DNA of 64,000 nt, from assembly GCA_027923505.1 (NCBI GenBank), contig BROI01000005.1, forward strand, positions 124,001-188,000, written 5' to 3'. Below the pieces are notes generated by a model. It was not told where the DNA came from. It was given only the letters and a program-made list of their open reading frames with translations, and searched no databases. Source of the DNA: Mayamaea pseudoterrestris (Eukaryota; Bacillariophyta; Bacillariophyceae; Sellaphorales; Sellaphoraceae). Shown in pieces: positions 1 to 64,000 of this stretch. The translations under genes and the position numbers were made by a program. Each line of letters begins with the position of its first letter. The stretch's first letter is position 1.

Positions 1-565
1 ACCGCGTTGACGGCAGTGGAAATACAACGGCAAAGGTGACAACACCATAAAACGCCAAGACGGCCCCAAGCTGATTGCCTCCAAGTACATCAATCCAGAC
101 AAAATAGGTGGAATGCAAGAGAAACAGCAGCGACATGGAGAACCAAACGAGTTTATCCCACGTAACGGCAGCATTGGCGACTTCCGGCGACTCTAACTCC
201 TCATCCTCGTAGTAGTACTCCTCATCGTCGGATGCATACTCCAAGGCCTTTCCAATTTCGCCGTTCGAGTTGCTCCTCAGTATGGAATCATTCTGTATGA
301 TACTTGATTCCGTCCCTCGATGCCTCTTGCCGCTATTATGATCCGACTGTGACTGTGACGATGAAAGCTCATTCTCCTTGGCTTCCAGCAGCAACACATC
401 ATGCTTGAGCACCTTGGCGTAATTAATGCCAAACATGCGATAGTAAAAAATGTTCATGCCCCATAGTGCCACGGAAGCAATGAGAACGGTCGGGCTCCGC
501 ATCATGGCGTGGGCAGGCCCCGAGCCATTGCCAAAAATTTCTCCCACCTCCTGCGTGGCGGACAT
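1..565 (-). CDS. Multi-pass membrane protein, 3' part beyond window
   Basis: Reading leftward from the ATG at 565-563, the frame stays open to base 1 (188 codons), so the gene runs off the left edge. The protein starts MSATQEVGEIF. It has a hydrophobic segment near residues 25-45 (PTVLIASVALWGMNIFYY), then a soluble stretch rich in Ser, Asp, Glu and Tyr (DDEEYYYEDEE), then two more hydrophobic segments near residues 140-180. The W-G-x-N ... I-N-Y pattern around the first segment faintly recalls the start of EXS/XPR1-type transporters, but this is too little to name it. It is transcribed divergently from the MYND gene. Confidence 0.6.
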   Translation of the reverse strand, partial: MSATQEVGEIFGNGSGPAHAMMRSPTVLIASVALWGMNIFYYRMFGINYAKVLKHDVLLLEAKENELSSSQSQSDHNSGKRHRGTESSIIQNDSILRSNSNGEIGKALEYASDDEEYYYEDEELESPEVANAAVTWDKLVWFSMSLLFLLHSTYFVWIDVLGGNQLGAVLAFYGVVTFAVVFPLPSTR

Positions 566-1115
566 GGTTGTTACTGAGGTTGTGAAACTGAGACACTACT
601 AAAGACTTGGCGATCTGGACTTTTCTCTTATTAGCTTCGTTCAATAACGGATTAAAAGTATCTCCCTGTGAATTTTTAATGGCTCTTGAAGTTGATTGAT
701 GGTTGATGGTTTGCGTTTACTGTGCTGATATTGATCGCTCGTTCAGCAGCAAGAAGCGGAGTGACGAACACGACTATGCTCCGTCACCAAGGTAAGCGAG
801 GAGCTCAATTAAAAAACTTGTAGTAAGCTTAGTCGCGAGCCAATTGTAGTTGGAGGGGGAAGGGCAGATTCCCATGGTCGTCGAGGCGCGCGAGGTGGAA
901 AGCCGTTTTCGTCGCGAGAGCGTTTTCATCCCACGCCAGCAATCGTGTACCGGTACGATAATCGGCGTCGTACCGTTACAAAATCGTCTTACGGTAGTCA
1001 AAATAGAATTCGAATCGTGATCGAGATCTTTGCTGCGACAGCTTGCTTCGAATAGAAGCAACTTGGATCATTATCTGCCCCAAAACAAAGTTTGCTCTCT
1101 CTCTGCAATTGAACA
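566..1115. promoter_or_regulatory. Divergent intergenic region (membrane protein / MYND gene)
   Basis: These 550 bp separate two divergently transcribed genes and must hold both promoters. A CT-rich stretch (ctctctctctgcaa) lies just before the MYND start codon. I see no other gene or repeat here; short open frames on both strands have no protein-like composition. Confidence 0.5.
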
Positions 1116-2075
1116 ATGGCTTCACGCGAGTACTACGATATCTTGAAACAGGCAAAAATCCACATGGATAAGCACGAGCACCGCCAGGCAGCCGACGTGT
1201 TTTGGAACTCCTTTTGCGCCTGCCCCTCACATTGGTCGCTTGGTCGGTACGATATCTTTACCTACTATACGGAGATTTTGATTGACGGCCGCGTCCAGCC
1301 TACTCACAATGATGTTGAGAACCTGCGAAGCGTACTGGACGACGAAACGGAAGTTGGCATCTTTCGAATCAACGCTGGAACGATTTTGGCGAGTGTTTCC
1401 GGCAACGCGTTCAACGAGTTTGAGGATGCGGCTGACTACTTTCGACAGGCAATCAGTCTAGCTGATGCCGTGTCCAAGAAGGAGCTGCGGAAATGCAAAG
1501 GAATTTTCATCAACCCTGCCCATGACGCTCAATCAATCGTGCAGGACATGCGAGACAACTGTGCGACGAATCTAAAGGGCATGGAGAATCCCATAACTGT
1601 GCCAGTTATGCGCGGCGATGCGACGGAACGACCTCCACCATTAAAGATGCAAACGTCTGACGGAATTTCGTTTGAAGTCCAGCCGGATTATGTGGTGTTT
1701 CCAAACGTGGCTGACATGGAAGGACGACTCGCTACGGGCGGCAAGGAGTGTGATTTTTGCAAAAAGACGCTTGCCCAACTTGGCATTCCTAGGCTCAGCA
1801 CGTGCACACGATGCAAAATGACATACTATTGCTCCAAAGAGTGTCAGAAAGCTGCATGGAAGGCAGGCCACAAGACTGCTTGCCGCGAGCCGAATCAACG
1901 TGTACGAGGCGACGTTATGCAATTAAAGGAGCATGGCAATGAACTTTCGCAAGTTGTCACCTTGGTGGAGGAGCAGCCGAATAAGCAGTGGAAAGTCACG
2001 ACCATGTTGTTTTGTCGTCCCAAGACCCTCATTGTTGACTCTGACCAGCTTGTCCACATTCGGCCTACGAAATGA
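1116..2075 (+). CDS. MYND-type zinc-finger protein
   Basis: Intron-less, 319 aa, starting at the ATG at 1116. The region from about residue 210 to 256 is a canonical MYND finger: Cys212 and Cys215, a second pair in CTRC, then YYC..EC, W..H and a final Cys at 256. MYND fingers bind two zinc ions and usually mediate protein-protein contacts. The N-terminal 150 residues look helical and may hold TPR-like hairpins (AADVFWNSF, AADYFRQAISLADAV). No SET domain is present, so this is not a SMYD methyltransferase. The C-terminal 60 residues match nothing I recognise. Its 3' end converges with the protease gene, 139 bp away. Confidence 0.8.
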   Translation: MASREYYDILKQAKIHMDKHEHRQAADVFWNSFCACPSHWSLGRYDIFTYYTEILIDGRVQPTHNDVENLRSVLDDETEVGIFRINAGTILASVSGNAFNEFEDAADYFRQAISLADAVSKKELRKCKGIFINPAHDAQSIVQDMRDNCATNLKGMENPITVPVMRGDATERPPPLKMQTSDGISFEVQPDYVVFPNVADMEGRLATGGKECDFCKKTLAQLGIPRLSTCTRCKMTYYCSKECQKAAWKAGHKTACREPNQRVRGDVMQLKEHGNELSQVVTLVEEQPNKQWKVTTMLFCRPKTLIVDSDQLVHIRPTK

Positions 2076-2214
2076 GGCTAGACTGTCTGAATCATTTATT
2101 GAGATACCGTACGTTTGCTCACACAAGACGTTTAGTTGTATAGGTAAACATCGTCGTCAAAAGTGCTCTAGCAGTGTAATAATTCGGTAAATCATTTATA
2201 ATGAGCTCGAAACA

Positions 2215-4505
2215 TTACTTCAAACCGTATAATGTCTTATCTCCATTGATCGACAACAGTAAGGCCGTTTCAGTTTCTTCCTCGTCTCCAGCCGCCGCCA
2301 GCGCTGCAAGCCTTTCCTGCTCGCGCTTTTGCTCCCTCAGCTCCCTTCTTCTACGCCAACGTCGTCTCGCTCCGCGGGAAAGTATCCAAAAGGCAACAAA
2401 AGTACATGCGATGCTTATAAAGCCAAGCGAGTATGCGTGATGGCCATCGATCCACGTTGTTGCCGACAAACATTTCAAGTTCCTCCCGAGTCCAAAGCGA
2501 AAACAAAAGTCAGATAGTGGACCACGATCCTCGACATAGCCAGGAATTGCAAAGCGCTTTGCACGGTCGCCACTCAGCAGCTGACCACCCAAGGCGACGC
2601 TCGGGCTACGAGCTATCCCGCAAATACCTGGAGTTCCTTTTCGACCATCGCCCCGGATCATTTTGATGTACCCATTGATGCCCCACCCAGTGCCCCAACT
2701 GTTGCGAGCAATCCAGTATCTTGTAACGCTTCCATCCAACTGTATCTCTTGGTCATAGCCAGTGATTAACAGAGCGTGGTTGGCGCCCTGCTTGCAGTGG
2801 CTGCGATCAAAAATGCCGCCGCTATAGGATCGAAAGGCAGGGTCAGCACCATTCACGCCGACGGCAATGGGACCAATGTTTCGCAGAACCAGTTCCATGT
2901 GGTCCTCATGGTTCGGCGAAATAATGCCCCAGGATTGTACCGTCGCCATGGGTGCCTTTACCAAGTCCTTTCGACACTTTTCTTCCATACCAACGTAGGG
3001 ATAGTTGGCAGAGCTTGTAAGTCCGTATCGATGGATAAAGTAAAACGCAAGCAACGGATTGCCACCAGTGCATCCCTGATCCGCCGACTGATCACAATCA
3101 ATCAGTTCCTGCACTGACAAGTCCAATTCATGAAAGGTTTCCATCTCCACCTGTCGCGCATATTCAATGGATTTTTCGCGGAGCGTGCCATTGACGAAAT
3201 CATCCGGACTGCGGCTCGCCAAGGCGGTTTGAAACGCTTCATTGGCCTCTCGTCGAGCGGCGCTTGCCTCGAGCGAACCAGTCGCGGCCAAGGCCCAGCA
3301 TGATCCGCAAAGGCCCTGCGAAATAGACGAGATGGAAGAGAAGAGATTATGTGAGACAAGCAAGAAATGGCGCCAAACATAGCAGCCGCAACATGCAACA
3401 TGACACACACCTGATCGATTGACGCATGCACTATTGGTACACCATCCGGATTGTTGGTCGTTGACCAGTCAATTCGCGTGGCAAAGGCGTCGTTGTCAGT
3501 ATGGTCAGTCGTTTGCCATGCATGGTCATCGTCATGGCGAGTCGTATCGTCACTATTTGTTCCGTGCTTGGCACTCCGTTTCTTCTTTTTCTTCTTCTTG
3601 ATCGACAAGACAGTCCCATCCAATGTTGGATCAGACATTTGGGGCGTTTCAAATATGACGGGCGCTCCGCTCGACGGAACGCGCAGCTTGGCGTTTGGCG
3701 CAGCACGCGACGAATGCTTGCGGCCGTGTTTCTTGGTATGCAAGGCATTCATCGAGCCCTTTCCAATGCCAAGGTTGGCAGTGAGATGTAATATAGTGTC
3801 GACTGAAGTCAGTTCCGTCAATATGCCAATGTCAATGGAGCTTTGGTCGTGGCTGGCGGCGGTCAATGATGCGGCGAGGCCTTCCCAGTCAATGACTGTC
3901 TGCTGTTGCAAAGACAGGAGTCCACGTAAGTGGCGATGGAAAAGATGATCATGTTCGTCTTCTTCTTCATCTGGAGCATCTTCCTCGTGATCGTAATCGG
4001 AAAAGCGGTTCAAGGAAAGCTTCATCAAGCTAGTGTTGCGTTGATTGTGATCATACACCAAGCCGACGGATCGCAGAAAATTGACATAACGATTCTGAAC
4101 CACAGAATCTGCTTCTATGGAAACATCAATGTCGCGACCATAATGGGCGGCATGCTGTCTAAACAATCTCAAGCAGTTAGCATCTTCTGCATGGTCTTGT
4201 TCGTAGTCCATGGCGTCTAACAGCAGTTCCTCGTCACTCTGATCAAGTCCACCAGGTAACGTCAACTCGTCTTCTCTCGCATCGTTTGCAGATTGCGCAG
4301 TCTTGGAAGTGGCGCATGCCTCCAAAAGCGCTACCGAATATTGAAAGGGTCGCTCGGTCATGCTCAAACCAAGCAAACTATCAAGGCAGGCAGTAGCAAT
4401 TGTGATGGGTGTTGGTTTCGCGCGAAGTTTTTCGTCGCATGGTGCGGAAGTTCGATCGTCGGAACGAGCGAGTACCGTAGCGAGTTTGAAAAGAGAAGTA
4501 TTCAC
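2215..4505 (-). CDS. Papain-family (C1A) cysteine protease with C-terminal membrane anchor
   Basis: Two exons: 4505-3411 and 3315-2215, joined in phase 0 across a 95-bp intron placed just before the active-site Cys. The catalytic set is complete: oxyanion Gln and Cys in DQ|GLCGSCWA, His in GANHALL, Asn in RNSWGTGWG. The N-terminal half is long (about 360 aa) and acts as a proregion; it contains acidic stretches and a run of seven lysines (SIKKKKKKKR). After the protease domain there is a hydrophobic helix (SLGFISIACTFVAFW) followed by an Arg-rich tail, implying a type I membrane protein of the endomembrane or vacuolar system. The start is unsettled: the frame opens at a GTG at 4505, the first in-frame ATG is at 4361, and a short 5' exon is possible. 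No clear signal peptide is visible, which supports a missing first exon. Confidence 0.85.
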
Positions 4506-4990
4506 GATCGTCTGTATGGGTGTCTTCGTTAGTTTAACCTAAGCGAGCCTATACTGGAATACAGGCATCACTCGATTGCCGCTGCTGATCAACTTGGTAG
4601 GTACTTCATTGAAAGTTCCCTCAACCGTCTAATCTGCAGACAAGACTTCGACCAGCGTGCTATCATTTCGCCCCATGGCAGCCATTCGTCTCACTCTTCA
4701 ATTTCTGGTCTACACTCTTTGTCATCCCATCAGAGAGCAACCATACAGACTGCTGCTTGTTGACGTATATGAATCTAAGAGCTGATTCCATAATGACGCG
4801 CTACGGCAGTGCTCCAATGGGTACCAAAAGGAGGCAAGCACAATTTGACAACTTTGCCGCGAGCGAAAGGGCTCCAACAAAACACAAATATATCAGACTA
4901 GAGGAAATGAAGTTACAATATGACGAGGTCTTGATTTAACCAGTGTTTATCAGAACTTGCTTCATTAGAAGCATAAATTTCCTTTCAGAG
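4506..4990. other. Intergenic, protease 5' side
   Basis: These 485 bp lie upstream of the protease gene and downstream of NDUFB10, both on the minus strand. They should hold the protease promoter and possibly a missing small 5' exon. A possible one is ATG CCT followed by a 51-bp intron with a CTAAC branch-like site ending at CATACAG near 4515; this is speculative. Nothing else is seen. Confidence 0.35.
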
Positions 4991-5423
4991 TTACCATCCA
5001 TCCTTCTTTTCCGGATTCGACCACTCTGGCTGAACCTGTCCCATATCCTTCTTGATAATGGTATTGTAGTAGTCGGTGGCTTCCTTGCGGCAGTTTTCGT
5101 AGTGGTTCACGCCCTCCTTGCGGTAGCAGTGAATGACGCGCTGACGGAGGATCTTGACGGTTTCGTAGGCGACTTGTCGCTCCCGAGCTCGTTGTTCAAC
5201 ATCATGCAAGTATCCAACAGGATCCTTGGCACGGCCGCGCTATAATAGAATATAATTGAATAGTAGTTGATGAGTGTATATGCTCACGAGAGAAAGACTA
5301 ACGTGAAGTACAAAAGTCGTCTCGTCGTCGTCAGTCACAATCACTAACCTCTGGTCGTTCAACATGCGGATACGGTTTCAATGTCCCTTCATACAGTTTG
5401 GGTTCATCATACATGCCACTCAT
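4991..5423 (-). CDS. NDUFB10: Mitochondrial complex I subunit NDUFB10 (PDSW) homologue
   Basis: Two exons: 5423-5349 (25 codons, MSGMYDEPKLYEG...) and 5239-4991, joined in phase 0 across a 109-bp intron, giving 107 aa. The stretch CYRKEGVNHYENCRKEATDYY matches the Cys-containing helical core of NDUFB10/PDSW, an accessory subunit of the membrane arm of NADH:ubiquinone oxidoreductase; plant homologues read C-Y-R-x-E-G-V-N-H-x-x-x-C-R at this point. The splice is supported by the GTTAGT donor, the TATAG acceptor, and a continuous reading RPE|RGRAKDPVGYLHD. No cleavable presequence is apparent, as is usual for this subunit. Confidence 0.8.
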
Positions 5424-6033
5424 GGTTGATTTCGTTTTCTGACAGAGGTGAAGGGCAACACTGCTAGACGATGACTTTCGGATCAAATCTCATGGTCGAT
5501 TGGAGAGGCTGCCAATCGTCACGTCAGTCGACGTCACACTGAGTACCGATACGATAGTTGCTACCTCAAACAAAGAACGATTGCGCCGCCAGTTTGTAGC
5601 ATACGAAGTAGGTTCGCTTATGAAATGCACGTTATGGCTATCCAAATTTCACTAATCTTCACCCATTTATGGCGGCCTAGGTAGCTGGATCTCGCTCCGC
5701 AACGTGTGTGAAACTCCGAGCCACGGGAGTCATCCTCAGCTCGTCCTTGGTGCTGCTGCAATCGTTCCTGCAACCTTGATACAAAAAGCGGCTTTGATGT
5801 TATATCATTTGCGAAACTGCTGCCGGGCGTGCTGAAGTCGTGCATGAAGCAGTCAGTTTAGCTATCCTATAGAAGTACGTAGCTACTTTCTCATTTTGAT
5901 AGCGACTACCAAGTTGACTTTGTCTGCCTTTATCAAGAGCTACTGTATTGCTATTGCTTGAGGACGGGGATAATCCTAGATAAATCATAAGCAACCAAAC
6001 TGCTAAATGGCTGCTGCTGAGTGTGAGTTGCCG
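5424..6033. other. Intergenic, NDUFB10 promoter side
   Basis: These 610 bp lie between the 5' end of NDUFB10 and the 3' end of MRS2. Around 5518-5540 is an inverted pair of CRE-like cores (cgtcacgtcagtcgacgtcac), a plausible bZIP-binding site. I see no gene or RNA structure. Confidence 0.35.
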
Positions 6034-7954
6034 CTATTCATCGTCCGCGCTCGCCCCAAAGGCACTTGTTCGTTGAATCGTACCCGTCATAACTAAAGCA
6101 CCCAAGATAAGCAGACCCAGCACGACGACACCGCCCATAGTGCCAGTCACAACCGGCATGAAATAACCATCTACCCCTTCACCAGGTACACCAATATTCA
6201 TGCCGAGAAATGATCCAACGACAGACGCTGCCGTCAGACACAGTGCAACCGTGGTCAAAAGCATATTCGCCAACAGAATCTTATTCCGCGTCGCATCAAG
6301 CTGCTGCTCCCACAAATCAGAGGCAGATTCAATCTTTCCTTGTATGAGGTCTAGAGTATTCATCAAGGAATAACCGTGTTGCAAATGCGACTCTAGTATC
6401 AGCTCTGGTTCATCGGATTCATTCTCGAGCGTCTGGGGGGAGACCGGCTGCACAAAGTTCTCAGGATGCGTCAATAGCCGCGAAAGATTCATCAAGGCCA
6501 TGTCCTCATCTAGACAAAATGAGGAAGAGTAGTTGAGCGCCCGTCATAGTTGCAACAGACGCATTCGTTAATGCCCTGCCACAAGTCAACACTCACCCTC
6601 ATTTAACGTTCGCGTCATTGACGCGCAAAACCCCTTCACGCGAGAAGACATTTCCCGCCTTCCATCCTTGATAATGCGAACAATCTTGAAATGATCGTCT
6701 CCAATGTTTTTTTGCTCCAGGATCTGATCGATATACTGATGCGACATGTCAACAAGTTCCGCCGTGTCCCTAGCAAGCAACTCGTTCATACAAAACAGGA
6801 TAGAGTCTGTGGCTTGTAACTCAAACGGTAAATGAATCCAGTCACGACGATTCATTTCAATCCACTCCGAAGCATGGTGACTGTCACCATCACTGAAGAA
6901 TGATTCGCTATCAATATCGTCAGTCGTCTCATCCCCCATGGACGAGTCACCGCGAGAGAATCGAGATGCATGTAGACGCAACTTCCCAAACACATTCTTG
7001 GACTGACGCAGCTTCTCGTCTCCAGTCACCGGTGGTCCATTCCCATCTTGCTTCGTGCGGCCGACGGTCGAGCTTCCGACTCCTTCCGCATGCTTTCCAT
7101 GAAACGTCGTTACCAAATGGTCGACGAGCCACGACGCCTCCGTCTCGTCGTCTGGCAAAATCACGAGCATGCGCTCACGAAGGACTCTTTGAATAAGAGA
7201 CAGAAGTATTAGCAACAGCAGAAATAACCGATTAAGAAAGGCTCAACGAATCAACGTACATGACGCGGACAGGAGTAAAATTAAACAGCATAACGTGCCG
7301 TCGAACAATGAGTTCAGGTTCGTTGGAAGCTGACACAGGAGTTATCAAGCGCCTCATATCTCGAGGATGCAAATACCCGCCTAGTCGCTCATGATATGTC
7401 ACCTTGCTGGTCTTTCTGCCATGCGAGTGCATCGTTTCAGACGGTCTGCCAGTGGGTTGAAGAGAACTTCGTGGTGGAACTGGCGGCAAGCCTTCAGCAG
7501 CAGAATGAGGCGAATCTTGATGCGAGACTGTCGACGGAACATTGCCATCATTGACGTCTCGTGGATGCAAGTCGTGTCGACTGCCATCGGCAGGTCTGCC
7601 TGTAATGCATTCCATCACATACTTGTACAGTCCGCGGATGGTGAAGGAATGATGCGCAATCACACCATCCTTCATCAACTCGAACACGGGCATTTCGTCT
7701 AGTCTCTCCTGGAGAAATTCTGCAGTTTCTCCCACTTGAACACTGTTCAGAGGTAAAGCAGTAGCCTGCGTCAGCAAGAGTGGTCATGTTAGTGTACAGA
7801 CGAGACATTTTAAATTAAATGCCAGCGTGCAGCGCAAACAATCACTCACCCCTTCCTTCCTTGACGATGGTTGGGAAATAGCCTTGAGCGCTATGAGTCT
7901 CCGAACGGGTCCTTGAATGTCTTTTCGCGACTTTGTTTTCCGAAGAGCGTCCAT
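6034..7954 (-). CDS. MRS2: MRS2/CorA-type magnesium channel
   Basis: Four exons: 7954-7850, 7765-7260, 7186-6597, 6509-6034, with intron phases 0, 2 and 1, giving 558 aa. The family signature GMN is at residues about 503-505 (GSFLGMNIG), at the end of the first of two C-terminal membrane helices (about 480-505 and 515-540); a short acidic loop lies between them. Upstream motifs also fit MRS2: VRVIVLRERMLVI spans the second intron and NEDEDMALMNLSRLLTHPE spans the third. The protein would form a pentameric Mg2+ channel in an organelle inner membrane. The N-terminus (MDALRKTKSRKD) is basic and not clearly a signal peptide, so mitochondria are the likelier site. A long polar insert (residues about 75-150) and a second one rich in Ser/Asp separate the helices of the soluble domain. 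Confidence 0.9.
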
Positions 7955-8703
7955 GATTGCGCAAAGAATCAAAGTTTAACGGCGTCGAGTCTAGCTGAAA
8001 ATGGTGCTGGCAGCAGTGCTTATTCCCGACCAGTCAAAACTTGTAAGAAGATACTAAATCCAACATAAGAAAATACATGAGAACATTACTCAGTTTGGAA
8101 AAAGATACAAATTCTTGCAACAGGAAAATGTCAATGTCCGTCAACGGGTGCGTGACACCGAAACGAAGTTGCAACGTTTCGCCAGCATCAATAGGAGCAA
8201 CGTATCAACTGTTCCTCCAGCACATTGACGAGAAGTTCCAAGTCCTTAAGTACTTGCGCAACTCTTAAAGGTCCCATGCATGCAAAACGTGCAAGGTGCC
8301 TCATTGATTGTCATGTTGCCGCGCGCATTTACCGAATGTCTGTGCTAGAGCCCAGATTGCTCCGATTCAATTCTCATGAAGAACGGTCTATACAAAACGC
8401 GGCTTTGATGAATTGTAATGGGCGCTTGTACTCACTTTTAGTCAATCTGCATCGACAAGCAAACTATGTTGTAATGAATCCTCATGGTCAATGATGATGA
8501 TCATCCATCGTTCATCGCAGGCAGTTGGTATTTGTCGTACCACTACCCAACGTCAATCCCGCAGCGACTTTTGAACTTCCACCACGCCAGCCAGCGTGCG
8601 TTGCAGCGCGGGTGACGTACGATCGTGCCTGCACACACAACCCTCGAATCCATTCTTTTGGATCTCTGGTTCATCTTTCCGGCAACTCTTTCTCTTCTCC
8701 ACC
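7955..8703. promoter_or_regulatory. Divergent intergenic region MRS2 / aldolase copy 1
   Basis: These 749 bp lie between two divergent genes. The left edge of the duplicated unit is at 8580, so only the last 124 bp before the aldolase ATG were copied into unit 2. A TGACGT core sits at 8613-8618. I see no gene in 7955-8579; its short open frames lack start context and domain features. Confidence 0.5.
8613..8618 (+). promoter_or_regulatory. TGACGT (CRE-core) upstream of aldolase 1
   Basis: TGACGT lies 85 bp before the aldolase ATG and is kept in copy 2 at 17714-17719. In diatoms this core is known as a CO2/cAMP-responsive element bound by bZIP factors; a role here is inference from position and conservation. 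Confidence 0.35.
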
Positions 8704-10431
8704 ATGGCCTCCTTGAACGAACTCGTCCCTCCCGGCGTCGTCACGGGCGACAATCTGCTGGTCCTCTTCAAGCATGCCCGCGACAATGGATACGCCATTC
8801 CGGCCGTCAACTGCACATCGTAAGTGCGAGTGTTGTTCGTTCGTTCGACAGCTGCTTGTTGAACCTTGGAAACGACTGCTGACAAATATGTATGCGCAAG
8901 CGACCATGATTTTGGCTATATAATTCTGTAACGAGCGTGTGTCTCTTCATCCGTTCCACCATGCTGTTGCTGCTGTTACATCCTGTTGCATTAACGACCT
9001 ATTGCTTGTAACTATTTGAACAGTTCATCGACTGCCAACGCCTGCTTGGAAGCTGCCAAAAAGGCCAAGTCGCCCGTCATTATCCAAGTCTCCAATGGAG
9101 GTGGCGCCTTTTTGGCCGGAAAGGCTGTCAAGGATCCCAACGCTGCCGCCGTTGGGTCGGTGGCGCTCGCCATGCACATTCGCTCCGTCGCTGCCTACTA
9201 TGGCATTCCAGTGGTGATTCACTCGGATCATTGCGCCAAAAAGGTAATATGACTACTCTTGCTATATGCTGCACCGATTCCTCCAAGTTTTATATGACTA
9301 TATCTCACACAACAAGCCTATTATAGCTCCTTCCCTGGTTCGACGGCATGCTCGACGCCGACAAGGAATTCTTCGACAAGTACGGAGAGCCCTTGTTTGG
9401 ATCGCACATGCTTGATCTTTCGGAGGAGCCCGATGAAGAAAACATTGCCATTTGCGTCGAGTATTTTAAAAAGATGGCGCCCATGAAGATTTGGTTGGAA
9501 ATGGAGATTGGTATTACTGGAGGTGAAGAAGACGGCGTCAACAACGAGGGTATTGATCCGGAGAAGCTGTACACGTCTCCCGAGCAGGTTTACTCCGTCT
9601 ACGAGTCGCTTTCCAAGATTTCGCCCATGTTTAGTATCGCGGCTGCCTTTGGAAACGTTCACGGTGTCTACAAGCCGGGCAACGTCAAGCTCAGCCCCGA
9701 GCGCCTTGGCCACCACCAGGCGCACACGAAGAAAATGATTGGTAGCGGTTTGGAAAAACCAATCTTTTTGGTCATGCATGGAGGATCTGGTAGCACGGAT
9801 GATGAAATCAAGACGGCCGTCAGCAATGGTGTCATCAAGATGAACATTGATACCGACACTCAATGGTAAGTTCGCATGATTTTGGGTATGGTTTTTAACC
9901 AGTCTCGTTTTCTGATCCATTTTCTGTCAATATTTAGGTCTTATTGGGATGGTTTGAGAGTCTTTGAAAAGGAGAAGCGCGATTACTTGCAGGCGCAGAT
10001 TGGGAATCCAACGGGAGCGGATAAGCCGAACAAGAAATTCTACGATCCGCGCGTCTGGATTCGCAAGGCCGAGGAGGCAATGGTAACCCGCGTTGAAACT
10101 TCCATGGACAAGCTGAATAGCAAGGGAACGTATGAGCCAAAGACGGAGGGTGCGACGCCTCAGCTGGGATCTCTCAAGAATCCAAATCCCATCACGTTGG
10201 TGTGCCTTGGGGCATTACTTGGGTCGGCGGTCATGCTCATCCTCAAGAAGTAAGTCAAAGCACTTGCATAGTGCTTGTTTTTGCAGTTGAGACTGCTAAC
10301 AGGAATGTCCATATTACCTGTTATATAGTATATTGACAACCACTCTCTCGGAGTTTATAAAAACGCAAGCGATTGTGCCTGTTGTTAGTACCGTGGTTGA
10401 TGAATTGACGGAACTGGCGACGGAACTTTAG
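8704..10431 (+). CDS. FBA: Class II fructose-bisphosphate aldolase with C-terminal membrane extension (copy 1)
   Basis: Five exons: 8704-8819, 9024-9243, 9327-9865, 9938-10249, 10329-10431, giving 429 aa. The enzyme interconverts fructose-1,6-bisphosphate with DHAP and glyceraldehyde-3-phosphate. Zinc ligands are visible as His108 (HSDHCAKK), Glu170 (EMEIGITGGEEDG), His224 (GNVHGVYKPGN) and His263 (MHGGSGS); NIDTDTQW closes the active site. Homology to the fungal enzyme stops near residue 352. The remaining roughly 70 residues contain a hydrophobic segment (NPITLVCLGALLGSAVMLIL, about 375-394) and a 34-codon last exon (ILTTTLSEFIKTQ...). There is no plastid presequence, so it is probably cytosolic and tethered to a membrane. 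If the last 79-bp intron is retained, the protein stops at once (AAG AAG TAA, formed by the donor). Confidence 0.93.
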
Positions 10432-10464
10432 TTATTTGTTACTTGTGCCATGTCGTCTACGTAT
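10259..10464. repeat. Identity tract A (unit 1)
   Basis: These 206 bp are identical to 19390-19595. They cover most of the last aldolase intron, the last exon and the start of the 3' flank. The flanks differ right outside (a/t at 10258 versus 19389; aa/gc just after 10464). Identity extends through the intron and 3' flank, which suggests recent conversion between units. Confidence 0.85.
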
Positions 10465-10661
10465 AAATCGTATAGTCAGGGAGGTGTGGCTGACTATAGG
10501 CAAAGGCAAGAAACAATCATTTCAACCTGTCTTGAACGTAGCCACACCAGAGAAGCCTTATGGCAAGAATATAAAAGATGTACGAGTATGACCCTAGCTA
10601 TATCCTAGCACAACCCATTATTATTTGGAGACTGTTCGACCTTGCATTTGAGCCTCTGTCA

Positions 10662-11939
10662 CTAAGCCTGTCGAACATCTGCATCATCGACTTCAGAAAC
10701 GGATTGTGATGGCATGACATCCGTCAGGTGCTCATTGATCGGCAGTATGGCGTCACCGCCACCCTGCGCCGCCCATGGGAGATAAGTCTCCCTTGGCGCC
10801 GCCAACACATGCCAACTTGGCGTTACGGTTAGCCGTGGCTGCCAGCTACCATTTGAGCGCTGACTTGCATTGCTACTGCCTCCATACGACAATGGCACTA
10901 ATCGACCATCGGAACCAATCGTATATAGTGATGGCACGCTCCCGCTATTACCACTAAACGCCATGGCAAGCTGCTGCTGCTGCTCATTTTCATTCTGCAT
11001 TAATCGCTCCGGCAAAACGTCGGTATATTCTTGTCGACAAATGGGGCAGTGTTGCTTCTTGCTGAGCCATCCAATGATGCATTCCGTGTGAAAGACGTGC
11101 GGGCAGTGCGACGACCACGTGACGCGTTCGCCAGGTTCGTATTGCGACAAGCAAATGGCGCACATGGAGGTAACGTTGCGGCCGATTGGTAATCGTAGTA
11201 GCAGTCGATTGGATTCTTCCGCGCCGTCGTTAATGTCGTAATCGATTAAATGTGGGTTGTTCAATCCGCTTTCAAGATCTGTGCGTGCGACTGGCGGCGT
11301 CGTATCATTAACAGTCGCCAGAGCGCCATCTTCTTCCGCGAGCTGCTCTTTTAATGCCAGACGAGTCGTTGCATTGTCGTTTACATCATGTTGAGCCTCC
11401 GTATCGTCTACATCACCAGCAGTAACATCCATCAAGTCATTTTCCGTAACAACCATACTCGTTGCCTGCAATGACTCTGCCAACACTTGTTTACGCATGA
11501 CTGCGTTCGCTTCACTATGCGCCTGCTGCGTCTGCGTCCAGGCGAACCAATGGTTGCGCAGCTGCAGTTGCGTGGCAGCATGCTGTGTTGCGGCGCTGCG
11601 ATCCATGGCGCGCCGCCGCCCAAAGGCGCAGCAGGCGGGAACGACGCAGCAAAGCAGCAGAAACAAGTACCACGCCAAGAATGCGACAAATTCAAATGCT
11701 TCATTGTCGGTAGAGTCGTTATTGTTGTTAGTGTTGGTGCCATTTTTTGTTGCGTTCGTGCCATTGCTGCTGCTGTCAGTTTGGTTATAAGTGCTGTTGC
11801 TGGATGCGCCTGTCGCGTTTTCACTGCCAATCTCCATCGTCGTGCTTTCATTCTGCTGACTAGCAGCGAAAGCCTGCATCAAAAAGGCTGCCAGCCAACA
11901 TATTTTTGCCAGCGAAACGTTTCGGTTCATCATTTTCAT
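10662..11939 (-). CDS. Membrane-anchored RING-H2 ubiquitin ligase (copy 1)
   Basis: Single exon, 425 aa, ATG at 11939. A signal peptide (ICWLAAFLMQAFAAS) is followed by an Asn/Ser/Thr-rich luminal segment of about 60 residues with many N-x-S/T sequons, then one membrane helix (FVAFLAWYLFLLLCCVVPACCAF), then the cytosolic part. The RING-H2 finger reads CAICLSQYEPGE ... CPHVFHTECI ... CPICRQ, as in ATL/RNF-type E3 ligases that transfer ubiquitin from an E2. A Gln-rich linker and a tail with a Pro/Trp segment (TPSWHVLAAPRETYLPWAAQ) follow; that segment is missing in copy 2. Convergent with the aldolase and divergent from the methyltransferase gene. Substrates are unknown. Confidence 0.88.
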   Translation of the reverse strand: MKMMNRNVSLAKICWLAAFLMQAFAASQQNESTTMEIGSENATGASSNSTYNQTDSSSNGTNATKNGTNTNNNNDSTDNEAFEFVAFLAWYLFLLLCCVVPACCAFGRRRAMDRSAATQHAATQLQLRNHWFAWTQTQQAHSEANAVMRKQVLAESLQATSMVVTENDLMDVTAGDVDDTEAQHDVNDNATTRLALKEQLAEEDGALATVNDTTPPVARTDLESGLNNPHLIDYDINDGAEESNRLLLRLPIGRNVTSMCAICLSQYEPGERVTWSSHCPHVFHTECIIGWLSKKQHCPICRQEYTDVLPERLMQNENEQQQQLAMAFSGNSGSVPSLYTIGSDGRLVPLSYGGSSNASQRSNGSWQPRLTVTPSWHVLAAPRETYLPWAAQGGGDAILPINEHLTDVMPSQSVSEVDDADVRQA

Positions 11940-12457
11940 TGTCGAATTCGATTTGACGGCGCAGATGAATGCCGAGAGGTGCGAACAGTTAGTTGCAGTC
12001 GGTAAACTTTCAGCGACTTTTCTTTTTATAGCTCAGGTCACTCAATATAGTGACAGTTGCAGAAATAGTTCGTCTATAAGAAATCAAGTACTTGAGGTCT
12101 CTCTGCTGTCTCTAATTGCTTATGCTTTTACTTCATTGTGACGAGATGCTTTTGTAGCGGACTGTCGTGCCGCGCCGGCGCGCCATTTCCGTGAGTGGGC
12201 TTCCTCGGAACAGCTTCATGGCGTTCCATAGATCTCACTCACTGGTTATCTCATCCCAAATATCGAACGCTTGAGTAAAGATCATGCTGACGCAGAAGGA
12301 ACGAGTCACACATTCTTCGCATCGCTCCGGTTCTAATCTTCCTCATCGCTATTGGCATGACACCATGGTTCGATGATTCGCAACTTCGCCTGCTAGCATT
12401 GCCTCGCTTCTTGCATGAGAACATTAGAAACACGATATACATTCGCATCACTACATC
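11940..12457. promoter_or_regulatory. Bidirectional promoter RING / PCMT, copy 1
   Basis: These 518 bp separate two divergent genes. The element gccgcgccggcgcgccattt, with the 8-bp palindrome GGCGCGCC at 12177-12184, is preserved in copy 2 although nearby sequence has changed, which suggests that it matters for one or both genes. No gene seen. Confidence 0.45.
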
Positions 12458-13611
12458 ATGCGGCAGCAGCCTTGCGTCTCGCTGCTCAGCGTCTTGTTTC
12501 TCATTCATCAACAGCAGTTTAAATTACGTCGACAAGTGCACGCAGCAGACACTCGTATACAAGTTGCCTTTCAAGACTGTAATTCTATTCCAAGCAGCAG
12601 CAACAGCAATCATCAACGACCCATTGAAGCATCAAGTCCATCTCCAGAAACAATAAAAATCATGCGTTCCGCTTGGCACTGCCACGGCCGCAACCAGCGC
12701 GAGCTGGTGCAAAACTTGATGGAAGCCAACATTATTCGACACTCACAAGTCGCCCAAATCATGTCAATGGTGGATCGCAAGTACTACTTGCCCAAGCTGT
12801 CGTCGCTCTTTGGCGGTGATGCGAGTGCGGCGCTCTATCCATACGTTGATGCGCCGCAGAGTATTGGACATGGACAAACCATATCGGGTGAGTATTGATC
12901 ATGTGTGCAATTGTGGATGCAACTGTGAATGCAGGAAATATGCTTCATTGCTAACGTTCACCTGCTGCTTTTTCCATGACAGCCCCTCACATGCACGCTC
13001 ACGTACTGGAAGAGATTGTTCCTCACTTGCTTCCCGTCACGGACGATGAAGACTCGCCTGCTGCCAGCAATGATGATGAATCATCCATGCTGCAGCCTGT
13101 CAAGATTTTGGACGTTGGCTGCGGATCAGGCTACTTGACGGCGTGCTTTGGTCGTTTGGTGCACACTTCACCGCCATTGACGCCGAACAGCATCTTGGGC
13201 CGACCCGGCAAGGTGTTTGGCGTGGACATTTACCCGGAACTGGTCGCTCGATCCAAGCAAAACATTCAGTCGGGGCCAGACAAAGAGCTACTGGAGGCCG
13301 GCACGATTCAACTTATGATTGCGAACGGATGGAAGGGACTACCGAACGAGGCGCCCTTTGACGCCATTCACGTTGGAGCAGCGGCGGAGGAGCTCCCCAC
13401 GGCGCTGGCAATGCAGTTGAAAGTGGGTGGCGTGCTGATTGTACCGGTGGGACCACAGGGGGAGGCGCAAGTGCTGTACAAGGTGGAGCGAGTCAAGCAG
13501 CAGCATGAATATGACGCAAGGGAAGAGCCAGATGGTGCGTTTGATCCGTCGGATTATCGAATCAAGCAGCTGCTGGGTGTTCAATATGTGCCATTGGTTA
13601 AAGAGCTTTGA
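12458..13611 (+). CDS. PCMT: Protein-L-isoaspartate O-methyltransferase (copy 1)
   Basis: Two exons: 12458-12887 and 12983-13611 (phase 1, 95-bp intron), 352 aa. The enzyme uses S-adenosylmethionine to methylate L-isoaspartyl residues and so starts the repair of age-damaged proteins. Family motifs: WHCHGRNQRELVQNLMEANII at the start of the core (about residue 72), [23 protein letters not shown] across the splice, and the SAM-binding motif I ILDVGCGSGYL (about 185-195). DAIHVGAA and a conserved C-terminal helix also fit. An N-terminal extension of about 68 residues (MRQQPCVSLLSVLFLIHQQQ) could be a signal anchor or organelle presequence; alternatively translation starts at the ATG at 12663. 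Confidence 0.93.
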
Positions 13612-13845
13612 AGTACGTAGAAAATCATTAGTAATGGGTCCATTCTGCATGCGAGGTCGTGTACATGTTTGATCAAATATTTAGTGGATTCTCATACATG
13701 TACATAAAACTTTACAACGAATGCACGTACTAACGTACATTGAAAATTTGAGAGCGTTTTAGATTGATCACGGGCGGCGGCACATTGACTTCGTCATGGC
13801 AAGTCGTTTGATGAAATTGATAAGTCTTGTTAGTGATCCGTTCAA

Positions 13846-14955
13846 TCAATTCATTTCATCAAAATTCATATCATCGTCATCGAGATCAAACTCTTTGAAG
13901 AAATCTTCATCCACGCCAAGTAAATCATTGCCATCACCCGCCGCCATCATGCTTGCCGCCAGTGTTACATCGTCCACCATTTCTTGCTGTTGCTGCAAGT
14001 TAACGACTGGTTCTGGTCGATTCTTCTTGCTGGCAATTCCCTTTTTGGGTTTGGTAGCAGGTATATTTTCCGCTTCTAATCGCTTCTTTCGCTGTAGTTG
14101 CTGCTGCTCCTCCAACTGTTTCCTCTTGGCTTCCGCCGCTTCATTTTGTATCGCTAGTATATCCTCTGGCTTGAGCCATACTTCAGGATGCGCACTACAT
14201 ATTTGATCATCTGCATCAAACTGAATACCTTGCGGCTGCCGTCCATAGTCATCCATCCACGGCTCGTAGTTGACAATCTCCTCCGTCACCTCCTCCAGCA
14301 CCCGCGCCTGCGCATGACTACTGCTCGACGCACCCGCCTTTGGGATTTTCACCTTCTTCACCTTTTCGTCCTTGTGCAGCTGCCCCATGAGCTGCACCAG
14401 CTCCCGCTCCACCGCCGCCACGTTGCGCCGCGGCGGCGCAACGCGCTCATGCTCGCGCGCAGCAAACCGCCGCGCCACGACGCGATGCATCGGCGGCGTC
14501 ACGCCCGAGTGATAGTAGGACGGATATCCTTCAGTGGGTTGCTCCTGCGCCTCCTCGAGGGCCATGTCGTCTTCATACACGATGAGCATTTGCGCCACGT
14601 CGACGCTCTTGTAGTACATGGCGTGGTCGTGCGTCTTGTGTAGCTCGATGGGGCAGGGTAGATTGACGAGCGTGGCTGGATAGCGGGCGCCGTCGCAGCA
14701 AAACTCCCACAAGGTGCGATGGCGGGCCTCGGTTGGTTGGCACGTGACGCCTTCCAAGTCGAGGTAGGAGTCGGGAGTTAATGCTGGTGCTGCTGGAGTG
14801 TTGTTGTTGTTATTACTGTTAGCGTTGACGTTGGACGCTGCTGCTGCTGCTCGTTCCTCGCACTCCTTCATCTTGTCGCGGAGGCGAGCTTCGAGTCGAG
14901 GGACTAAAATGCGAAGAACAAGGGTTCGGTCGCGGACGGGTAGGCGGTCGCTCAT
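13846..14955 (-). CDS. TAF7: TFIID subunit TAF7 (copy 1)
   Basis: Single exon, 369 aa, ATG at 14955. The N-terminal TAFII55 domain is recognisable: RYPATLVNLPCPIELHKTHD, MYYKSVDVAQMLIVYED, and the downstream GVTPPMHRVVARRF, matching the G-x-T-P-P-M ... R-R-F block of TAF7. TAF7 binds TAF1 inside TFIID and restrains its activity before transcription initiates. An Asn-rich insert (about residues 41-52) interrupts the domain and differs between copies. The C-terminal half has a long Gln/Lys/Glu-rich helix and ends in a strongly acidic tail (EFDLDDDDMNFDEMN). Convergent with PCMT and divergent from the MAPR gene. Confidence 0.85.
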   Translation of the reverse strand: MSDRLPVRDRTLVLRILVPRLEARLRDKMKECEERAAAAASNVNANSNNNNNTPAAPALTPDSYLDLEGVTCQPTEARHRTLWEFCCDGARYPATLVNLPCPIELHKTHDHAMYYKSVDVAQMLIVYEDDMALEEAQEQPTEGYPSYYHSGVTPPMHRVVARRFAAREHERVAPPRRNVAAVERELVQLMGQLHKDEKVKKVKIPKAGASSSSHAQARVLEEVTEEIVNYEPWMDDYGRQPQGIQFDADDQICSAHPEVWLKPEDILAIQNEAAEAKRKQLEEQQQLQRKKRLEAENIPATKPKKGIASKKNRPEPVVNLQQQQEMVDDVTLAASMMAAGDGNDLLGVDEDFFKEFDLDDDDMNFDEMN

Positions 14956-15163
14956 TTTGATGCGTTAATGGAAGCTTGTAGATTGTAGCAGTCTCCTAGA
15001 AGCACGCTTGATTGAGCCATCCATGTTGCATGTTGTCGTGATCGATGTTTTGCAAGATTCATTCGTGTCGCAGTGGCAATGGCTATACCACTGCGACATT
15101 GTTTAGGTTATCGGCCGTCGCGGAGCCTGCGCGAATTTCGACGAACACATCACAAATTCCACC
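14956..15163. promoter_or_regulatory. Bidirectional promoter TAF7 / MAPR, copy 1
   Basis: Only 208 bp separate the two start codons, so both promoters overlap. The equivalent region in copy 2 is 23953-24135 (183 bp). No TATA box is evident; the accessible sequence holds inverted ccactgcgac / gtcgcagtgg-like stretches near 15070-15100. Confidence 0.45.
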
Positions 15164-16181
15164 ATGGCGACGGTTTTTGCAACGCTCAAAGAGTATTCCG
15201 ATCGACTGACGGGAACGACTGGAAGCTTAGGTGTACGTGCTAACGATTGGCTCATATGGAAACGATTATTGTAACTCTGTAGGAGAGATTAGGAGAGGAG
15301 ATATCGTCAATCAAAGAATATCTCGTGTCAATGCATCGCATATCTGGCCTCATCTTTGAGACTTTCAATGTATTGCTCAACAGTATCTTGTTATTATAGC
15401 ACTCGTCGTTGGGGGCTACCTTTATACCAGCGCAAGTTTCATGTCGTCGCAGGAGAACAATCGCGTCGTTCTGTCGACAGACAAGAACGAAAACGACGAA
15501 AACAAGGAACCGCTACGCAACTTTACCACTACTCAACTCCAAAAATTTGATGGCAACAACGACCACCCAGTCTACATGTCTGTATCTGGCATTGTCTTTG
15601 ACGTTTCAAAAGGTCGCGACTTTTACGGTCCCGGTGGTCCCTACGAGAAATTTGCTGGCTGCGAGTGCGGCGTGGCCTTGGCGAAAATGAGTTTCGACGA
15701 GGAACATTTGAACGATTTTAATGGGATTGCGCAACTAAATTTTGGAGAAAAGGCGGAACTGGAGGGATGGATTGACAAGTTTACCAACTATCGAAACTAT
15801 CCAGTCAAGGGGAGATTGGTACCCGACTCGTTACTGCCGCCTGCCGATCATGTTTGGACGGCAAACGAACTAAAGTTGCATGACGGCACGCAGGAGATTC
15901 CAACCAACTACGCCGCTGCGCCCATTTACATTGGTGCCGGGACCAAGGTGTTTGACGTGAGTTTTGGTGGCGTGTCGTTCTATGGCGCTGGTGGACCTTA
16001 CCAAAAATTTGCCGGCAAGATTGTGAGTCGAGCGCTGGCGAAAATGAGTTTGGACGATGACGACCTCGTTTCAAACGATGTGAGTGACTTGACGGAGAAG
16101 CAGCTGGGGATTATGAATGACTGGATTAAAACGTTTGAGGAAAAGAAGAACTACCCAATTGTGGGTAGACTTGAAAAGTAG
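15164..16181 (+). CDS. Double cytochrome-b5-like (MAPR) heme protein, membrane-anchored (copy 1)
   Basis: Two exons: 15164-15232 (23 codons) and 15384-16181, phase 0, 288 aa; the small first exon follows the same pattern in copy 2 (24136-24204). The start of exon 2 encodes a single membrane helix (YLVIIALVVGGYLYTSASF). Two consecutive MAPR-type b5 folds follow: GIVFDVSKGRDFYGPGGPYEKFAG and KVFDVSFGGVSFYGAGGPYQKFAG. Both keep the two tyrosines of the F-Y-G-x-x-G-P-Y motif, which in PGRMC proteins ligand or flank the heme. Each domain ends with a W-x-x-x-F ... Y-P-[VI]-x-G-R-L block. Known MAPR members act in sterol metabolism and P450 support; two domains in one chain is unusual. Stop codons of this gene and the convergent four-TM gene are 28 bp apart. 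Confidence 0.88.
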
Positions 16182-16286
16182 TGTAATGATATAGGTGTGC
16201 ATTTAGATTTTATACCGATAATATTTTGGCCGTCGCATCAGCGGATCGTGTCGAGGAAACACTATGGCTGCTGCCACTGCCCATTA
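16051..16286. repeat. Identity tract B (unit 1)
   Basis: These 236 bp match 25023-25258 without a difference. They cover the 3' end of the MAPR gene, the 28-bp spacer and the 3' end of the convergent four-TM gene. Sequence just outside differs (TTG/CTG codon on the left, aagtc/tatcg on the right). Confidence 0.85.
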
Positions 16287-17043
16287 AGTCATCCGTACTT
16301 TGTCGCATTTCTGGTACATTGGCATAGTCACCCGCAAAGGTGGCTGATGGCCTGCTACTGTTATTGTATCCGCTGCTCGTCGTGTACATTGGGTCGACCG
16401 TTCCCACTGGTTCGTACTGGTCCGCGTGCAGCTGCGATGAAAACTCCCGTCGCCCCACGGCCAGCAACAGGCAGGCGCAAAAGTTGACCCAAAAGACCAA
16501 GCCCGCCCACAGCCACACGCTGGTGGAGCGGTTGCAGTAGATGGGTGCGTCGCGACTGCTGCCGTTGTCGTGGAATCGTTCCGTGGTATTTTCGTGGCTG
16601 TCATATCCATCGCTCCGTCGATTACCACTTCCGTAGTAAGACTGCTTCGAGCAAGTTCCATATTTGAACGATTGCGACAAGACAAAGGACAGTATGGAGG
16701 CACCAATGGTAATGCCCAAAGCGACTCCCATGATGAAATCGTTCGGCGACAAGAAACTCAAGCTGGAGGAGAGTCTTCCGTTGTTCAAAATGGCCCACAC
16801 GGTGGCATTCTGCAGTATCAGAAAGAGTGACATCCATATCAAGGGAAGTGTATTGTTATTGCTGATTGATTGACTCCAGCAGGAGAGAAACAGAAACATG
16901 TTCAAAACGAATAGCAAGATCAGTAGGTGGTTCAAAATTTTGGCCATGGAATCCAAATGAAGGGCCGCGTAGGTTGTAACATCGCGGGGACAAAAGGATA
17001 AATTCTCCTCCAAACGATGTGGAAGCATGTTTCGTTGCATCAT
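16210..17043 (-). CDS. Four-TM membrane protein, unknown function (copy 1)
   Basis: Single exon, 277 aa, ATG at 17043. There are four hydrophobic helices: NHLLILLFVLNMFLFLSCW (about 38-57), LPLIWMSLFLILQNATVW (about 67-84), FIMGVALGITIGASILSFVL (about 103-122) and VWLWAGLVFWVNFCACLLLAV (about 177-197). A 50-residue polar loop with several N-x-S/T sequons lies between helices 3 and 4, and a Ser/Asn-rich C-tail of about 75 residues follows. The layout resembles MARVEL or tetraspan proteins, but I see no diagnostic motif. The first two-thirds is more conserved between copies than the loop and tail. Confidence 0.7.
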   Translation of the reverse strand: MMQRNMLPHRLEENLSFCPRDVTTYAALHLDSMAKILNHLLILLFVLNMFLFLSCWSQSISNNNTLPLIWMSLFLILQNATVWAILNNGRLSSSLSFLSPNDFIMGVALGITIGASILSFVLSQSFKYGTCSKQSYYGSGNRRSDGYDSHENTTERFHDNGSSRDAPIYCNRSTSVWLWAGLVFWVNFCACLLLAVGRREFSSQLHADQYEPVGTVDPMYTTSSGYNNSSRPSATFAGDYANVPEMRQSTDDLMGSGSSHSVSSTRSADATAKILSV

Positions 17044-17163
17044 GCTGTATTATTGTATATTGACTGTGAATGGAAGGGTAGATCAATCTGGTCGTCGATG
17101 CGAGTGATGTGTTGTGTCGTGTCGTGTCGTGTCGTTGTGAGTGGGTTTTCAATGGCTCACTTG

Positions 17164-17328
17164 TCAAATGTTTTTCTCGCTTGATACTTTGGGCAAGTCG
17201 TCTAATTCTTCCAGCAGATTCAACGCAACCTTTGCGGCTTTTAAGGCATTGTTTGAAAACCAAAGGAACTCTGGCAAGGCTTTTTTCCAACAAGTTCCTT
17301 TTTGCGTGGTCGTCGCTTGGTCGCTCAT
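17164..17328 (-). CDS. Candidate 54-aa small ORF upstream of four-TM gene
   Basis: ATG at 17328, TGA ending at 17164. The product has an amphipathic, Leu-rich helix (KKALPEFLWFSNNALKAAK, then VALNLLEELDDLPK) that looks protein-like. It lies on the same strand 120 bp before the four-TM start codon, so it could be an upstream ORF or a separate micro-gene. An intron ending in ctaacag sits just upstream. In unit 2 the start codon is ACG and a one-base insertion shifts the frame, so it is not kept there. Coding status is uncertain. Confidence 0.3.
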   Translation of the reverse strand: MSDQATTTQKGTCWKKALPEFLWFSNNALKAAKVALNLLEELDDLPKVSSEKNI

Positions 17329-17365
17329 GTCGCACTGTTAGTAAAACGTTAATCTCAGCAATAAA

Positions 17366-17607
17366 CTCACGGGATGACATCGATTGCCATGGCCTCGCTA
17401 CTTGACAATCAACCAAAATACCATTCATGATGCTATAGTAAGAGTCGTAAACAAAAGATAATCTTTATTCATGGCAACCAAAATGAAGATAGGTTGACTT
17501 AAAAATTCCAGCCCCAACAGGCCGCTCGCAAAACACCAAAATTCATGAACAAAGTATAGCACAGTTCTCGATATCGTCCAAACACAAAACAAAGTAAAAA
17601 TCTCTCT
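17366..17607. repeat. Identity tract C (unit 1), AMT 3' flank
   Basis: These 242 bp are identical to 26352-26593, the 3' flank of the intact ammonium transporter gene. They contain no coding sequence I accept, yet are better conserved than the duplicated exons. Confidence 0.9.
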
Positions 17608-17680
17608 TTAGCCCGCAGCTTCCTCGGCGATGATTGGCTTTTCGTCCGCACGAACTTCCTCATCCTGCGTCGACTTTTTC
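17608..17680 (-). pseudogene. 3' stub of ammonium transporter gene
   Basis: These 73 bp encode the last 23 residues and the stop of the ammonium transporter (ending ADEKPIIAEEAAG, versus ADEKPIVAEEAAG in the intact gene). The rest of the gene is absent because the duplication breakpoint falls here. The stub uses stop TAA with two extra T bases, while the intact gene uses TAG. It is non-functional on its own and marks the junction exactly. Confidence 0.95.
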
Positions 17681-17713
17681 CACCACGCCAGCCAGCGTGC
17701 GTTGCAGCGCGGG

Positions 17714-17719
17714 TGACGT
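17714..17719 (+). promoter_or_regulatory. TGACGT (CRE-core) upstream of aldolase 2
   Basis: Counterpart of 8613-8618, 88 bp before the ATG. Since only 127 bp of ancestral upstream DNA lies before this copy, this element is among the few promoter parts it kept. Confidence 0.35.
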
Positions 17720-17807
17720 ACGATCGTGCCGCGCACACGACCCTCGAATCCATTCTTTTGGATCTCTGGTTCATCTTTCCGGCAACTGTACTTGCTTCGT
17801 CTCCACC

Positions 17808-19562
17808 ATGGCCTCTCTAAACGAACTCGTACCTCCCGGCGTCGTCACGGGCGACAATTTGCTGGTGCTCTTCAAGCATGCCCGCGACAATGGATACGCC
17901 ATTCCGGCGGTCAACTGCACATCGTAAGTGTTTTGAAAGTTGCTTTGGTGCGATTGTTGTTCGTTCGTTCGACAGCTGCTTGTTGAACTGTTGAACTATG
18001 GAAACTACTGCTTACGAGTATGTATGCGCAAGGGATCATTGTTTTTGGCTACATAAACCTGTAACGAGCGTGTGTCTCGTCATCCGTTCCACCATGCTGT
18101 TGCTGTAATATCCTGTTGCATTAACGGCCTGTTGCTTTACACTCTTTCATCAGTTCATCGACTGCCAACGCTTGTCTGGAAGCTGCCAAAAAGGCCAAGT
18201 CTCCCGTCATTATCCAAGTCTCCAATGGAGGTGGCGCCTTTCTGGCCGGAAAGGCTGTCAAGGATCCCAACGCTGCCGCCGTTGGGTCAGTGGCGCTGGC
18301 CATGCACATTCGCTCCGTCGCTGCCTACTACGGCATTCCAGTGGTGATTCACTCGGATCATTGCGCAAAAAAGGTATGATTACTGTTGCTGGATGCTGCA
18401 CCGATTCCTCCAAGTTTTATATGACTATATCTCACACAACAAGCCTATTATAGCTCCTTCCCTGGTTCGACGGCATGCTCGACGCCGACAAGGAATTCTT
18501 CGACAAGTACGGCGAGCCCTTGTTTGGATCGCACATGCTGGATCTCTCGGAGGAGCCCGATGAAGAAAACATTGCCATTTGCGTCGAGTACTTTAAAAAG
18601 ATGGCGCCCATGAAGATTTGGTTGGAAATGGAGATTGGTATTACGGGAGGCGAAGAAGACGGCGTCAACAACGAGGGTATTGACCCGGAGAAGCTGTACA
18701 CGTCTCCCGAGCAGGTTTACTCCGTCTACGAGTCGCTCTCCAAGATTTCGCCCATGTTTAGTATTGCGGCTGCCTTTGGAAACGTTCACGGCGTCTACAA
18801 ACCGGGCAACGTCAAGCTCAGCCCCGAGCGCCTTGGCCACCATCAGGCGCACACGAAGAAAATGATTGGTAGCGGCTTGGAAAAACCAATCTTTTTGGTC
18901 ATGCATGGAGGATCTGGTAGCACGGATGATGAAATCAAGACGGCCGTCAGCAATGGCGTCATCAAGATGAACATTGATACCGACACTCAATGGTAAGTTC
19001 GCATGATCCTTGGTATGATCGTCTGTCTGTCAGTCTCGTTTTCTGATTTATTTTCTGCCAATATTCAGGTCTTATTGGGATGGTTTGAGAATCTTTGAAA
19101 AAGAGAAGCGCGATTACTTGCAGGCGCAGATTGGAAATCCAACGGGAGCAGACAAGCCGAACAAGAAATTCTACGATCCGCGCGTCTGGATCCGCAAGGC
19201 CGAGGAGGCAATGGTGACCCGCGTTGAAACTTCCATGGATAAGCTGAATAGCAAGGGAACGTATGAACCAAAGACGGAGGGTGCGACGCCCCAGCTGGGA
19301 TCCCTCAAGAATCCTAATCCCATCACGTTGGTGTGCCTTGGTGCATTACTTGGGTCGGCGGTCATGCTCATCCTCAAGAAGTAAGTCATAGCACTTGCAT
19401 AGTGCTTGTTTTTGCAGTTGAGACTGCTAACAGGAATGTCCATATTACCTGTTATATAGTATATTGACAACCACTCTCTCGGAGTTTATAAAAACGCAAG
19501 CGATTGTGCCTGTTGTTAGTACCGTGGTTGATGAATTGACGGAACTGGCGACGGAACTTTAG
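17808..19562 (+). CDS. FBA: Class II fructose-bisphosphate aldolase with C-terminal membrane extension (copy 2)
   Basis: Five exons in the same places as copy 1: 17808-17923, 18154-18373, 18454-18992, 19069-19380, 19460-19562, giving 429 aa. In the 173 residues I compared from exon 3 the two proteins are identical although the DNA differs at about 14 synonymous sites; one substitution (Val to Ile, in GLRIFEKEK) is seen in exon 4. All zinc ligands and the C-terminal hydrophobic extension are kept. The upstream region is chimeric: 127 bp of aldolase flank preceded by the 3' end of the transporter gene on the other strand, so its expression may differ from copy 1. Confidence 0.93.
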
Positions 19563-19595
19563 TTATTTGTTACTTGTGCCATGTCGTCTACGTAT
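19390..19595. repeat. Identity tract A (unit 2)
   Basis: Partner of 10259-10464: 206 identical bases spanning intron 4, exon 5 and the 3' flank of the aldolase gene. Confidence 0.85.
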
Positions 19596-19780
19596 GCATC
19601 GTATAGTCAGGGATAATTTGCTGAATATAGTCGAAGGCAAGAAGCAATCACTTCAACCTGTTTTTCAAGTAACCATACCAGAGAAGCCTGGCAAAGAATA
19701 TAAAAGATGTATGAACGTAGCTATTTCCTAGCACGCAGCCCATTAAAAGACTATAAGACATTGCATTTGAGCCTCTGTCA

Positions 19781-20977
19781 CTAAGCCTGTCGAACATCTG
19801 CATGATTAATTTCAAAAATGGATTGTGAAGGCACGACATGCGTCACGTGCTCATTCTGCCGCGTTACGGTGAGCCGTGGCTGCCAGATACCACTTGAGCG
19901 CTGACTTGCATTGCTACTGCCTCCATATGACAAGGGCTCTAATCGACCATCGGAACCAATCGTAAAGAGTGATGGCACGCTCCCGCTACCACCACTAAAC
20001 GCCATGGCCAGCTGCCGCTGCTGCTGCTCATTTTCATGCTGCATCGCCGGCAAAACGTCGGTATATTCTTGCCGACAAATGGGGCAGTGTTGCTTCTTGC
20101 TGAGCCATCCAATGATGCATTCCGTGTGAAAGACGTGTGGGCAGTGCGAAAACCACGTGACGCGTTCGCCAGGTTCGTATTGCGACAAGCAAATGGCGCA
20201 CATGGAATTCACCGAGCGACCTATTGGTAATCTTAGTAGCAGTCGATTGGACTCCTCCATGCAGTCGTTCATGTCGTAGTCAATTAAATGTGGGTCGTTC
20301 GATCCGCTTTCAAGATCTGTGCGTGCGACTGGCGGCGGCGTATCATTACCAGTCGCCAGAGCGCCATCTTCTTCCGCTAGTTGCTCTTTCAATGCCAGAC
20401 GAGTCGTTGCATTCTCGTTTACATCATGCTGAGCCTCCGTATCGTCCACATCAACAGCAGAAAGATCCATCAAGTCATTTTCCGTAACAATCATACTCGT
20501 CGCCTGCAACGACTCTGCCAATACTTGTTTGCGCATGATTGCATTCGCTTCACTGTGCGCCTGCTGCGTCTGCGTCCAAGCGAACCAATGGTTACGCAGC
20601 TGCAGTTGCGTGGCAGCATGCTGCGCGGCGGCGCTGCGATCCATGGCGCGCCGCCGCCCAAAGGCGCAGCAGGCGGGAACGACGCAGCAAAGCAACAGAA
20701 ACAAGTACCATGCCAAGAATGCGACAAACTCGAATGCTTCATTGTCGGAGGAGTCGTTATTGTTGTTAGTGTTGGTGCCATTGTTGGTTGCGTTACTGCC
20801 ATTGTTACTGCTGTCAGTTTGGTTAAAGGTGCTGTCGTTGAATGCACCTGTCGCGTTTTCGCTGCCAATCTCCATCGTCGTGCTTTCATTCTGCTGACTA
20901 GCAGCGAAAGCTTGCATCAAAAAGGCTGCCAGCCAGCATATTTTTGCCAGCGAAACGTTTCGTTTCATCATTTTCAT
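19781..20977 (-). CDS. Membrane-anchored RING-H2 ubiquitin ligase (copy 2)
   Basis: Single exon, 398 aa; the ATG at 20977 matches the start of copy 1. Signal peptide, Asn-rich luminal segment, membrane helix and RING-H2 finger (CAICLSQYEPGE ... HVFHTECI ... CPICRQ) are all intact. Compared with copy 1 it lacks about 27 residues in the tail, between RLTVT and NEH, so the Pro/Trp segment is gone but the frame and the final ADVRQA remain. It also carries scattered amino-acid replacements in the luminal and linker parts, many more than the aldolase pair, consistent with weaker constraint outside the RING. Confidence 0.87.
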   Translation of the reverse strand: MKMMKRNVSLAKICWLAAFLMQAFAASQQNESTTMEIGSENATGAFNDSTFNQTDSSNNGSNATNNGTNTNNNNDSSDNEAFEFVAFLAWYLFLLLCCVVPACCAFGRRRAMDRSAAAQHAATQLQLRNHWFAWTQTQQAHSEANAIMRKQVLAESLQATSMIVTENDLMDLSAVDVDDTEAQHDVNENATTRLALKEQLAEEDGALATGNDTPPPVARTDLESGSNDPHLIDYDMNDCMEESNRLLLRLPIGRSVNSMCAICLSQYEPGERVTWFSHCPHVFHTECIIGWLSKKQHCPICRQEYTDVLPAMQHENEQQQRQLAMAFSGGSGSVPSLFTIGSDGRLEPLSYGGSSNASQRSSGIWQPRLTVTRQNEHVTHVVPSQSIFEINHADVRQA

Positions 20978-21481
20978 TGTCAAATTCGATTTGACGTCGC
21001 AGATGATTGCCGAGAGGTGCGAAGAGTTGCAGTCGGTAAACTTTCAACGACTTTTTTATTACACTCAAGTCACTCAATGTTTTAACAGTTACAGAAATAG
21101 TTCGTGTACAAAAAGAGCAAAGGGTTTGAGCTTTCTCAGCAATCTCTGCTCTTGCTTTCACTTCATTGTGACGATGCTTTTGCAGCGGACTGTCGTGCCG
21201 CGCCGGCGCGCCATTTCCATGAGAAGTTTGGGCTTCCTCGGAACAGCTTTCTGGCGTTCCATATGTAGCGTTCCATTACCCCTGTCAGCCCAATATCGAA
21301 CGCTTGAGTAAGAAATCACTGACGCAGAAGGAACGAGTCACACATTCTCGGCATCGCTCCGGTTTTGATCTTCCTCATCGCTCATTGCCATGACACCCAT
21401 GGTTCGACGATTCGCAACTTCGCCTTGCATTGCCTTGCATTGCGCGTGAGAACATTGGATACACATTCGCATCACTACATC
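20978..21481. promoter_or_regulatory. Bidirectional promoter RING / PCMT, copy 2
   Basis: 504 bp, counterpart of 11940-12457. The gccgcgccggcgcgccatttcc element is kept, with GGCGCGCC at 21205-21212, amid substitutions and indels. Confidence 0.45.
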
Positions 21482-22637
21482 ATGCGGCAGCAGCCTTGCG
21501 TCTCGCTGCTCAGCGTCTTGTTTCTCATTCATCAACAGCAGTATCATTTTCGTCGCCAAGTGCACGCAGCAGACACTCGTGCACTACAACTTGCCTTTCA
21601 AGACTGCAATTCCATTCCAAGCAGCAATAACAATAGTCATCAACGACCCATTGAAGGAGATCCATCTCCAGAAACAGCAAAAATCATGCGTTCCGCTTGG
21701 CACTGCCACGGCCGCAACCAGCGCGAGCTCGTTCAAAACCTCATGGAAGCCAACATTATTCGACATTCACAAGTCGCCCAGGTCATGTCGTTGGTGGATC
21801 GCAAGTACTACTTGCCAAAGCTATCGTCGCTCTTTGGGGGTGATGCGAGTGCGGCGCTCTATCCATACGTCGATGCGCCGCAAAGTATTGGACATGGGCA
21901 AACCATATCGGGTGAGTATCGTGTGTATAATTGTGAATGCAAATGTAGAGACGTGGATGCGATTCATTGCTCACTTTTACATGCTGCTTGTTTCCTTGAC
22001 AGCCCCTCACATGCACGCTCACGTACTGGAAGAGATTGTTCCTCACTTGCTTCCAGTAACGGACGACGAAACAGACTCGCCTACTGCTGGCAATGACGAG
22101 TCATCCAAGATGGAGCCTGTCAAGATTTTGGACGTTGGCTGCGGATCAGGCTACTTGACGGCCTGCTTTGGTCGCTTGGTGCACACGTCACCGCCACTGA
22201 CGCCGACCAGCATACTGGGCCGACCCGGCAAGGTGTTTGGCGTGGACATTTATCCGGAACTGGTCGCGCGGTCCAAGCAAAACATTCAGTCGGGACCAGA
22301 CAAAGAGCTACTGGAGGCCGGCACGATTCAACTTATGATTGCGAACGGATGGAAGGGACTACCGAACGAGGCGCCCTTTGACGCCATTCACGTTGGAGCA
22401 GCGGCGGAGGAATTGCCCAAGGCGCTGGCAATGCAGTTGAAAGTAGGTGGCGTGCTGATTGTACCCGTTGGACCGCAGGGAGAGGCGCAAGTGCTGTACA
22501 AGGTGGAGCGAGTCAAGCAGCAGCAGCATGATGTGAATGACGCAAGGGAGGAGCCGGATGGTGCGTTTGATCCGTCGGATTATCGAATCAAGCAGCTGCT
22601 GGGTGTTCAATACGTGCCGCTGGTCAAAGAGCTTTGA
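21482..22637 (+). CDS. PCMT: Protein-L-isoaspartate O-methyltransferase (copy 2)
   Basis: Two exons, 21482-21911 and 22003-22637, same phase and position as copy 1, 354 aa. The catalytic core and SAM motif (ILDVGCGSGYL) match copy 1; differences cluster in the N-terminal extension and in an acidic loop after LLPVTDDE. The frame is open 117 bp further upstream, but the ATG at 21482 aligns with copy 1 and is preferred. Convergent with TAF7 copy 2. Confidence 0.93.
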
Positions 22638-22848
22638 ACGAATACATTGGCGATGGGTCCATTCTGCATGCGAGGTCGTTTACATGCTTGATTAAATATC
22701 CAGTGAATGCTCATACATTTACATGAATCTCTACAACGAATGCACTTATTGCCGTGCAAGCGTACATACATTGGAAAATTTGACGACGTTTAGAATCACG
22801 CAGCCACATACTTCGTCATGGCAAGAAATTATACAGTAAACCGTTCAA

Positions 22849-23952
22849 TCAATTCATTTCATCAAAATTCATATCATCGTCATCGAGATCAAACTCTTTG
22901 AAAAAGTCTTCATCCACGCCAAGTAGATCATTGCCATCACCCGCCGCCATCATGCTTGCCGCCAGCGTTACATCATCCACCATTTCTTGCTGCTGCTGCA
23001 AGTTAACGACAGGTTCTGGTCGATTCTTCTTGCTGGCAATTCCCTTTTTGGGTTTGGCAGCCGGTATATTTTCCGCGTCTTGTCGTTTCTTTCGCTGTAG
23101 TTGCTGTTGCTCCTCCAACTGTTTCCTCTTGGCTTCCGCCGCTTCATTCTGAATCGCTAGTATATCCTCCGGCTTGAGCCATACTTCAGGATGTGCACTA
23201 CATATTTGATCATCTGCATCAAACTGAACACCTTGCGGCTGCCGTCCATAGTCATCCATCCATGGCTCATAGTTGACAATCTCCTCCGTCACCTCCTCCA
23301 GCACGCGCGCCTGCGTATGACTCGACGACGTACCCGCCTTTGGAATCTTGACCTTTTTGACCTTTTCGTCCTTGTGCAGCTGCCCCATGAGTTGCACCAA
23401 CTCCCGCTCCACCGCCGCCACGTTGCGCCGCGGCGGCGCAATGCGCTCATGCTCGCGGGTTGCAAACCGCCGCTCCACGACGCGATGCATCGGCGGCGTC
23501 ACGCCCGAGTGATAGTAGGATGGATATCCGTCAGTGGGTTGCTCCTGCGCCTCCTCGAGGGCCATGTCGTCTTCATAGACAATCAGCATTTGCGCCACGT
23601 CGACGCTCTTGTAGTACATGGCGTGGTCGTGCGTCTTGTGTAGCTCGATGGGGCAGGGTAGATTGACGAGCGTGGCTGGATAGCGGGCGCCGTCGCAGCA
23701 AAATTCCCACAGGGTGCGATGGCGGGCCTCGGTCGGTTGGCACGTGACGCCTTCCAAGTCGAGGTAGGAGTCGGGAGTTGTTGCTGGTGCTGGTGCTGGA
23801 GTGTTGTTGTTGTTGTTGTTACTGTTGGATGATGCCGCTGCTGCTGCACGTTCCTCGCACTCCTTCATCTTGTCGCGGAGGCGAGCTTCGAGACGAGGGA
23901 CCAAAATGCGAAGGACAAGGGTTCGGTCGCGGACGGGTAAACGGTCGCTCAT
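22849..23952 (-). CDS. TAF7: TFIID subunit TAF7 (copy 2)
   Basis: Single exon, 367 aa, ATG at 23952. The TAFII55 domain motifs (LVNLPCPIELHKTHD, YYKSVDVAQMLIVYED, GVTPPMHRVV) are the same as in copy 1. The Asn-rich insert has a different length and composition and a Pro/Ala repeat follows; the Ser run before HAQ/HTQ is shorter. The acidic C-terminus is identical. Both copies look functional, so the genome carries two intact TAF7 genes here. Confidence 0.85.
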   Translation of the reverse strand: MSDRLPVRDRTLVLRILVPRLEARLRDKMKECEERAAAAASSNSNNNNNNTPAPAPATTPDSYLDLEGVTCQPTEARHRTLWEFCCDGARYPATLVNLPCPIELHKTHDHAMYYKSVDVAQMLIVYEDDMALEEAQEQPTDGYPSYYHSGVTPPMHRVVERRFATREHERIAPPRRNVAAVERELVQLMGQLHKDEKVKKVKIPKAGTSSSHTQARVLEEVTEEIVNYEPWMDDYGRQPQGVQFDADDQICSAHPEVWLKPEDILAIQNEAAEAKRKQLEEQQQLQRKKRQDAENIPAAKPKKGIASKKNRPEPVVNLQQQQEMVDDVTLAASMMAAGDGNDLLGVDEDFFKEFDLDDDDMNFDEMN

Positions 23953-24135
23953 TTTGATGCATTAAGGAAAGCTTGTGGTACTGTGATCGAGCCATTCATG
24001 TTGCTTGTTGTCGCGATCATCAATGTTTTGCAGCTTTCATTCGTGTCGTAGCGGCAATGCGATACCACTACGACATTTCGTCAGGTTATCAGCCGCCGCG
24101 CGCGTGAATTTCGACGAACAAAACACAATTCCACC

Positions 24136-25153
24136 ATGGCGTCGATCTTTGAAACGCTCCACGAGTATTACGATCGACTAACGGGAACGACTGGAGGCTT
24201 AGGTGTACGTGCTAATGATTGACTGATATGAAAACGATGGTTAAACACTCTGTTGAAGAAAAATGGAGAGGAGATATCGTCAATCAAAGAGTTCATGCTG
24301 CATCGCATTATCGCATACCTCGCCTCATCTTTTTGATCCTCAACATATTGCGTTACAGTATCTTGTTATTCTGGCACTCGTCGCTGGGGGCTACCTTTAT
24401 ACGAGCGCAAGCTTCATGTCTTCGCAAGAACACAATCGCGTGGTTCTTTCGACTAGCAAGAAGGACGACACCGACAAGGAGCCACTGCGCAACTTTACCA
24501 TTACCCAACTCCAAAAATTCAACGGCACGAACGACCAACCAGTCTACTTGTCAGTGTCTGGCATTGTCTTTGACGTTTCGGACGGTCGCGACTTTTACGG
24601 TCCCGGTGGTCCCTACGAGAAGTTTGCCGGCTGCGAGTGCGGCGTGGCCTTGGCGAAAATGAGTTTCGACAGCGAGCATTTGAATGATTTTGATGGCATT
24701 GCGCAGTTGAATTTTGGAGAAAAGGCGGAACTAGAGGGGTGGATTGACAAGTTTACCAACTATCGAAGCTATCCAGTCAAGGGGAGATTGGTGCCAGACA
24801 AGTTACTGCCGCGTGCCGATCATATTTGGACGGCAGACGAATTGGCGTTGCATGACGGCACGCAGGAGATTCCAACCAACTACGCCGCTGCTCCCATTTA
24901 CATTGGCGCCGGGAACAAGGTGTTTGACATGAGTTTCGGTGGCGTGTCGTTCTATGGCGCTGGCGGACCCTACCAAAAGTTTGCCGGCAAGATTGTGAGT
25001 CGAGCGCTGGCGAAAATGAGTCTGGACGATGACGACCTCGTTTCAAACGATGTGAGTGACTTGACGGAGAAGCAGCTGGGGATTATGAATGACTGGATTA
25101 AAACGTTTGAGGAAAAGAAGAACTACCCAATTGTGGGTAGACTTGAAAAGTAG
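24136..25153 (+). CDS. Double cytochrome-b5-like (MAPR) heme protein (copy 2)
   Basis: Two exons, 24136-24204 and 24359-25153, phase 0, 287 aa. The first exon reads MASIFETLHEYYDRLTG, slightly diverged from copy 1; the membrane helix is YLVILALVAGGYLYTSASF. Both MAPR domains keep the F-Y-G-x-G-G-P-Y motif. The last 130 or so coding bases lie in identity tract B and are the same as copy 1. The 183-bp gap to TAF7 copy 2 is a shared promoter. Confidence 0.87.
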
Positions 25154-25258
25154 TGTAATGATATAGGTGTGCATTTAGATTTTATACCGATAATATTTTG
25201 GCCGTCGCATCAGCGGATCGTGTCGAGGAAACACTATGGCTGCTGCCACTGCCCATTA
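25023..25258. repeat. Identity tract B (unit 2)
   Basis: Partner of 16051-16286, 236 identical bases across the convergent 3' ends of the MAPR and four-TM genes. Confidence 0.85.
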
Positions 25259-26027
25259 TATCGTCAGTACTTTGTCGAATCTCAGGTACATTGGCATAGT
25301 CACCCGCAAAGGTGGCTGATGGCCTGCTGCTACTGTTATTGTATCCGCCGCCACTATTCGTGTACATTGGATCCACCGTTCCCACTGGTTCGTACTGGTC
25401 CGCGTGGAGCTGCGACGACGAGGAAAACTCGCGCCGCCCCACGGCCAGCAAGAGGCAGGCGCAAAAGTTGACCCAAAAAACAAAGCCCGCCCACAGCCAC
25501 ACGCCAGTGGAGCGGTTGCAGTAACTTAATGGGTCGCGACTGCTGCTTTCGTGGAATCGTTCCGTGGTGTTTTCGTGACTATCATATCCATCGCTCCGTC
25601 GATTATCACTACCGTAGTAAGACTGCTTCGAGCAAGTTCCATACTTGAACGATTGCGACAAGACAAAGGACAGTATGGATGCACCAATGGTAATGCCCAA
25701 GGCGACTCCCATGATGAAATCGTTCGGCGCCAAAAAGCTAAAGTGGGAGGAGAGCCGTCCATTGTTCAAAATGGCCCAGACGGTAGCATTCTGCAGTATC
25801 AGAAAGAGTGACATCCATATCAAGGGAAGTGTATTGCTATTGCCACTGAATGATTGACTCCAGCAGGAGAAGAACAGAAACATGTTCAAAACGAACAGCA
25901 AGACCATTAGGTGATTCAAAATCTTGGCCATGGAATCCAAATGAAGGGCCGCGTAGGTTGTGACATCGCGGGGACAAAAGGATAAATTCTCCTCCAGGCG
26001 ATGTGGAAGCATGTTTCGTTGCATCAT
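25182..26027 (-). CDS. Four-TM membrane protein, unknown function (copy 2)
   Basis: Single exon, 281 aa, ATG at 26027. The same four hydrophobic helices as copy 1 are present; helix 1 starts NHLMVLLFVLNMFLF. The glycosylation-prone loop has lost two residues (HESSSRDPLSY versus HDNGSSRDAPIY) and the tail has gained a few Ser/Gly residues. Function is unknown. Confidence 0.7.
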   Translation of the reverse strand: MMQRNMLPHRLEENLSFCPRDVTTYAALHLDSMAKILNHLMVLLFVLNMFLFFSCWSQSFSGNSNTLPLIWMSLFLILQNATVWAILNNGRLSSHFSFLAPNDFIMGVALGITIGASILSFVLSQSFKYGTCSKQSYYGSDNRRSDGYDSHENTTERFHESSSRDPLSYCNRSTGVWLWAGFVFWVNFCACLLLAVGRREFSSSSQLHADQYEPVGTVDPMYTNSGGGYNNSSSRPSATFAGDYANVPEIRQSTDDIMGSGSSHSVSSTRSADATAKILSV

Positions 26028-26591
26028 ATTATTATATCGTGTACTGGAGGTGAATCAAGCTATGGTCGTCGAGTCGTCGATGCGAGATGCGAGTGATGTG
26101 TCGTTGTCGTTCTGATGAAGTTCTCAATGGCTCAATGGCGCAATGGTCAAATGTAATTTCACGCGAAATGATGATTGAATTTGGCAAGTCGTCTAATGCT
26201 TTCAGCGAATGCAATGTATCCTTTGCGGCTTAAAATACATTGTTTGTAATAACAAAGGAACTCTGGCAAGCACAACTCCATTTTCGTGGTCGCCGCTTGG
26301 TCGCGCGTGTCGCACTGCTAATAAAAAATTCTCAGCGGTTTTGGAAATAATCTCACGGGATGACATCGATTGCCATGGCCTCGCTACTTGACAATCAACC
26401 AAAATACCATTCATGATGCTATAGTAAGAGTCGTAAACAAAAGATAATCTTTATTCATGGCAACCAAAATGAAGATAGGTTGACTTAAAAATTCCAGCCC
26501 CAACAGGCCGCTCGCAAAACACCAAAATTCATGAACAAAGTATAGCACAGTTCTCGATATCGTCCAAACACAAAACAAAGTAAAAATCTCT
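26028..26591. other. AMT 3' flank and four-TM gene 5' flank
   Basis: These 564 bp lie between the four-TM start codon and the ammonium transporter stop codon, both on the minus strand. They include identity tract C and the decayed small ORF. No other gene is seen. Confidence 0.6.
26160..26308 (-). pseudogene. Decayed counterpart of the 54-aa small ORF
   Basis: This region aligns with 17164-17328 of unit 1. The start codon position reads ACG, about 12 bp are missing near the 5' part, and one extra base (taataac against aaaacc on the plus strand, near 26250) shifts the frame relative to unit 1. Either the ORF was never coding, or unit 2 lost it. Confidence 0.3.
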
Positions 26592-26593
26592 CT
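26352..26593. repeat. Identity tract C (unit 2), AMT 3' flank
   Basis: Partner of 17366-17607; 242 identical noncoding bases directly after the transporter stop codon. Confidence 0.9.
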
Positions 26594-28878
26594 AGCCCGC
26601 AGCTTCCTCGGCGACAATCGGCTTTTCGTCCGCACGAACTTCCTCATCCTGCGTCGACTTTTTCGACCTGTTGGACGAGTCCAAGGTGAGGCGGTGACGC
26701 GATGTGTTGAGCGACTCAATGGCGGCTTGCTCCACGGCCTGAATGTCGTAGGCTGGACCCTTGTGGCGACTAATGTCCATACCGGCAATTTCTTCGAGTG
26801 GATCGCAACGGTACCATCCCATGAAGGACAAAAAGTAGAAGAACGCTCCCATGACGGTGAAAGACCACGAAAAGATGAAGAGGCAAGCAATCAACTGACA
26901 GCCAAGGAGGGTAAAGTCACCCGATCCTTCGCCCCATTCGTAGAACCAACCGGCGTGTGAGCCAAGGCCTGGGTACGCCGCCGCCAAGAGGTCCGGAGAC
27001 GAGAAGAGTCCAGTCGCAATCATGCCCTGAAAAAAGGAACATCGTAAGATAAGTGAACGCTCGATACCCTCAGTCAGGCCAGTTTACAGAGCTGCAAACT
27101 GCCACTTACCCAAGCGCCTCCGACCATGTGCACCGGCACGGCGTCCACGGCTGATAAGCAATCAGAAATATCGTGAGTACAACGAGCAAGCGTTTTAAAG
27201 CATATATGTCACAGCAGTCCGGACGTACCGTCATCAAATCTTAATTTAAGCAATACTTTAGAACCCAGCACGTAGAAAATGCCAGCCAAAATTCCAATGA
27301 CGACGGCGGCCCAAGTCTGTACAGTCGCACAACCAGACGTAATGCTATAAAGGGTCGAAAACGAAAGCATGAGCAAATCATCGCTTTTAACGCCGACAAT
27401 CATTCACAAACTTACGCAACCAATCCAGTCAAGGAACCATTCATCGTGGCAACCACATCGTACGAGTAGATTCCAGTGTGGCGCAAATCAATGTATGAGC
27501 TAAAGGCCATGGCAGAAATGGCTCCCGCGCACGCCGAAAGTGTCGTGTTGACGGCAACAAGGCCTGCCAATGCACCACCAGCCTGCGACGCAACGTAGAG
27601 CACTGAACCGGGGTTGAAGCCGTACCTGTTAGAAAACGCAGTACAGAGATGTTTGTGAGATACAGACAAAAGTATTATACCTTCTCGCAATTGACAGCAA
27701 CGTACCATCCAAACCACAGAAGAAACTATCAAACAAAAGAGAGCAACGTATGACATGAGAATATTTCTCATCGAAACGGATCACGAATAGCAATGATACT
27801 ACTAACCGTTCCAAGGAACATGAGAGCGATTGAATGAGGCGTTATCTCAGCTGGTTCTTCGAGAAGATTGCCATCCTGGTCATGGAACCGACCAATGCGC
27901 GGACCGAGGATGAGTCCACCAACAAGCGCTGCAACTCCTCCAGTCATGTGAACGGCTGAAACGAGTGTGAATGATGAAACGTTAGGTTTGGCAATCAGTT
28001 TAACCGCTCAAATTTAAACAAATACTTCACTCACCTCCAGATCCAGCTAGGTCAATCGCTCCCGACCCAAACAGTGGTTCAGCCGCAAACGCACTGAGAA
28101 AGCCTTGCGTGGACCAGAGCGAATGGGCCGCCACTGGATAAACGAATCCAACCAAAAAGCTGGAATACATTAAGTACGCCTTCATTTGCGTACGTTCCGC
28201 AATCGTTCCAGCGACAATGCTGCTGACGGCGCACGCAAACGCAAATTGAAAGAACCAAAGCTCCATGGCAATGCCCTGATTAGTATTGGCAAAGAACTGG
28301 GTGTTTCCAATGAATGTTCTGATATAGCAAAAAGGAGTCATGTGTCAGGGCATGGTGTATAAAGCAGTGGCTGCTCTAACTGTACAGGCAACTTAGTTCA
28401 ACATACTTTTCCGGTCGCCCATCATCGCCTCCGTAGGCGAAGGCCCAACCAACGGCCCAGTACGCCAAGCCACCGCCGCAACTATCCAGCAAGTTCCAGA
28501 GGATAACGTTTCGAGTATTCTTGGCGCGAATGGATCCGGCGCAAAGCATGGCAAAGCCAGCCTGCATCATGAACACCAAGGCGCCACCAAAGAGGATGAA
28601 GAAACTATTGACGCCATCGGCAACATTCTGTGCGGCCGAAAGATTAGCCTGTAGTAATGATGCAAAATAAGAATACGGTTAATCATTAGTATAGGGACAG
28701 TACCTGCATTCTCTTTTAGAAGAAAATGGTTTCGTTATGCTTGCTGACTGATGCGCAGCGAACTGCATGCACTTACCTGCTCATTCTGATCCGAAACGCA
28801 TCCTAGCAACTCACTCAGCTGGCTCGACGTATCGGGAAACTGGGCGAGACAAGTCTCAAAGATGCTGCTTCCACTCAT
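26592..28878 (-). CDS. AMT1: Ammonium transporter (AMT/MEP/Rh family), nine exons
   Basis: Exons: 28878-28777, 28648-28407, 28318-28035, 27955-27807, 27725-27706, 27625-27416, 27344-27229, 27150-27110, 27026-26592; 532 aa. Exon 5 is only 20 bp and encodes LLWFG; it is needed to read GTFLLWFGWYGFNPGS. The protein conducts NH4+/NH3 through a trimeric channel in the plasma membrane. Family signatures: FMMQAGFAMLCAGSIRAKN, the first pore His in AVHMTGGVAAL, GPRIGRF, and the second pore His in VDAVPVHMVGGAWG. About eleven membrane helices are expected; the C-terminal cytosolic tail (CDPLEEIAGMDISRHKGPAYD) carries the conserved G-x-D-x-x-x-H-G-x-x-A-Y regulatory region. Other genes nearby have zero to four introns, so eight is exceptional. 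Its last exon supplied the breakpoint of the duplication. Confidence 0.95.
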
Positions 28879-29233
28879 AGTTCGGCAGAAACAAGGTCAA
28901 TGAGTGGAATGTGTGATGCGCAAGCGAAAGTGAGATGATTGAAACGAAAGTTGAAGGTGCTCGTTGCGTTTGCGCCTCGACGGGGCGTCACTTTCTACAT
29001 GCAACGAGGCGTTCTGATTGGAGGAAGAGATGCTTTGACGAAAGTGTCCATAAATCGCGCCGGCCGGACGTGGCTTGCGAAACAGCTGCCTCCTACCATC
29101 TACTGGCACTTTTACATCGGCGCCGATTAGCTATGTATGAGCAACAATTCACATTCAACAGTAAGCAACAGTATTGTTAATAATCATTCTTTTATAGACA
29201 GCTAAAGATGCATGACGTGAGAGACATCTCCAT
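28879..29233. other. Intergenic, AMT promoter side
   Basis: These 355 bp separate the AMT start codon from the stop codon of the Tpr-like gene. They should hold the AMT promoter. Short open frames here lack support; no element is recognised. Confidence 0.4.
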
Positions 29234-32200
29234 CTACTCGTCCGCTTCCATTTCACCCTCCATCTTGTCCTCCTCGGTTTCATCCTCCATGACATCAGCC
29301 ACTGGCGCCGCTGGAGCACCAAACAAGGGTCGAGCGCCAAACGTAGTGCTTGATTGACCAAACGAAAATCCTCCCGTTCCAGTGGAACTCGTTGTATTAA
29401 AGGCTCCAAATGGCGAGGATGCCGGCGGTGGTTGCGTCGGAATTGGGAGTGTAATAGAAGAAGAATTACCAAAACTAAAGAGTGGCGCCGTTGACGAGGA
29501 TCCTGGCGGTTTAATGTCCAAAAAGGCGCCGCCAGTTGAAGGTGCAGAACTAGCAAGGGCGCCAAAGCCGGTGATAGGAGCACTTGTCGCGGCCTGGCCA
29601 AAGGTGGGACCAGCCGAGGATGATCCAAACGCTGCTCCAAACCCACCACCGAACCCTCCGCCAAAAAATGGAGTAGTAGATGGTGTCGCCGCAAACGGGT
29701 TGGAAATATTAAGAGTCGCGTCTGCCGGTTTGCTTGCCTCAGGCTCGATTTCAATAGTGCCATCATCGTTCTTATCGGCTTCTTCGCCTTCCTCCGCTTC
29801 TGGGATCATTTCATTCACCCCTTCGGGTGGAGCATAGACAACATCATCCGTCGTCTCAACATCCTTCGTTTCTTCCTCGTCGTCGACGATCACAATTTCC
29901 GCCTCGGAAGCGGAAGGCGCTTTACTCGCTGATTCTTTCTCTTCAAGTTTCGTTTCAGTTTCGGGGCTGTGAACAACAGGTTGTGAATCCTCTAATTCCA
30001 ATTTCGACTCGTCGGCTTCGGGTTCTTTTGGCGAAGTCTCGCCGACTTTTGTCTCTTTGGCTTCGGGCACTTCTGGGGCAATCTCACCTTGCTTTATTTC
30101 TGGACCTTCTGCCTCGTCAATACTAGTTTTGTGACGCTTGGAACCGGGCGTTTCGCTCGACTTTGGTAAAGCATTGTTCTCCTCATGCTTTGCTTCCGGT
30201 GTGGCAATTGCGTCTGAAGCAGCTTTGCGGGAAAGCGCCTCCTGTAGCTTGCGCTTCTTCTCCATAAGCTTCTCCTTTATCGAAACCTCCTTTCTAATGC
30301 TTGGCGGTGTTGGAGGGTCTTCTACTCGCGGATTGGGCGGTGCAGGTTGTTCTTGCTGAGAATTGCTTGTTGCACGTGGCTGGAACAAGGGAGCACTTGG
30401 GCGAAGCGTTGTTGTCGTTGTCGTTGACGCCGTCGATAAATGCGATGCAACAGGTGCTTCAGTCGTTGATGGTGTAAGAGACACTCTTTCAGTCTCTGCA
30501 TTTAAATTGTCGCTATTCTGTTTCGTTATTTCGTCGGGTTTTGGTCGGTCGCTCGGTCCAAATTTGAAGCCTTCCAAAGGAACCGATGGAACAGACGCCT
30601 GCCTGTGCTCGGTCACAATGTTTGTCTGCTTTTCGGACACTAATTGAGACTCTGGAATTGTGTCCATTACGCCTTTCGCAGGAGCATGCGGGGGTACAGT
30701 TAGAACAGGTGCCGCCTGTCGCAACTTTTCTGCAGCAACATGAGCTTCTAGACGAGCTTCCAAACGAACGATGCTGGCCTTCAACGTTGTTTCTGTGCTA
30801 TTGGCTTCTTGCTTCTCAGCCATTAGTTGCCGTAGTCTCGTTCGTAGATTCTCCGTTTGAGTTGTGAGTCCAGCTACTTCCAACTTTCGCGACGCAACTT
30901 CCTTTTCAAGTTCCGTGCTACGGAGCTTAAGCTCGTCTCGTTCATTTGAAACTGCTGACATGGCCGTTGAATTCGAAGCAGATTCTAGCTGAGCCTCTTT
31001 CTCCTGCATCTCCTTCTGCAACTTGATGTTCTTTTCCTTAAGCTTCGTCGCGATCGTCCGAATGCGCGTATTTTCTTCTTCGGTTGTTCGCTTCCAAGCA
31101 GTAAGCGATTCATTCTCTTTAGCCAATTCGTCGACTCTTTTCTTGAGCTGACTATGCTCCACAGGATCGACTTGGTTAAACTTTGAAACAATGCTTTGTA
31201 CCCGATTCTTCCAGTCGTCAAGATCGCGTCGCAAACTTTCATTTTCGGCCGTGAGCACGGCGATTTTAGTTTCTTGCTCGCGCTTGGCCAACTCCTTGGG
31301 CTGCAAGGCAATCTTAGTTTCGTCAAGCTCCTTCTGCGTTATAGAGAGCGTCTGTTGCAGCTTCTCCGCGCTTTCTCGCAACACATAATTACTGTCGTTT
31401 AGTAGTGATGCTTGCGATTCAAGGGCGGCAACCTTCTCTTTGAGTGCATCCACTTCGGCTGTAGTATCACTAAGTCCACTCTGCTTTCGTAGTTCCGAGA
31501 GCTCTGCCCTCGCCTCGTCTAAGCTACGGCGAATCATTGAGGCGCCGGCTCGTTCGCGTTCGACCGTGCGCTTGACATTATCCAGTTCGGTCTGAAGCAA
31601 TTCGTTTTCAGACCGAAGGATCTTGATAACCTCCCTAGTTTCCGCGAGAGACTTTCGCAATTCATCGAAATTCGATGGAAGTTCAGCTGTAGAATCAATC
31701 TGACTTTCGCCCATCTTCTTTTCCATCGCGCTGCCAAGTGATTCGAGTTGGCGGTGAAGCAAACTGTTTTGTTCCCGAGCGGAAGCAAGATTTTTCTCCG
31801 CCATCGTCATGGATTCTTCCAATAATCGCTTTTCGTTATTCCATAGTTCGAGCCGTTGATCCATTTCCACTTTCAACGTTTCAAACTTCTCCTCAAATGC
31901 GCGACGAAGTTGGCTTTCCTTGTCAGCCTGTTCGCGAGCCTGGCGTAGTGCAGTCCGGGATTCAGAATGCACTGTGAGCTCTCTCTCGTAGTTATTCAAT
32001 GCGTTATCACGCTCTTCGCGTAATACCTCCATGTCCACCTTCATGGCCACAGCCAAAGCTTTTGCGGCATCAGTGTCGTGCTTGTTCGCTTGAATTTCGC
32101 CGTGCAGTGCCGCGATTTCCGATCGCAACGCATTCTCTGCCTGCTCTCGCTCGCCGCGCTGTCTGACGAGATCACTCGTCATCTCTACTACAAGCTGCTG

Positions 32201-35104
32201 CTTGGCTGCATTGTCTTGCTGCAGCCCTTCTATCCGTTGCTGAAAATCTCTCTTTTCTTGGTCTAATTTCTCCTCCGAGCTCTTGATAGCGGCGCTAAGA
32301 TCCGTAAGAGCCTCATCACTGTCCGCTGCTATCTTTTTGTAATGCTCTGCTTCCTTTGCCAAACTTTTCTTTTCCATCTTGGTAGTTTCGAGGTCGTCGG
32401 CTAGGGTCTTTATTCGATTGCGAAGCGATAGTTCAACCTGAGTTTCGTCATCGTCAGCAATCTCGCCAAGTTTACGTTTGGCCAAGCGTAACTGTATCTC
32501 AAGCTCACTGATCTTGGTCTGGCCTTCTTTCAGACCAGTTTGCGCTACCAGCAATTGTTCTTTGACACCAGCAACCTCCTCTAGCAATTTCGACTTCACT
32601 GTTTCGGATTCATGTAGTCGAATGTCCAAAATGCTAATGCGCCCGTTCAAATCTTCAACCAAAGACGCACTTTTTGTCTGCTCCCGATCGAGCTGGCCTC
32701 TTAAGCGATCGGCTTCTGCAAGGGCGCCAGCCATCTCACCCTCGCTCTTTGAAGCAAGTTTAGTTTCGATACGCCGAATGTTATCCATCATACTTCCTTG
32801 GCGAGCCATGTCCGCATGAAGGCGGTTGTTCTCCTCAGCTAATCTACTCTCGGCGGAACGTGCAGTCTGCAGTTCTGTTTCGAGAAGGCGGAGTTTCATT
32901 TGGGCTTGCTTAGACTCACTTTCCTGACTAGAGCACTGATTATTGGCGTTGGATACAGCTTGATGCAGGTCAGCGTTGATTCGCTGCAACTGATTGTAAG
33001 CGTTATTGACCTGAGCCATCTCCTTGCGCGCTCTTTCTAAAGACTCTTCCAGACGCTCACACTTTTCTTTATGATAATGAGCATCTGACTCAGCTCGAGC
33101 AACTTGACTACGCGCAGACAATAAATCGCGCTCATGTTGGCTGACTGAGCTCATCAGCTCAGTTGCATGAGCTTCTTGTCGCCGTAGGCGCTCCGACACG
33201 TCGTCATTCTCGCGCTTTAGAGCGCCCAGCTGTCCGCGTGTCTCAGACAAGTCTTTCTCAAGTTCTCGATTTGTCAGCTCCAATCTTGTTGACCGCTCCG
33301 ACTGCAGCGATATCTGCTGCAGTGCCGATTGGTCATCGAGTGCCACTCCAGAGTGGTTACCACTTTGATGCAGCAAAGCGCGATACAAGTCACGTTGCTG
33401 GACGAGTTTGTCCATGAGCTCCATTTGCTTCGTTCGCTCGTCCTTTAACGCTTTTAGTTCCGCCTCCGACGTGTCGAGCTTCGTTCGCAAAACATCCGTC
33501 TGCAAGCGCCCTTCCAACTCGTTAATTTTTGCTTGCAAACGAAGACGATCAGAAATGAGTTTCTGGTTTTGTGACTGCATTTGTGCAATATCAACCGGAA
33601 AGTTCATATCGACTGCCGCACCAGCTTCCTTGCGCAGCAGAGCTTGAATCTGCTGCGCCAATAAATGATTTTCTTGCTTCAGAGCTCTGACTTCCTTGGC
33701 CAAATTTGTTGCCTCTTGACGCGACGCTTGATTCTCGTTTCGGACAAAGTCCCGCTCCTCAAGCGCATCATGCAAACGCTTCTGAAATTCCTTAATCGAG
33801 TCCATGGCGCGGTCATATTCTTCTCGCTGGCGAACCAATCCAGGCGCCGATGCCTGAATCTCCCTCTCCAAATCAAACAGAATTGACTGACAGTGCTCCT
33901 TTTCTTTTCGTTCCCTACGTAGCGCTCTTTTCGTTTCATGGTAACGAGTATACATCTCAGTCAGTCCCAAAGGCTCGTCATCATCGTCATCCATGGCGTC
34001 GCCATCATCGCTCCTGCGATCGGCATCCATCAGCATCAAACCTCTCGCTGCCCCACTGACACGTGGAACAATGGCTTGCTTCTGCAACTCTGTCGCCTGT
34101 TCGTGCAACAGCACTTGAAACTTTTCCTCTAGCTCCTTGCGCAAATCAAGCTTTTCCTGATCGGCCAGCGTCACAGCCTGCTCCGCCGCTTGCTGCAACG
34201 CTTCATTCTGCTTCTCCAAACTCTGGCAGCGTTGCTTCCACTGCTCAATCTGTCGCTTTTGCATATCGGTCAATTTGCGCTCATCCGCTAGTTCCACTTC
34301 ATGGTCATGTTCAAGCTGCGTCTTTTCGTGCTTGAGCTCGAGCAAGTCACGCGAGAGTTCCGTCACCTTTTCCTGCAAGCGAAGCTCCATCTTGCTCACT
34401 TCATTGTATTTTGCTACAGCTGCTTCCTTTTCGTTTGCAATTACATCAAGCTGCAATTGAACTTGCAGCAAGTGATCGCCATTGTCCTGACGAAGCTTGG
34501 AAATTTGCTTTTGCTTGTCGGCCAACTCCTGCTCGAGCCAAGAAGCGTGCGCATGGACAGCGTCAAGCTCCGTTTGAAGACGATGTTTCTCGTGCAATAA
34601 AGGAATGGCTTGCGATTCTTGAATTTGACCGGCAACTTGCTGCGTGGAAAGTTCCTTCTGAAGCGACTCGTTGGATTTTTTCAAGCGGCTGCAAATAGAA
34701 GGAGAGTCCGCGATTGAGACAAATATCAATAAATAACGATAAGGTAATAATAAATGCGCAAATCAGGCTTACCTTAGCTCTTCTCGCAACTGATCCGCCT
34801 CTGTTTGCATCCGGTCCATGCGTTCCTGCACCAACTTTTGATTCTCCTCCTTCTCCACAATCGTTTGCTTTGCTACAGTCAATTCATGCTGCAACTGCGT
34901 CTCATTCACTACAACTTGACGAGACGCAGTAAGCTCGACTTGCAGCTTCGAAACGATAGCCTTTTCCGTCTGCAAAGCATCATAGGCGTTACTTCGCTCC
35001 TGCTTGAGTTGTAGGTACTGCTTCTCGAGGTCTTCCAAGACGCTCCGCTGCGCCTGCGACCAGGCAACCTCCTGCGCCCGACGCCAAGACGGAGATGCAG
35101 ACAT
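29234..35104 (-). CDS. TPR: Tpr/Mlp/NUA-type nuclear-basket nucleoporin with FG tail
   Basis: Two exons: 35104-34773 and 34688-29234 (phase 2, 84-bp intron), 1928 aa. Residues 1 to about 1350 are almost continuous coiled coil rich in Glu, Lys, Gln and Leu, the hallmark of Tpr/Mlp proteins that form the filaments of the nuclear basket and act in mRNA export and spindle checkpoint anchoring. Then follows a low-complexity part with Pro/Thr and acidic stretches. The last 180 residues contain about eleven FG dipeptides (GGFGGGFG, PTFGQ, LFSFGN, GFSFGQ, PLFGAP), a typical FG-nucleoporin tail, ending in an acidic EEDKMEGEMEADE. Metazoan Tpr has no such FG array. Other long coiled-coil proteins are possible, but the FG tail supports a pore location. 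It shares a 201-bp divergent promoter with the SGNH hydrolase. Confidence 0.8.
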
Positions 35105-35305
35105 TTGAAATGTTGTATTTGTCAGCTATTTATACTATCTTGATTAGATTGAGACGAACGCAGTCGACAACGCGACGAAATCCCATGGCCGTCGGTGCGC
35201 TGCGCGCGAGCGAGGATTCAGTGTTGGTGCGACATTGCGACACGATGACTTCACCGCATCAACCACACCTTCGCCAACATCATTCTGTTGCCGTTTTACA
35301 GTTTC

Positions 35306-36097
35306 ATGGCAAGCAAACCGATACAATTTAGAATGAACCGCTTTGCATTGCTACAGGCTCGACCGCTTTTAGTTGTAACGTTGGCTATTGCAGTGATTCT
35401 CTTAGTCTGCAATCGCTTCATGGCGTCATCATCATCGCCATCCCAAGCGCACGCCCTCGAGTCGCAAACAACGTCCAAACATGTGCAGCATCGCATTCTC
35501 TGCTACGGAGATAGTCTCACTGCTGGAACGACGAATAGCTACACTCTTTATCCATATGCTCCCTTTTTGGAACGAGCTCTAAAGGCGGCAGGTCGAGAAA
35601 ACGTTCAAGTTCGACACGTTGGCCTCCCAGGTTGGACGGCCCAGCAAATGGTTGCCACGGCGTCCGAAAAGCAAGGAATCGAGTCTCAAATTCTCCGAGT
35701 CAAGGATCCGAGCCTTTCCCTGGTTGTGATTTTGGCCGGGACGAACGATTTAGGACATGGCTTTGGTGAGGACGAAATTGCTAAAAATGTGTTGCAGCTG
35801 CACAAGATTGCGCGAAGGAACCAAGTTCCAGCGACTCTGGCAATCGCCATTCCGCCCAGTGGCTACACGAGTCAGAACGAAGCTGCGAGACTTGTGGTGC
35901 AAGGAGTCAATGAGGCGCTGCAAGAGTATAGTGCGAGAGAACCCAACATGTCGTTTACACCCTTTCCCTTTGAGTTTGAACGAGGCGGCGAAAACTGGAG
36001 TCCCGATACTCTACATTTGAGTCCAACAGGATATGAAAAGTTGGGGCAAAGTTTAGCTTCTGTGGTTGGCAAGATACTTGACCAGCTTGAGGAGTAA
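35306..36097 (+). CDS. Membrane-anchored SGNH/GDSL hydrolase
   Basis: Single exon, 263 aa from the ATG at 35306; a second ATG at 35333 is possible. Residues 16-34 (PLLVVTLAIAVILLVCN) form a signal anchor. SGNH blocks are present: block I with the nucleophile Ser in ILCYGDSLTAG, block II Gly in HVGLPGWTA, block III Asn in LAGTNDLG, and block V Asp and His in SPDTLHLSPTGY. Such enzymes cleave ester bonds in lipids, acylated sugars or thioesters. The compact size and GDSL spacing resemble TesA-like arylesterases; the substrate cannot be told. Confidence 0.87.
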   Translation: MASKPIQFRMNRFALLQARPLLVVTLAIAVILLVCNRFMASSSSPSQAHALESQTTSKHVQHRILCYGDSLTAGTTNSYTLYPYAPFLERALKAAGRENVQVRHVGLPGWTAQQMVATASEKQGIESQILRVKDPSLSLVVILAGTNDLGHGFGEDEIAKNVLQLHKIARRNQVPATLAIAIPPSGYTSQNEAARLVVQGVNEALQEYSAREPNMSFTPFPFEFERGGENWSPDTLHLSPTGYEKLGQSLASVVGKILDQLEE

Positions 36098-36759
36098 TCA
36101 CAGACGATCGCGACGAGCTCGTCAATCGGAAGGTTTGTAACAAACTCACTCGGCTACACTCGTTTCGTCAGCTTGCACTGTCACGCTTCACTGCAGATGC
36201 ACCTTTGGTCGCAGTAAACTACTGAACCATTGCCAAGAATCTGGACTTGCACGAAATGAATTTGGCTACGCCGTCGACTAAGCATTTCAACGATGCAAAG
36301 CACCACATGCGGTGCGAAATTTACTTGTATCGACTTCGCCGCATCAGCATAAGATTCTCTTTCACTGTCAATAAAAGATAACTCCTCTACGTAGATGCTC
36401 TATAAAGAACGGTTCTGTCCATCTTTGTAAATTTTAACGGCGCAGTCTTGTTTGGCGGAGAATAGGCAGCCGCCAGTTAGTTTAACTGAACCATAACGCC
36501 ACTACACTGCAGTACAGTTTCACGCATAGTGCACAATGCGATCGAGGCACGCACGCATGGGAGCGTCGGAGCGCGGAGTTTTTAACGCCAATCGTGCACT
36601 CTCTAGCGTTCGTAGAGGAGCTACTTTAGTCGCTCCATCCACCGAAGCCTTCTCCGCGTGTCGGCAAGCTCCTCGCTGCGTTGGGAGGCGCCACAAAACC
36701 AACTTCCAAGAGTTGTTGCAGCGTTCGTTTCCTATCGTTCTACAAGTCCTATCATCACC
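36098..36759. other. Intergenic region, polyubiquitin promoter
   Basis: These 662 bp lie between the SGNH hydrolase stop and the polyubiquitin ATG, both on the plus strand. An AATAAA-like signal (caataaaaga) near 36370 may end the upstream transcript, and a tctataaag box lies near 36398. An open frame at 36536-36769 runs into the splice donor and is not taken as a gene. Confidence 0.4.
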
Positions 36760-38418
<1,659 letters not shown>

Positions 38419-38670
38419 GTTGATTGAGCTGCAAGATTTGGCGTAAGGTAGTTTAAATCTACAGTAGACCTCTAGTTTGGTTTATACTACTTTAAAAGCT
38501 CCAATAACATAGAACAACATAGCTACCTTTCCATGACTTGCCATGTCAAGCGCGACAGCTTCATAAACTTCTCCGGTTCGGCAGAATCTGACCGGTTCTG
38601 ACGCAACCACGTGATTCTCCATGTCGCTCCTTGCTTTCTTTTGGCGTCATTCTCCAAGCATGTTACAACC

Positions 38671-40121
38671 ATGACGAGATACATCGCTGCATCATCTCTA
38701 CTATTATCCTTGTGCATGTGGAGAACTGCTTCAAGCTTTGTTTCGCGAAAGCTCATTGTGAATCAACGAGCCTTTACGGCAGCATCATCATGGCACGGCC
38801 TTGGCGCCTTTCACCTTGACGAAGGCGAGGCCGACGTCATGGAGCAACTCGTGGGAGGCGAACGATACAGCATGGTGCCGCTTCCCGACAGCATGATGGA
38901 TACGACTCTGTTTGTCGGCAATCTATGTGAATTCGTTCACGACGGCGACTTGAGTCTATTGTTTGAATGTGTTTGCTCCGACGTTCACAAGCCTCCTCCG
39001 CCAGCATGCGTGAGCCGGAAACCGAATCGAGATTCGTTGCAGTATGGATTTGTGACGTTTGCGACTAGAAAAGAAAAGGAGGTGAGTGTTGGGAAGTTGC
39101 TACAAGAGCATTGGTTACGCTTGAACATTGACAAGCTCACTCATCGCGTAACTCCATTGTTCGTTGCCACACCCATCAGGCCGCCATTATTCGCTTTGAC
39201 GGATACGAATGGCGGGGCCGCAGCATCAAGGTGCAACCAATCGTCGATCACCCCATCAATGGTCGCGTACGAGTTCCCGAAAAACTCGTCGCCTTTTGCT
39301 GCGGGCCCGTCAAGTCCTCGACTCGACAACCACACAACACCAAGGACACGTCGCTGCGCCGCATTTCACGCGACGACGTGGAGCGCCTCAGTCGGGGACA
39401 ACCGTCCAAGCGCAAGGGATACGGCTCTCGCAACGTTCCTCATCGATTGAACGACGAGGAGCGCAGCGAGTTTGATCGCGCCGCCCGCAAGGGATTCTTG
39501 ACCGTCAATGGTCCAACGGGCATTCGTCGCACCCGCAAGGGATCGCCGCTCGTCAACATTCATCGACAGTGGTGCGATGCGCGCGCCAAGCCGCAGATTG
39601 TCTTGTACAAGGCCAGCAATGGACAAACACTTGATATATTGGAGGTGGACTTTTCGCCGCTGCGGCTGCACGCCTTGACGACGAATGCTGCTGGCGAGTT
39701 CATGGTGCAGTGGAAGGCGGACATGTTTACGGCGGCCACCATGACGGGCATGGATGTGACATTGGATGAGGAAGTGTTCATTGACGCGCCCATTGAATGC
39801 TCCGAGGAGGAAGCTGACGACGAATGTTCGGCTGGATACATGGTGGTAGTGGACCAGGACAATCCAGTGGCATGGGCGACGCGACCCATTTGGAAGTTAC
39901 CAGTCGTTAGTCTTGGTACGTTTGAAGGTCCGCGGTCCAGCGCCAAGCAAATGGCCAAGGAGCTTGGTAAGCTTTGGGAGATTCCCGAGGTTGATGCCGT
40001 CACGGGGGAAGGGCCAAAGAGTCGACGAGCTGCTGGTGCCACAAAGGGCGGAAAGACCAAGGTCAAGGGAATCAGTGAACGGCGAAGGCAACGAGGAGGT
40101 GGTCATCGACAGGCATGGTAA
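38671..40121 (+). CDS. Plastid-targeted RRM RNA-binding protein
   Basis: Two exons, 38671-39081 and 39180-40121 (phase 0, 98-bp intron), 450 aa. The start MTRYIAASSLLLSLCMWRTASSF is a signal peptide ending at SSF|VS, followed by a Ser/Arg-rich stretch, as in complex-plastid precursors. A single RRM begins near residue 80: RNP2 is LFVGNL, RNP1 is YGFVTF, and the last strand (RGRSIKVQPI) is only obtained after splicing, which proves the intron. The C-terminal 300 residues include a basic segment (SKRKGYGSRNVPHRL), a part unlike known domains and a basic tail (RRRQRGGGHRQAW). A role in plastid RNA processing or translation is inferred. Confidence 0.82.
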
Positions 40122-40201
40122 ATACGCTAGTATTGTACATGCCATATAACGTAGTTTTGTTTGTATTCATATCAGAATGTCTATTACTACAAGTACTAGC
40201 G

Positions 40202-41413
40202 TTACGTTTCGTCGCCAAGAACTGCACTCTCCTGAACTACCAATCCCGACTGATGCTCCGTCTGTATGCCGACATGCTCATGGTAGAATCCCTTTTCGCA
40301 TCCAGCAACTCCACATTCAAAGATACTTTCCTTGTCACGCTGATCCGTATTCTTTTGATGCACTAAGTATTCCATCAAGGCATCCTCCTCGGGCCGAATG
40401 CGACAAACGTCGCGGGGCGGCTCGGTGCTCAACACTCCCGTCCGATCCAGCCACTCGTCCACTTGACGCGTCACCAGCGTACCATTGGAGTCAAACAATC
40501 CCACCAAGCCGGGGCAGCACGCCACCATGCGTCCCTGCTGAATGGCAATCAACGCCGGAACGTCGCGATCCGCCTGCAAGTGACCAAGCGATTTGGACGC
40601 CAGGTCAACGTCCATGAGCAAGCAGCTGCGGCCGCCGCATTTCATGAATCGCGTTCCAAAGTGCTTTGGCGCAACCTGCTGCTCCAAATACAAGTCCAGC
40701 TGCGCGCAGCGCACTGAATCGGGATCATACAAGTGCAGCACTACAAAGTCATTGACGAGTGCCTCGGATCCATTTGATGCCAGCCCCGCCGCGCGCAAGA
40801 CGCGCGTCGGATGCATTTGGCGATGCGCGCCGTAGCCATGCTGACGCGTCTGCTGCTTCTGCAGTAATTGCCACTGTAGTTCGGCCATGCGATTGGCCTG
40901 AATGCGCTCGAGGTCAACGTCGTGTGATATATCATGGTTGTCGTCGTTGAGTAAATAGTCGTACTCCGAGTCGTCGTCATCGTCCGCGTCGGAATCAGGC
41001 TGGGTCTTGTCGCCGCCATGCAAAGTTTCAATGGGATCGTCGTCATGTTCAATCGTTTCTCGCCGATTTGATCGTTCGTCTCCATCGTCTCCATCAATGC
41101 TGTCGAGACTCTGCTGCTGCTGCAATCTCAATTCCTCGAGTGCCCTGTAGTCACCAGTCCCATCATTGTCAGGATCATAGCAGCACCGACATCCACTAAA
41201 TTTGAGTGTTTCCACTAAATTGCGTCGCATGCGCTCCTGCTGCAGCGTCGCGTGCTGATTTTTTAGAAGCGTTTCATCCAATGCATTGGCGCGACGATTG
41301 CTTGCCACCTCGCGCTGGCAGCACGCGTCCAGCGTGGGATCAATGTCGGTTAATTGCTGATTGCTGGTTTTCGTCATGTCCACGGGTGCTCCTAGTCCTT
41401 GGAGGCGGTTCAT
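40202..41413 (-). CDS. TXNDC9: TXNDC9/phosducin-like thioredoxin-fold protein
   Basis: Single exon, 403 aa, ATG at 41413. The motif order RMAELQWQLLQKQQ ... HGYGAHRQ ... FVVLHLYDPDSVRCAQLD ... GTRFMKC ... DVPALIAIQQG corresponds to TXNDC9 (PhLP3), where R-M-A-E-L is followed by G-H-G-x-Y-R-E-I and a V-x-H-F-Y-x-P-x-x-x-R-C strand. No redox CxxC is present in the thioredoxin fold. Family members regulate the CCT chaperonin in folding of actin and tubulin. The protein is longer than the usual 220-230 residues: it has an N-terminal Cys-containing region (SGCRCCYDPDNDGTGDYR), an acidic Asp-rich stretch, and an unfamiliar C-terminus. It shares a 194-bp divergent promoter with the ClpR gene. Confidence 0.78.
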   Translation of the reverse strand: MNRLQGLGAPVDMTKTSNQQLTDIDPTLDACCQREVASNRRANALDETLLKNQHATLQQERMRRNLVETLKFSGCRCCYDPDNDGTGDYRALEELRLQQQQSLDSIDGDDGDERSNRRETIEHDDDPIETLHGGDKTQPDSDADDDDDSEYDYLLNDDNHDISHDVDLERIQANRMAELQWQLLQKQQTRQHGYGAHRQMHPTRVLRAAGLASNGSEALVNDFVVLHLYDPDSVRCAQLDLYLEQQVAPKHFGTRFMKCGGRSCLLMDVDLASKSLGHLQADRDVPALIAIQQGRMVACCPGLVGLFDSNGTLVTRQVDEWLDRTGVLSTEPPRDVCRIRPEEDALMEYLVHQKNTDQRDKESIFECGVAGCEKGFYHEHVGIQTEHQSGLVVQESAVLGDET

Positions 41414-41607
41414 GACGAATATTGTGATTGTTGTTTATAGTAAGTGAACGAAATGAGGGGCTGCAAAACAGAAGATGAATGATGGTGCTAGCGAATCGAG
41501 CGGTCAGCAGAATGTCGCAGTGAGTAATGATCAGACACGAACTGCTTCGATCCACATCATGCACCTCGTCGTCCTGTCAGTGTTTCTTCGTCACAAACCA
41601 CCACACC

Positions 41608-42718
41608 ATGTTGATAATGAGGTTTCTTGTCCTTTCCACCCTTCTACTCCCTCTAGGAGTCACATCCTACTCTGTCAATGACTTTATCAAGGAACGCAAC
41701 CTTGCCAAAAGATCTGCATCACCCGCCTACGTGTCTCCATCATCCCTCTCCCAAGCCTCCATCGCTCGCTTGCATACAAACATGATGCTGCACCGCGACA
41801 CGATTCGCATGCCATCGGAAACGCCCATGGTCCCCTACAAGTCTCCGAACAGTCAGTACGCGCAGTTCATTGACATTACTGCCGCCATGTACAAGGATCG
41901 GACCTTGTTCATTAGCAAGTTTATTGACGAAAATACAGCCAACTCCATCATTTCAACCTTGCTGTATTTGCGCAAGGAGTCGTCGCGTGATCCCATTTCC
42001 ATTTATTTGAACTGTCCGGGAGGATGGCAACGACCGGCGCTGGCAGTATATGATTTGATTCAAAATACAAAAAAGGTTTGTCATGTAAACGAAACTTTTG
42101 TGAAATAGAGTAGAGTGCAGTTGAAGATGGCTGCAAGTCTACTAATGTCTCACTCATTCACAAAATATATCATTATCATCGCTACTATTCACACAGAACT
42201 GCAAAGTCGAAACCGTCAACCTTGGCCTCTGCGCCGGCATGGGCGCCATGCTGTGCGCCTCCGGCACCAAGGGCTACCGCTCGTGCATGCCCAACGCGCG
42301 CTTTATCATGTCGCGCACCGGCATGGAGCAAGCCTTTCGCGGACAGGCCACCGACATTGCGCTGGAAGTGAAAAACAACAAGCTATGGAACAGTCGCATG
42401 GAGGAGGAACTGAGTCTACTGACGGGTCAAAAGTTGGAAACGATTCAGCAGAATTTGAAGCGAGACTTTTATCTTGTTTCGGAGGAGGCGGTGCAGTTTG
42501 GACTCATTGACAAGGTGCTACTGCCGAACATGCACAAGCGCAGCGCGCGTGGTGGATTGGCTGACTTGGGGCAGTTTGAGGGAGACTCGACGCAGCGTTA
42601 CCAGGGCAATGATGACCAGCAGGGTGGTGGATGGGGCTCAAGGCAGCAGCAGCAGCAACCGCCAAGCGGAGGAAACAATGACGACGACGATGATGAACCA
42701 AAGATTGCAAAAGGTTAA
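41608..42718 (+). CDS. Plastid ClpR-like subunit (ClpP fold, catalytic residues lost)
   Basis: Two exons, 41608-42075 and 42197-42718 (phase 0, 121-bp intron), 329 aa. The N-terminus MLIMRFLVLSTLLLPLGVTSYS is a signal peptide, followed by a Ser/Arg-rich transit-like region. The Clp protease fold is clear: FISKFIDENTANSIISTLLYL, IYLNCPGG, LGLCAGMGAMLCASGTKGYR, MPNARFIMSRTG. In active ClpP the nucleophile Ser sits in A-S-M-G-A and the His in M-I-H-Q-P; here these read AGMGA and MSRTG, so Ser and His are both missing. That defines a ClpR-type non-catalytic ring subunit. The C-terminus has a Gln/Asn/Asp-rich tail. Confidence 0.87.
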
Positions 42719-43221
42719 GATTATAGTAATTAGAGGAGTATAAACTGTCATCTGTTCTATAACGTAGTTGCAGAGTACCTGTTGGATTTTTTGCATTGTA
42801 TGCGCGAGTTGTGTCGCCGACGCCTGTTCACGTTTCGCCAAAGGACCAACACTCTTACCAGACTTTAGTGATGTTTGATAAGAACATCAATCGGGACAAT
42901 TTCTTCATTGCATAGACCGGCGCATAGTGCCCTAGTACGATTGTCAGCAGCTACCAAATGAACGAAGCAGGCAATCCATGAATACCACTCCGACGTTCTT
43001 GCCCGGCTTGCTCGCACGATGTCGCAGCGCGCAAGCCAGACTACTCTTCGTCACTCACTCGGGTTCCACGAAACGAAACGAGCAGCTGCCAATCAATTCG
43101 CGCAATGTTTGACACAAGCCATCAACGCGACCTCATCCATCGTCGTCGATTACTGCAGTCGCACCTTTTCGCACGATCAGTGCCAGCAGTTGCTACTGAA
43201 GACAATACTAAGGATATAGCA
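42719..43221. other. Intergenic ClpR / CRM
   Basis: These 503 bp separate two co-oriented genes. The reading frame of the CRM gene is open from an ATG at 43105, but the first 39 codons look unstructured. No element is recognised. Confidence 0.4.
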
Positions 43222-43920
43222 ATGGGCAAGCGTTTCCATTTGACAGCCGCAGCCGCAGCCGCTGCCATGATGGTGCTGCCGTCAACGACGCAAGCCTTTA
43301 GTGTTGCGCCTGCATTCACGATACGAAATCGAGCCCACATGACGGAAACGTCTCTATGTATGCTGCAGCACGTGAGCCGAAGTATTGCCAGCTACCAGCA
43401 GCGAGATGACCACAATGACTCGGCCATGTCAGCATCGAATGTTTCAGTGGATGCCTTGTCGTCGTCGGCCACAGAGGAAGAAGAATCTACAGATACTGGC
43501 GATGAACAAGTTGCACCACCACCAGTGACTCTGAATAACATGGAGAAGGCTTGGCGACACGTGAAGAAGCCACTCCTCTCCATTGGCGCCAAGGGCGCGA
43601 CTCCTTCGCACGGCAACTCGCTGCGCCAGCTATTGGAGGCGCACGGCGCCGTGAAAATCAAAGTCAACACGAAGCAGTTTAATAATTCACTGCAAGTTGC
43701 TTTCGAAACACTTTCTCGCTTGGCCGTGGAGGCTGGCGCCGCACAGCCGGAGCTACTGTGCGAGCGCACTTCGGAGAATGTTATATTGGTGGGCCGCAGG
43801 GGCATGCGCGCCATGATTGACGCCAACGAGTTTCCGCCGCCGCCACCGCCTCCGTACGTTTATGAAGCGTATGAAAAGCGAGACAAGGCAGTAGCAGCCA
43901 AGACGAGTGCTGCGCTGTGA
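43222..43920 (+). CDS. Plastid-targeted CRM-domain (YhbY-like) RNA-binding protein
   Basis: Single exon, 232 aa from the ATG at 43222. The start MGKRFHLTAAAAAAAMMVLPSTTQAFSVAPAF is a model bipartite plastid signal: signal peptide, then QAF|SVAP. An acidic Ser-rich linker follows. Residues about 105-200 form a CRM domain: KPLLSIGAKGATPSHGNSLRQLLEAH, VKIKVN, and NVILVGRRG. CRM proteins bind plastid introns or the pre-50S ribosome (YhbY). With one domain only, a ribosome-assembly role is the simpler guess. A Pro-rich run (PPPPPPP) precedes the C-terminus. Confidence 0.83.
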   Translation: MGKRFHLTAAAAAAAMMVLPSTTQAFSVAPAFTIRNRAHMTETSLCMLQHVSRSIASYQQRDDHNDSAMSASNVSVDALSSSATEEEESTDTGDEQVAPPPVTLNNMEKAWRHVKKPLLSIGAKGATPSHGNSLRQLLEAHGAVKIKVNTKQFNNSLQVAFETLSRLAVEAGAAQPELLCERTSENVILVGRRGMRAMIDANEFPPPPPPPYVYEAYEKRDKAVAAKTSAAL

Positions 43921-44125
43921 GTGGTTTGATTGAAAGAGTGAGGTGGGATGCCAGATATATTATGCTGTATTATATTTGCTTGTTGCGAGACGATTGTGTT
44001 TATAATTAATTTCGCAGGCTCGCAGTATGAAAATGAGCTAATGCTATGCATTATCAACATGCTTACTGTAATTACAAGTTACGAGATATCTCGCGTTACC
44101 ATTACCATTGTTAAACGCGTCATAG

Positions 44126-45259
44126 TCAATTTCTTGGTGCAGCTGCTTCTGTATCCTCGTCCACTCCGTGATCCGACTCGCTTTGGTCCTGCCGCAGAAA
44201 CGCCGCCACGTGATTTGCAACAACCTGCGCCGTATCTGGATCCGCATGAAAGTGGTGACTCCCCGGCAACGTCTCCACCATTTGCGGCTGCAGCAACTCT
44301 TGCATGTCATTCACATCCGCTTCACTGCGCGGCCATCCATCCTCCGCCAGTAGCAAGCACGTGGGAACACTTGACGCCTGCAGCGACTGGTACAAGCCAC
44401 GATTCATTTCGTACGTCCAGTACTGAATCGTGGGCCACTGCAAACGATGATCGTGTCGAAAGACGAAACCGTCGTCACTGGGTAGCGTACCTCTAGCGAC
44501 CAAGTCGCGCGCCGCCTCCTCGGACAGGTACTGGTTGCCGGGAAACTTGGTCGCCGTCATGCGTCGCGTGTGTATGGCTGCCTCCAAGTTGGGGTAGACG
44601 CGAGGTTTCTTGTCGCTCAACAGTGACGCTTGTCGTCGCTCCACGTGCGCCTTGACGTGGTGCACAACGTCTTTGGACTGCCGCGGCAGCGGAGCGGCAC
44701 CTTCCAGCAAGACGAGGCGATTGACTTGATTGCTGAAAGCTGCCGCGTAAATGCTGCTCACGGCGGCGCCCATGGAGTGGCCAATGAGTGTAAACTTGTT
44801 GTCGTTGAGTGGTGCGTCAACATCATGACTCGCTGCAGTACCTCCACTTTCATCAATATGACTATTTTTCCTCCAATCCAACAGTCTCACAGCTTCCGCC
44901 ACGTAAAAGACTGACTCGGACAAGACTGTCGGCGGAGCATCGATCGATCGATGACTGCTCCAGCCGTGACCCGGCAAGTCGAGCGCCACGAGATTGGTCT
45001 TGTATAAAGGCGACTCCAATTGCTCCAGCAACCGCGGCGCCAGGCGGTGAAAGGAGGCGCAATTATCCATCCAGCCGTGAATGCAGAGAATATTCTTCAT
45101 TGGCAAATGATTTTGAGTGTCGCTCTGGTGTGGCAGCGTCCACTGCTGGGCGGCCAATGCCACGCCGTCGGAACATGTCAATGTCAGTTCCGATACGATT
45201 GGCTTGATGGCGGTCGTCATGACGTGCTTGGCTCCCGACAAGGCTGCTGCCAATGACAT
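44126..45259 (-). CDS. Alpha/beta-hydrolase, SERHL-like
   Basis: Single exon, 377 aa, ATG at 45259. The alpha/beta-hydrolase fold is shown by ILCIHGWMDNCASFHRLAP (oxyanion loop), LVALDLPGHGWSSHR, the nucleophile elbow LIGHSMGAAVSS, and the C-terminal His in LPGSHHFHADP. The H-G-W-x-D-N motif is that of serine hydrolase-like (SERHL) proteins. The Asp of the triad probably lies in LLLAEDGWP. An inserted loop (HIDESGGTAASHDVDAPLNDNK) extends the region before the elbow. No targeting peptide is clear. Substrate unknown. Confidence 0.83.
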   Translation of the reverse strand: MSLAAALSGAKHVMTTAIKPIVSELTLTCSDGVALAAQQWTLPHQSDTQNHLPMKNILCIHGWMDNCASFHRLAPRLLEQLESPLYKTNLVALDLPGHGWSSHRSIDAPPTVLSESVFYVAEAVRLLDWRKNSHIDESGGTAASHDVDAPLNDNKFTLIGHSMGAAVSSIYAAAFSNQVNRLVLLEGAAPLPRQSKDVVHHVKAHVERRQASLLSDKKPRVYPNLEAAIHTRRMTATKFPGNQYLSEEAARDLVARGTLPSDDGFVFRHDHRLQWPTIQYWTYEMNRGLYQSLQASSVPTCLLLAEDGWPRSEADVNDMQELLQPQMVETLPGSHHFHADPDTAQVVANHVAAFLRQDQSESDHGVDEDTEAAAPRN

Positions 45260-45673
45260 TGTCAGAGAAAGGAGAAGTAAAAGAAAAATTTTTCAATCCT
45301 GTCGCTTTCTGCTGGGCGCAGTTCTTGTGTCTTGTGTGAAGAATGAACGAGTCTGACGACGAATGAGTCTCGTTATAAGTGAACGGCGACGGTGACGATT
45401 TGTAAACAGTGCCAGAACTGCAGCTTGCTTTTAAAGTTTGTTAATCAATCTAGTTGTGTGAATATATGAGCAAATGAAGCTTCCTTCATGTTCCAAACGA
45501 ATGAATGATGACGGCGCTTTGTCGACGCATTCATCATCATGGCGGACTTCGAAGGAACACGACTGCGAAATGTCGCATCGCGACCGATTGACTTATCGCC
45601 AAAACCGCGACGAGCCGTCTCTATCGCGCGAATTGTTGCAATCTTTGTTCCACTTGCTCGTCTCCAACTCGTA
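45260..45673. promoter_or_regulatory. Divergent intergenic region hydrolase / NTPase
   Basis: These 414 bp lie between two divergent genes. The NTPase frame is open upstream to an ATG at 45539, so part of this may be coding if that start is used. No motif stands out. Confidence 0.4.
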
Positions 45674-47776
45674 ATGAAGTCATTGCATGTCTTGTCTCTG
45701 AACTCACTAGTTTCCTTCATTGCCACTGGCATTACTCATGAAGGAGCCGAAGCATTCACGCTCGTTCCGCATTCTATAGGCCGACGATATCAGCAACCAC
45801 CATTTCGCGTCGGCTCCGTCTCCTCTACGTCATTACACAAGACCAAGAAGATATTCGTGCGTACAAGTAATGGAAGTCTCACGGACCATACAATCTCGAG
45901 TGAAAAAGCGTTCATCCTGTTTCGCCAAAAAATGGGTGCGGACCATGTCGTCGACGAACGCAACCACAATCCCGTTCACCTTTTCAAAGAACTCGTGAAT
46001 GGAAACGTTTACTCACTGGCATGACACCAATGGGCGAATGATGACTCGTCAAATGCAAGCTTACTGCAGCCGTATGAGGAACCTTCTGTTCGTTTCGACT
46101 ATGATTCACTTCCGTCGCTCTCGGATGTTCGTCCACTTATTCCGCTTCGCTTTGACAAGCCAAACAAGTTTGTCCGCCACAATGACTATCTAGAGTTGCT
46201 CTTTCAAGATATAAGCTCCCAGCTAGAGCAAGAGGGGCGCGTTCCCCCAATGTGTCTCGTGGGCTGCAGCCGCAGTGGCAAGACGGCGACTCTGGACGAA
46301 ATTGCCAATGGATTGCCAAGCTATTTTGCCGCCAATGGCAGGGAGCCAGTGACAATACTCTACGTTACCTTCAACGATTATTCATCCACGTTCCTATTTG
46401 ACCGGCATGATCCATTTCAGGCGCTTTGTCAACGTCTCGTGTTTGTTGCCAGTGAAGGAAACAATGGCGATCAACCGCCGTCATACTACATGGGTCGTTT
46501 CCAAACACTCCGCGGACAACACTACCAACACGATCCATCTGACGTTTGGAAATGGCTGGGCAACAATCGAGTGATTCTACTCATTGACGAGTTGAGTAAT
46601 TTGAGACTAACGTCAAACGATGAGTCCGATCTTGGAGCTTTTCTGCGCGACACCTTTCTTGACCTACCTGGCCGTTATCTCATTTTTACCTCGCACGTGC
46701 TAGGCGCAGTGGAGACCGTGTTGGATAACGTGGATAGCTCCGGAGGAAGCAGTCGAACGGTAATTGTGCAGCGTCTACCGATTGCTTTCGACTTGAATGA
46801 CGCCGTCCTTCACCTTGACCCTCGTATGCGTGGGCCTTGCCAAGCGTTGTACCACGGCCTTGTTCCAGGATTGATCTACGATCAGCGAGAACGACGGCAT
46901 GCAAACCTCAAGCAGAAAGCAGCCTTGAGAATTTTCAACTCGCGAGAGATGCATGACAAGGAAAAGTGGATCAAGTCTATTTTAAACTCCTTCGTTTCGG
47001 GTAATGGCGACAAGGTTCCTCCTGAACTCCACATTCTGCTTACAGCTATTCCACACGATACAGCCTATCCTCCAAGTAGGAATCTCGCCAAGATTTCTTG
47101 GGCACCGTCAATACTTCAGTGTGTCTTGCGGAATACGGAGCTGCAGGAGAAGAGCTGGCTTCTCGAAGCAAAGGAGAGCTTGGCATTGTTGTGCGACCGT
47201 TTAAAAGCGGCTGACGGACCATCGGTGAATGGTTACAAGTATTTATTTGCGATTGCCTACTTGTCCCGCAGCATTGCAGAACACCCATTTGGTGACGTAC
47301 TGCCCGCGGCGTGGTTCGATGAGCCCGGACTCCAAGTGCAATGGAACCCTTTCAATCTGTCGCTTATCGAAAGTCTGTCGTTCAACGACTCTGTCAAGTG
47401 GTGCGAGTTGGAAAGGAGTGTCAATGTCAAAGGTCCACAACCCACCATTGCAATCTTCTTTTCAGACTGCAAGTACTTTGAGAGATATGACTTGATTGCG
47501 CTGCTGATGAAGAATGACACCATTGTTGATCAGAGGGCGTTCCAGCTCACGCAAACATCAGCGAATGCGAGGTTGGACCCATTGGATGATTTCAAGGGGG
47601 AAAGCTACTTAGTCGAGGGCATTGCATTAGAAGAGATGTCTCGCAATGCACAGAAGTGGAATGTTATGAACGACGTTGATTGTGAAGGATATTTCGGCGT
47701 ATCGGGTAGGCATTGGACTCCAACAATGTGGAATCGGTTGAAGAAGACGTTCCGTAAAGCGAGAACAGAATCTTGA
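45674..47776 (+). CDS. Crinkler/RHS-type P-loop NTPase with organelle presequence
   Basis: Two exons, 45674-45994 and 46070-47776 (phase 0, 75-bp intron), 675 aa. The NTPase core has Walker A GCSRSGKT (about 172-179) and Walker B VILLIDEL (Asp280, Glu281). Between them lies LYVTFNDYSS, and after them FTSHVLGAVETVL and SSRTVIVQRLP. This motif set, with a Y-V-T-F-N-x-x-S strand, is typical of the NTPases of oomycete Crinklers and trypanosome RHS proteins. The C-terminal 130 residues (AIFFSDCKYFERYDLIAL ...) sit where those families carry a nuclease-like domain; a PD-(D/E)xK fold is possible but not proven. Unlike Crinklers, no ubiquitin-like LFLAK header is present. Instead, the ATG at 45674 gives MKSLHVLSLNSLVSFIATG... 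ending at AEAF|TLVP, a plastid-type presequence. An upstream ATG at 45539 would mask it. Confidence 0.75.
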
Positions 47777-48167
47777 GCAGCAGCGAGATTTGCATTAAAC
47801 AAGCCAGCACGCTAAAAGGAGGACATGTAAGGATGGCTGAGGAAGCGCAGCTGATCTGAGGAGCTGATTGCTCGTTTTCATCGTGCTGCGTCGAAAGTTC
47901 ACCATTGACGCATCGTGCTGCGTGCCAAGTTCACCAATGACGCATCGCGCTGCGACGAACAAACGCCCCGTTTGGTATCGCACGTTAGTCTGGTGTTGTT
48001 AAACTACGTATAGTCGTTTGAGGTCATTGATGGAAGCGAACCTTGGCGCTGAGCGATTTTTTTAGCAGGCGGCAACTTTTGAAACCGTTACGACAGTTTC
48101 GGGCGAAAACCATCACGACGACACCACGATGTTAACCATGCATAATGACGAGAACTCGAGAGGAATC
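47777..48167. other. Intergenic, with short tandem repeat
   Basis: This gap between two plus-strand genes holds a 32-bp tandem repeat (47879-47958) and in-frame upstream ATGs of the next gene at 48129 and 48138. Nothing else is seen. Confidence 0.45.
47879..47958. repeat. 32-bp tandem repeat, about 2.5 units
   Basis: Units start at 47879, 47911 and 47943 with catcg[tc]gctgcg and continue with [a]agttcacca[ta]tgacg. The third unit is partial. Units differ at a few bases. The array lies about 200-290 bp before the start of the epimerase-like gene. Confidence 0.8.
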
Positions 48168-49175
48168 ATGAGACTGTCATATTCACTGTTGCTGCTGCTG
48201 AAACTAGTCATCACTGCGAATGCCTTTTCTGCCATGATTCATGACACTGAACGTCTTCACCGCCTCATGATTCTGGGCCACGGCCGCGTCGGTCGTAGGG
48301 TGGCCGATCTCGTTCAACAAGACAATCAGCAACGAGGCAATGGCAACAATGCCATGAAAATACTGGCAACCACGAGGAAACCAATTTCAACGAGTCCAGC
48401 GAGCGACAGTTCTGTGGAATTGGTGCCATTCGACCAAGCCGTCCATCATTTCGACTCGTGCTCCCACGTGTTGATATCCATGCCATTGGATGCGTTTGCC
48501 AATTATTTTGAGAGTAGCAGCAGCATACTGCAAGCCATGATGAATGCATCCAGCATTCGCTGGATTGGAGTCGTTTCGTCAACCAGTGTCTACGGCAATC
48601 ACAATGGCGCATGGGTGACGGAGGAGTCGCCGTGTTTCGACGGCAAGCCAAGCTACTTGCACGTCGAGCGATACTTGATGAAGCAACGCCCGAAACAAGT
48701 ATGCGTTTTTCGATGCGCCGGCATCTATGGAGAAAAGCAGTCCGCCTTGCATACCATTTGGAAGCAAGGTGCAGCAAAGGATGCGGCAAGGGCAGTGGAC
48801 GATGGTTCGGTGACGAATCGCATTCACGTCGACGACTTGGCGCAAGCTGTCTTTGTCGCTCTGCAGCGAGGAGCCACCGGCATTTACAACTTGTCGGACG
48901 ATGAACCTGCCTCGCGTCATGTCGTCATGCAGTATGCACGCGAGCTGTTCCAAAATATTGGAGTAACAGTAAAGTCAAAGTCGCCGCTGCCAGCGACAAG
49001 CACTAACGACGCATCAACCAACCGCAGCAGTCGCACGAGCCGTAGGCTATCTGACCAAAAGCGAGTCAGCAATCAAAAAATGCGAACGGATCTGTTGCCA
49101 GAGCTACAATTTCCAACCTACCGAGAGGGATTGCAAGCAATATTAAACGATCGGACCAATCCGTGGTGGAATTGA
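48168..49175 (+). CDS. Plastid-targeted atypical SDR / NAD-dependent epimerase-like protein
   Basis: Single exon, 335 aa from the ATG at 48168; ATGs at 48129 and 48138 are in frame. MRLSYSLLLLLKLVITANAF|SAM is a signal peptide with the plastid Phe motif. The Rossmann motif is LMILGHGRVGRRVADLV (GxGxxG), followed by VLISMP, VVSSTSVYG, FRCAGIYG, RIHVDDLAQAVFVAL and GIYNLSDDEP, the order of extended SDRs similar to bacterial YeeZ. The C-terminal VSNQKMRTDLLPELQFPTYREGL also fits YeeZ-type proteins. The usual Y-x-x-x-K pair reads SYLHVERYLM, so the lysine is replaced; catalysis may be altered or the protein may only bind the cofactor. Reaction unknown. Confidence 0.78.
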   Translation: MRLSYSLLLLLKLVITANAFSAMIHDTERLHRLMILGHGRVGRRVADLVQQDNQQRGNGNNAMKILATTRKPISTSPASDSSVELVPFDQAVHHFDSCSHVLISMPLDAFANYFESSSSILQAMMNASSIRWIGVVSSTSVYGNHNGAWVTEESPCFDGKPSYLHVERYLMKQRPKQVCVFRCAGIYGEKQSALHTIWKQGAAKDAARAVDDGSVTNRIHVDDLAQAVFVALQRGATGIYNLSDDEPASRHVVMQYARELFQNIGVTVKSKSPLPATSTNDASTNRSSRTSRRLSDQKRVSNQKMRTDLLPELQFPTYREGLQAILNDRTNPWWN

Positions 49176-49293
49176 CGAACACGAGAGTCAGGGAATGACA
49201 GACATGCAATTTGTTATTCATATATTGAAGTATTACTACTGATGTTGTAGAGATAGAACGAACGAGTCGTTCCCAGTTCCCAGTGGAATCAAT

Positions 49294-51510
49294 TTACAAC
49301 ACGAAATTGTCCGCCGATGAATCGTCGCCATTAAACTGGTCCAGTTTCAAGGCGCGGCAGACAGCATTGCACTCGTGAGTTCGAAAGAAGTGTCCAATGC
49401 CAGTCATTCCCAAGTCAGTGCGCCGATGCCCACTATTCTTTTTATTTCCATTTTGCTTGGTCTTGCGGTTGCAAATGCATGGGTCGGTCAGTCTATATCG
49501 CAGAGTCTGGCCTTCCTCGTTCAAGACGCCCTGGAGGTCACAAACCAGCAGCTCCTCATTCGAATCTACATATGTCCAGTGCGAAAAGGTATGAAGAAAG
49601 TCATCCAAGTAAACCGTCCCAGTGACAAGTCTTATTCGTTTGCTCAATGGTCTCGTTTTGCAAACATATCCACTATTTCCATTGTACTTGGTCCACTTGC
49701 CATCCAAATATTCTTCCACCAGCAAGGCGCGAAAGGTCTCGTCGGCGATCCCATATTTGTACACTGAGCAATTCAAGAAAGAAATGGTAGGAGCTTTTTT
49801 ACCCGAGTCGGCGGCGTTCAAAAGGTTGCACATTGACACAACTTGATTAAACCTCTCAGCGAACAAATTGGCCTTTAGTTGCTCGCGGCAGATTTCTTCG
49901 TAAAAAGTCATTTGCTGATCCGCAGTCTGATAGGATATGCTTTCTTTGGCTACCAATGGCTTTCCAAGACGCTTTCGGTCGGGGTCGATGTCGTAGCACT
50001 TGTACGCATAGCATTCTATGCCATTGCCGAAGGGCTGCTGTTGGATCATAAAGCCGATTGCTTGTCTATTCAAGAACATGTGTTCGTCCCAAGGACCATC
50101 GTTCTCTTCGTCAGGGTCAGTTTCCAAGCACCAGCGGCGTACTCCTTTCATGAATATGATATTCATGTTGTCCCTTTCTAGTGCTAGCCAGTCACAAGCC
50201 TTGTTCACTAATTTTGTTTGCGACTGAATGTCGCGAGTACTGACCTTAAAAGCGGCTCTTTTTCGGTTACGTGCTGCGGGACGTTGTCGAGTGAACTGAA
50301 CGCTCGTGTATACCCCAAGCATGCGCAGAACTCGCACCGTGGTTGAAAGCGCTGTAGTATCATCCCGTTTTCCGCCCAATCCAACAACTTTAAAGGCCAA
50401 TTTCGGTCCAAACCTATCTGCCAACTGGCGAAGAGTTCGGGCATGATCGTCGGGGAGCAAGTAATCGGCGGATGGTCTGCCTTGAGTCAAAACGACGAGA
50501 GCAAGTGATGGGAGAGCTTCAAACCGCATTCCTTTACTTTGCCGAAGCTGATGTTTTAACAGTTTATCCACAGCTTCTTGCTTTTCGTTGTACCCGTAAT
50601 ACGTGTGGCTTACAGGTTGAGCCGATGGCTTCTTCAAGCGTAGTTTGTTGAAAAGAATCCAATCCAATGGCGCCTCACAGAATACTGACCCATGGTCATG
50701 CATCTCAAAGATAGACATTGTATGGATTCCGCCATCGCCTTCAGCTACGCCATTTAGCTGTTCAGCAATGTATTCCAATGCCGGTAGTCTATAGGCCGCT
50801 CGTGCTTTCTCCGCCGATCCATACTTATCGACAATGAGAATGGTATGAGTTGCGCACATCATTGGCTTTAACTGAATGGCCCGCATCAGCTCATCATGTT
50901 TCTGGTGCATAGCTGGCGTAGTATAAGCTTTAGGAACAACTCCCGGTTGTCGGAAGGAGGTGATTTCGCGGCGACTCGTCCAGTCAGTCACGTACATGAT
51001 TCCATTGTAGTAGTAGACCCAGCGCGGTTCTCCGGTATGCTCATCGGGATAGCCCAGGATTTTGATTCCATACTTGACGCATGCGTGCAAGTCTTGTTTT
51101 AAAATGTTGCGTTCTGTACGGCGAGCTCGACCATGCTTGCTGGAAAGAATTGTCATTTCCTCAATTCTTGTCGTCTCGGCGGTGGCGATCGAATCATCCT
51201 CAGTTTCCGTGGAATTTTCATCAAAAAGAGTACCCGAGGAACCCTCCATGAAGATAAAGTCGCCTTCTGATGATTTTAGATCATCATTGAATATATAATT
51301 CTTTCGTTGGTGAACGAGAATCAAGGCCTTTTCAAACGATACAGCTGATTCATTGGCTGTATTACTTGTCGACTCATTCGATTGACTCGAATACAAAAAA
51401 TTTGCAAGCTTCCTTGGAGGGGATGATTGGGCTGGTGAGGTTGATGCCATGGTTGGTGGAAACAAAATCGGGGATGTGAGCGTCAGTTTCGCTGCAAAAC
51501 TCACGGTCAT
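49294..51510 (-). CDS. Alpha-kinase with N-terminal VWA-like region
   Basis: Single exon, 738 aa, ATG at 51510 (a second ATG at 51453). The C-terminal 300 residues are an atypical alpha-kinase (MHCK/eEF2K type): PLVAKESISY with the ATP-binding Lys, ELLVCDLQGVLN, RLTDPCICN, LGMTGIGHFFRTHECNAVCRALKL. The H-x-C-x3-C at the end is the structural zinc site of this family. The middle part (TILIVDKYGSAEKARAAYRL ... ALVVLTQGRPSADYLL ... FKVVGLGG) reads like a von Willebrand factor A fold with a degenerate metal site, as in the VWKA kinases of slime moulds and some algae. The N-terminus is Ser-rich. It shares a 215-bp promoter region with the CXC gene. Confidence 0.85.
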   Translation of the reverse strand: MTVSFAAKLTLTSPILFPPTMASTSPAQSSPPRKLANFLYSSQSNESTSNTANESAVSFEKALILVHQRKNYIFNDDLKSSEGDFIFMEGSSGTLFDENSTETEDDSIATAETTRIEEMTILSSKHGRARRTERNILKQDLHACVKYGIKILGYPDEHTGEPRWVYYYNGIMYVTDWTSRREITSFRQPGVVPKAYTTPAMHQKHDELMRAIQLKPMMCATHTILIVDKYGSAEKARAAYRLPALEYIAEQLNGVAEGDGGIHTMSIFEMHDHGSVFCEAPLDWILFNKLRLKKPSAQPVSHTYYGYNEKQEAVDKLLKHQLRQSKGMRFEALPSLALVVLTQGRPSADYLLPDDHARTLRQLADRFGPKLAFKVVGLGGKRDDTTALSTTVRVLRMLGVYTSVQFTRQRPAARNRKRAAFKVSTRDIQSQTKLVNKACDWLALERDNMNIIFMKGVRRWCLETDPDEENDGPWDEHMFLNRQAIGFMIQQQPFGNGIECYAYKCYDIDPDRKRLGKPLVAKESISYQTADQQMTFYEEICREQLKANLFAERFNQVVSMCNLLNAADSGKKAPTISFLNCSVYKYGIADETFRALLVEEYLDGKWTKYNGNSGYVCKTRPLSKRIRLVTGTVYLDDFLHTFSHWTYVDSNEELLVCDLQGVLNEEGQTLRYRLTDPCICNRKTKQNGNKKNSGHRRTDLGMTGIGHFFRTHECNAVCRALKLDQFNGDDSSADNFVL

Positions 51511-51725
51511 GTTGAATCATGCCGGAACAATTGGGCGAAGATAATATCAATGAAGAATCGTCCGGCGCGATGGCGCGGGGCGCGCCAGGCGAAAACCGTT
51601 ATTAATACGACGTGGCGCGGTCACACTCGTCCGATTCTTTCTCCGCCATGGGAAAAAATTGGATAACCCAAATTTCGTAGTTTGTAAAATCAGTACCTTG
51701 GTAGCTCGCCTCAAATCATTTTAGC
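51511..51725. promoter_or_regulatory. Bidirectional promoter alpha-kinase / CXC gene
   Basis: 215 bp between divergent start codons. It contains cgcgatggcgcggggcgcgccaggcg with GGCGCGCC at 51579-51586, the same palindrome as in the RING/PCMT promoters. Confidence 0.45.
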
Positions 51726-53940
51726 ATGACAAAAGACTCTTTGCCATCAGCGAATCACCAGGCTGACCATGTAGCTGCAACGGCAAAAGCTGCGTCGAAT
51801 GAGGCATCCGTTTCCAACGCCTTGCACGAGCATCAAACTGCAGCGGCGCCTGCAAGCTCGACGACCGGTAGCATTGCCGCTGCGGTTGCTGCTTTTGCTC
51901 CTGCTCCCCAGCGTTACAATCCTACAGCTATCAATTCAGCGGGAAGACCAGGCCCCAATCCAGTATGGCAACGTGAGTAAACGTTCTATTGGGTCTGTAC
52001 CGGTACGGGGATCATATAGGTAATCATTTTCTCACCTCATCTAGGATTTAATTTTATCAAACAATGCAACAAACAGTACCTAATCAAACCAGTCAAGCTT
52101 CACTGAAAGCTACAAATGCGCCAAAGCCGCCGCAGAATTATCAACCATTATACCCTGGCCTTGTTATCGACCTTGCGCAACAGAATCGCAACGTGACGGT
52201 GGCAAACATTAACAATGCAATGTTCATGCAGCAACAGCTGCAGCAGCAACAGCAGCAGCGGCAACGACAACTACAACAGCCAAGCAAGATTGTTGAGCCA
52301 ATCGGTCCGCAGATTCTACCGCTCCGTGAGTCGATAGGTTTGCCTGAAGCAAAAGGTGCTACCACTATAAGTACCAGTGATAGCTCGAAAACACGGAAAC
52401 CTTTGCCAGGTTCCGTGCCAATACGTAGTACACCACCTGTCAAGGCTGCAGTCGCCACTACAAACATTCGCAAAACGTCGGAGACAGCACTGAGTACAGC
52501 GGCTCAACAAGCGTCCGTGACGCCAAGTCGACTTATTTGCGACACAGTCGAGGAGGATCCCTTGCCTCCAACCGAGTTTGGAATATACAATGCCGCCTTG
52601 ATTCGCAAGCGCAAGTGGCTCCAAGACTGCAACACTATGACTCCTCTCCCTCCACACACGATCGGATCGGCAAACGACAAGCTTCGTCGCAGTAACGCCA
52701 CCAATACAACAATGATATCGCCGTCGTGCCAATGCAAGCATAATCGCTGCCTCCACTTGTTTTGCGATTGCTTTCGGGCAGTCAGCCTTTGCGGACCTCG
52801 TTGCAACTGTCGAACGCAGTCATGCTGCAACGGCAACAGTCTGGACGATTACCAAATGCAACGTCGACGTCGAGATGCCGTTTGGACGGCATTGAAGCGG
52901 GATCGGAATGGAGCCTTTCGCACTCCGGATCCGGAAGCAGCATGTGGAAACGTGAGTGCGGCTGTATATAATTTTCGAATCCTTGGAAATAGACTCTTGT
53001 CTCATTCTTGTTTTTCTTTTGTGTAACGAAATAGTATGCCTGTGACTGCTTCCAGTCCGGCGTATTTTGCGACGCAAGTCAATGCCCATGTCCTGAGGGA
53101 TGCCACCGAATCGCAACCACAAGCAAGCGCTACTACATGGATCCTAGCGTTGACAAGGATCGGCTTGGAGCGTTGAACGTTACAAATAATACTTTTTTGG
53201 CCTATAGTATGCCACTTCATGTGAATGATATCATGGCGCCTGGGGTGTCCTTTACTCGAGCGGATCCTCGCTACGAATCGCCAGCTTCTTCGAGACCAGC
53301 AAAGCAGACGCAGCGCACGCAAGTACAGCAGAAACTGTACCATAGTCTCATGCTTTCGCCTTCCAAGACGATTCGGTCGCCGCAAGCTGCTGTCAAACCT
53401 ACAACGCAAGGAACGGAGCTTGAGCAGCTGTGGACAGAAGAGATTAGCAAGCTGTCAACGTTTTTCCGTCATCTCCAAAATATCGCCGACGCACAGATCA
53501 CGAGTGAAGATTTAACTCGCGTGCCGGAAGGCTCACAGGAAGCAGTAGTCATATATAAATCAGTTCTTGAAGATATGGAATCAGTCAAGCATGTTGTCGA
53601 TGCAGCCAAATTGAACATTATGACGGTCTTGTACGAGCAGAAGAAAGCTGGACGACAGTACCGCTGTCGGAGTGGGCCCAATCTTGCTGATGATGCTGAG
53701 CTCGAGTTGGAGCGTGCTGAAGAAGAGTTTGTTAGTCCAGAAGAAATGGAGCTTCGCTGCAACGAGAGCATGCCACCGTTTGAAGACTTAGTACACTTAC
53801 TGCCGGAAAGCTCTGACGCGTCGCGTCAACTGTTGATCCGCGCAGTTCAAGACACTGCGATGATGCGGGAATTGGCTCGTATTATTCGGCGTAAAGCTCG
53901 CGAATTGGCAATGATGCGAGCCAAAAAAGCTGATACGTAG
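51726..53940 (+). CDS. Tesmin/LIN54-type CXC (CRC) DNA-binding protein
   Basis: Three exons: 51726-51972, 52077-52951, 53035-53940 (phases 1 and 0), 675 aa. The first CXC motif is complete: CQCKHNRCLHLFCDCFRAVSLC, then GPRCNCRTQSCCN, followed by the R-x-A-x-x-x-A-L-x-R-x-x-x-A-F link. The second motif, split by intron 2, reads C-GN|YA-CDCFQSGVFCDASQCPCPEGC and lacks the first C-x-C of the consensus. CRC proteins bind CHR-like elements (TTYRAA) and, as LIN54 in animal MuvB or TCX in plants, control cell-cycle genes. The N-terminal 270 residues are Ala-, Gln- and Pro-rich; the C-terminal 250 hold helical segments. The first intron's acceptor at 52076 keeps the frame; starting instead at the ATG at 52064 would lose the first exon. 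Confidence 0.83.
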
Positions 53941-54072
53941 TTGCAATTGGCGACGAAGCGACAGTAAGGGAAAGAAGTGACGAATAAAAAACAAAGCAAC
54001 GATGCCGAACAAATTATATGATGCCTCTAATTATGTCTATTTTATTATTTTCATACATCAAGTAAAACGAAT

Positions 54073-57000
54073 TTAAATCCCAAACGCCTGTAGGCCTTCG
54101 GCCGTTTGTGAAAGGTTGCGTTGCCGTCGCTTGGCTGCTTTTTCAGCCTGTGACTGCGTTGTCAGCATTTCCGGAAGAGCAGGGACAATATCGGTCTGCC
54201 GATGGGAATGCAAAAGAGACTCTTCGGCAGATGCTCTATTAAAGGGATCCAATGAACCGACAGTATCGGATGGAAATTGGTTCTGGAGTAAATCGGCTGC
54301 CTCGCGAAGTAGATCGCGAATAAAGTCCTTTTGATCCTTAGCAGACCGCTTGGCTCTCATTCTTTCCTCAAAGTTGTCGATGGCAGTCGATGATATTCCA
54401 ATGGTACCCAAGACCTGTCTTGGGTAGACAGAGGGGATTGATAAAATCCCCCCACCGAGTAACGGCTTATCAAACGTTTTAACTTGTTCATACGCCGGCG
54501 GATGGGAGTTTTGTATAAAATTCTGCTGCTGCCCTGCACCTTGTCCTCCGCATTGTAAAGCCTGGCCAAGAACCAGCCGACAGTATATGTCACGAGCGAT
54601 ACTAATGACGGCCCACTCTAGGCCCACCATCCACTTTGGTTCAGTCAAAATATTTCGGACTATCGTTTGGAACATGCTTTGTCCGAGCAACTGACTGTAT
54701 TGAGGCGACCAGGCCGTTGTCTCAAGAATGCGATGGCATATCTTGGTGACTCGACGGCAAGTGTAAGCATCAGGGTATCCGAGGCATTGTATAACTAGCA
54801 AAGTAAGATTGCCAGCAACTTGTTCATTTTCCAGCAGCATGTAATGCGCCAAGCCGTTAATGCGTAGCACCTTTCGTGCATCAGTCGAGTCCTGATCAGG
54901 CGTTCTCGGAGTGCCATCGGCATTTACCTTGACACCATCATCATTAAACCGAGTACTGGGGCCAGACAAAAACGCCGCGTCGTCGTTCTTTTTCCGTGCT
55001 TGTTCATCCTTCGCAAAGTTGGCAAGAACCAAAGCCCATTCACCTTTTAATGCAAATCCCACCTGGAGGACGTCTGCCAGAGTGCGGCTTAAATCGACAC
55101 GATATTTTTCAACGGCTGCTTCCGCAGTGACTGCGTCTAATTCGCCAACGAAAAGTCCAGCATGGCTATAATACCACGAAAACCATGCATCGCCACCAGC
55201 AGCGGCGAGCTTGGCAGCATCTGCTGCGTTTTCAGATGACAATGCTTTCGTCGCTTCATGCGAAGGATCCCCTAGGTGTTGCCACGTCTTTTCTAGGCGG
55301 TATCGGACGTGCTCGAAAATGGGTGCAATAATGGGACCGAGATGGGTGGGATATAAAGTCGATGGACAGCACGTAAGGAGCATCTCCACAACATGCTTCA
55401 GGAACTGAGTCAAATGGCGATGCTCCATCGATTGCAAAGTTATCGAGTCTGTTAGCACTGCCACTATCCTCGGATAATAATTTGCTATCTCGGGAGAAAA
55501 TAAAACACTCTGGGAAATCAGTAAGCCGAACATTTGGAAGCAGGTATTACGCAGCTCATTAAGCCAGCCGCTCCATCTTGGCACAAGGTTCTTGGCGCGT
55601 CGATCAGTTCCCGACACAACGCTGCCTGCCGTACCACCCTCACCAAATACACCACCGGACTTTCCGTCTACATTTTTCGCAAGGAAAGCCTCGTCGTCAG
55701 ATATGGCGTAAGTGTATCGCTGCAAATTGTTCGGGAGCAGCGCTGCTTGATGCTCTGGTCGCCAGATGCCCAAGATGCTTTCGTAAACAGTAAGCAAAGC
55801 GGGCAATATTTTAGGCCAAAGCACAACGAAAGGGTCTGTTTCAGCTAATTGAGATATGCTCACAGGACCCTCGTCCGCAAAATGTATATAAGACTCGGAC
55901 ATACCGCTGGCATTACTGCTGATAGCCTTCGGGCGCTTTCGTGCCGCCTCGTTACAGCGCCGACCGACCGAAAGTAAACGATTTAACGCTGAAAATGCTT
56001 TTTCGTACGTTTTCAACACAGTCTCCACATTTCCTGGATCTATTACAAAGTTCGGCTGCTCGCGGGCTTGTAAAATTCCCAATCCAGTGAGTAAAGATTG
56101 AGGAGTTGCAACTAGCTGCATAAAGTCATCCGACTGGACAGTTTCCACCGCCATCGACAATACATCGGCGATAAAATTCGATCGTGTAACAGGGTCGTCA
56201 ACTGCATTTGCCACGCATGACAAGAACTCATAAAGATGCATTTGATTCATAGGGATTAATCCTTGTGACGACAGCAGAGAACCAGTAGCTTGGCTAAGTT
56301 GTGAAAGCCAAGGCACAAGATGATTAGGCACTCGTTTAGAAATTGAAACTAGCGCCACCCCGCTGCGTTTCTTTAGTCCAATTGTTTGATCACTTAGCTG
56401 TACATCTGGGGTTGACCCAGGCATCCATTCGTCAGGTAGTCCAAGATTGCGAAGTAGAGAGTCCACAGCGGGGAGCAAAGTACTGGGCTCATGGGGCCAA
56501 TAATACATGAGCGAGTTGACAAGTGTCGTGCGGCGGAATTTGAGCCAGAGGTAGGATGGATTCCAAGAAACCAAAACATTTGCCATTTCTGAAAAAGAGG
56601 ATCGCGTCACGACTCTCTTCTCTAACCGCGCTTCATTCGTCTGTGATCCGTCCTGCATGGCCCATGCTGGTATACCGCTCATCGTATTGTCCAACGGATG
56701 AGCGAGTCCTTCAAACTCAATTACTGCATCGCTCAGCTCCGTCAGTTGATTGTTAGATGGTTCCAAATGATCCAACGGCGCTCCAGCGCCATACTGCTGT
56801 AGCAATAGCTTGACTTGTTCGTTCAAAACGGATGCAGCGACATGCGGCTCCGTATTTCCAAATAACCTAAATAATAAACTTGACCGCGCTCGCAAATCCA
56901 CATTCCACGCAATCAGGTCGTCTTCGTCGTCAAAACTTGCCTCCAGGACGGCGGCTAATGGATGCGTTCGCTCCTCAATGTCCTGCCACCGTACTTTCTT

Positions 57001-58643
57001 TACATGCTGCATGTAAGCTTTCATGACAGCGCGCGTAAAAGGGTCCAGCAATTTAGTTCTAATAATTTGTGGATCTCGCATCAAGGATATCCACATATTG
57101 ATCTGCTCAGTGCAGATTCTACCTGATGGATGCCCAAGAATCTCCACAAGCAGTCGCAGAAAAGCTTGAATATTGGCAAAGTCTGGCCCACTCTGCTTCT
57201 CAATCACATGTTTATTGTCAGTTATATTCGCAATATGCGCCGTCACAACGGCTGAAAGCATTCGTGACAAGCCACGATGAAATTCTAATTGCAGGGCCAA
57301 CGAGTCTTCTGCTGACAAATCGCCTGATACCGCGCGTTCCGCTTGTCGCTGCGGCGCTTCCGTTTGAAACGCCGAATTAGCTTCCCTGACAGACACCGGC
57401 AAGTCTCGAATTAACCGCATCCATTGTGTTTCGCTCATTTTAGCACGCAACACCAGCTGCTCCAACGCATCAACTGCTCGTATTTGTATTTTACTAATAG
57501 GCTCGCGCGTCAAATGCATCATGGCCGCAACAAAATCGGCCGACGAGGCCGCATCAGCAGAATCATCTGGAAGCATCCAGTTCGTTGGCATGCTACCGCA
57601 AAATTTTTCCAACGTCAAAAGACAATCAACTAACAGCTTTGCTGTATCATCTCGTCGTTCTAGCTCAACTTTATACGCATTTGCTTCCTCTAGTGCCATT
57701 TGCTGAAGCGTTCGATTCGATTGAAGTAAATAGGTATGCATATTGTGCAAGGTTTGTTTCGCCGTCTGTAGCACGGGATACGATTCCAGCAGAAGTCGAT
57801 ACAAGTGTGGTAGAAACTGAGTGCGGACTTCATTGAGACCAATCAATATATCATTGCGGCGCTGCGTCGAAATCTTGGCGTTAAAGTCGGAGTCAGTACA
57901 GTCTTCGGCAATGAGGCGGAATACCTGAAGGACAATGGAAACGCCCAAATGAGGCTGCTCGCCGGCAGCTGCATTGTACCAAAGTCCCATGCTGCCAGGT
58001 GAAAGTGGACTGAAAATGTCGGAACAAAAAGTCTCCCATCGTTGAGGAAAATCTGTGCACGAAGGGGTACAAATACTCGTGAGAATGATGACAGCAAGAC
58101 TGTACTGTGTACACGCATTGCCTTGCACAGATCAATTGAATTGATACCATAGAATATGCATACATATCAGTATCACTCACCTCGAACCACAAGACCCTGC
58201 AACACTGCCGCCAGCGTCCGCGCCAAAATTCTTGCTTCCGCCGGACTCAAAAATGGTGGCGCGCCATTCATGCCCGAGGCCGCCACAACCACTTGCTGAC
58301 ATGACGTCAACACTGCCTGACGCAGCTGCAAGCGATCGACCTCTCCAATGCTTGCATACGACTGCTTCAAAAACTTGGTAATGACTTCGCAGGCTAGCAG
58401 TTTGACGGGGACTGTCACATTCATTGCCGCCGCTGCATTCAACGATGAATGCTGGTAGACGATTACTTCACTTTGCACCAGCCACTGCAGACAAACAGCC
58501 ATGGCTCCCTCATTATTGCCTTGTTTGAAGCTTTCAATCACATTAAAGGCTTGTTGGCGTTCTGAAGGTAACGTCAATGGCGAGGAACTTGCCGCAATGG
58601 CCCATAGCAATTGATCGGCCGACGAAAAGTTGTTGCTGTTCAT
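54073..58643 (-). CDS. XPO5: Exportin-5/HASTY-like karyopherin
   Basis: Two exons, 58643-58181 and 58052-54073 (phase 1, 128-bp intron), 1480 aa. The N-terminus is an importin-beta/exportin start (SFKQGNNEGAMAVCLQWLV ... VKLLACEVITKFLKQSYASI), followed by about 1300 residues of HEAT-like amphipathic helices. The block VLQVFRLIAEDCTDSD ... STQRRNDILIGLNEVRTQFLPHLYRLL resembles exportin-5, where L-R-L-A-E-D is followed by Q-R-R-R-D-I. Exportin-5/HASTY moves double-stranded RNA (pre-miRNA) and some proteins out of the nucleus with RanGTP. The length exceeds human exportin-5 (about 1200 aa). Another large exportin remains possible. Confidence 0.72.
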
Positions 58644-59188
58644 TTGAATGAATGGGTAAAGAATCTAAAGCCGAATCCGATCCCGCTGATCTTGTTCACT
58701 TGAATACTGCCTTGCTTGGACGTCCACTAACTGTAAGAGCAGAGTGTAAAATAAAGAAAACCTTTTTGATGGTATGGAGACTGGAACTGCAACCAAGACG
58801 GACAGAATGGAACGAAACCATGGAGCGGTTGTCGCTTGGTCGGAAAAACAGAACCGATGCGACGGATGGGCAATCTGTCGAGACGTGCAATGGCTGATGG
58901 ATGTGTTGGTTGCAGACTGGCTGGCTTGCAAGCGAGCCGTCCCTCCACTGCTCAGATTTTCTGCAGCATGACCATGGCGCAAGAAGATTTTGAGGCCCGC
59001 GGCGGATCATACGAGCAAGCTGTCAAGATTACCGTAGACCTATCCTTCAAATCTACAGCGACTGAATGAGTCTGACATCAAGCTAGAAAGTGCAGCTTTT
59101 CTGGTACAAGGAAATTATAGTCTATATTTATATGGCGTCACAAAGTCTAACGACTCACACGCAGCCACCACCATCACGCAGTTTACTT
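58644..59188. other. Intergenic, exportin promoter side
   Basis: These 545 bp lie between the exportin start codon and the stop of the first silaffin-like gene. A small spliced gene on the plus strand is conceivable (see 58652-59069). Otherwise nothing is seen. Confidence 0.4.
58652..59069 (+). CDS. Weak candidate small spliced gene (64 aa)
   Basis: An ATG at 58652, nine bases from the exportin ATG on the other strand, opens 27 codons ending at a GTAAGA donor (exon 58652-58732). An acceptor ctcag at 58955 continues in frame for 37 codons to a TGA (58956-59069). The product has no recognised motif. Frame continuity over two short exons could be chance; listed only as a possibility. Confidence 0.15.
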
Positions 59189-59677
59189 TTAACGACGCGC
59201 CACCGGTGCCAATGTGTCCGTTCCTTCCACAGCAGCAATCGGCATGCGAGTCGGTGCGTCAGTTGCCATGCTCATGCTCATACTCATCTCATGATCGAAC
59301 AGTCCCTTTGGTAGCTTGCCCATCTTGGGCATGGTTGGTTGAGGTGGCGGAGGCGCCTTTTCTCCCTTGACAGACTTTGCAGCCTTTGGTTCCTTTGGCG
59401 CCTTGGACAGCTTGGCCATGCCTTGTTTGCTGGCTTCGTGCACCTTCTTCTTGGGTAGGACTGGAGGCGATTTCTTGGTTGGGTAGCTCATGTCAAAGCT
59501 CATGGAGAATTCCATAGCAGGTTGGACGCCGCCTCCCTTGCCTTTTAGTACACGTCGTGCTCTCACCAATTCTTGGTCCATGCCGCGAATCAAAACCTCC
59601 TCGTCCTGCAATCGTTGACTAGCACTGGCGACACTGCACATGGCAAGCATGGCCGCGGAAAGGAATAGCTTGGTCAT
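59189..59677 (-). CDS. Silaffin-like secreted protein 1 (seven-lysine KxxK cluster)
   Basis: Single exon, 162 aa, ATG at 59677. MTKLFLSAAMLAMCSVASAS is a signal peptide. Residues 89-107 read KLSKAPKEPKAAKSVKGEK: seven lysines at exactly three-residue spacing, an extended form of the pentalysine cluster (KxxKxxKxxKxxK) that targets silaffins to forming silica in diatoms. Before it lie an ARRVL site resembling the R-x-L processing site of silica proteins, a Ser/Met segment (MEFSMSFDMSY) and a KKK triplet; after it, a Pro run and MSMSMSM, a repeat common in diatom secreted proteins. The protein likely enters the secretory route to the silica deposition vesicle or cell wall; this is inferred from composition. 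The next gene upstream has the same kind of cluster. Confidence 0.7.
   Translation of the reverse strand: MTKLFLSAAMLAMCSVASASQRLQDEEVLIRGMDQELVRARRVLKGKGGGVQPAMEFSMSFDMSYPTKKSPPVLPKKKVHEASKQGMAKLSKAPKEPKAAKSVKGEKAPPPPQPTMPKMGKLPKGLFDHEMSMSMSMATDAPTRMPIAAVEGTDTLAPVARR
59357..59413 (-). other. Lysine cluster (Kxx)6K of silaffin-like protein 1
   Basis: Codons for residues 89-107. Lysines at 89, 92, 95, 98, 101, 104 and 107, alternating with small or acidic/Pro pairs (LS, AP, EP, AA, SV, GE). Confidence 0.85.
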
Positions 59678-60125
59678 GGTGTTTACTTACGTCGGTGCGA
59701 GTAAAGTATAGACTGCTGTTGCCTGATCAATGCGAAAGTATGACGGAAAGCAAGACATGATCATGATGTTTTGAGTTGATCTTGTTTGGTGAGCGATTCC
59801 CTTGACGCATTTTTGCACGACGAAATCCGGCGCGCCGGGCGGTCTAGCGATCACGTAAGGTGAGCACCAACTCGGTACTCAATCATTGGACATTCAGCTA
59901 TGGCTGTTGATGGTTTCGGTGGAGTTTTACCGTTACCATCATCAAGTTGCACGGGATCTCATCGATGGACATTTGTATAAAAGTGTTAATTCCATGAAGC
60001 ACTGATCACCAAACGAAATACATTGGATGCCCATGCGCATTCACTTTTCATACTTGACCAAAGAAGATACATTTAAAATGTAGTAGGAGTTAAAAACATA
60101 AACGCAGATTACAACTAATGTTTCA
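59678..60125. other. Intergenic between the two silaffin-like genes
   Basis: These 448 bp hold the promoter of silaffin-like gene 1 and the 3' flank of gene 2. GGCGCGCC occurs at 59829-59836 inside ccggcgcgccgggcgg, about 155 bp before the ATG of gene 1. No gene is seen. Confidence 0.4.
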
Positions 60126-61316
60126 CTATGTTGTGGGCGCAGAAGGGGAAGCGGATACGGGTGTAAGCGAATCGAGTGACGGTGCTTTTGTTGGGACGAT
60201 TGTGTCAGTTCCAGCACTCGGCGGTGATGATCCGACCGCCGGTGCTCCAGTTGGTATAGGTCCAGTCGCCGGGGCTCCTGTCGGTGCGCTTGTGCTAGGC
60301 ACTCCAGGCACCGTCGGCGAAGCGACTGTAGGTGTTGGTGCCGTAGTCGGTATGATTGTGTCTGGGCCAATGGGTGCACCCGTTACAAATGTAGGATTCC
60401 GCGTCGGCCGCCTGGCCGGTTGTTGGGCAGGTTGTTGTGCTGGCTGACCGATAGGAGCGATACCGATAGGCTGAGCGATGGGGCGCGTAGGGCGATGCAT
60501 CATCATCATCATTCTCATTCGCCTGTGCTTTGACGACCCCTTGACTTTTGGTGTTCCCCGTTTAAATTTATTTGCTCCTTTTGCTTCACCTTTAACTTTG
60601 TAGGCTGCTTTTGCAAAGGCGCCACCTCCCTTGCCGGCATTGAAACCCCAGTCATTTTTCCCGCTAGGTCCCTTCGGATCCTTTACGCCTTTCTTTGCTT
60701 TGTTCCATTTTTTATCTTTTGAGCCTTTTATTGCGTTGGAACCCTTACTCCAAATTTTTCCTTGAAATTTGCCGTCCTTTCCTTTAGCTTCTTTCGGCCC
60801 TTCCCTGCTGCCAACGTTGTATCCATTCCACCGAATGAAAATATTGTTCTTGACTCGATTCTCCACCACACTGACCCTGATGTTGTTCACTGGGATTTCA
60901 TTCACTCTATTGTTGTTACCGCCTTTGTTGACGTTGCCTCGATCCACAGTATGAGGCCACGCCAGCCTAGAAATGGCGGCGCCATTACTGACTGCAGCAA
61001 CCTGTTGCCCCAGCTTATTAAATATACTGTCCTGCTGCAAATTTCGATGGGTTCCGGTCTGATGCACCACGTCGTCAAGATGTAAAGCTACGGTCGTGGT
61101 TGCATCACCTTCTGAGCTGCTTCTATTACTTTGCACATCTGCATCAAGGTCGGATGTGTGTATATGATGCTTTACTGTATCGCCTAGCTCGTTGGATGTC
61201 TCCAAACTTTGTCGTTGTGCCAAGGACGAGGATCCTTCTTCTTTGGTATTCGCATCTGTTGATGCGCAGCACACGACCAGCACCAACCAAAAGCATACTA
61301 GTCGCTCTAGCCACAT
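60126..61316 (-). CDS. Silaffin-like secreted protein 2 (seven-lysine cluster, Pro/Thr-rich tail)
   Basis: Single exon, 396 aa from the ATG at 61316, chosen because MWLERLVCFWLVLVVCCASTDA is a clean signal peptide; the frame is open further upstream, with another ATG at 61376. An acidic region ends with HRNLQQ (R-x-L-like site). A Lys/Gly-rich region follows, and residues 197-215 read KGSKDKKWNKAKKGVKDPK: seven lysines at exact three-residue spacing, the same pattern as the neighbour. Further KxxK and KxK motifs occur up to an RMRMMMMMH stretch. The last 130 residues are Pro/Thr/Ala-rich (RPTRNPTF, PTTAPTPT, APTGAPATGP), like the mucin-like tails of diatom cell-wall proteins. A role in silica or wall formation is inferred. 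Confidence 0.7.
   Translation of the reverse strand: MWLERLVCFWLVLVVCCASTDANTKEEGSSSLAQRQSLETSNELGDTVKHHIHTSDLDADVQSNRSSSEGDATTTVALHLDDVVHQTGTHRNLQQDSIFNKLGQQVAAVSNGAAISRLAWPHTVDRGNVNKGGNNNRVNEIPVNNIRVSVVENRVKNNIFIRWNGYNVGSREGPKEAKGKDGKFQGKIWSKGSNAIKGSKDKKWNKAKKGVKDPKGPSGKNDWGFNAGKGGGAFAKAAYKVKGEAKGANKFKRGTPKVKGSSKHRRMRMMMMMHRPTRPIAQPIGIAPIGQPAQQPAQQPARRPTRNPTFVTGAPIGPDTIIPTTAPTPTVASPTVPGVPSTSAPTGAPATGPIPTGAPAVGSSPPSAGTDTIVPTKAPSLDSLTPVSASPSAPTT
60672..60728 (-). other. Lysine cluster (Kxx)6K of silaffin-like protein 2
   Basis: Codons for residues 197-215. Lysines at 197, 200, 203, 206, 209, 212 and 215; spacers GS, DK, WN, AK, GV, DP. Confidence 0.85.
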
Positions 61317-61635
61317 GATAGTCTCTCGCCGAGACTTTATACCACTCATTCTCATGGTTGTCTTCGCAGTTGACATGCAAAACTTGGCATGCTCGAGGTT
61401 ACTCTTGTCAACATCTCGTTTTCGTCGAATTGTGACGTGCTCACAAATTTCCAACGAGCCTGTCGGCCGACAAAGTTCTTTTTCACAATTATTACCGGAG
61501 CGACGCACGGCTACCCACTGATGGGCTGGCTGGTAAATAAGTAGCAGGCATTGCCGTCAAAAGTAAAGATACTCAAATAGAATACGGTTAACATTCATTA
61601 TACGGTATTAATAGATGAAAGGTTCAATTTGTCAC
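61317..61635. other. Intergenic, silaffin-like gene 2 promoter side
   Basis: These 319 bp lie between the ATG of silaffin-like gene 2 and the stop of the armadillo gene, both minus strand. The upstream part is open in the silaffin frame back to a GTG at 61508 but looks non-coding. No element recognised. Confidence 0.4.
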
Positions 61636-64000
61636 TCACTGCCACTGGTTCCAGGTGACAACACGCAGCGATGGGACGAAGAGACCCTGATCTGACGAAG
61701 ATTCGCCTCGCTGAGTTGCATCAAGCGCCTTGCCACTGGTCGCAATCTTCCGCAACCAATGACTTAAAGTCGCCAAGGCGTCACACGCTCGGTATTGCAT
61801 TATCTCAGTCACGCCATCCTCGCGGCCATGGGCAAGATGCATCAGGGTTGCAATACACTCAGGTGTGTTTGTGAGAGGAATTAAATTTGCCGGTTCATCG
61901 CAAAGATTTTTAATCGCAGTGACGGCGGATAGACGTTCCTCCTCCGCCTGCGCATAGCGTCCTCGACGGCATAAGACCTTCACCAAGCCATCAGCGCCAG
62001 CCAGTTCTTGACGCACACCAGAATCTTGCGCCAAGTTTTGAATCGCAAAACACGCGTAAAGGCGAGACTCGTCGCTTTCGGAATTGGCTGCCTTGATGAG
62101 TGCTGGAATAGCTTCCCGCTCCTGGAACACTAACAACTTGGTATTTTGGCGGTGCCGCGTGAGATTCGCAAGAAACTTGACAGCGAGAACGTGACAAGGG
62201 CTGTCGTGAAACGTTGCAATTTGTACCATCGTCTGCACAAGAGAGGTCTCGCGAGCAAAGTGATAAGCGTTGTCTTTCTCCTTGCTCAAGTGGCCCAATA
62301 ACGCAAAGACATTTTGGCGGCTGCCTCGCAACGTAGGGTCGGCGGTTTCGTCATAACCAAACAGCTCAATCGGAGACTGTGAAGCAGAAACTTTTAGCGT
62401 TTTCTGAGAATCTTCAGACGCAATAGAGTGAGTCTTTTGACTTTCACTATTAGAGTCATCCGAGGATCTTGTCTCGCTATTTGCCGAATAACACGTAGTC
62501 TTTGCCGATCTCGACTCGACCCTTGGTGGTTTTGGGACAAGGACAGGGACTAGTGCGTCCACAAATCCAGGAATCTGTGCCATAAGCAGGCGATTCTCAA
62601 TAGATTTGGCAAGATATGCGAGAATGGCAGTACATCCTCGACTTGCGCTGTCGCTGCCACCCTTGATTAAAAAGATAATGGCCTGCATGAGTCTTGGAGT
62701 GTGAAACACAGCAATGCGATTCTCCTTAGGCATGGACAGGTTCAACAGAGTAGTAATAGCACGATTGCGAGCTGCTTCGTATTCAAATCGAATCCGTTTG
62801 TCGAGTTTGACCATGAATCCTTCATCCAGACTGTCTGTCAAAACGGAAGTCAGTGCTTGAAGGACACCGACAGTCCAGCATAGTTTAATGCGCTTCTTCG
62901 AATCATTCGTCATGACTTTAATCGCTCCGCACGCATTTTTACGTCTAACCATGTATCCCAAATCGATTTTTGAGGAGTCTTCGGGAGTGGCAATTGCGAC
63001 GAGCAAGTCCTCCGTTGTCTTGGTTGGATCGGTCATGCGATGTTCCAGCGACTCCAACTTTTGCTCCGTTTTGAAGCTGATTAGTTCGCTGATGCTGCGA
63101 CGACCAAGTAAAGTATCCTCCGATGGTGGATGAAAAGCGCTTGCAAGGTTTTTGCCTGAATGGCTGGTCAGTAGCTGGGTGTCGCTGTCCGATCTGCAAT
63201 CACTCTTACCAACACGATTGGCCGGCACAGCTTCAGATCGGTCTCTGGTTTCTGCAATGACAAAGTCAGAGACGCTTGATCGCGGCGTCAACATGGCCGC
63301 AACTGCAGCTGATGCCGTTTTATGGAAATTTTCATGTCGATTTAGAAAGGATGGTGTATGCACCGAGATTGAGTCTTGCTGTGAAAGTGTCTTCTCCACC
63401 GTGAGTTTTGACTGTGGATTGTAGCGGCGGTTCATTTCGGACCCTGTCTCATATTCTTCCTTGGCCTTTTCCAATGCAAGGCCTATTTCTCGAACAGAAT
63501 CTTCTTCTGTCTTTGGTGGCGTCCAGTTAACAGTTGGGACCGTCGATACTTCTTCGCTCTCCATGATATCAACACTCTCTCCGACTGAATGCTCATTCTT
63601 GTTCTTTTGGATTTGAGTAGAAGCCGACTGGAGTGTACTCGACGTTGGATTAGGTCCGACCAATTTTCCACTAACTTGATGACTTTCCGAACGCGTCGAG
63701 CAAGCCGTTGGGCTTTCGAGGTTACCATCAGTTTCGACGACATCCTCATCACACGAATTTGGCTTGGAACCATGGACCGGATCTACTGGCTCTCCAGAGA
63801 ACGTATCGTCTCCAGTGGTGAACATTGTCAACTCATCATCCGCTTCATCGCCACTAGAACTATCAGAGTGCTGCTCGGACATAAAGTCATCAAAATCGTC
63901 GTAATCTTCTTCACCATAATCATCTCCAACGGTAGTCTCATCTGCTTCCTCATCATCCGCGTCCTGACTCGTATGCGCACTGGCGGAAGCCAGCTTTGGC
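61636..64000 (-). CDS. Armadillo-repeat protein, 5' end beyond window
   Basis: The frame is open from the stop at 61636 to the right edge (788 codons); an ATG at 63882 is internal, since the frame continues upstream with an acidic stretch (DDEEADETTVGDDYGEEDYDDFDDF). The N-terminal 270 residues seen are Ser/Asp/Glu-rich and probably disordered. From about residue 300 there are repeated helices typical of ARM repeats: ALTSVLTDSLDE, RNRAITTLLNLSMPKENRIAVF, GCTAILAYLAKSIENRLLMA, LAVKFLANLTRHRQNTKLLVF, LYACFAIQNLAQDSGVRQELAGADGLV, AVTAIKNLCDEPANLIPL. ARM domains act as binding scaffolds; the specific role is unknown. Confidence 0.8.
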   Translation of the reverse strand, partial: PKLASASAHTSQDADDEEADETTVGDDYGEEDYDDFDDFMSEQHSDSSSGDEADDELTMFTTGDDTFSGEPVDPVHGSKPNSCDEDVVETDGNLESPTACSTRSESHQVSGKLVGPNPTSSTLQSASTQIQKNKNEHSVGESVDIMESEEVSTVPTVNWTPPKTEEDSVREIGLALEKAKEEYETGSEMNRRYNPQSKLTVEKTLSQQDSISVHTPSFLNRHENFHKTASAAVAAMLTPRSSVSDFVIAETRDRSEAVPANRVGKSDCRSDSDTQLLTSHSGKNLASAFHPPSEDTLLGRRSISELISFKTEQKLESLEHRMTDPTKTTEDLLVAIATPEDSSKIDLGYMVRRKNACGAIKVMTNDSKKRIKLCWTVGVLQALTSVLTDSLDEGFMVKLDKRIRFEYEAARNRAITTLLNLSMPKENRIAVFHTPRLMQAIIFLIKGGSDSASRGCTAILAYLAKSIENRLLMAQIPGFVDALVPVLVPKPPRVESRSAKTTCYSANSETRSSDDSNSESQKTHSIASEDSQKTLKVSASQSPIELFGYDETADPTLRGSRQNVFALLGHLSKEKDNAYHFARETSLVQTMVQIATFHDSPCHVLAVKFLANLTRHRQNTKLLVFQEREAIPALIKAANSESDESRLYACFAIQNLAQDSGVRQELAGADGLVKVLCRRGRYAQAEEERLSAVTAIKNLCDEPANLIPLTNTPECIATLMHLAHGREDGVTEIMQYRACDALATLSHWLRKIATSGKALDATQRGESSSDQGLFVPSLRVVTWNQWQ

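Follow-up and report, generated by a model that had tools for sequence, protein, structure and literature searches.

Known silica proteins and the two genes

In the excerpts available from the literature, silaffins are described as carrying lysines in KXXK arrangement, sites of R-x-L processing and phosphoserines (PMC4557024), and pentalysine clusters, that is, five lysines within 12-14 residues, are described as directing GFP fusions to the frustule (PMC9650480). Similar excerpts describe the Scheffel screen, which relies on 18% Ser and 10% Lys per 100 aa (PMC3478156, PMC3820600), and a screen for KXXK in which X is S or G (PMC5501833). The latter source also mentions PT repeats in 14 silaffin-like/KXXK proteins of Thalassiosira, and the excerpted text of PMC3478156 notes that two of the KXXK genes co-expressed with the silaffin tpSil3 share the motif MSMSM.

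The two genes considered here, A and B, lie in a window of 64,000 nucleotides. Pentalysine clusters according to the five-lysine definition are present in both proteins and go beyond that minimum, as the first-pass annotation of the window had claimed, with seven lysines in step and with three (A) and nine (B) overlapping clusters when five non-adjacent lysines within a span of up to 14 residues are searched for. Both proteins fail the Scheffel composition rule: Ser never exceeds 11% in A, and in B it amounts to 7% where Lys is 26% and reaches its maximum of 14% where Lys is 3%. Moreover, spacers made of S or G occur in none of the eight KXXK of A and in one of the eight of B, which leaves both outside the KXXK screen with X = S or G.

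According to excerpts of PMC9650480 and PMC4557024, tpSil1 and tpSil3 have in common with A and B a signal peptide (predicted in A and B), an R-x-L sequence, five lysines within 12-14 residues and KXXK. However, A and B differ from them in having few serines in the spacers, and the likeness is one of described features, not of sequence homology. The silaffin-like proteins of the Scheffel screen, the cingulins, Tp5357 and Tp12162 also resemble A and B in predicted secretion, in lacking a further hydrophobic span (none was found in A or B besides the signal peptide) and in clustered KXXK, whereas A and B, unlike the Scheffel-screen and lysine-enriched-region proteins, depart from the rule of 18% Ser and 10% Lys and have spacers that are almost never S or G. 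Finally, Thaps3_24597 and Thaps3_25838, which are co-expressed with tpSil3, combine MSMSM with KXXK as A does, but their lysine domains are described in the excerpts of PMC3478156 as Ser-rich repeats or a Ser-rich end, and that of A is neither. A and B are classed here not as members of the screened families but as a serine-poor variant, one expected to act as silaffins do, and they do not look wholly new.

Genomic setting and layout of the genes

The host genome is a diatom genome, since it contains silicon transporters, matched by ten pieces with a best E of 2e-197, and encodes many chlorophyll-binding proteins. At L003-L005 (contig 1:2970661-2974680), a single open frame of 1445 aa holds three silicon-transporter units in series; a SIT family of the pennate Synedra is the subject of PMC6114903.

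As the first-pass annotation proposed, A and B are consecutive open reading frames (ORFs) on the same strand, B upstream and A downstream, and both, with B read from the ATG at 61316, are predicted to be secreted by a crude hydropathy/cleavage rule that an exportin-5-like gene passes too. This last gene is located downstream of A, beyond a 156-aa ORF without Pfam match that adjoins A, and on its 5' side B is flanked by a gene whose armadillo/HEAT matches in Pfam are weak and below the cut-off. The annotation was also accurate in describing one protein with S-M repeats (A, MSMSMSM) and another with a Pro/Thr-rich tail (B, residues 274-396); A has a Pro/Thr-rich tail as well, which is short, unlike the long one of B. 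The features of both genes are collected in Table 1.

Several other features were observed along the contig and in the rest of the genome. A 10.7-kb tandem duplication, whose copies are 99.99% identical, spans contig 5:103843-125327, reaching into window positions 1-1327, and is either very recent or an assembly artefact. An older tandem duplication of about 9 kb (window 8577-26668, 88.6-91.6% identical) carries duplicated ORFs, some of them signal-peptide-like. At window 37275-38411, a 228-bp tandem repeat (86-89% identical) lies within overlapping ORFs, and window 49294-51510 encodes a protein with an alpha-kinase domain (Pfam E 4e-38). Elsewhere, locus L023 holds a long PT-repeat frame, 905 aa of it open, with many PTKxPS-like units, and other PT/K-rich frames adjoin it.

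Table 1. Features of genes A and B, in window positions, and layout of the MSMS/KxxK proteins encoded elsewhere in the genome
Feature	Position	Strand	Basis
Gene A, single open frame of 162 aa, Lys-rich product predicted to be secreted	59189..59677	minus	ORF, codon score
A, predicted signal peptide, residues 1-19, cleavage placed by eye	59621..59677	minus	crude hydropathy/cleavage rule passed
A, sole R-x-L, RVL, residues 42-44	59546..59554	minus	sequence
A, first Met/Ser-rich stretch, MEFSMSFDM, residues 55-63	59489..59515	minus	alignment
A, ladder of seven lysines, residues 89-107, with three overlapping pentalysine clusters	59357..59413	minus	sequence, shuffles
A, MSMSMSM run, residues 131-137	59267..59287	minus	sequence; encoded by a 6-nt tandem repeat (4.7 copies)
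Gene B, 396 aa, product rich in Lys and with a Pro/Thr-rich tail	60126..61316	minus	ORF; frame open from 61376
B, predicted signal peptide, residues 1-19, given ATG 61316; cleavage by eye	61260..61316	minus	crude rule passed
B, sole R-x-L, RNL, residues 91-93, then QQD	61038..61046	minus	sequence
B, domain rich in Lys, residues 175-263, with nine overlapping pentalysine clusters	60528..60794	minus	sequence
B, seven-lysine ladder, residues 197-215	60672..60728	minus	sequence, shuffles
B, Met run MRMMMMM, residues 267-273; partly a CAT/ATG triplet run	60498..60518	minus	sequence
B, Pro/Thr/Ala-rich tail, residues 274-396	60129..60497	minus	composition; low-confidence in model, no secondary structure
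X1, contig 1, 85 aa: signal peptide, HRSL, QMSMSMSM, then KSPKGMK
X2, contig 1, 523-aa frame: signal peptide, SRSL, YEMSMSMSMSMSM, then long SKAAKGSKGG-type repeat
Contig-3 protein: RSL, HEMSMSMSFSM, then KMASKAIKGSKGVKGASKGSK (ladder of 4), seven prolines
Contig-2 protein: RSLQQD, MSMSMM, KxxK

The frame of A ranks first of six both on codon score (0.226, with a training mean of 0.139) and on a score of synonymous codons only (0.095), and a Pfam search with A at an E cut-off of 0.1 gave no match. The frame of B is also the first of six on codon score, but the value is weak (0.016, with the same training mean), and its synonymous-only score of -0.031 is not the best of the six frames. In an AF2 model of B made without relatives, the mean pLDDT is 40.6, 350 of the 396 residues are below 50, and only the first two 10-residue blocks, which form a helix, average above 70.

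Lysine ladders compared with chance

The seven lysines at exact three-residue steps that had been reported for A and B are borne out, running from residues 89 and 92 to 107 in A (KLSKAPKEPKAAKSVKGEK) and from 197 to 215 in B (KGSKDKKWNKAKKGVKDPK). A ladder of at least seven was reached in one of 20,000 whole-protein shuffles of A and in none of the 20,000 of B. When the Lys-rich stretches that hold the ladders were shuffled, this rose to 42, 17 and 10 per 20,000 for A (40, 60 and 80 aa) and to 84 per 20,000 for B (80 aa). Moreover, among the 211 non-overlapping ORFs of contig 5:1-258000 (retained from 480 by dropping those below 80 aa or overlapped to at least 30% by longer ones, with introns ignored and some ORFs counted twice owing to the 10.7-kb near-exact duplication), ladders of at least five are found in A and B only, the next best being 4, against an expectation of 0.21 ORFs (60-aa block shuffle) or 0.04 (whole shuffle), so that the ladders do stand out from a shuffled background. 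At the other steps from 1 to 10, four ORFs have a ladder of at least five at step 1, one each at steps 2 and 6, and none at the rest; B reaches five lysines at step 6.

Pairs of lysines are in excess at lag 3 in the Lys-rich domain of A (p 0.009) but not over the whole domain of B (p 0.22); the p values at lag 6 are 0.026 (A) and 0.008 (B). The spacers, described earlier as unrelated, have a mean identity over six ladder units of 0.32 (A) and 0.30 (B), and a tandem repeat is not evident in the ladder DNA, TRF giving one weak 9-nt row of 2.6 copies on A (59382-59404). With 13 (A) and 14 (B) lysines within 40 aa, both proteins are at the top of the 38 signal-peptide-like ORFs, the next having 8. 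Pentalysine clusters are found in 15 of the 211 ORFs, and 12 of the 13 besides A and B fail the signal-peptide rule.

The R-x-L site that had been noted before the cluster is present in both proteins, but it is not telling, because R-x-L within residues 21-130 is equally common in signal-peptide-like ORFs (17/38) and in the others (78/173); R-x-L-Q is found in 4/38 and 5/173, respectively.

MSMS/KxxK proteins elsewhere in the genome

Among the 211 ORFs, MSMSM or other Met runs are present only in A (MSMSMSM) and B (MRMMMMM). A genome-wide search for an MSMS pattern gave 8 sites, compared with 3 for the reversed control, and a pattern with TCA/TCC/TCT serines gave 0 matches. MSMSMS is spelled at five of the eight sites, namely, in A, at two sites on contig 1, on contig 3 and on contig 13; four of them (A, X1, X2 and contig 3) fall in MSMS/KxxK proteins, and the fifth, on contig 13, lies C-terminally in an acidic protein, the start of which the reading did not reach. 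The contig-26 site is MSMTMS and seems to be outside a coding frame, and two contig-2 sites spell MSMTMC and MTMTMT.

X1 and X2 are same-strand neighbours on contig 1 and their alignment score was matched by 0, 0 and 0 of 500 shuffles (12-aa blocks, 30-aa blocks and whole), that of X1 with the contig-3 protein being matched by 2, 4 and 1 of 500. With 24% S and 18% K over the 324 aa read, X2 is, as judged from its predicted sequence, a canonical Ser/Lys/Gly-repeat silaffin-like protein. Its repeat also matches several other places (E 3e-7 to 0.5), one of them about 2.6 kb from X1. X2, X1 and a weak Ser/Lys/Gly-rich match (E 0.0026) make up a silaffin-like cluster of about 5 kb (L049, L053, contig 1:1268121-1268351). 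The contig-2 protein, a relative retrieved with the contig-3 protein as query, matches it at 63% over residues 21-88 (E 6e-13), and the two are 50% identical over the aligned part; a contig-6 match from the contig-3 protein (E 0.025) was set aside as Pro/Met-rich and without the family layout.

All four proteins (X1, X2, contig 3 and contig 2) pass the signal-peptide rule, and in all four RSL lies shortly ahead of MSMS, at distances of 1, 2, 4 and 3 residues, a proximity of R-x-L that within-protein shuffles reproduce in 3 to 13% of cases each, the contig-2 and contig-3 proteins not being independent. The step between lysines differs by one residue in these last two proteins (KGSK versus KGASK), and gaps of 3 and 4 are mixed in both. 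Thus, seven lysines in step are not a conserved module in them, and the notion of the exact spacing as such a module is not supported.

The same mixed spacing could be expected if the ladders were a by-product of Lys-rich low-complexity drift, with a functionless spacing in which only charge, or nothing, matters. This would also accord with the 0.05-0.4% of local shuffles that contain ladders of seven and with the missing lag-3 excess across the domain of B. However, two adjacent genes reach seven and nothing else exceeds 4 among the 211 ORFs, and the spacer DNA is not evidently repetitive, so that drift appears quite improbable as the explanation of the ladders.

Relationships of A and B

A resembles X2 and the contig-3 and contig-2 proteins in its signal peptide, R-x-L, MSMS-type run and KxxK, and shares poly-Pro with the contig-3 protein. 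In A, RVL is followed about ten residues on by an SM-rich stretch, then by the ladder and later by the MSMS run, whereas the other three have RSL; the second MSMS run after the ladder also sets A apart from them, and seven lysines in step are seen only in A and B. A and the contig-3 protein are colinear (Met-rich part, lysines, GKLPK), MEFSMSFDM of A lining up with MSMSMSFSM, with a score of 65 that was equalled in 14 (12-aa blocks), 10 (30-aa blocks) and 2 (whole) of 500 shuffles, counts that are uncorrected for this being the best of three pairs tried between A or B and the family. The other two pairs were A with X1 (score 46, equalled in 27, 12 and 5 of 500) and B with the contig-3 protein (score 47, equalled in 41, 23 and 8 of 500). 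The profile A2 matched A with E 0.00022 and a probability of 45%, a match that rests on HEMSMSMS, whereas B failed to match the family profile (E 0.057, probability 1%). The case for kinship of A with the MSMS/KxxK proteins is suggestive and not proof, because its MSMS run is a 6-nt DNA tandem repeat, and repeated independent origin of such runs by slippage is possible.

B contains no MSMS run, although RxLQQD is common to B (RNLQQD) and the contig-2 protein (RSLQQD). Homology between A and B was considered and rejected, since shuffled sequences attained their local alignment score of 48 in 341, 271 and 413 of 1000 cases (10-, 20- and 40-aa blocks) and in 33 of 1000 when whole proteins were shuffled; likewise, the parts after the ladders are not significantly similar. 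No convincing relative emerged when the genome was searched with A, B and their Lys-rich parts, and the frames at the weak matches L045-L047 (E 0.28 to 1.8) read unlike secreted Lys-rich proteins.

Alternatively, A could be silica-associated and B an unrelated neighbour or, with a start upstream of 61316, a Lys-rich protein of the cell interior. The ORF of B opens 60 nt further upstream, at 61376, and offers as candidate starts this ATG, two in-frame ATGs in between and that at 61316. From the first ATG, B fails the crude signal-peptide rule, which it passes from 61316, and its weak coding score and the A–B alignment, not significant against local shuffles, would also suit this alternative. 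Position -3 is A for the ATG at 61316 and T for that at 61376, which speaks against the upstream start, but the two intermediate ATGs share A at -3 with 61316. Furthermore, the order of Lys-rich part, Met run and PTR(M)PIA is colinear in A and B. A silica-associated A next to an unrelated or intracellular B seems rather unlikely.

Proposed function and implications

The features of the predicted proteins make it moderately probable that the products of A and B are secreted proteins of the diatom cell wall, basic and for the most part unstructured. A is probably a divergent silica-associated protein, given the MSMS/KxxK proteins of the same genome, including the silaffin-like X2, and the MSMSM/KXXK genes co-expressed with tpSil3. 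The silica role of B is less secure, with no proven homology and an uncertain start codon. Hence, the silica-associated pair put forward in the first-pass annotation finds indirect support for A through both of these links, and B is its less secure member.

Secreted basic or Pro/Thr-rich proteins might instead belong to the cell surface, to mucilage or to an adhesive, with acidic polysaccharide and not silica as their ligand. The long Pro/Thr/Ala tail of B would suit such a function, as would the PT-repeat frame at L023, while the Pfam Mucin match of B lends little, because it is sub-threshold (17.7 bits, cut-off 34.7) and covers residues 1-50, that is, the signal region and not the tail. Nevertheless, the tail of A is short, A shares the MSMS run together with KxxK with a canonical silaffin-like protein, and PT repeats also occur in the 14 Thalassiosira proteins mentioned above (excerpts of PMC5501833), all of which makes a mucilage or adhesive function an unlikely one.

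As cell wall proteins, A and B would enter the ER, be cut at the R-x-L site and have their lysines modified, and the clustered lysines could carry them into the silica deposition vesicle, where they would attach to acidic partners or to silica as it forms and be retained in the wall; the Pro/Thr tail of B may carry O-glycans. The action of both proteins would resemble that of silaffins and cingulins, except that serines are scarce between the lysines, so that acidic partners or other modifications would be needed to replace phosphoserines of their own. With a lysine at every third residue, the lysines would all point to the same side of a chain in extended, polyproline-type form. A speculative extension, and an unlikely one as it stands, is that of a serine-poor silica-targeting branch in which a three-residue Lys rhythm, set along a single side of an extended chain rich in Pro, would replace the phosphoserine-rich design of silaffins, and MSMS runs would be a second sorting or assembly motif shared across wall proteins.

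The two published silica-protein screens filter on serine or on S/G spacers, and A and B fail both. RSL followed by MSMS within four residues, as in four predicted secreted proteins, would provide a second, simple search handle for diatom wall proteins. Moreover, this recurrence makes the unexplained MSMSM motif, as described in the excerpts of PMC3478156, testable.
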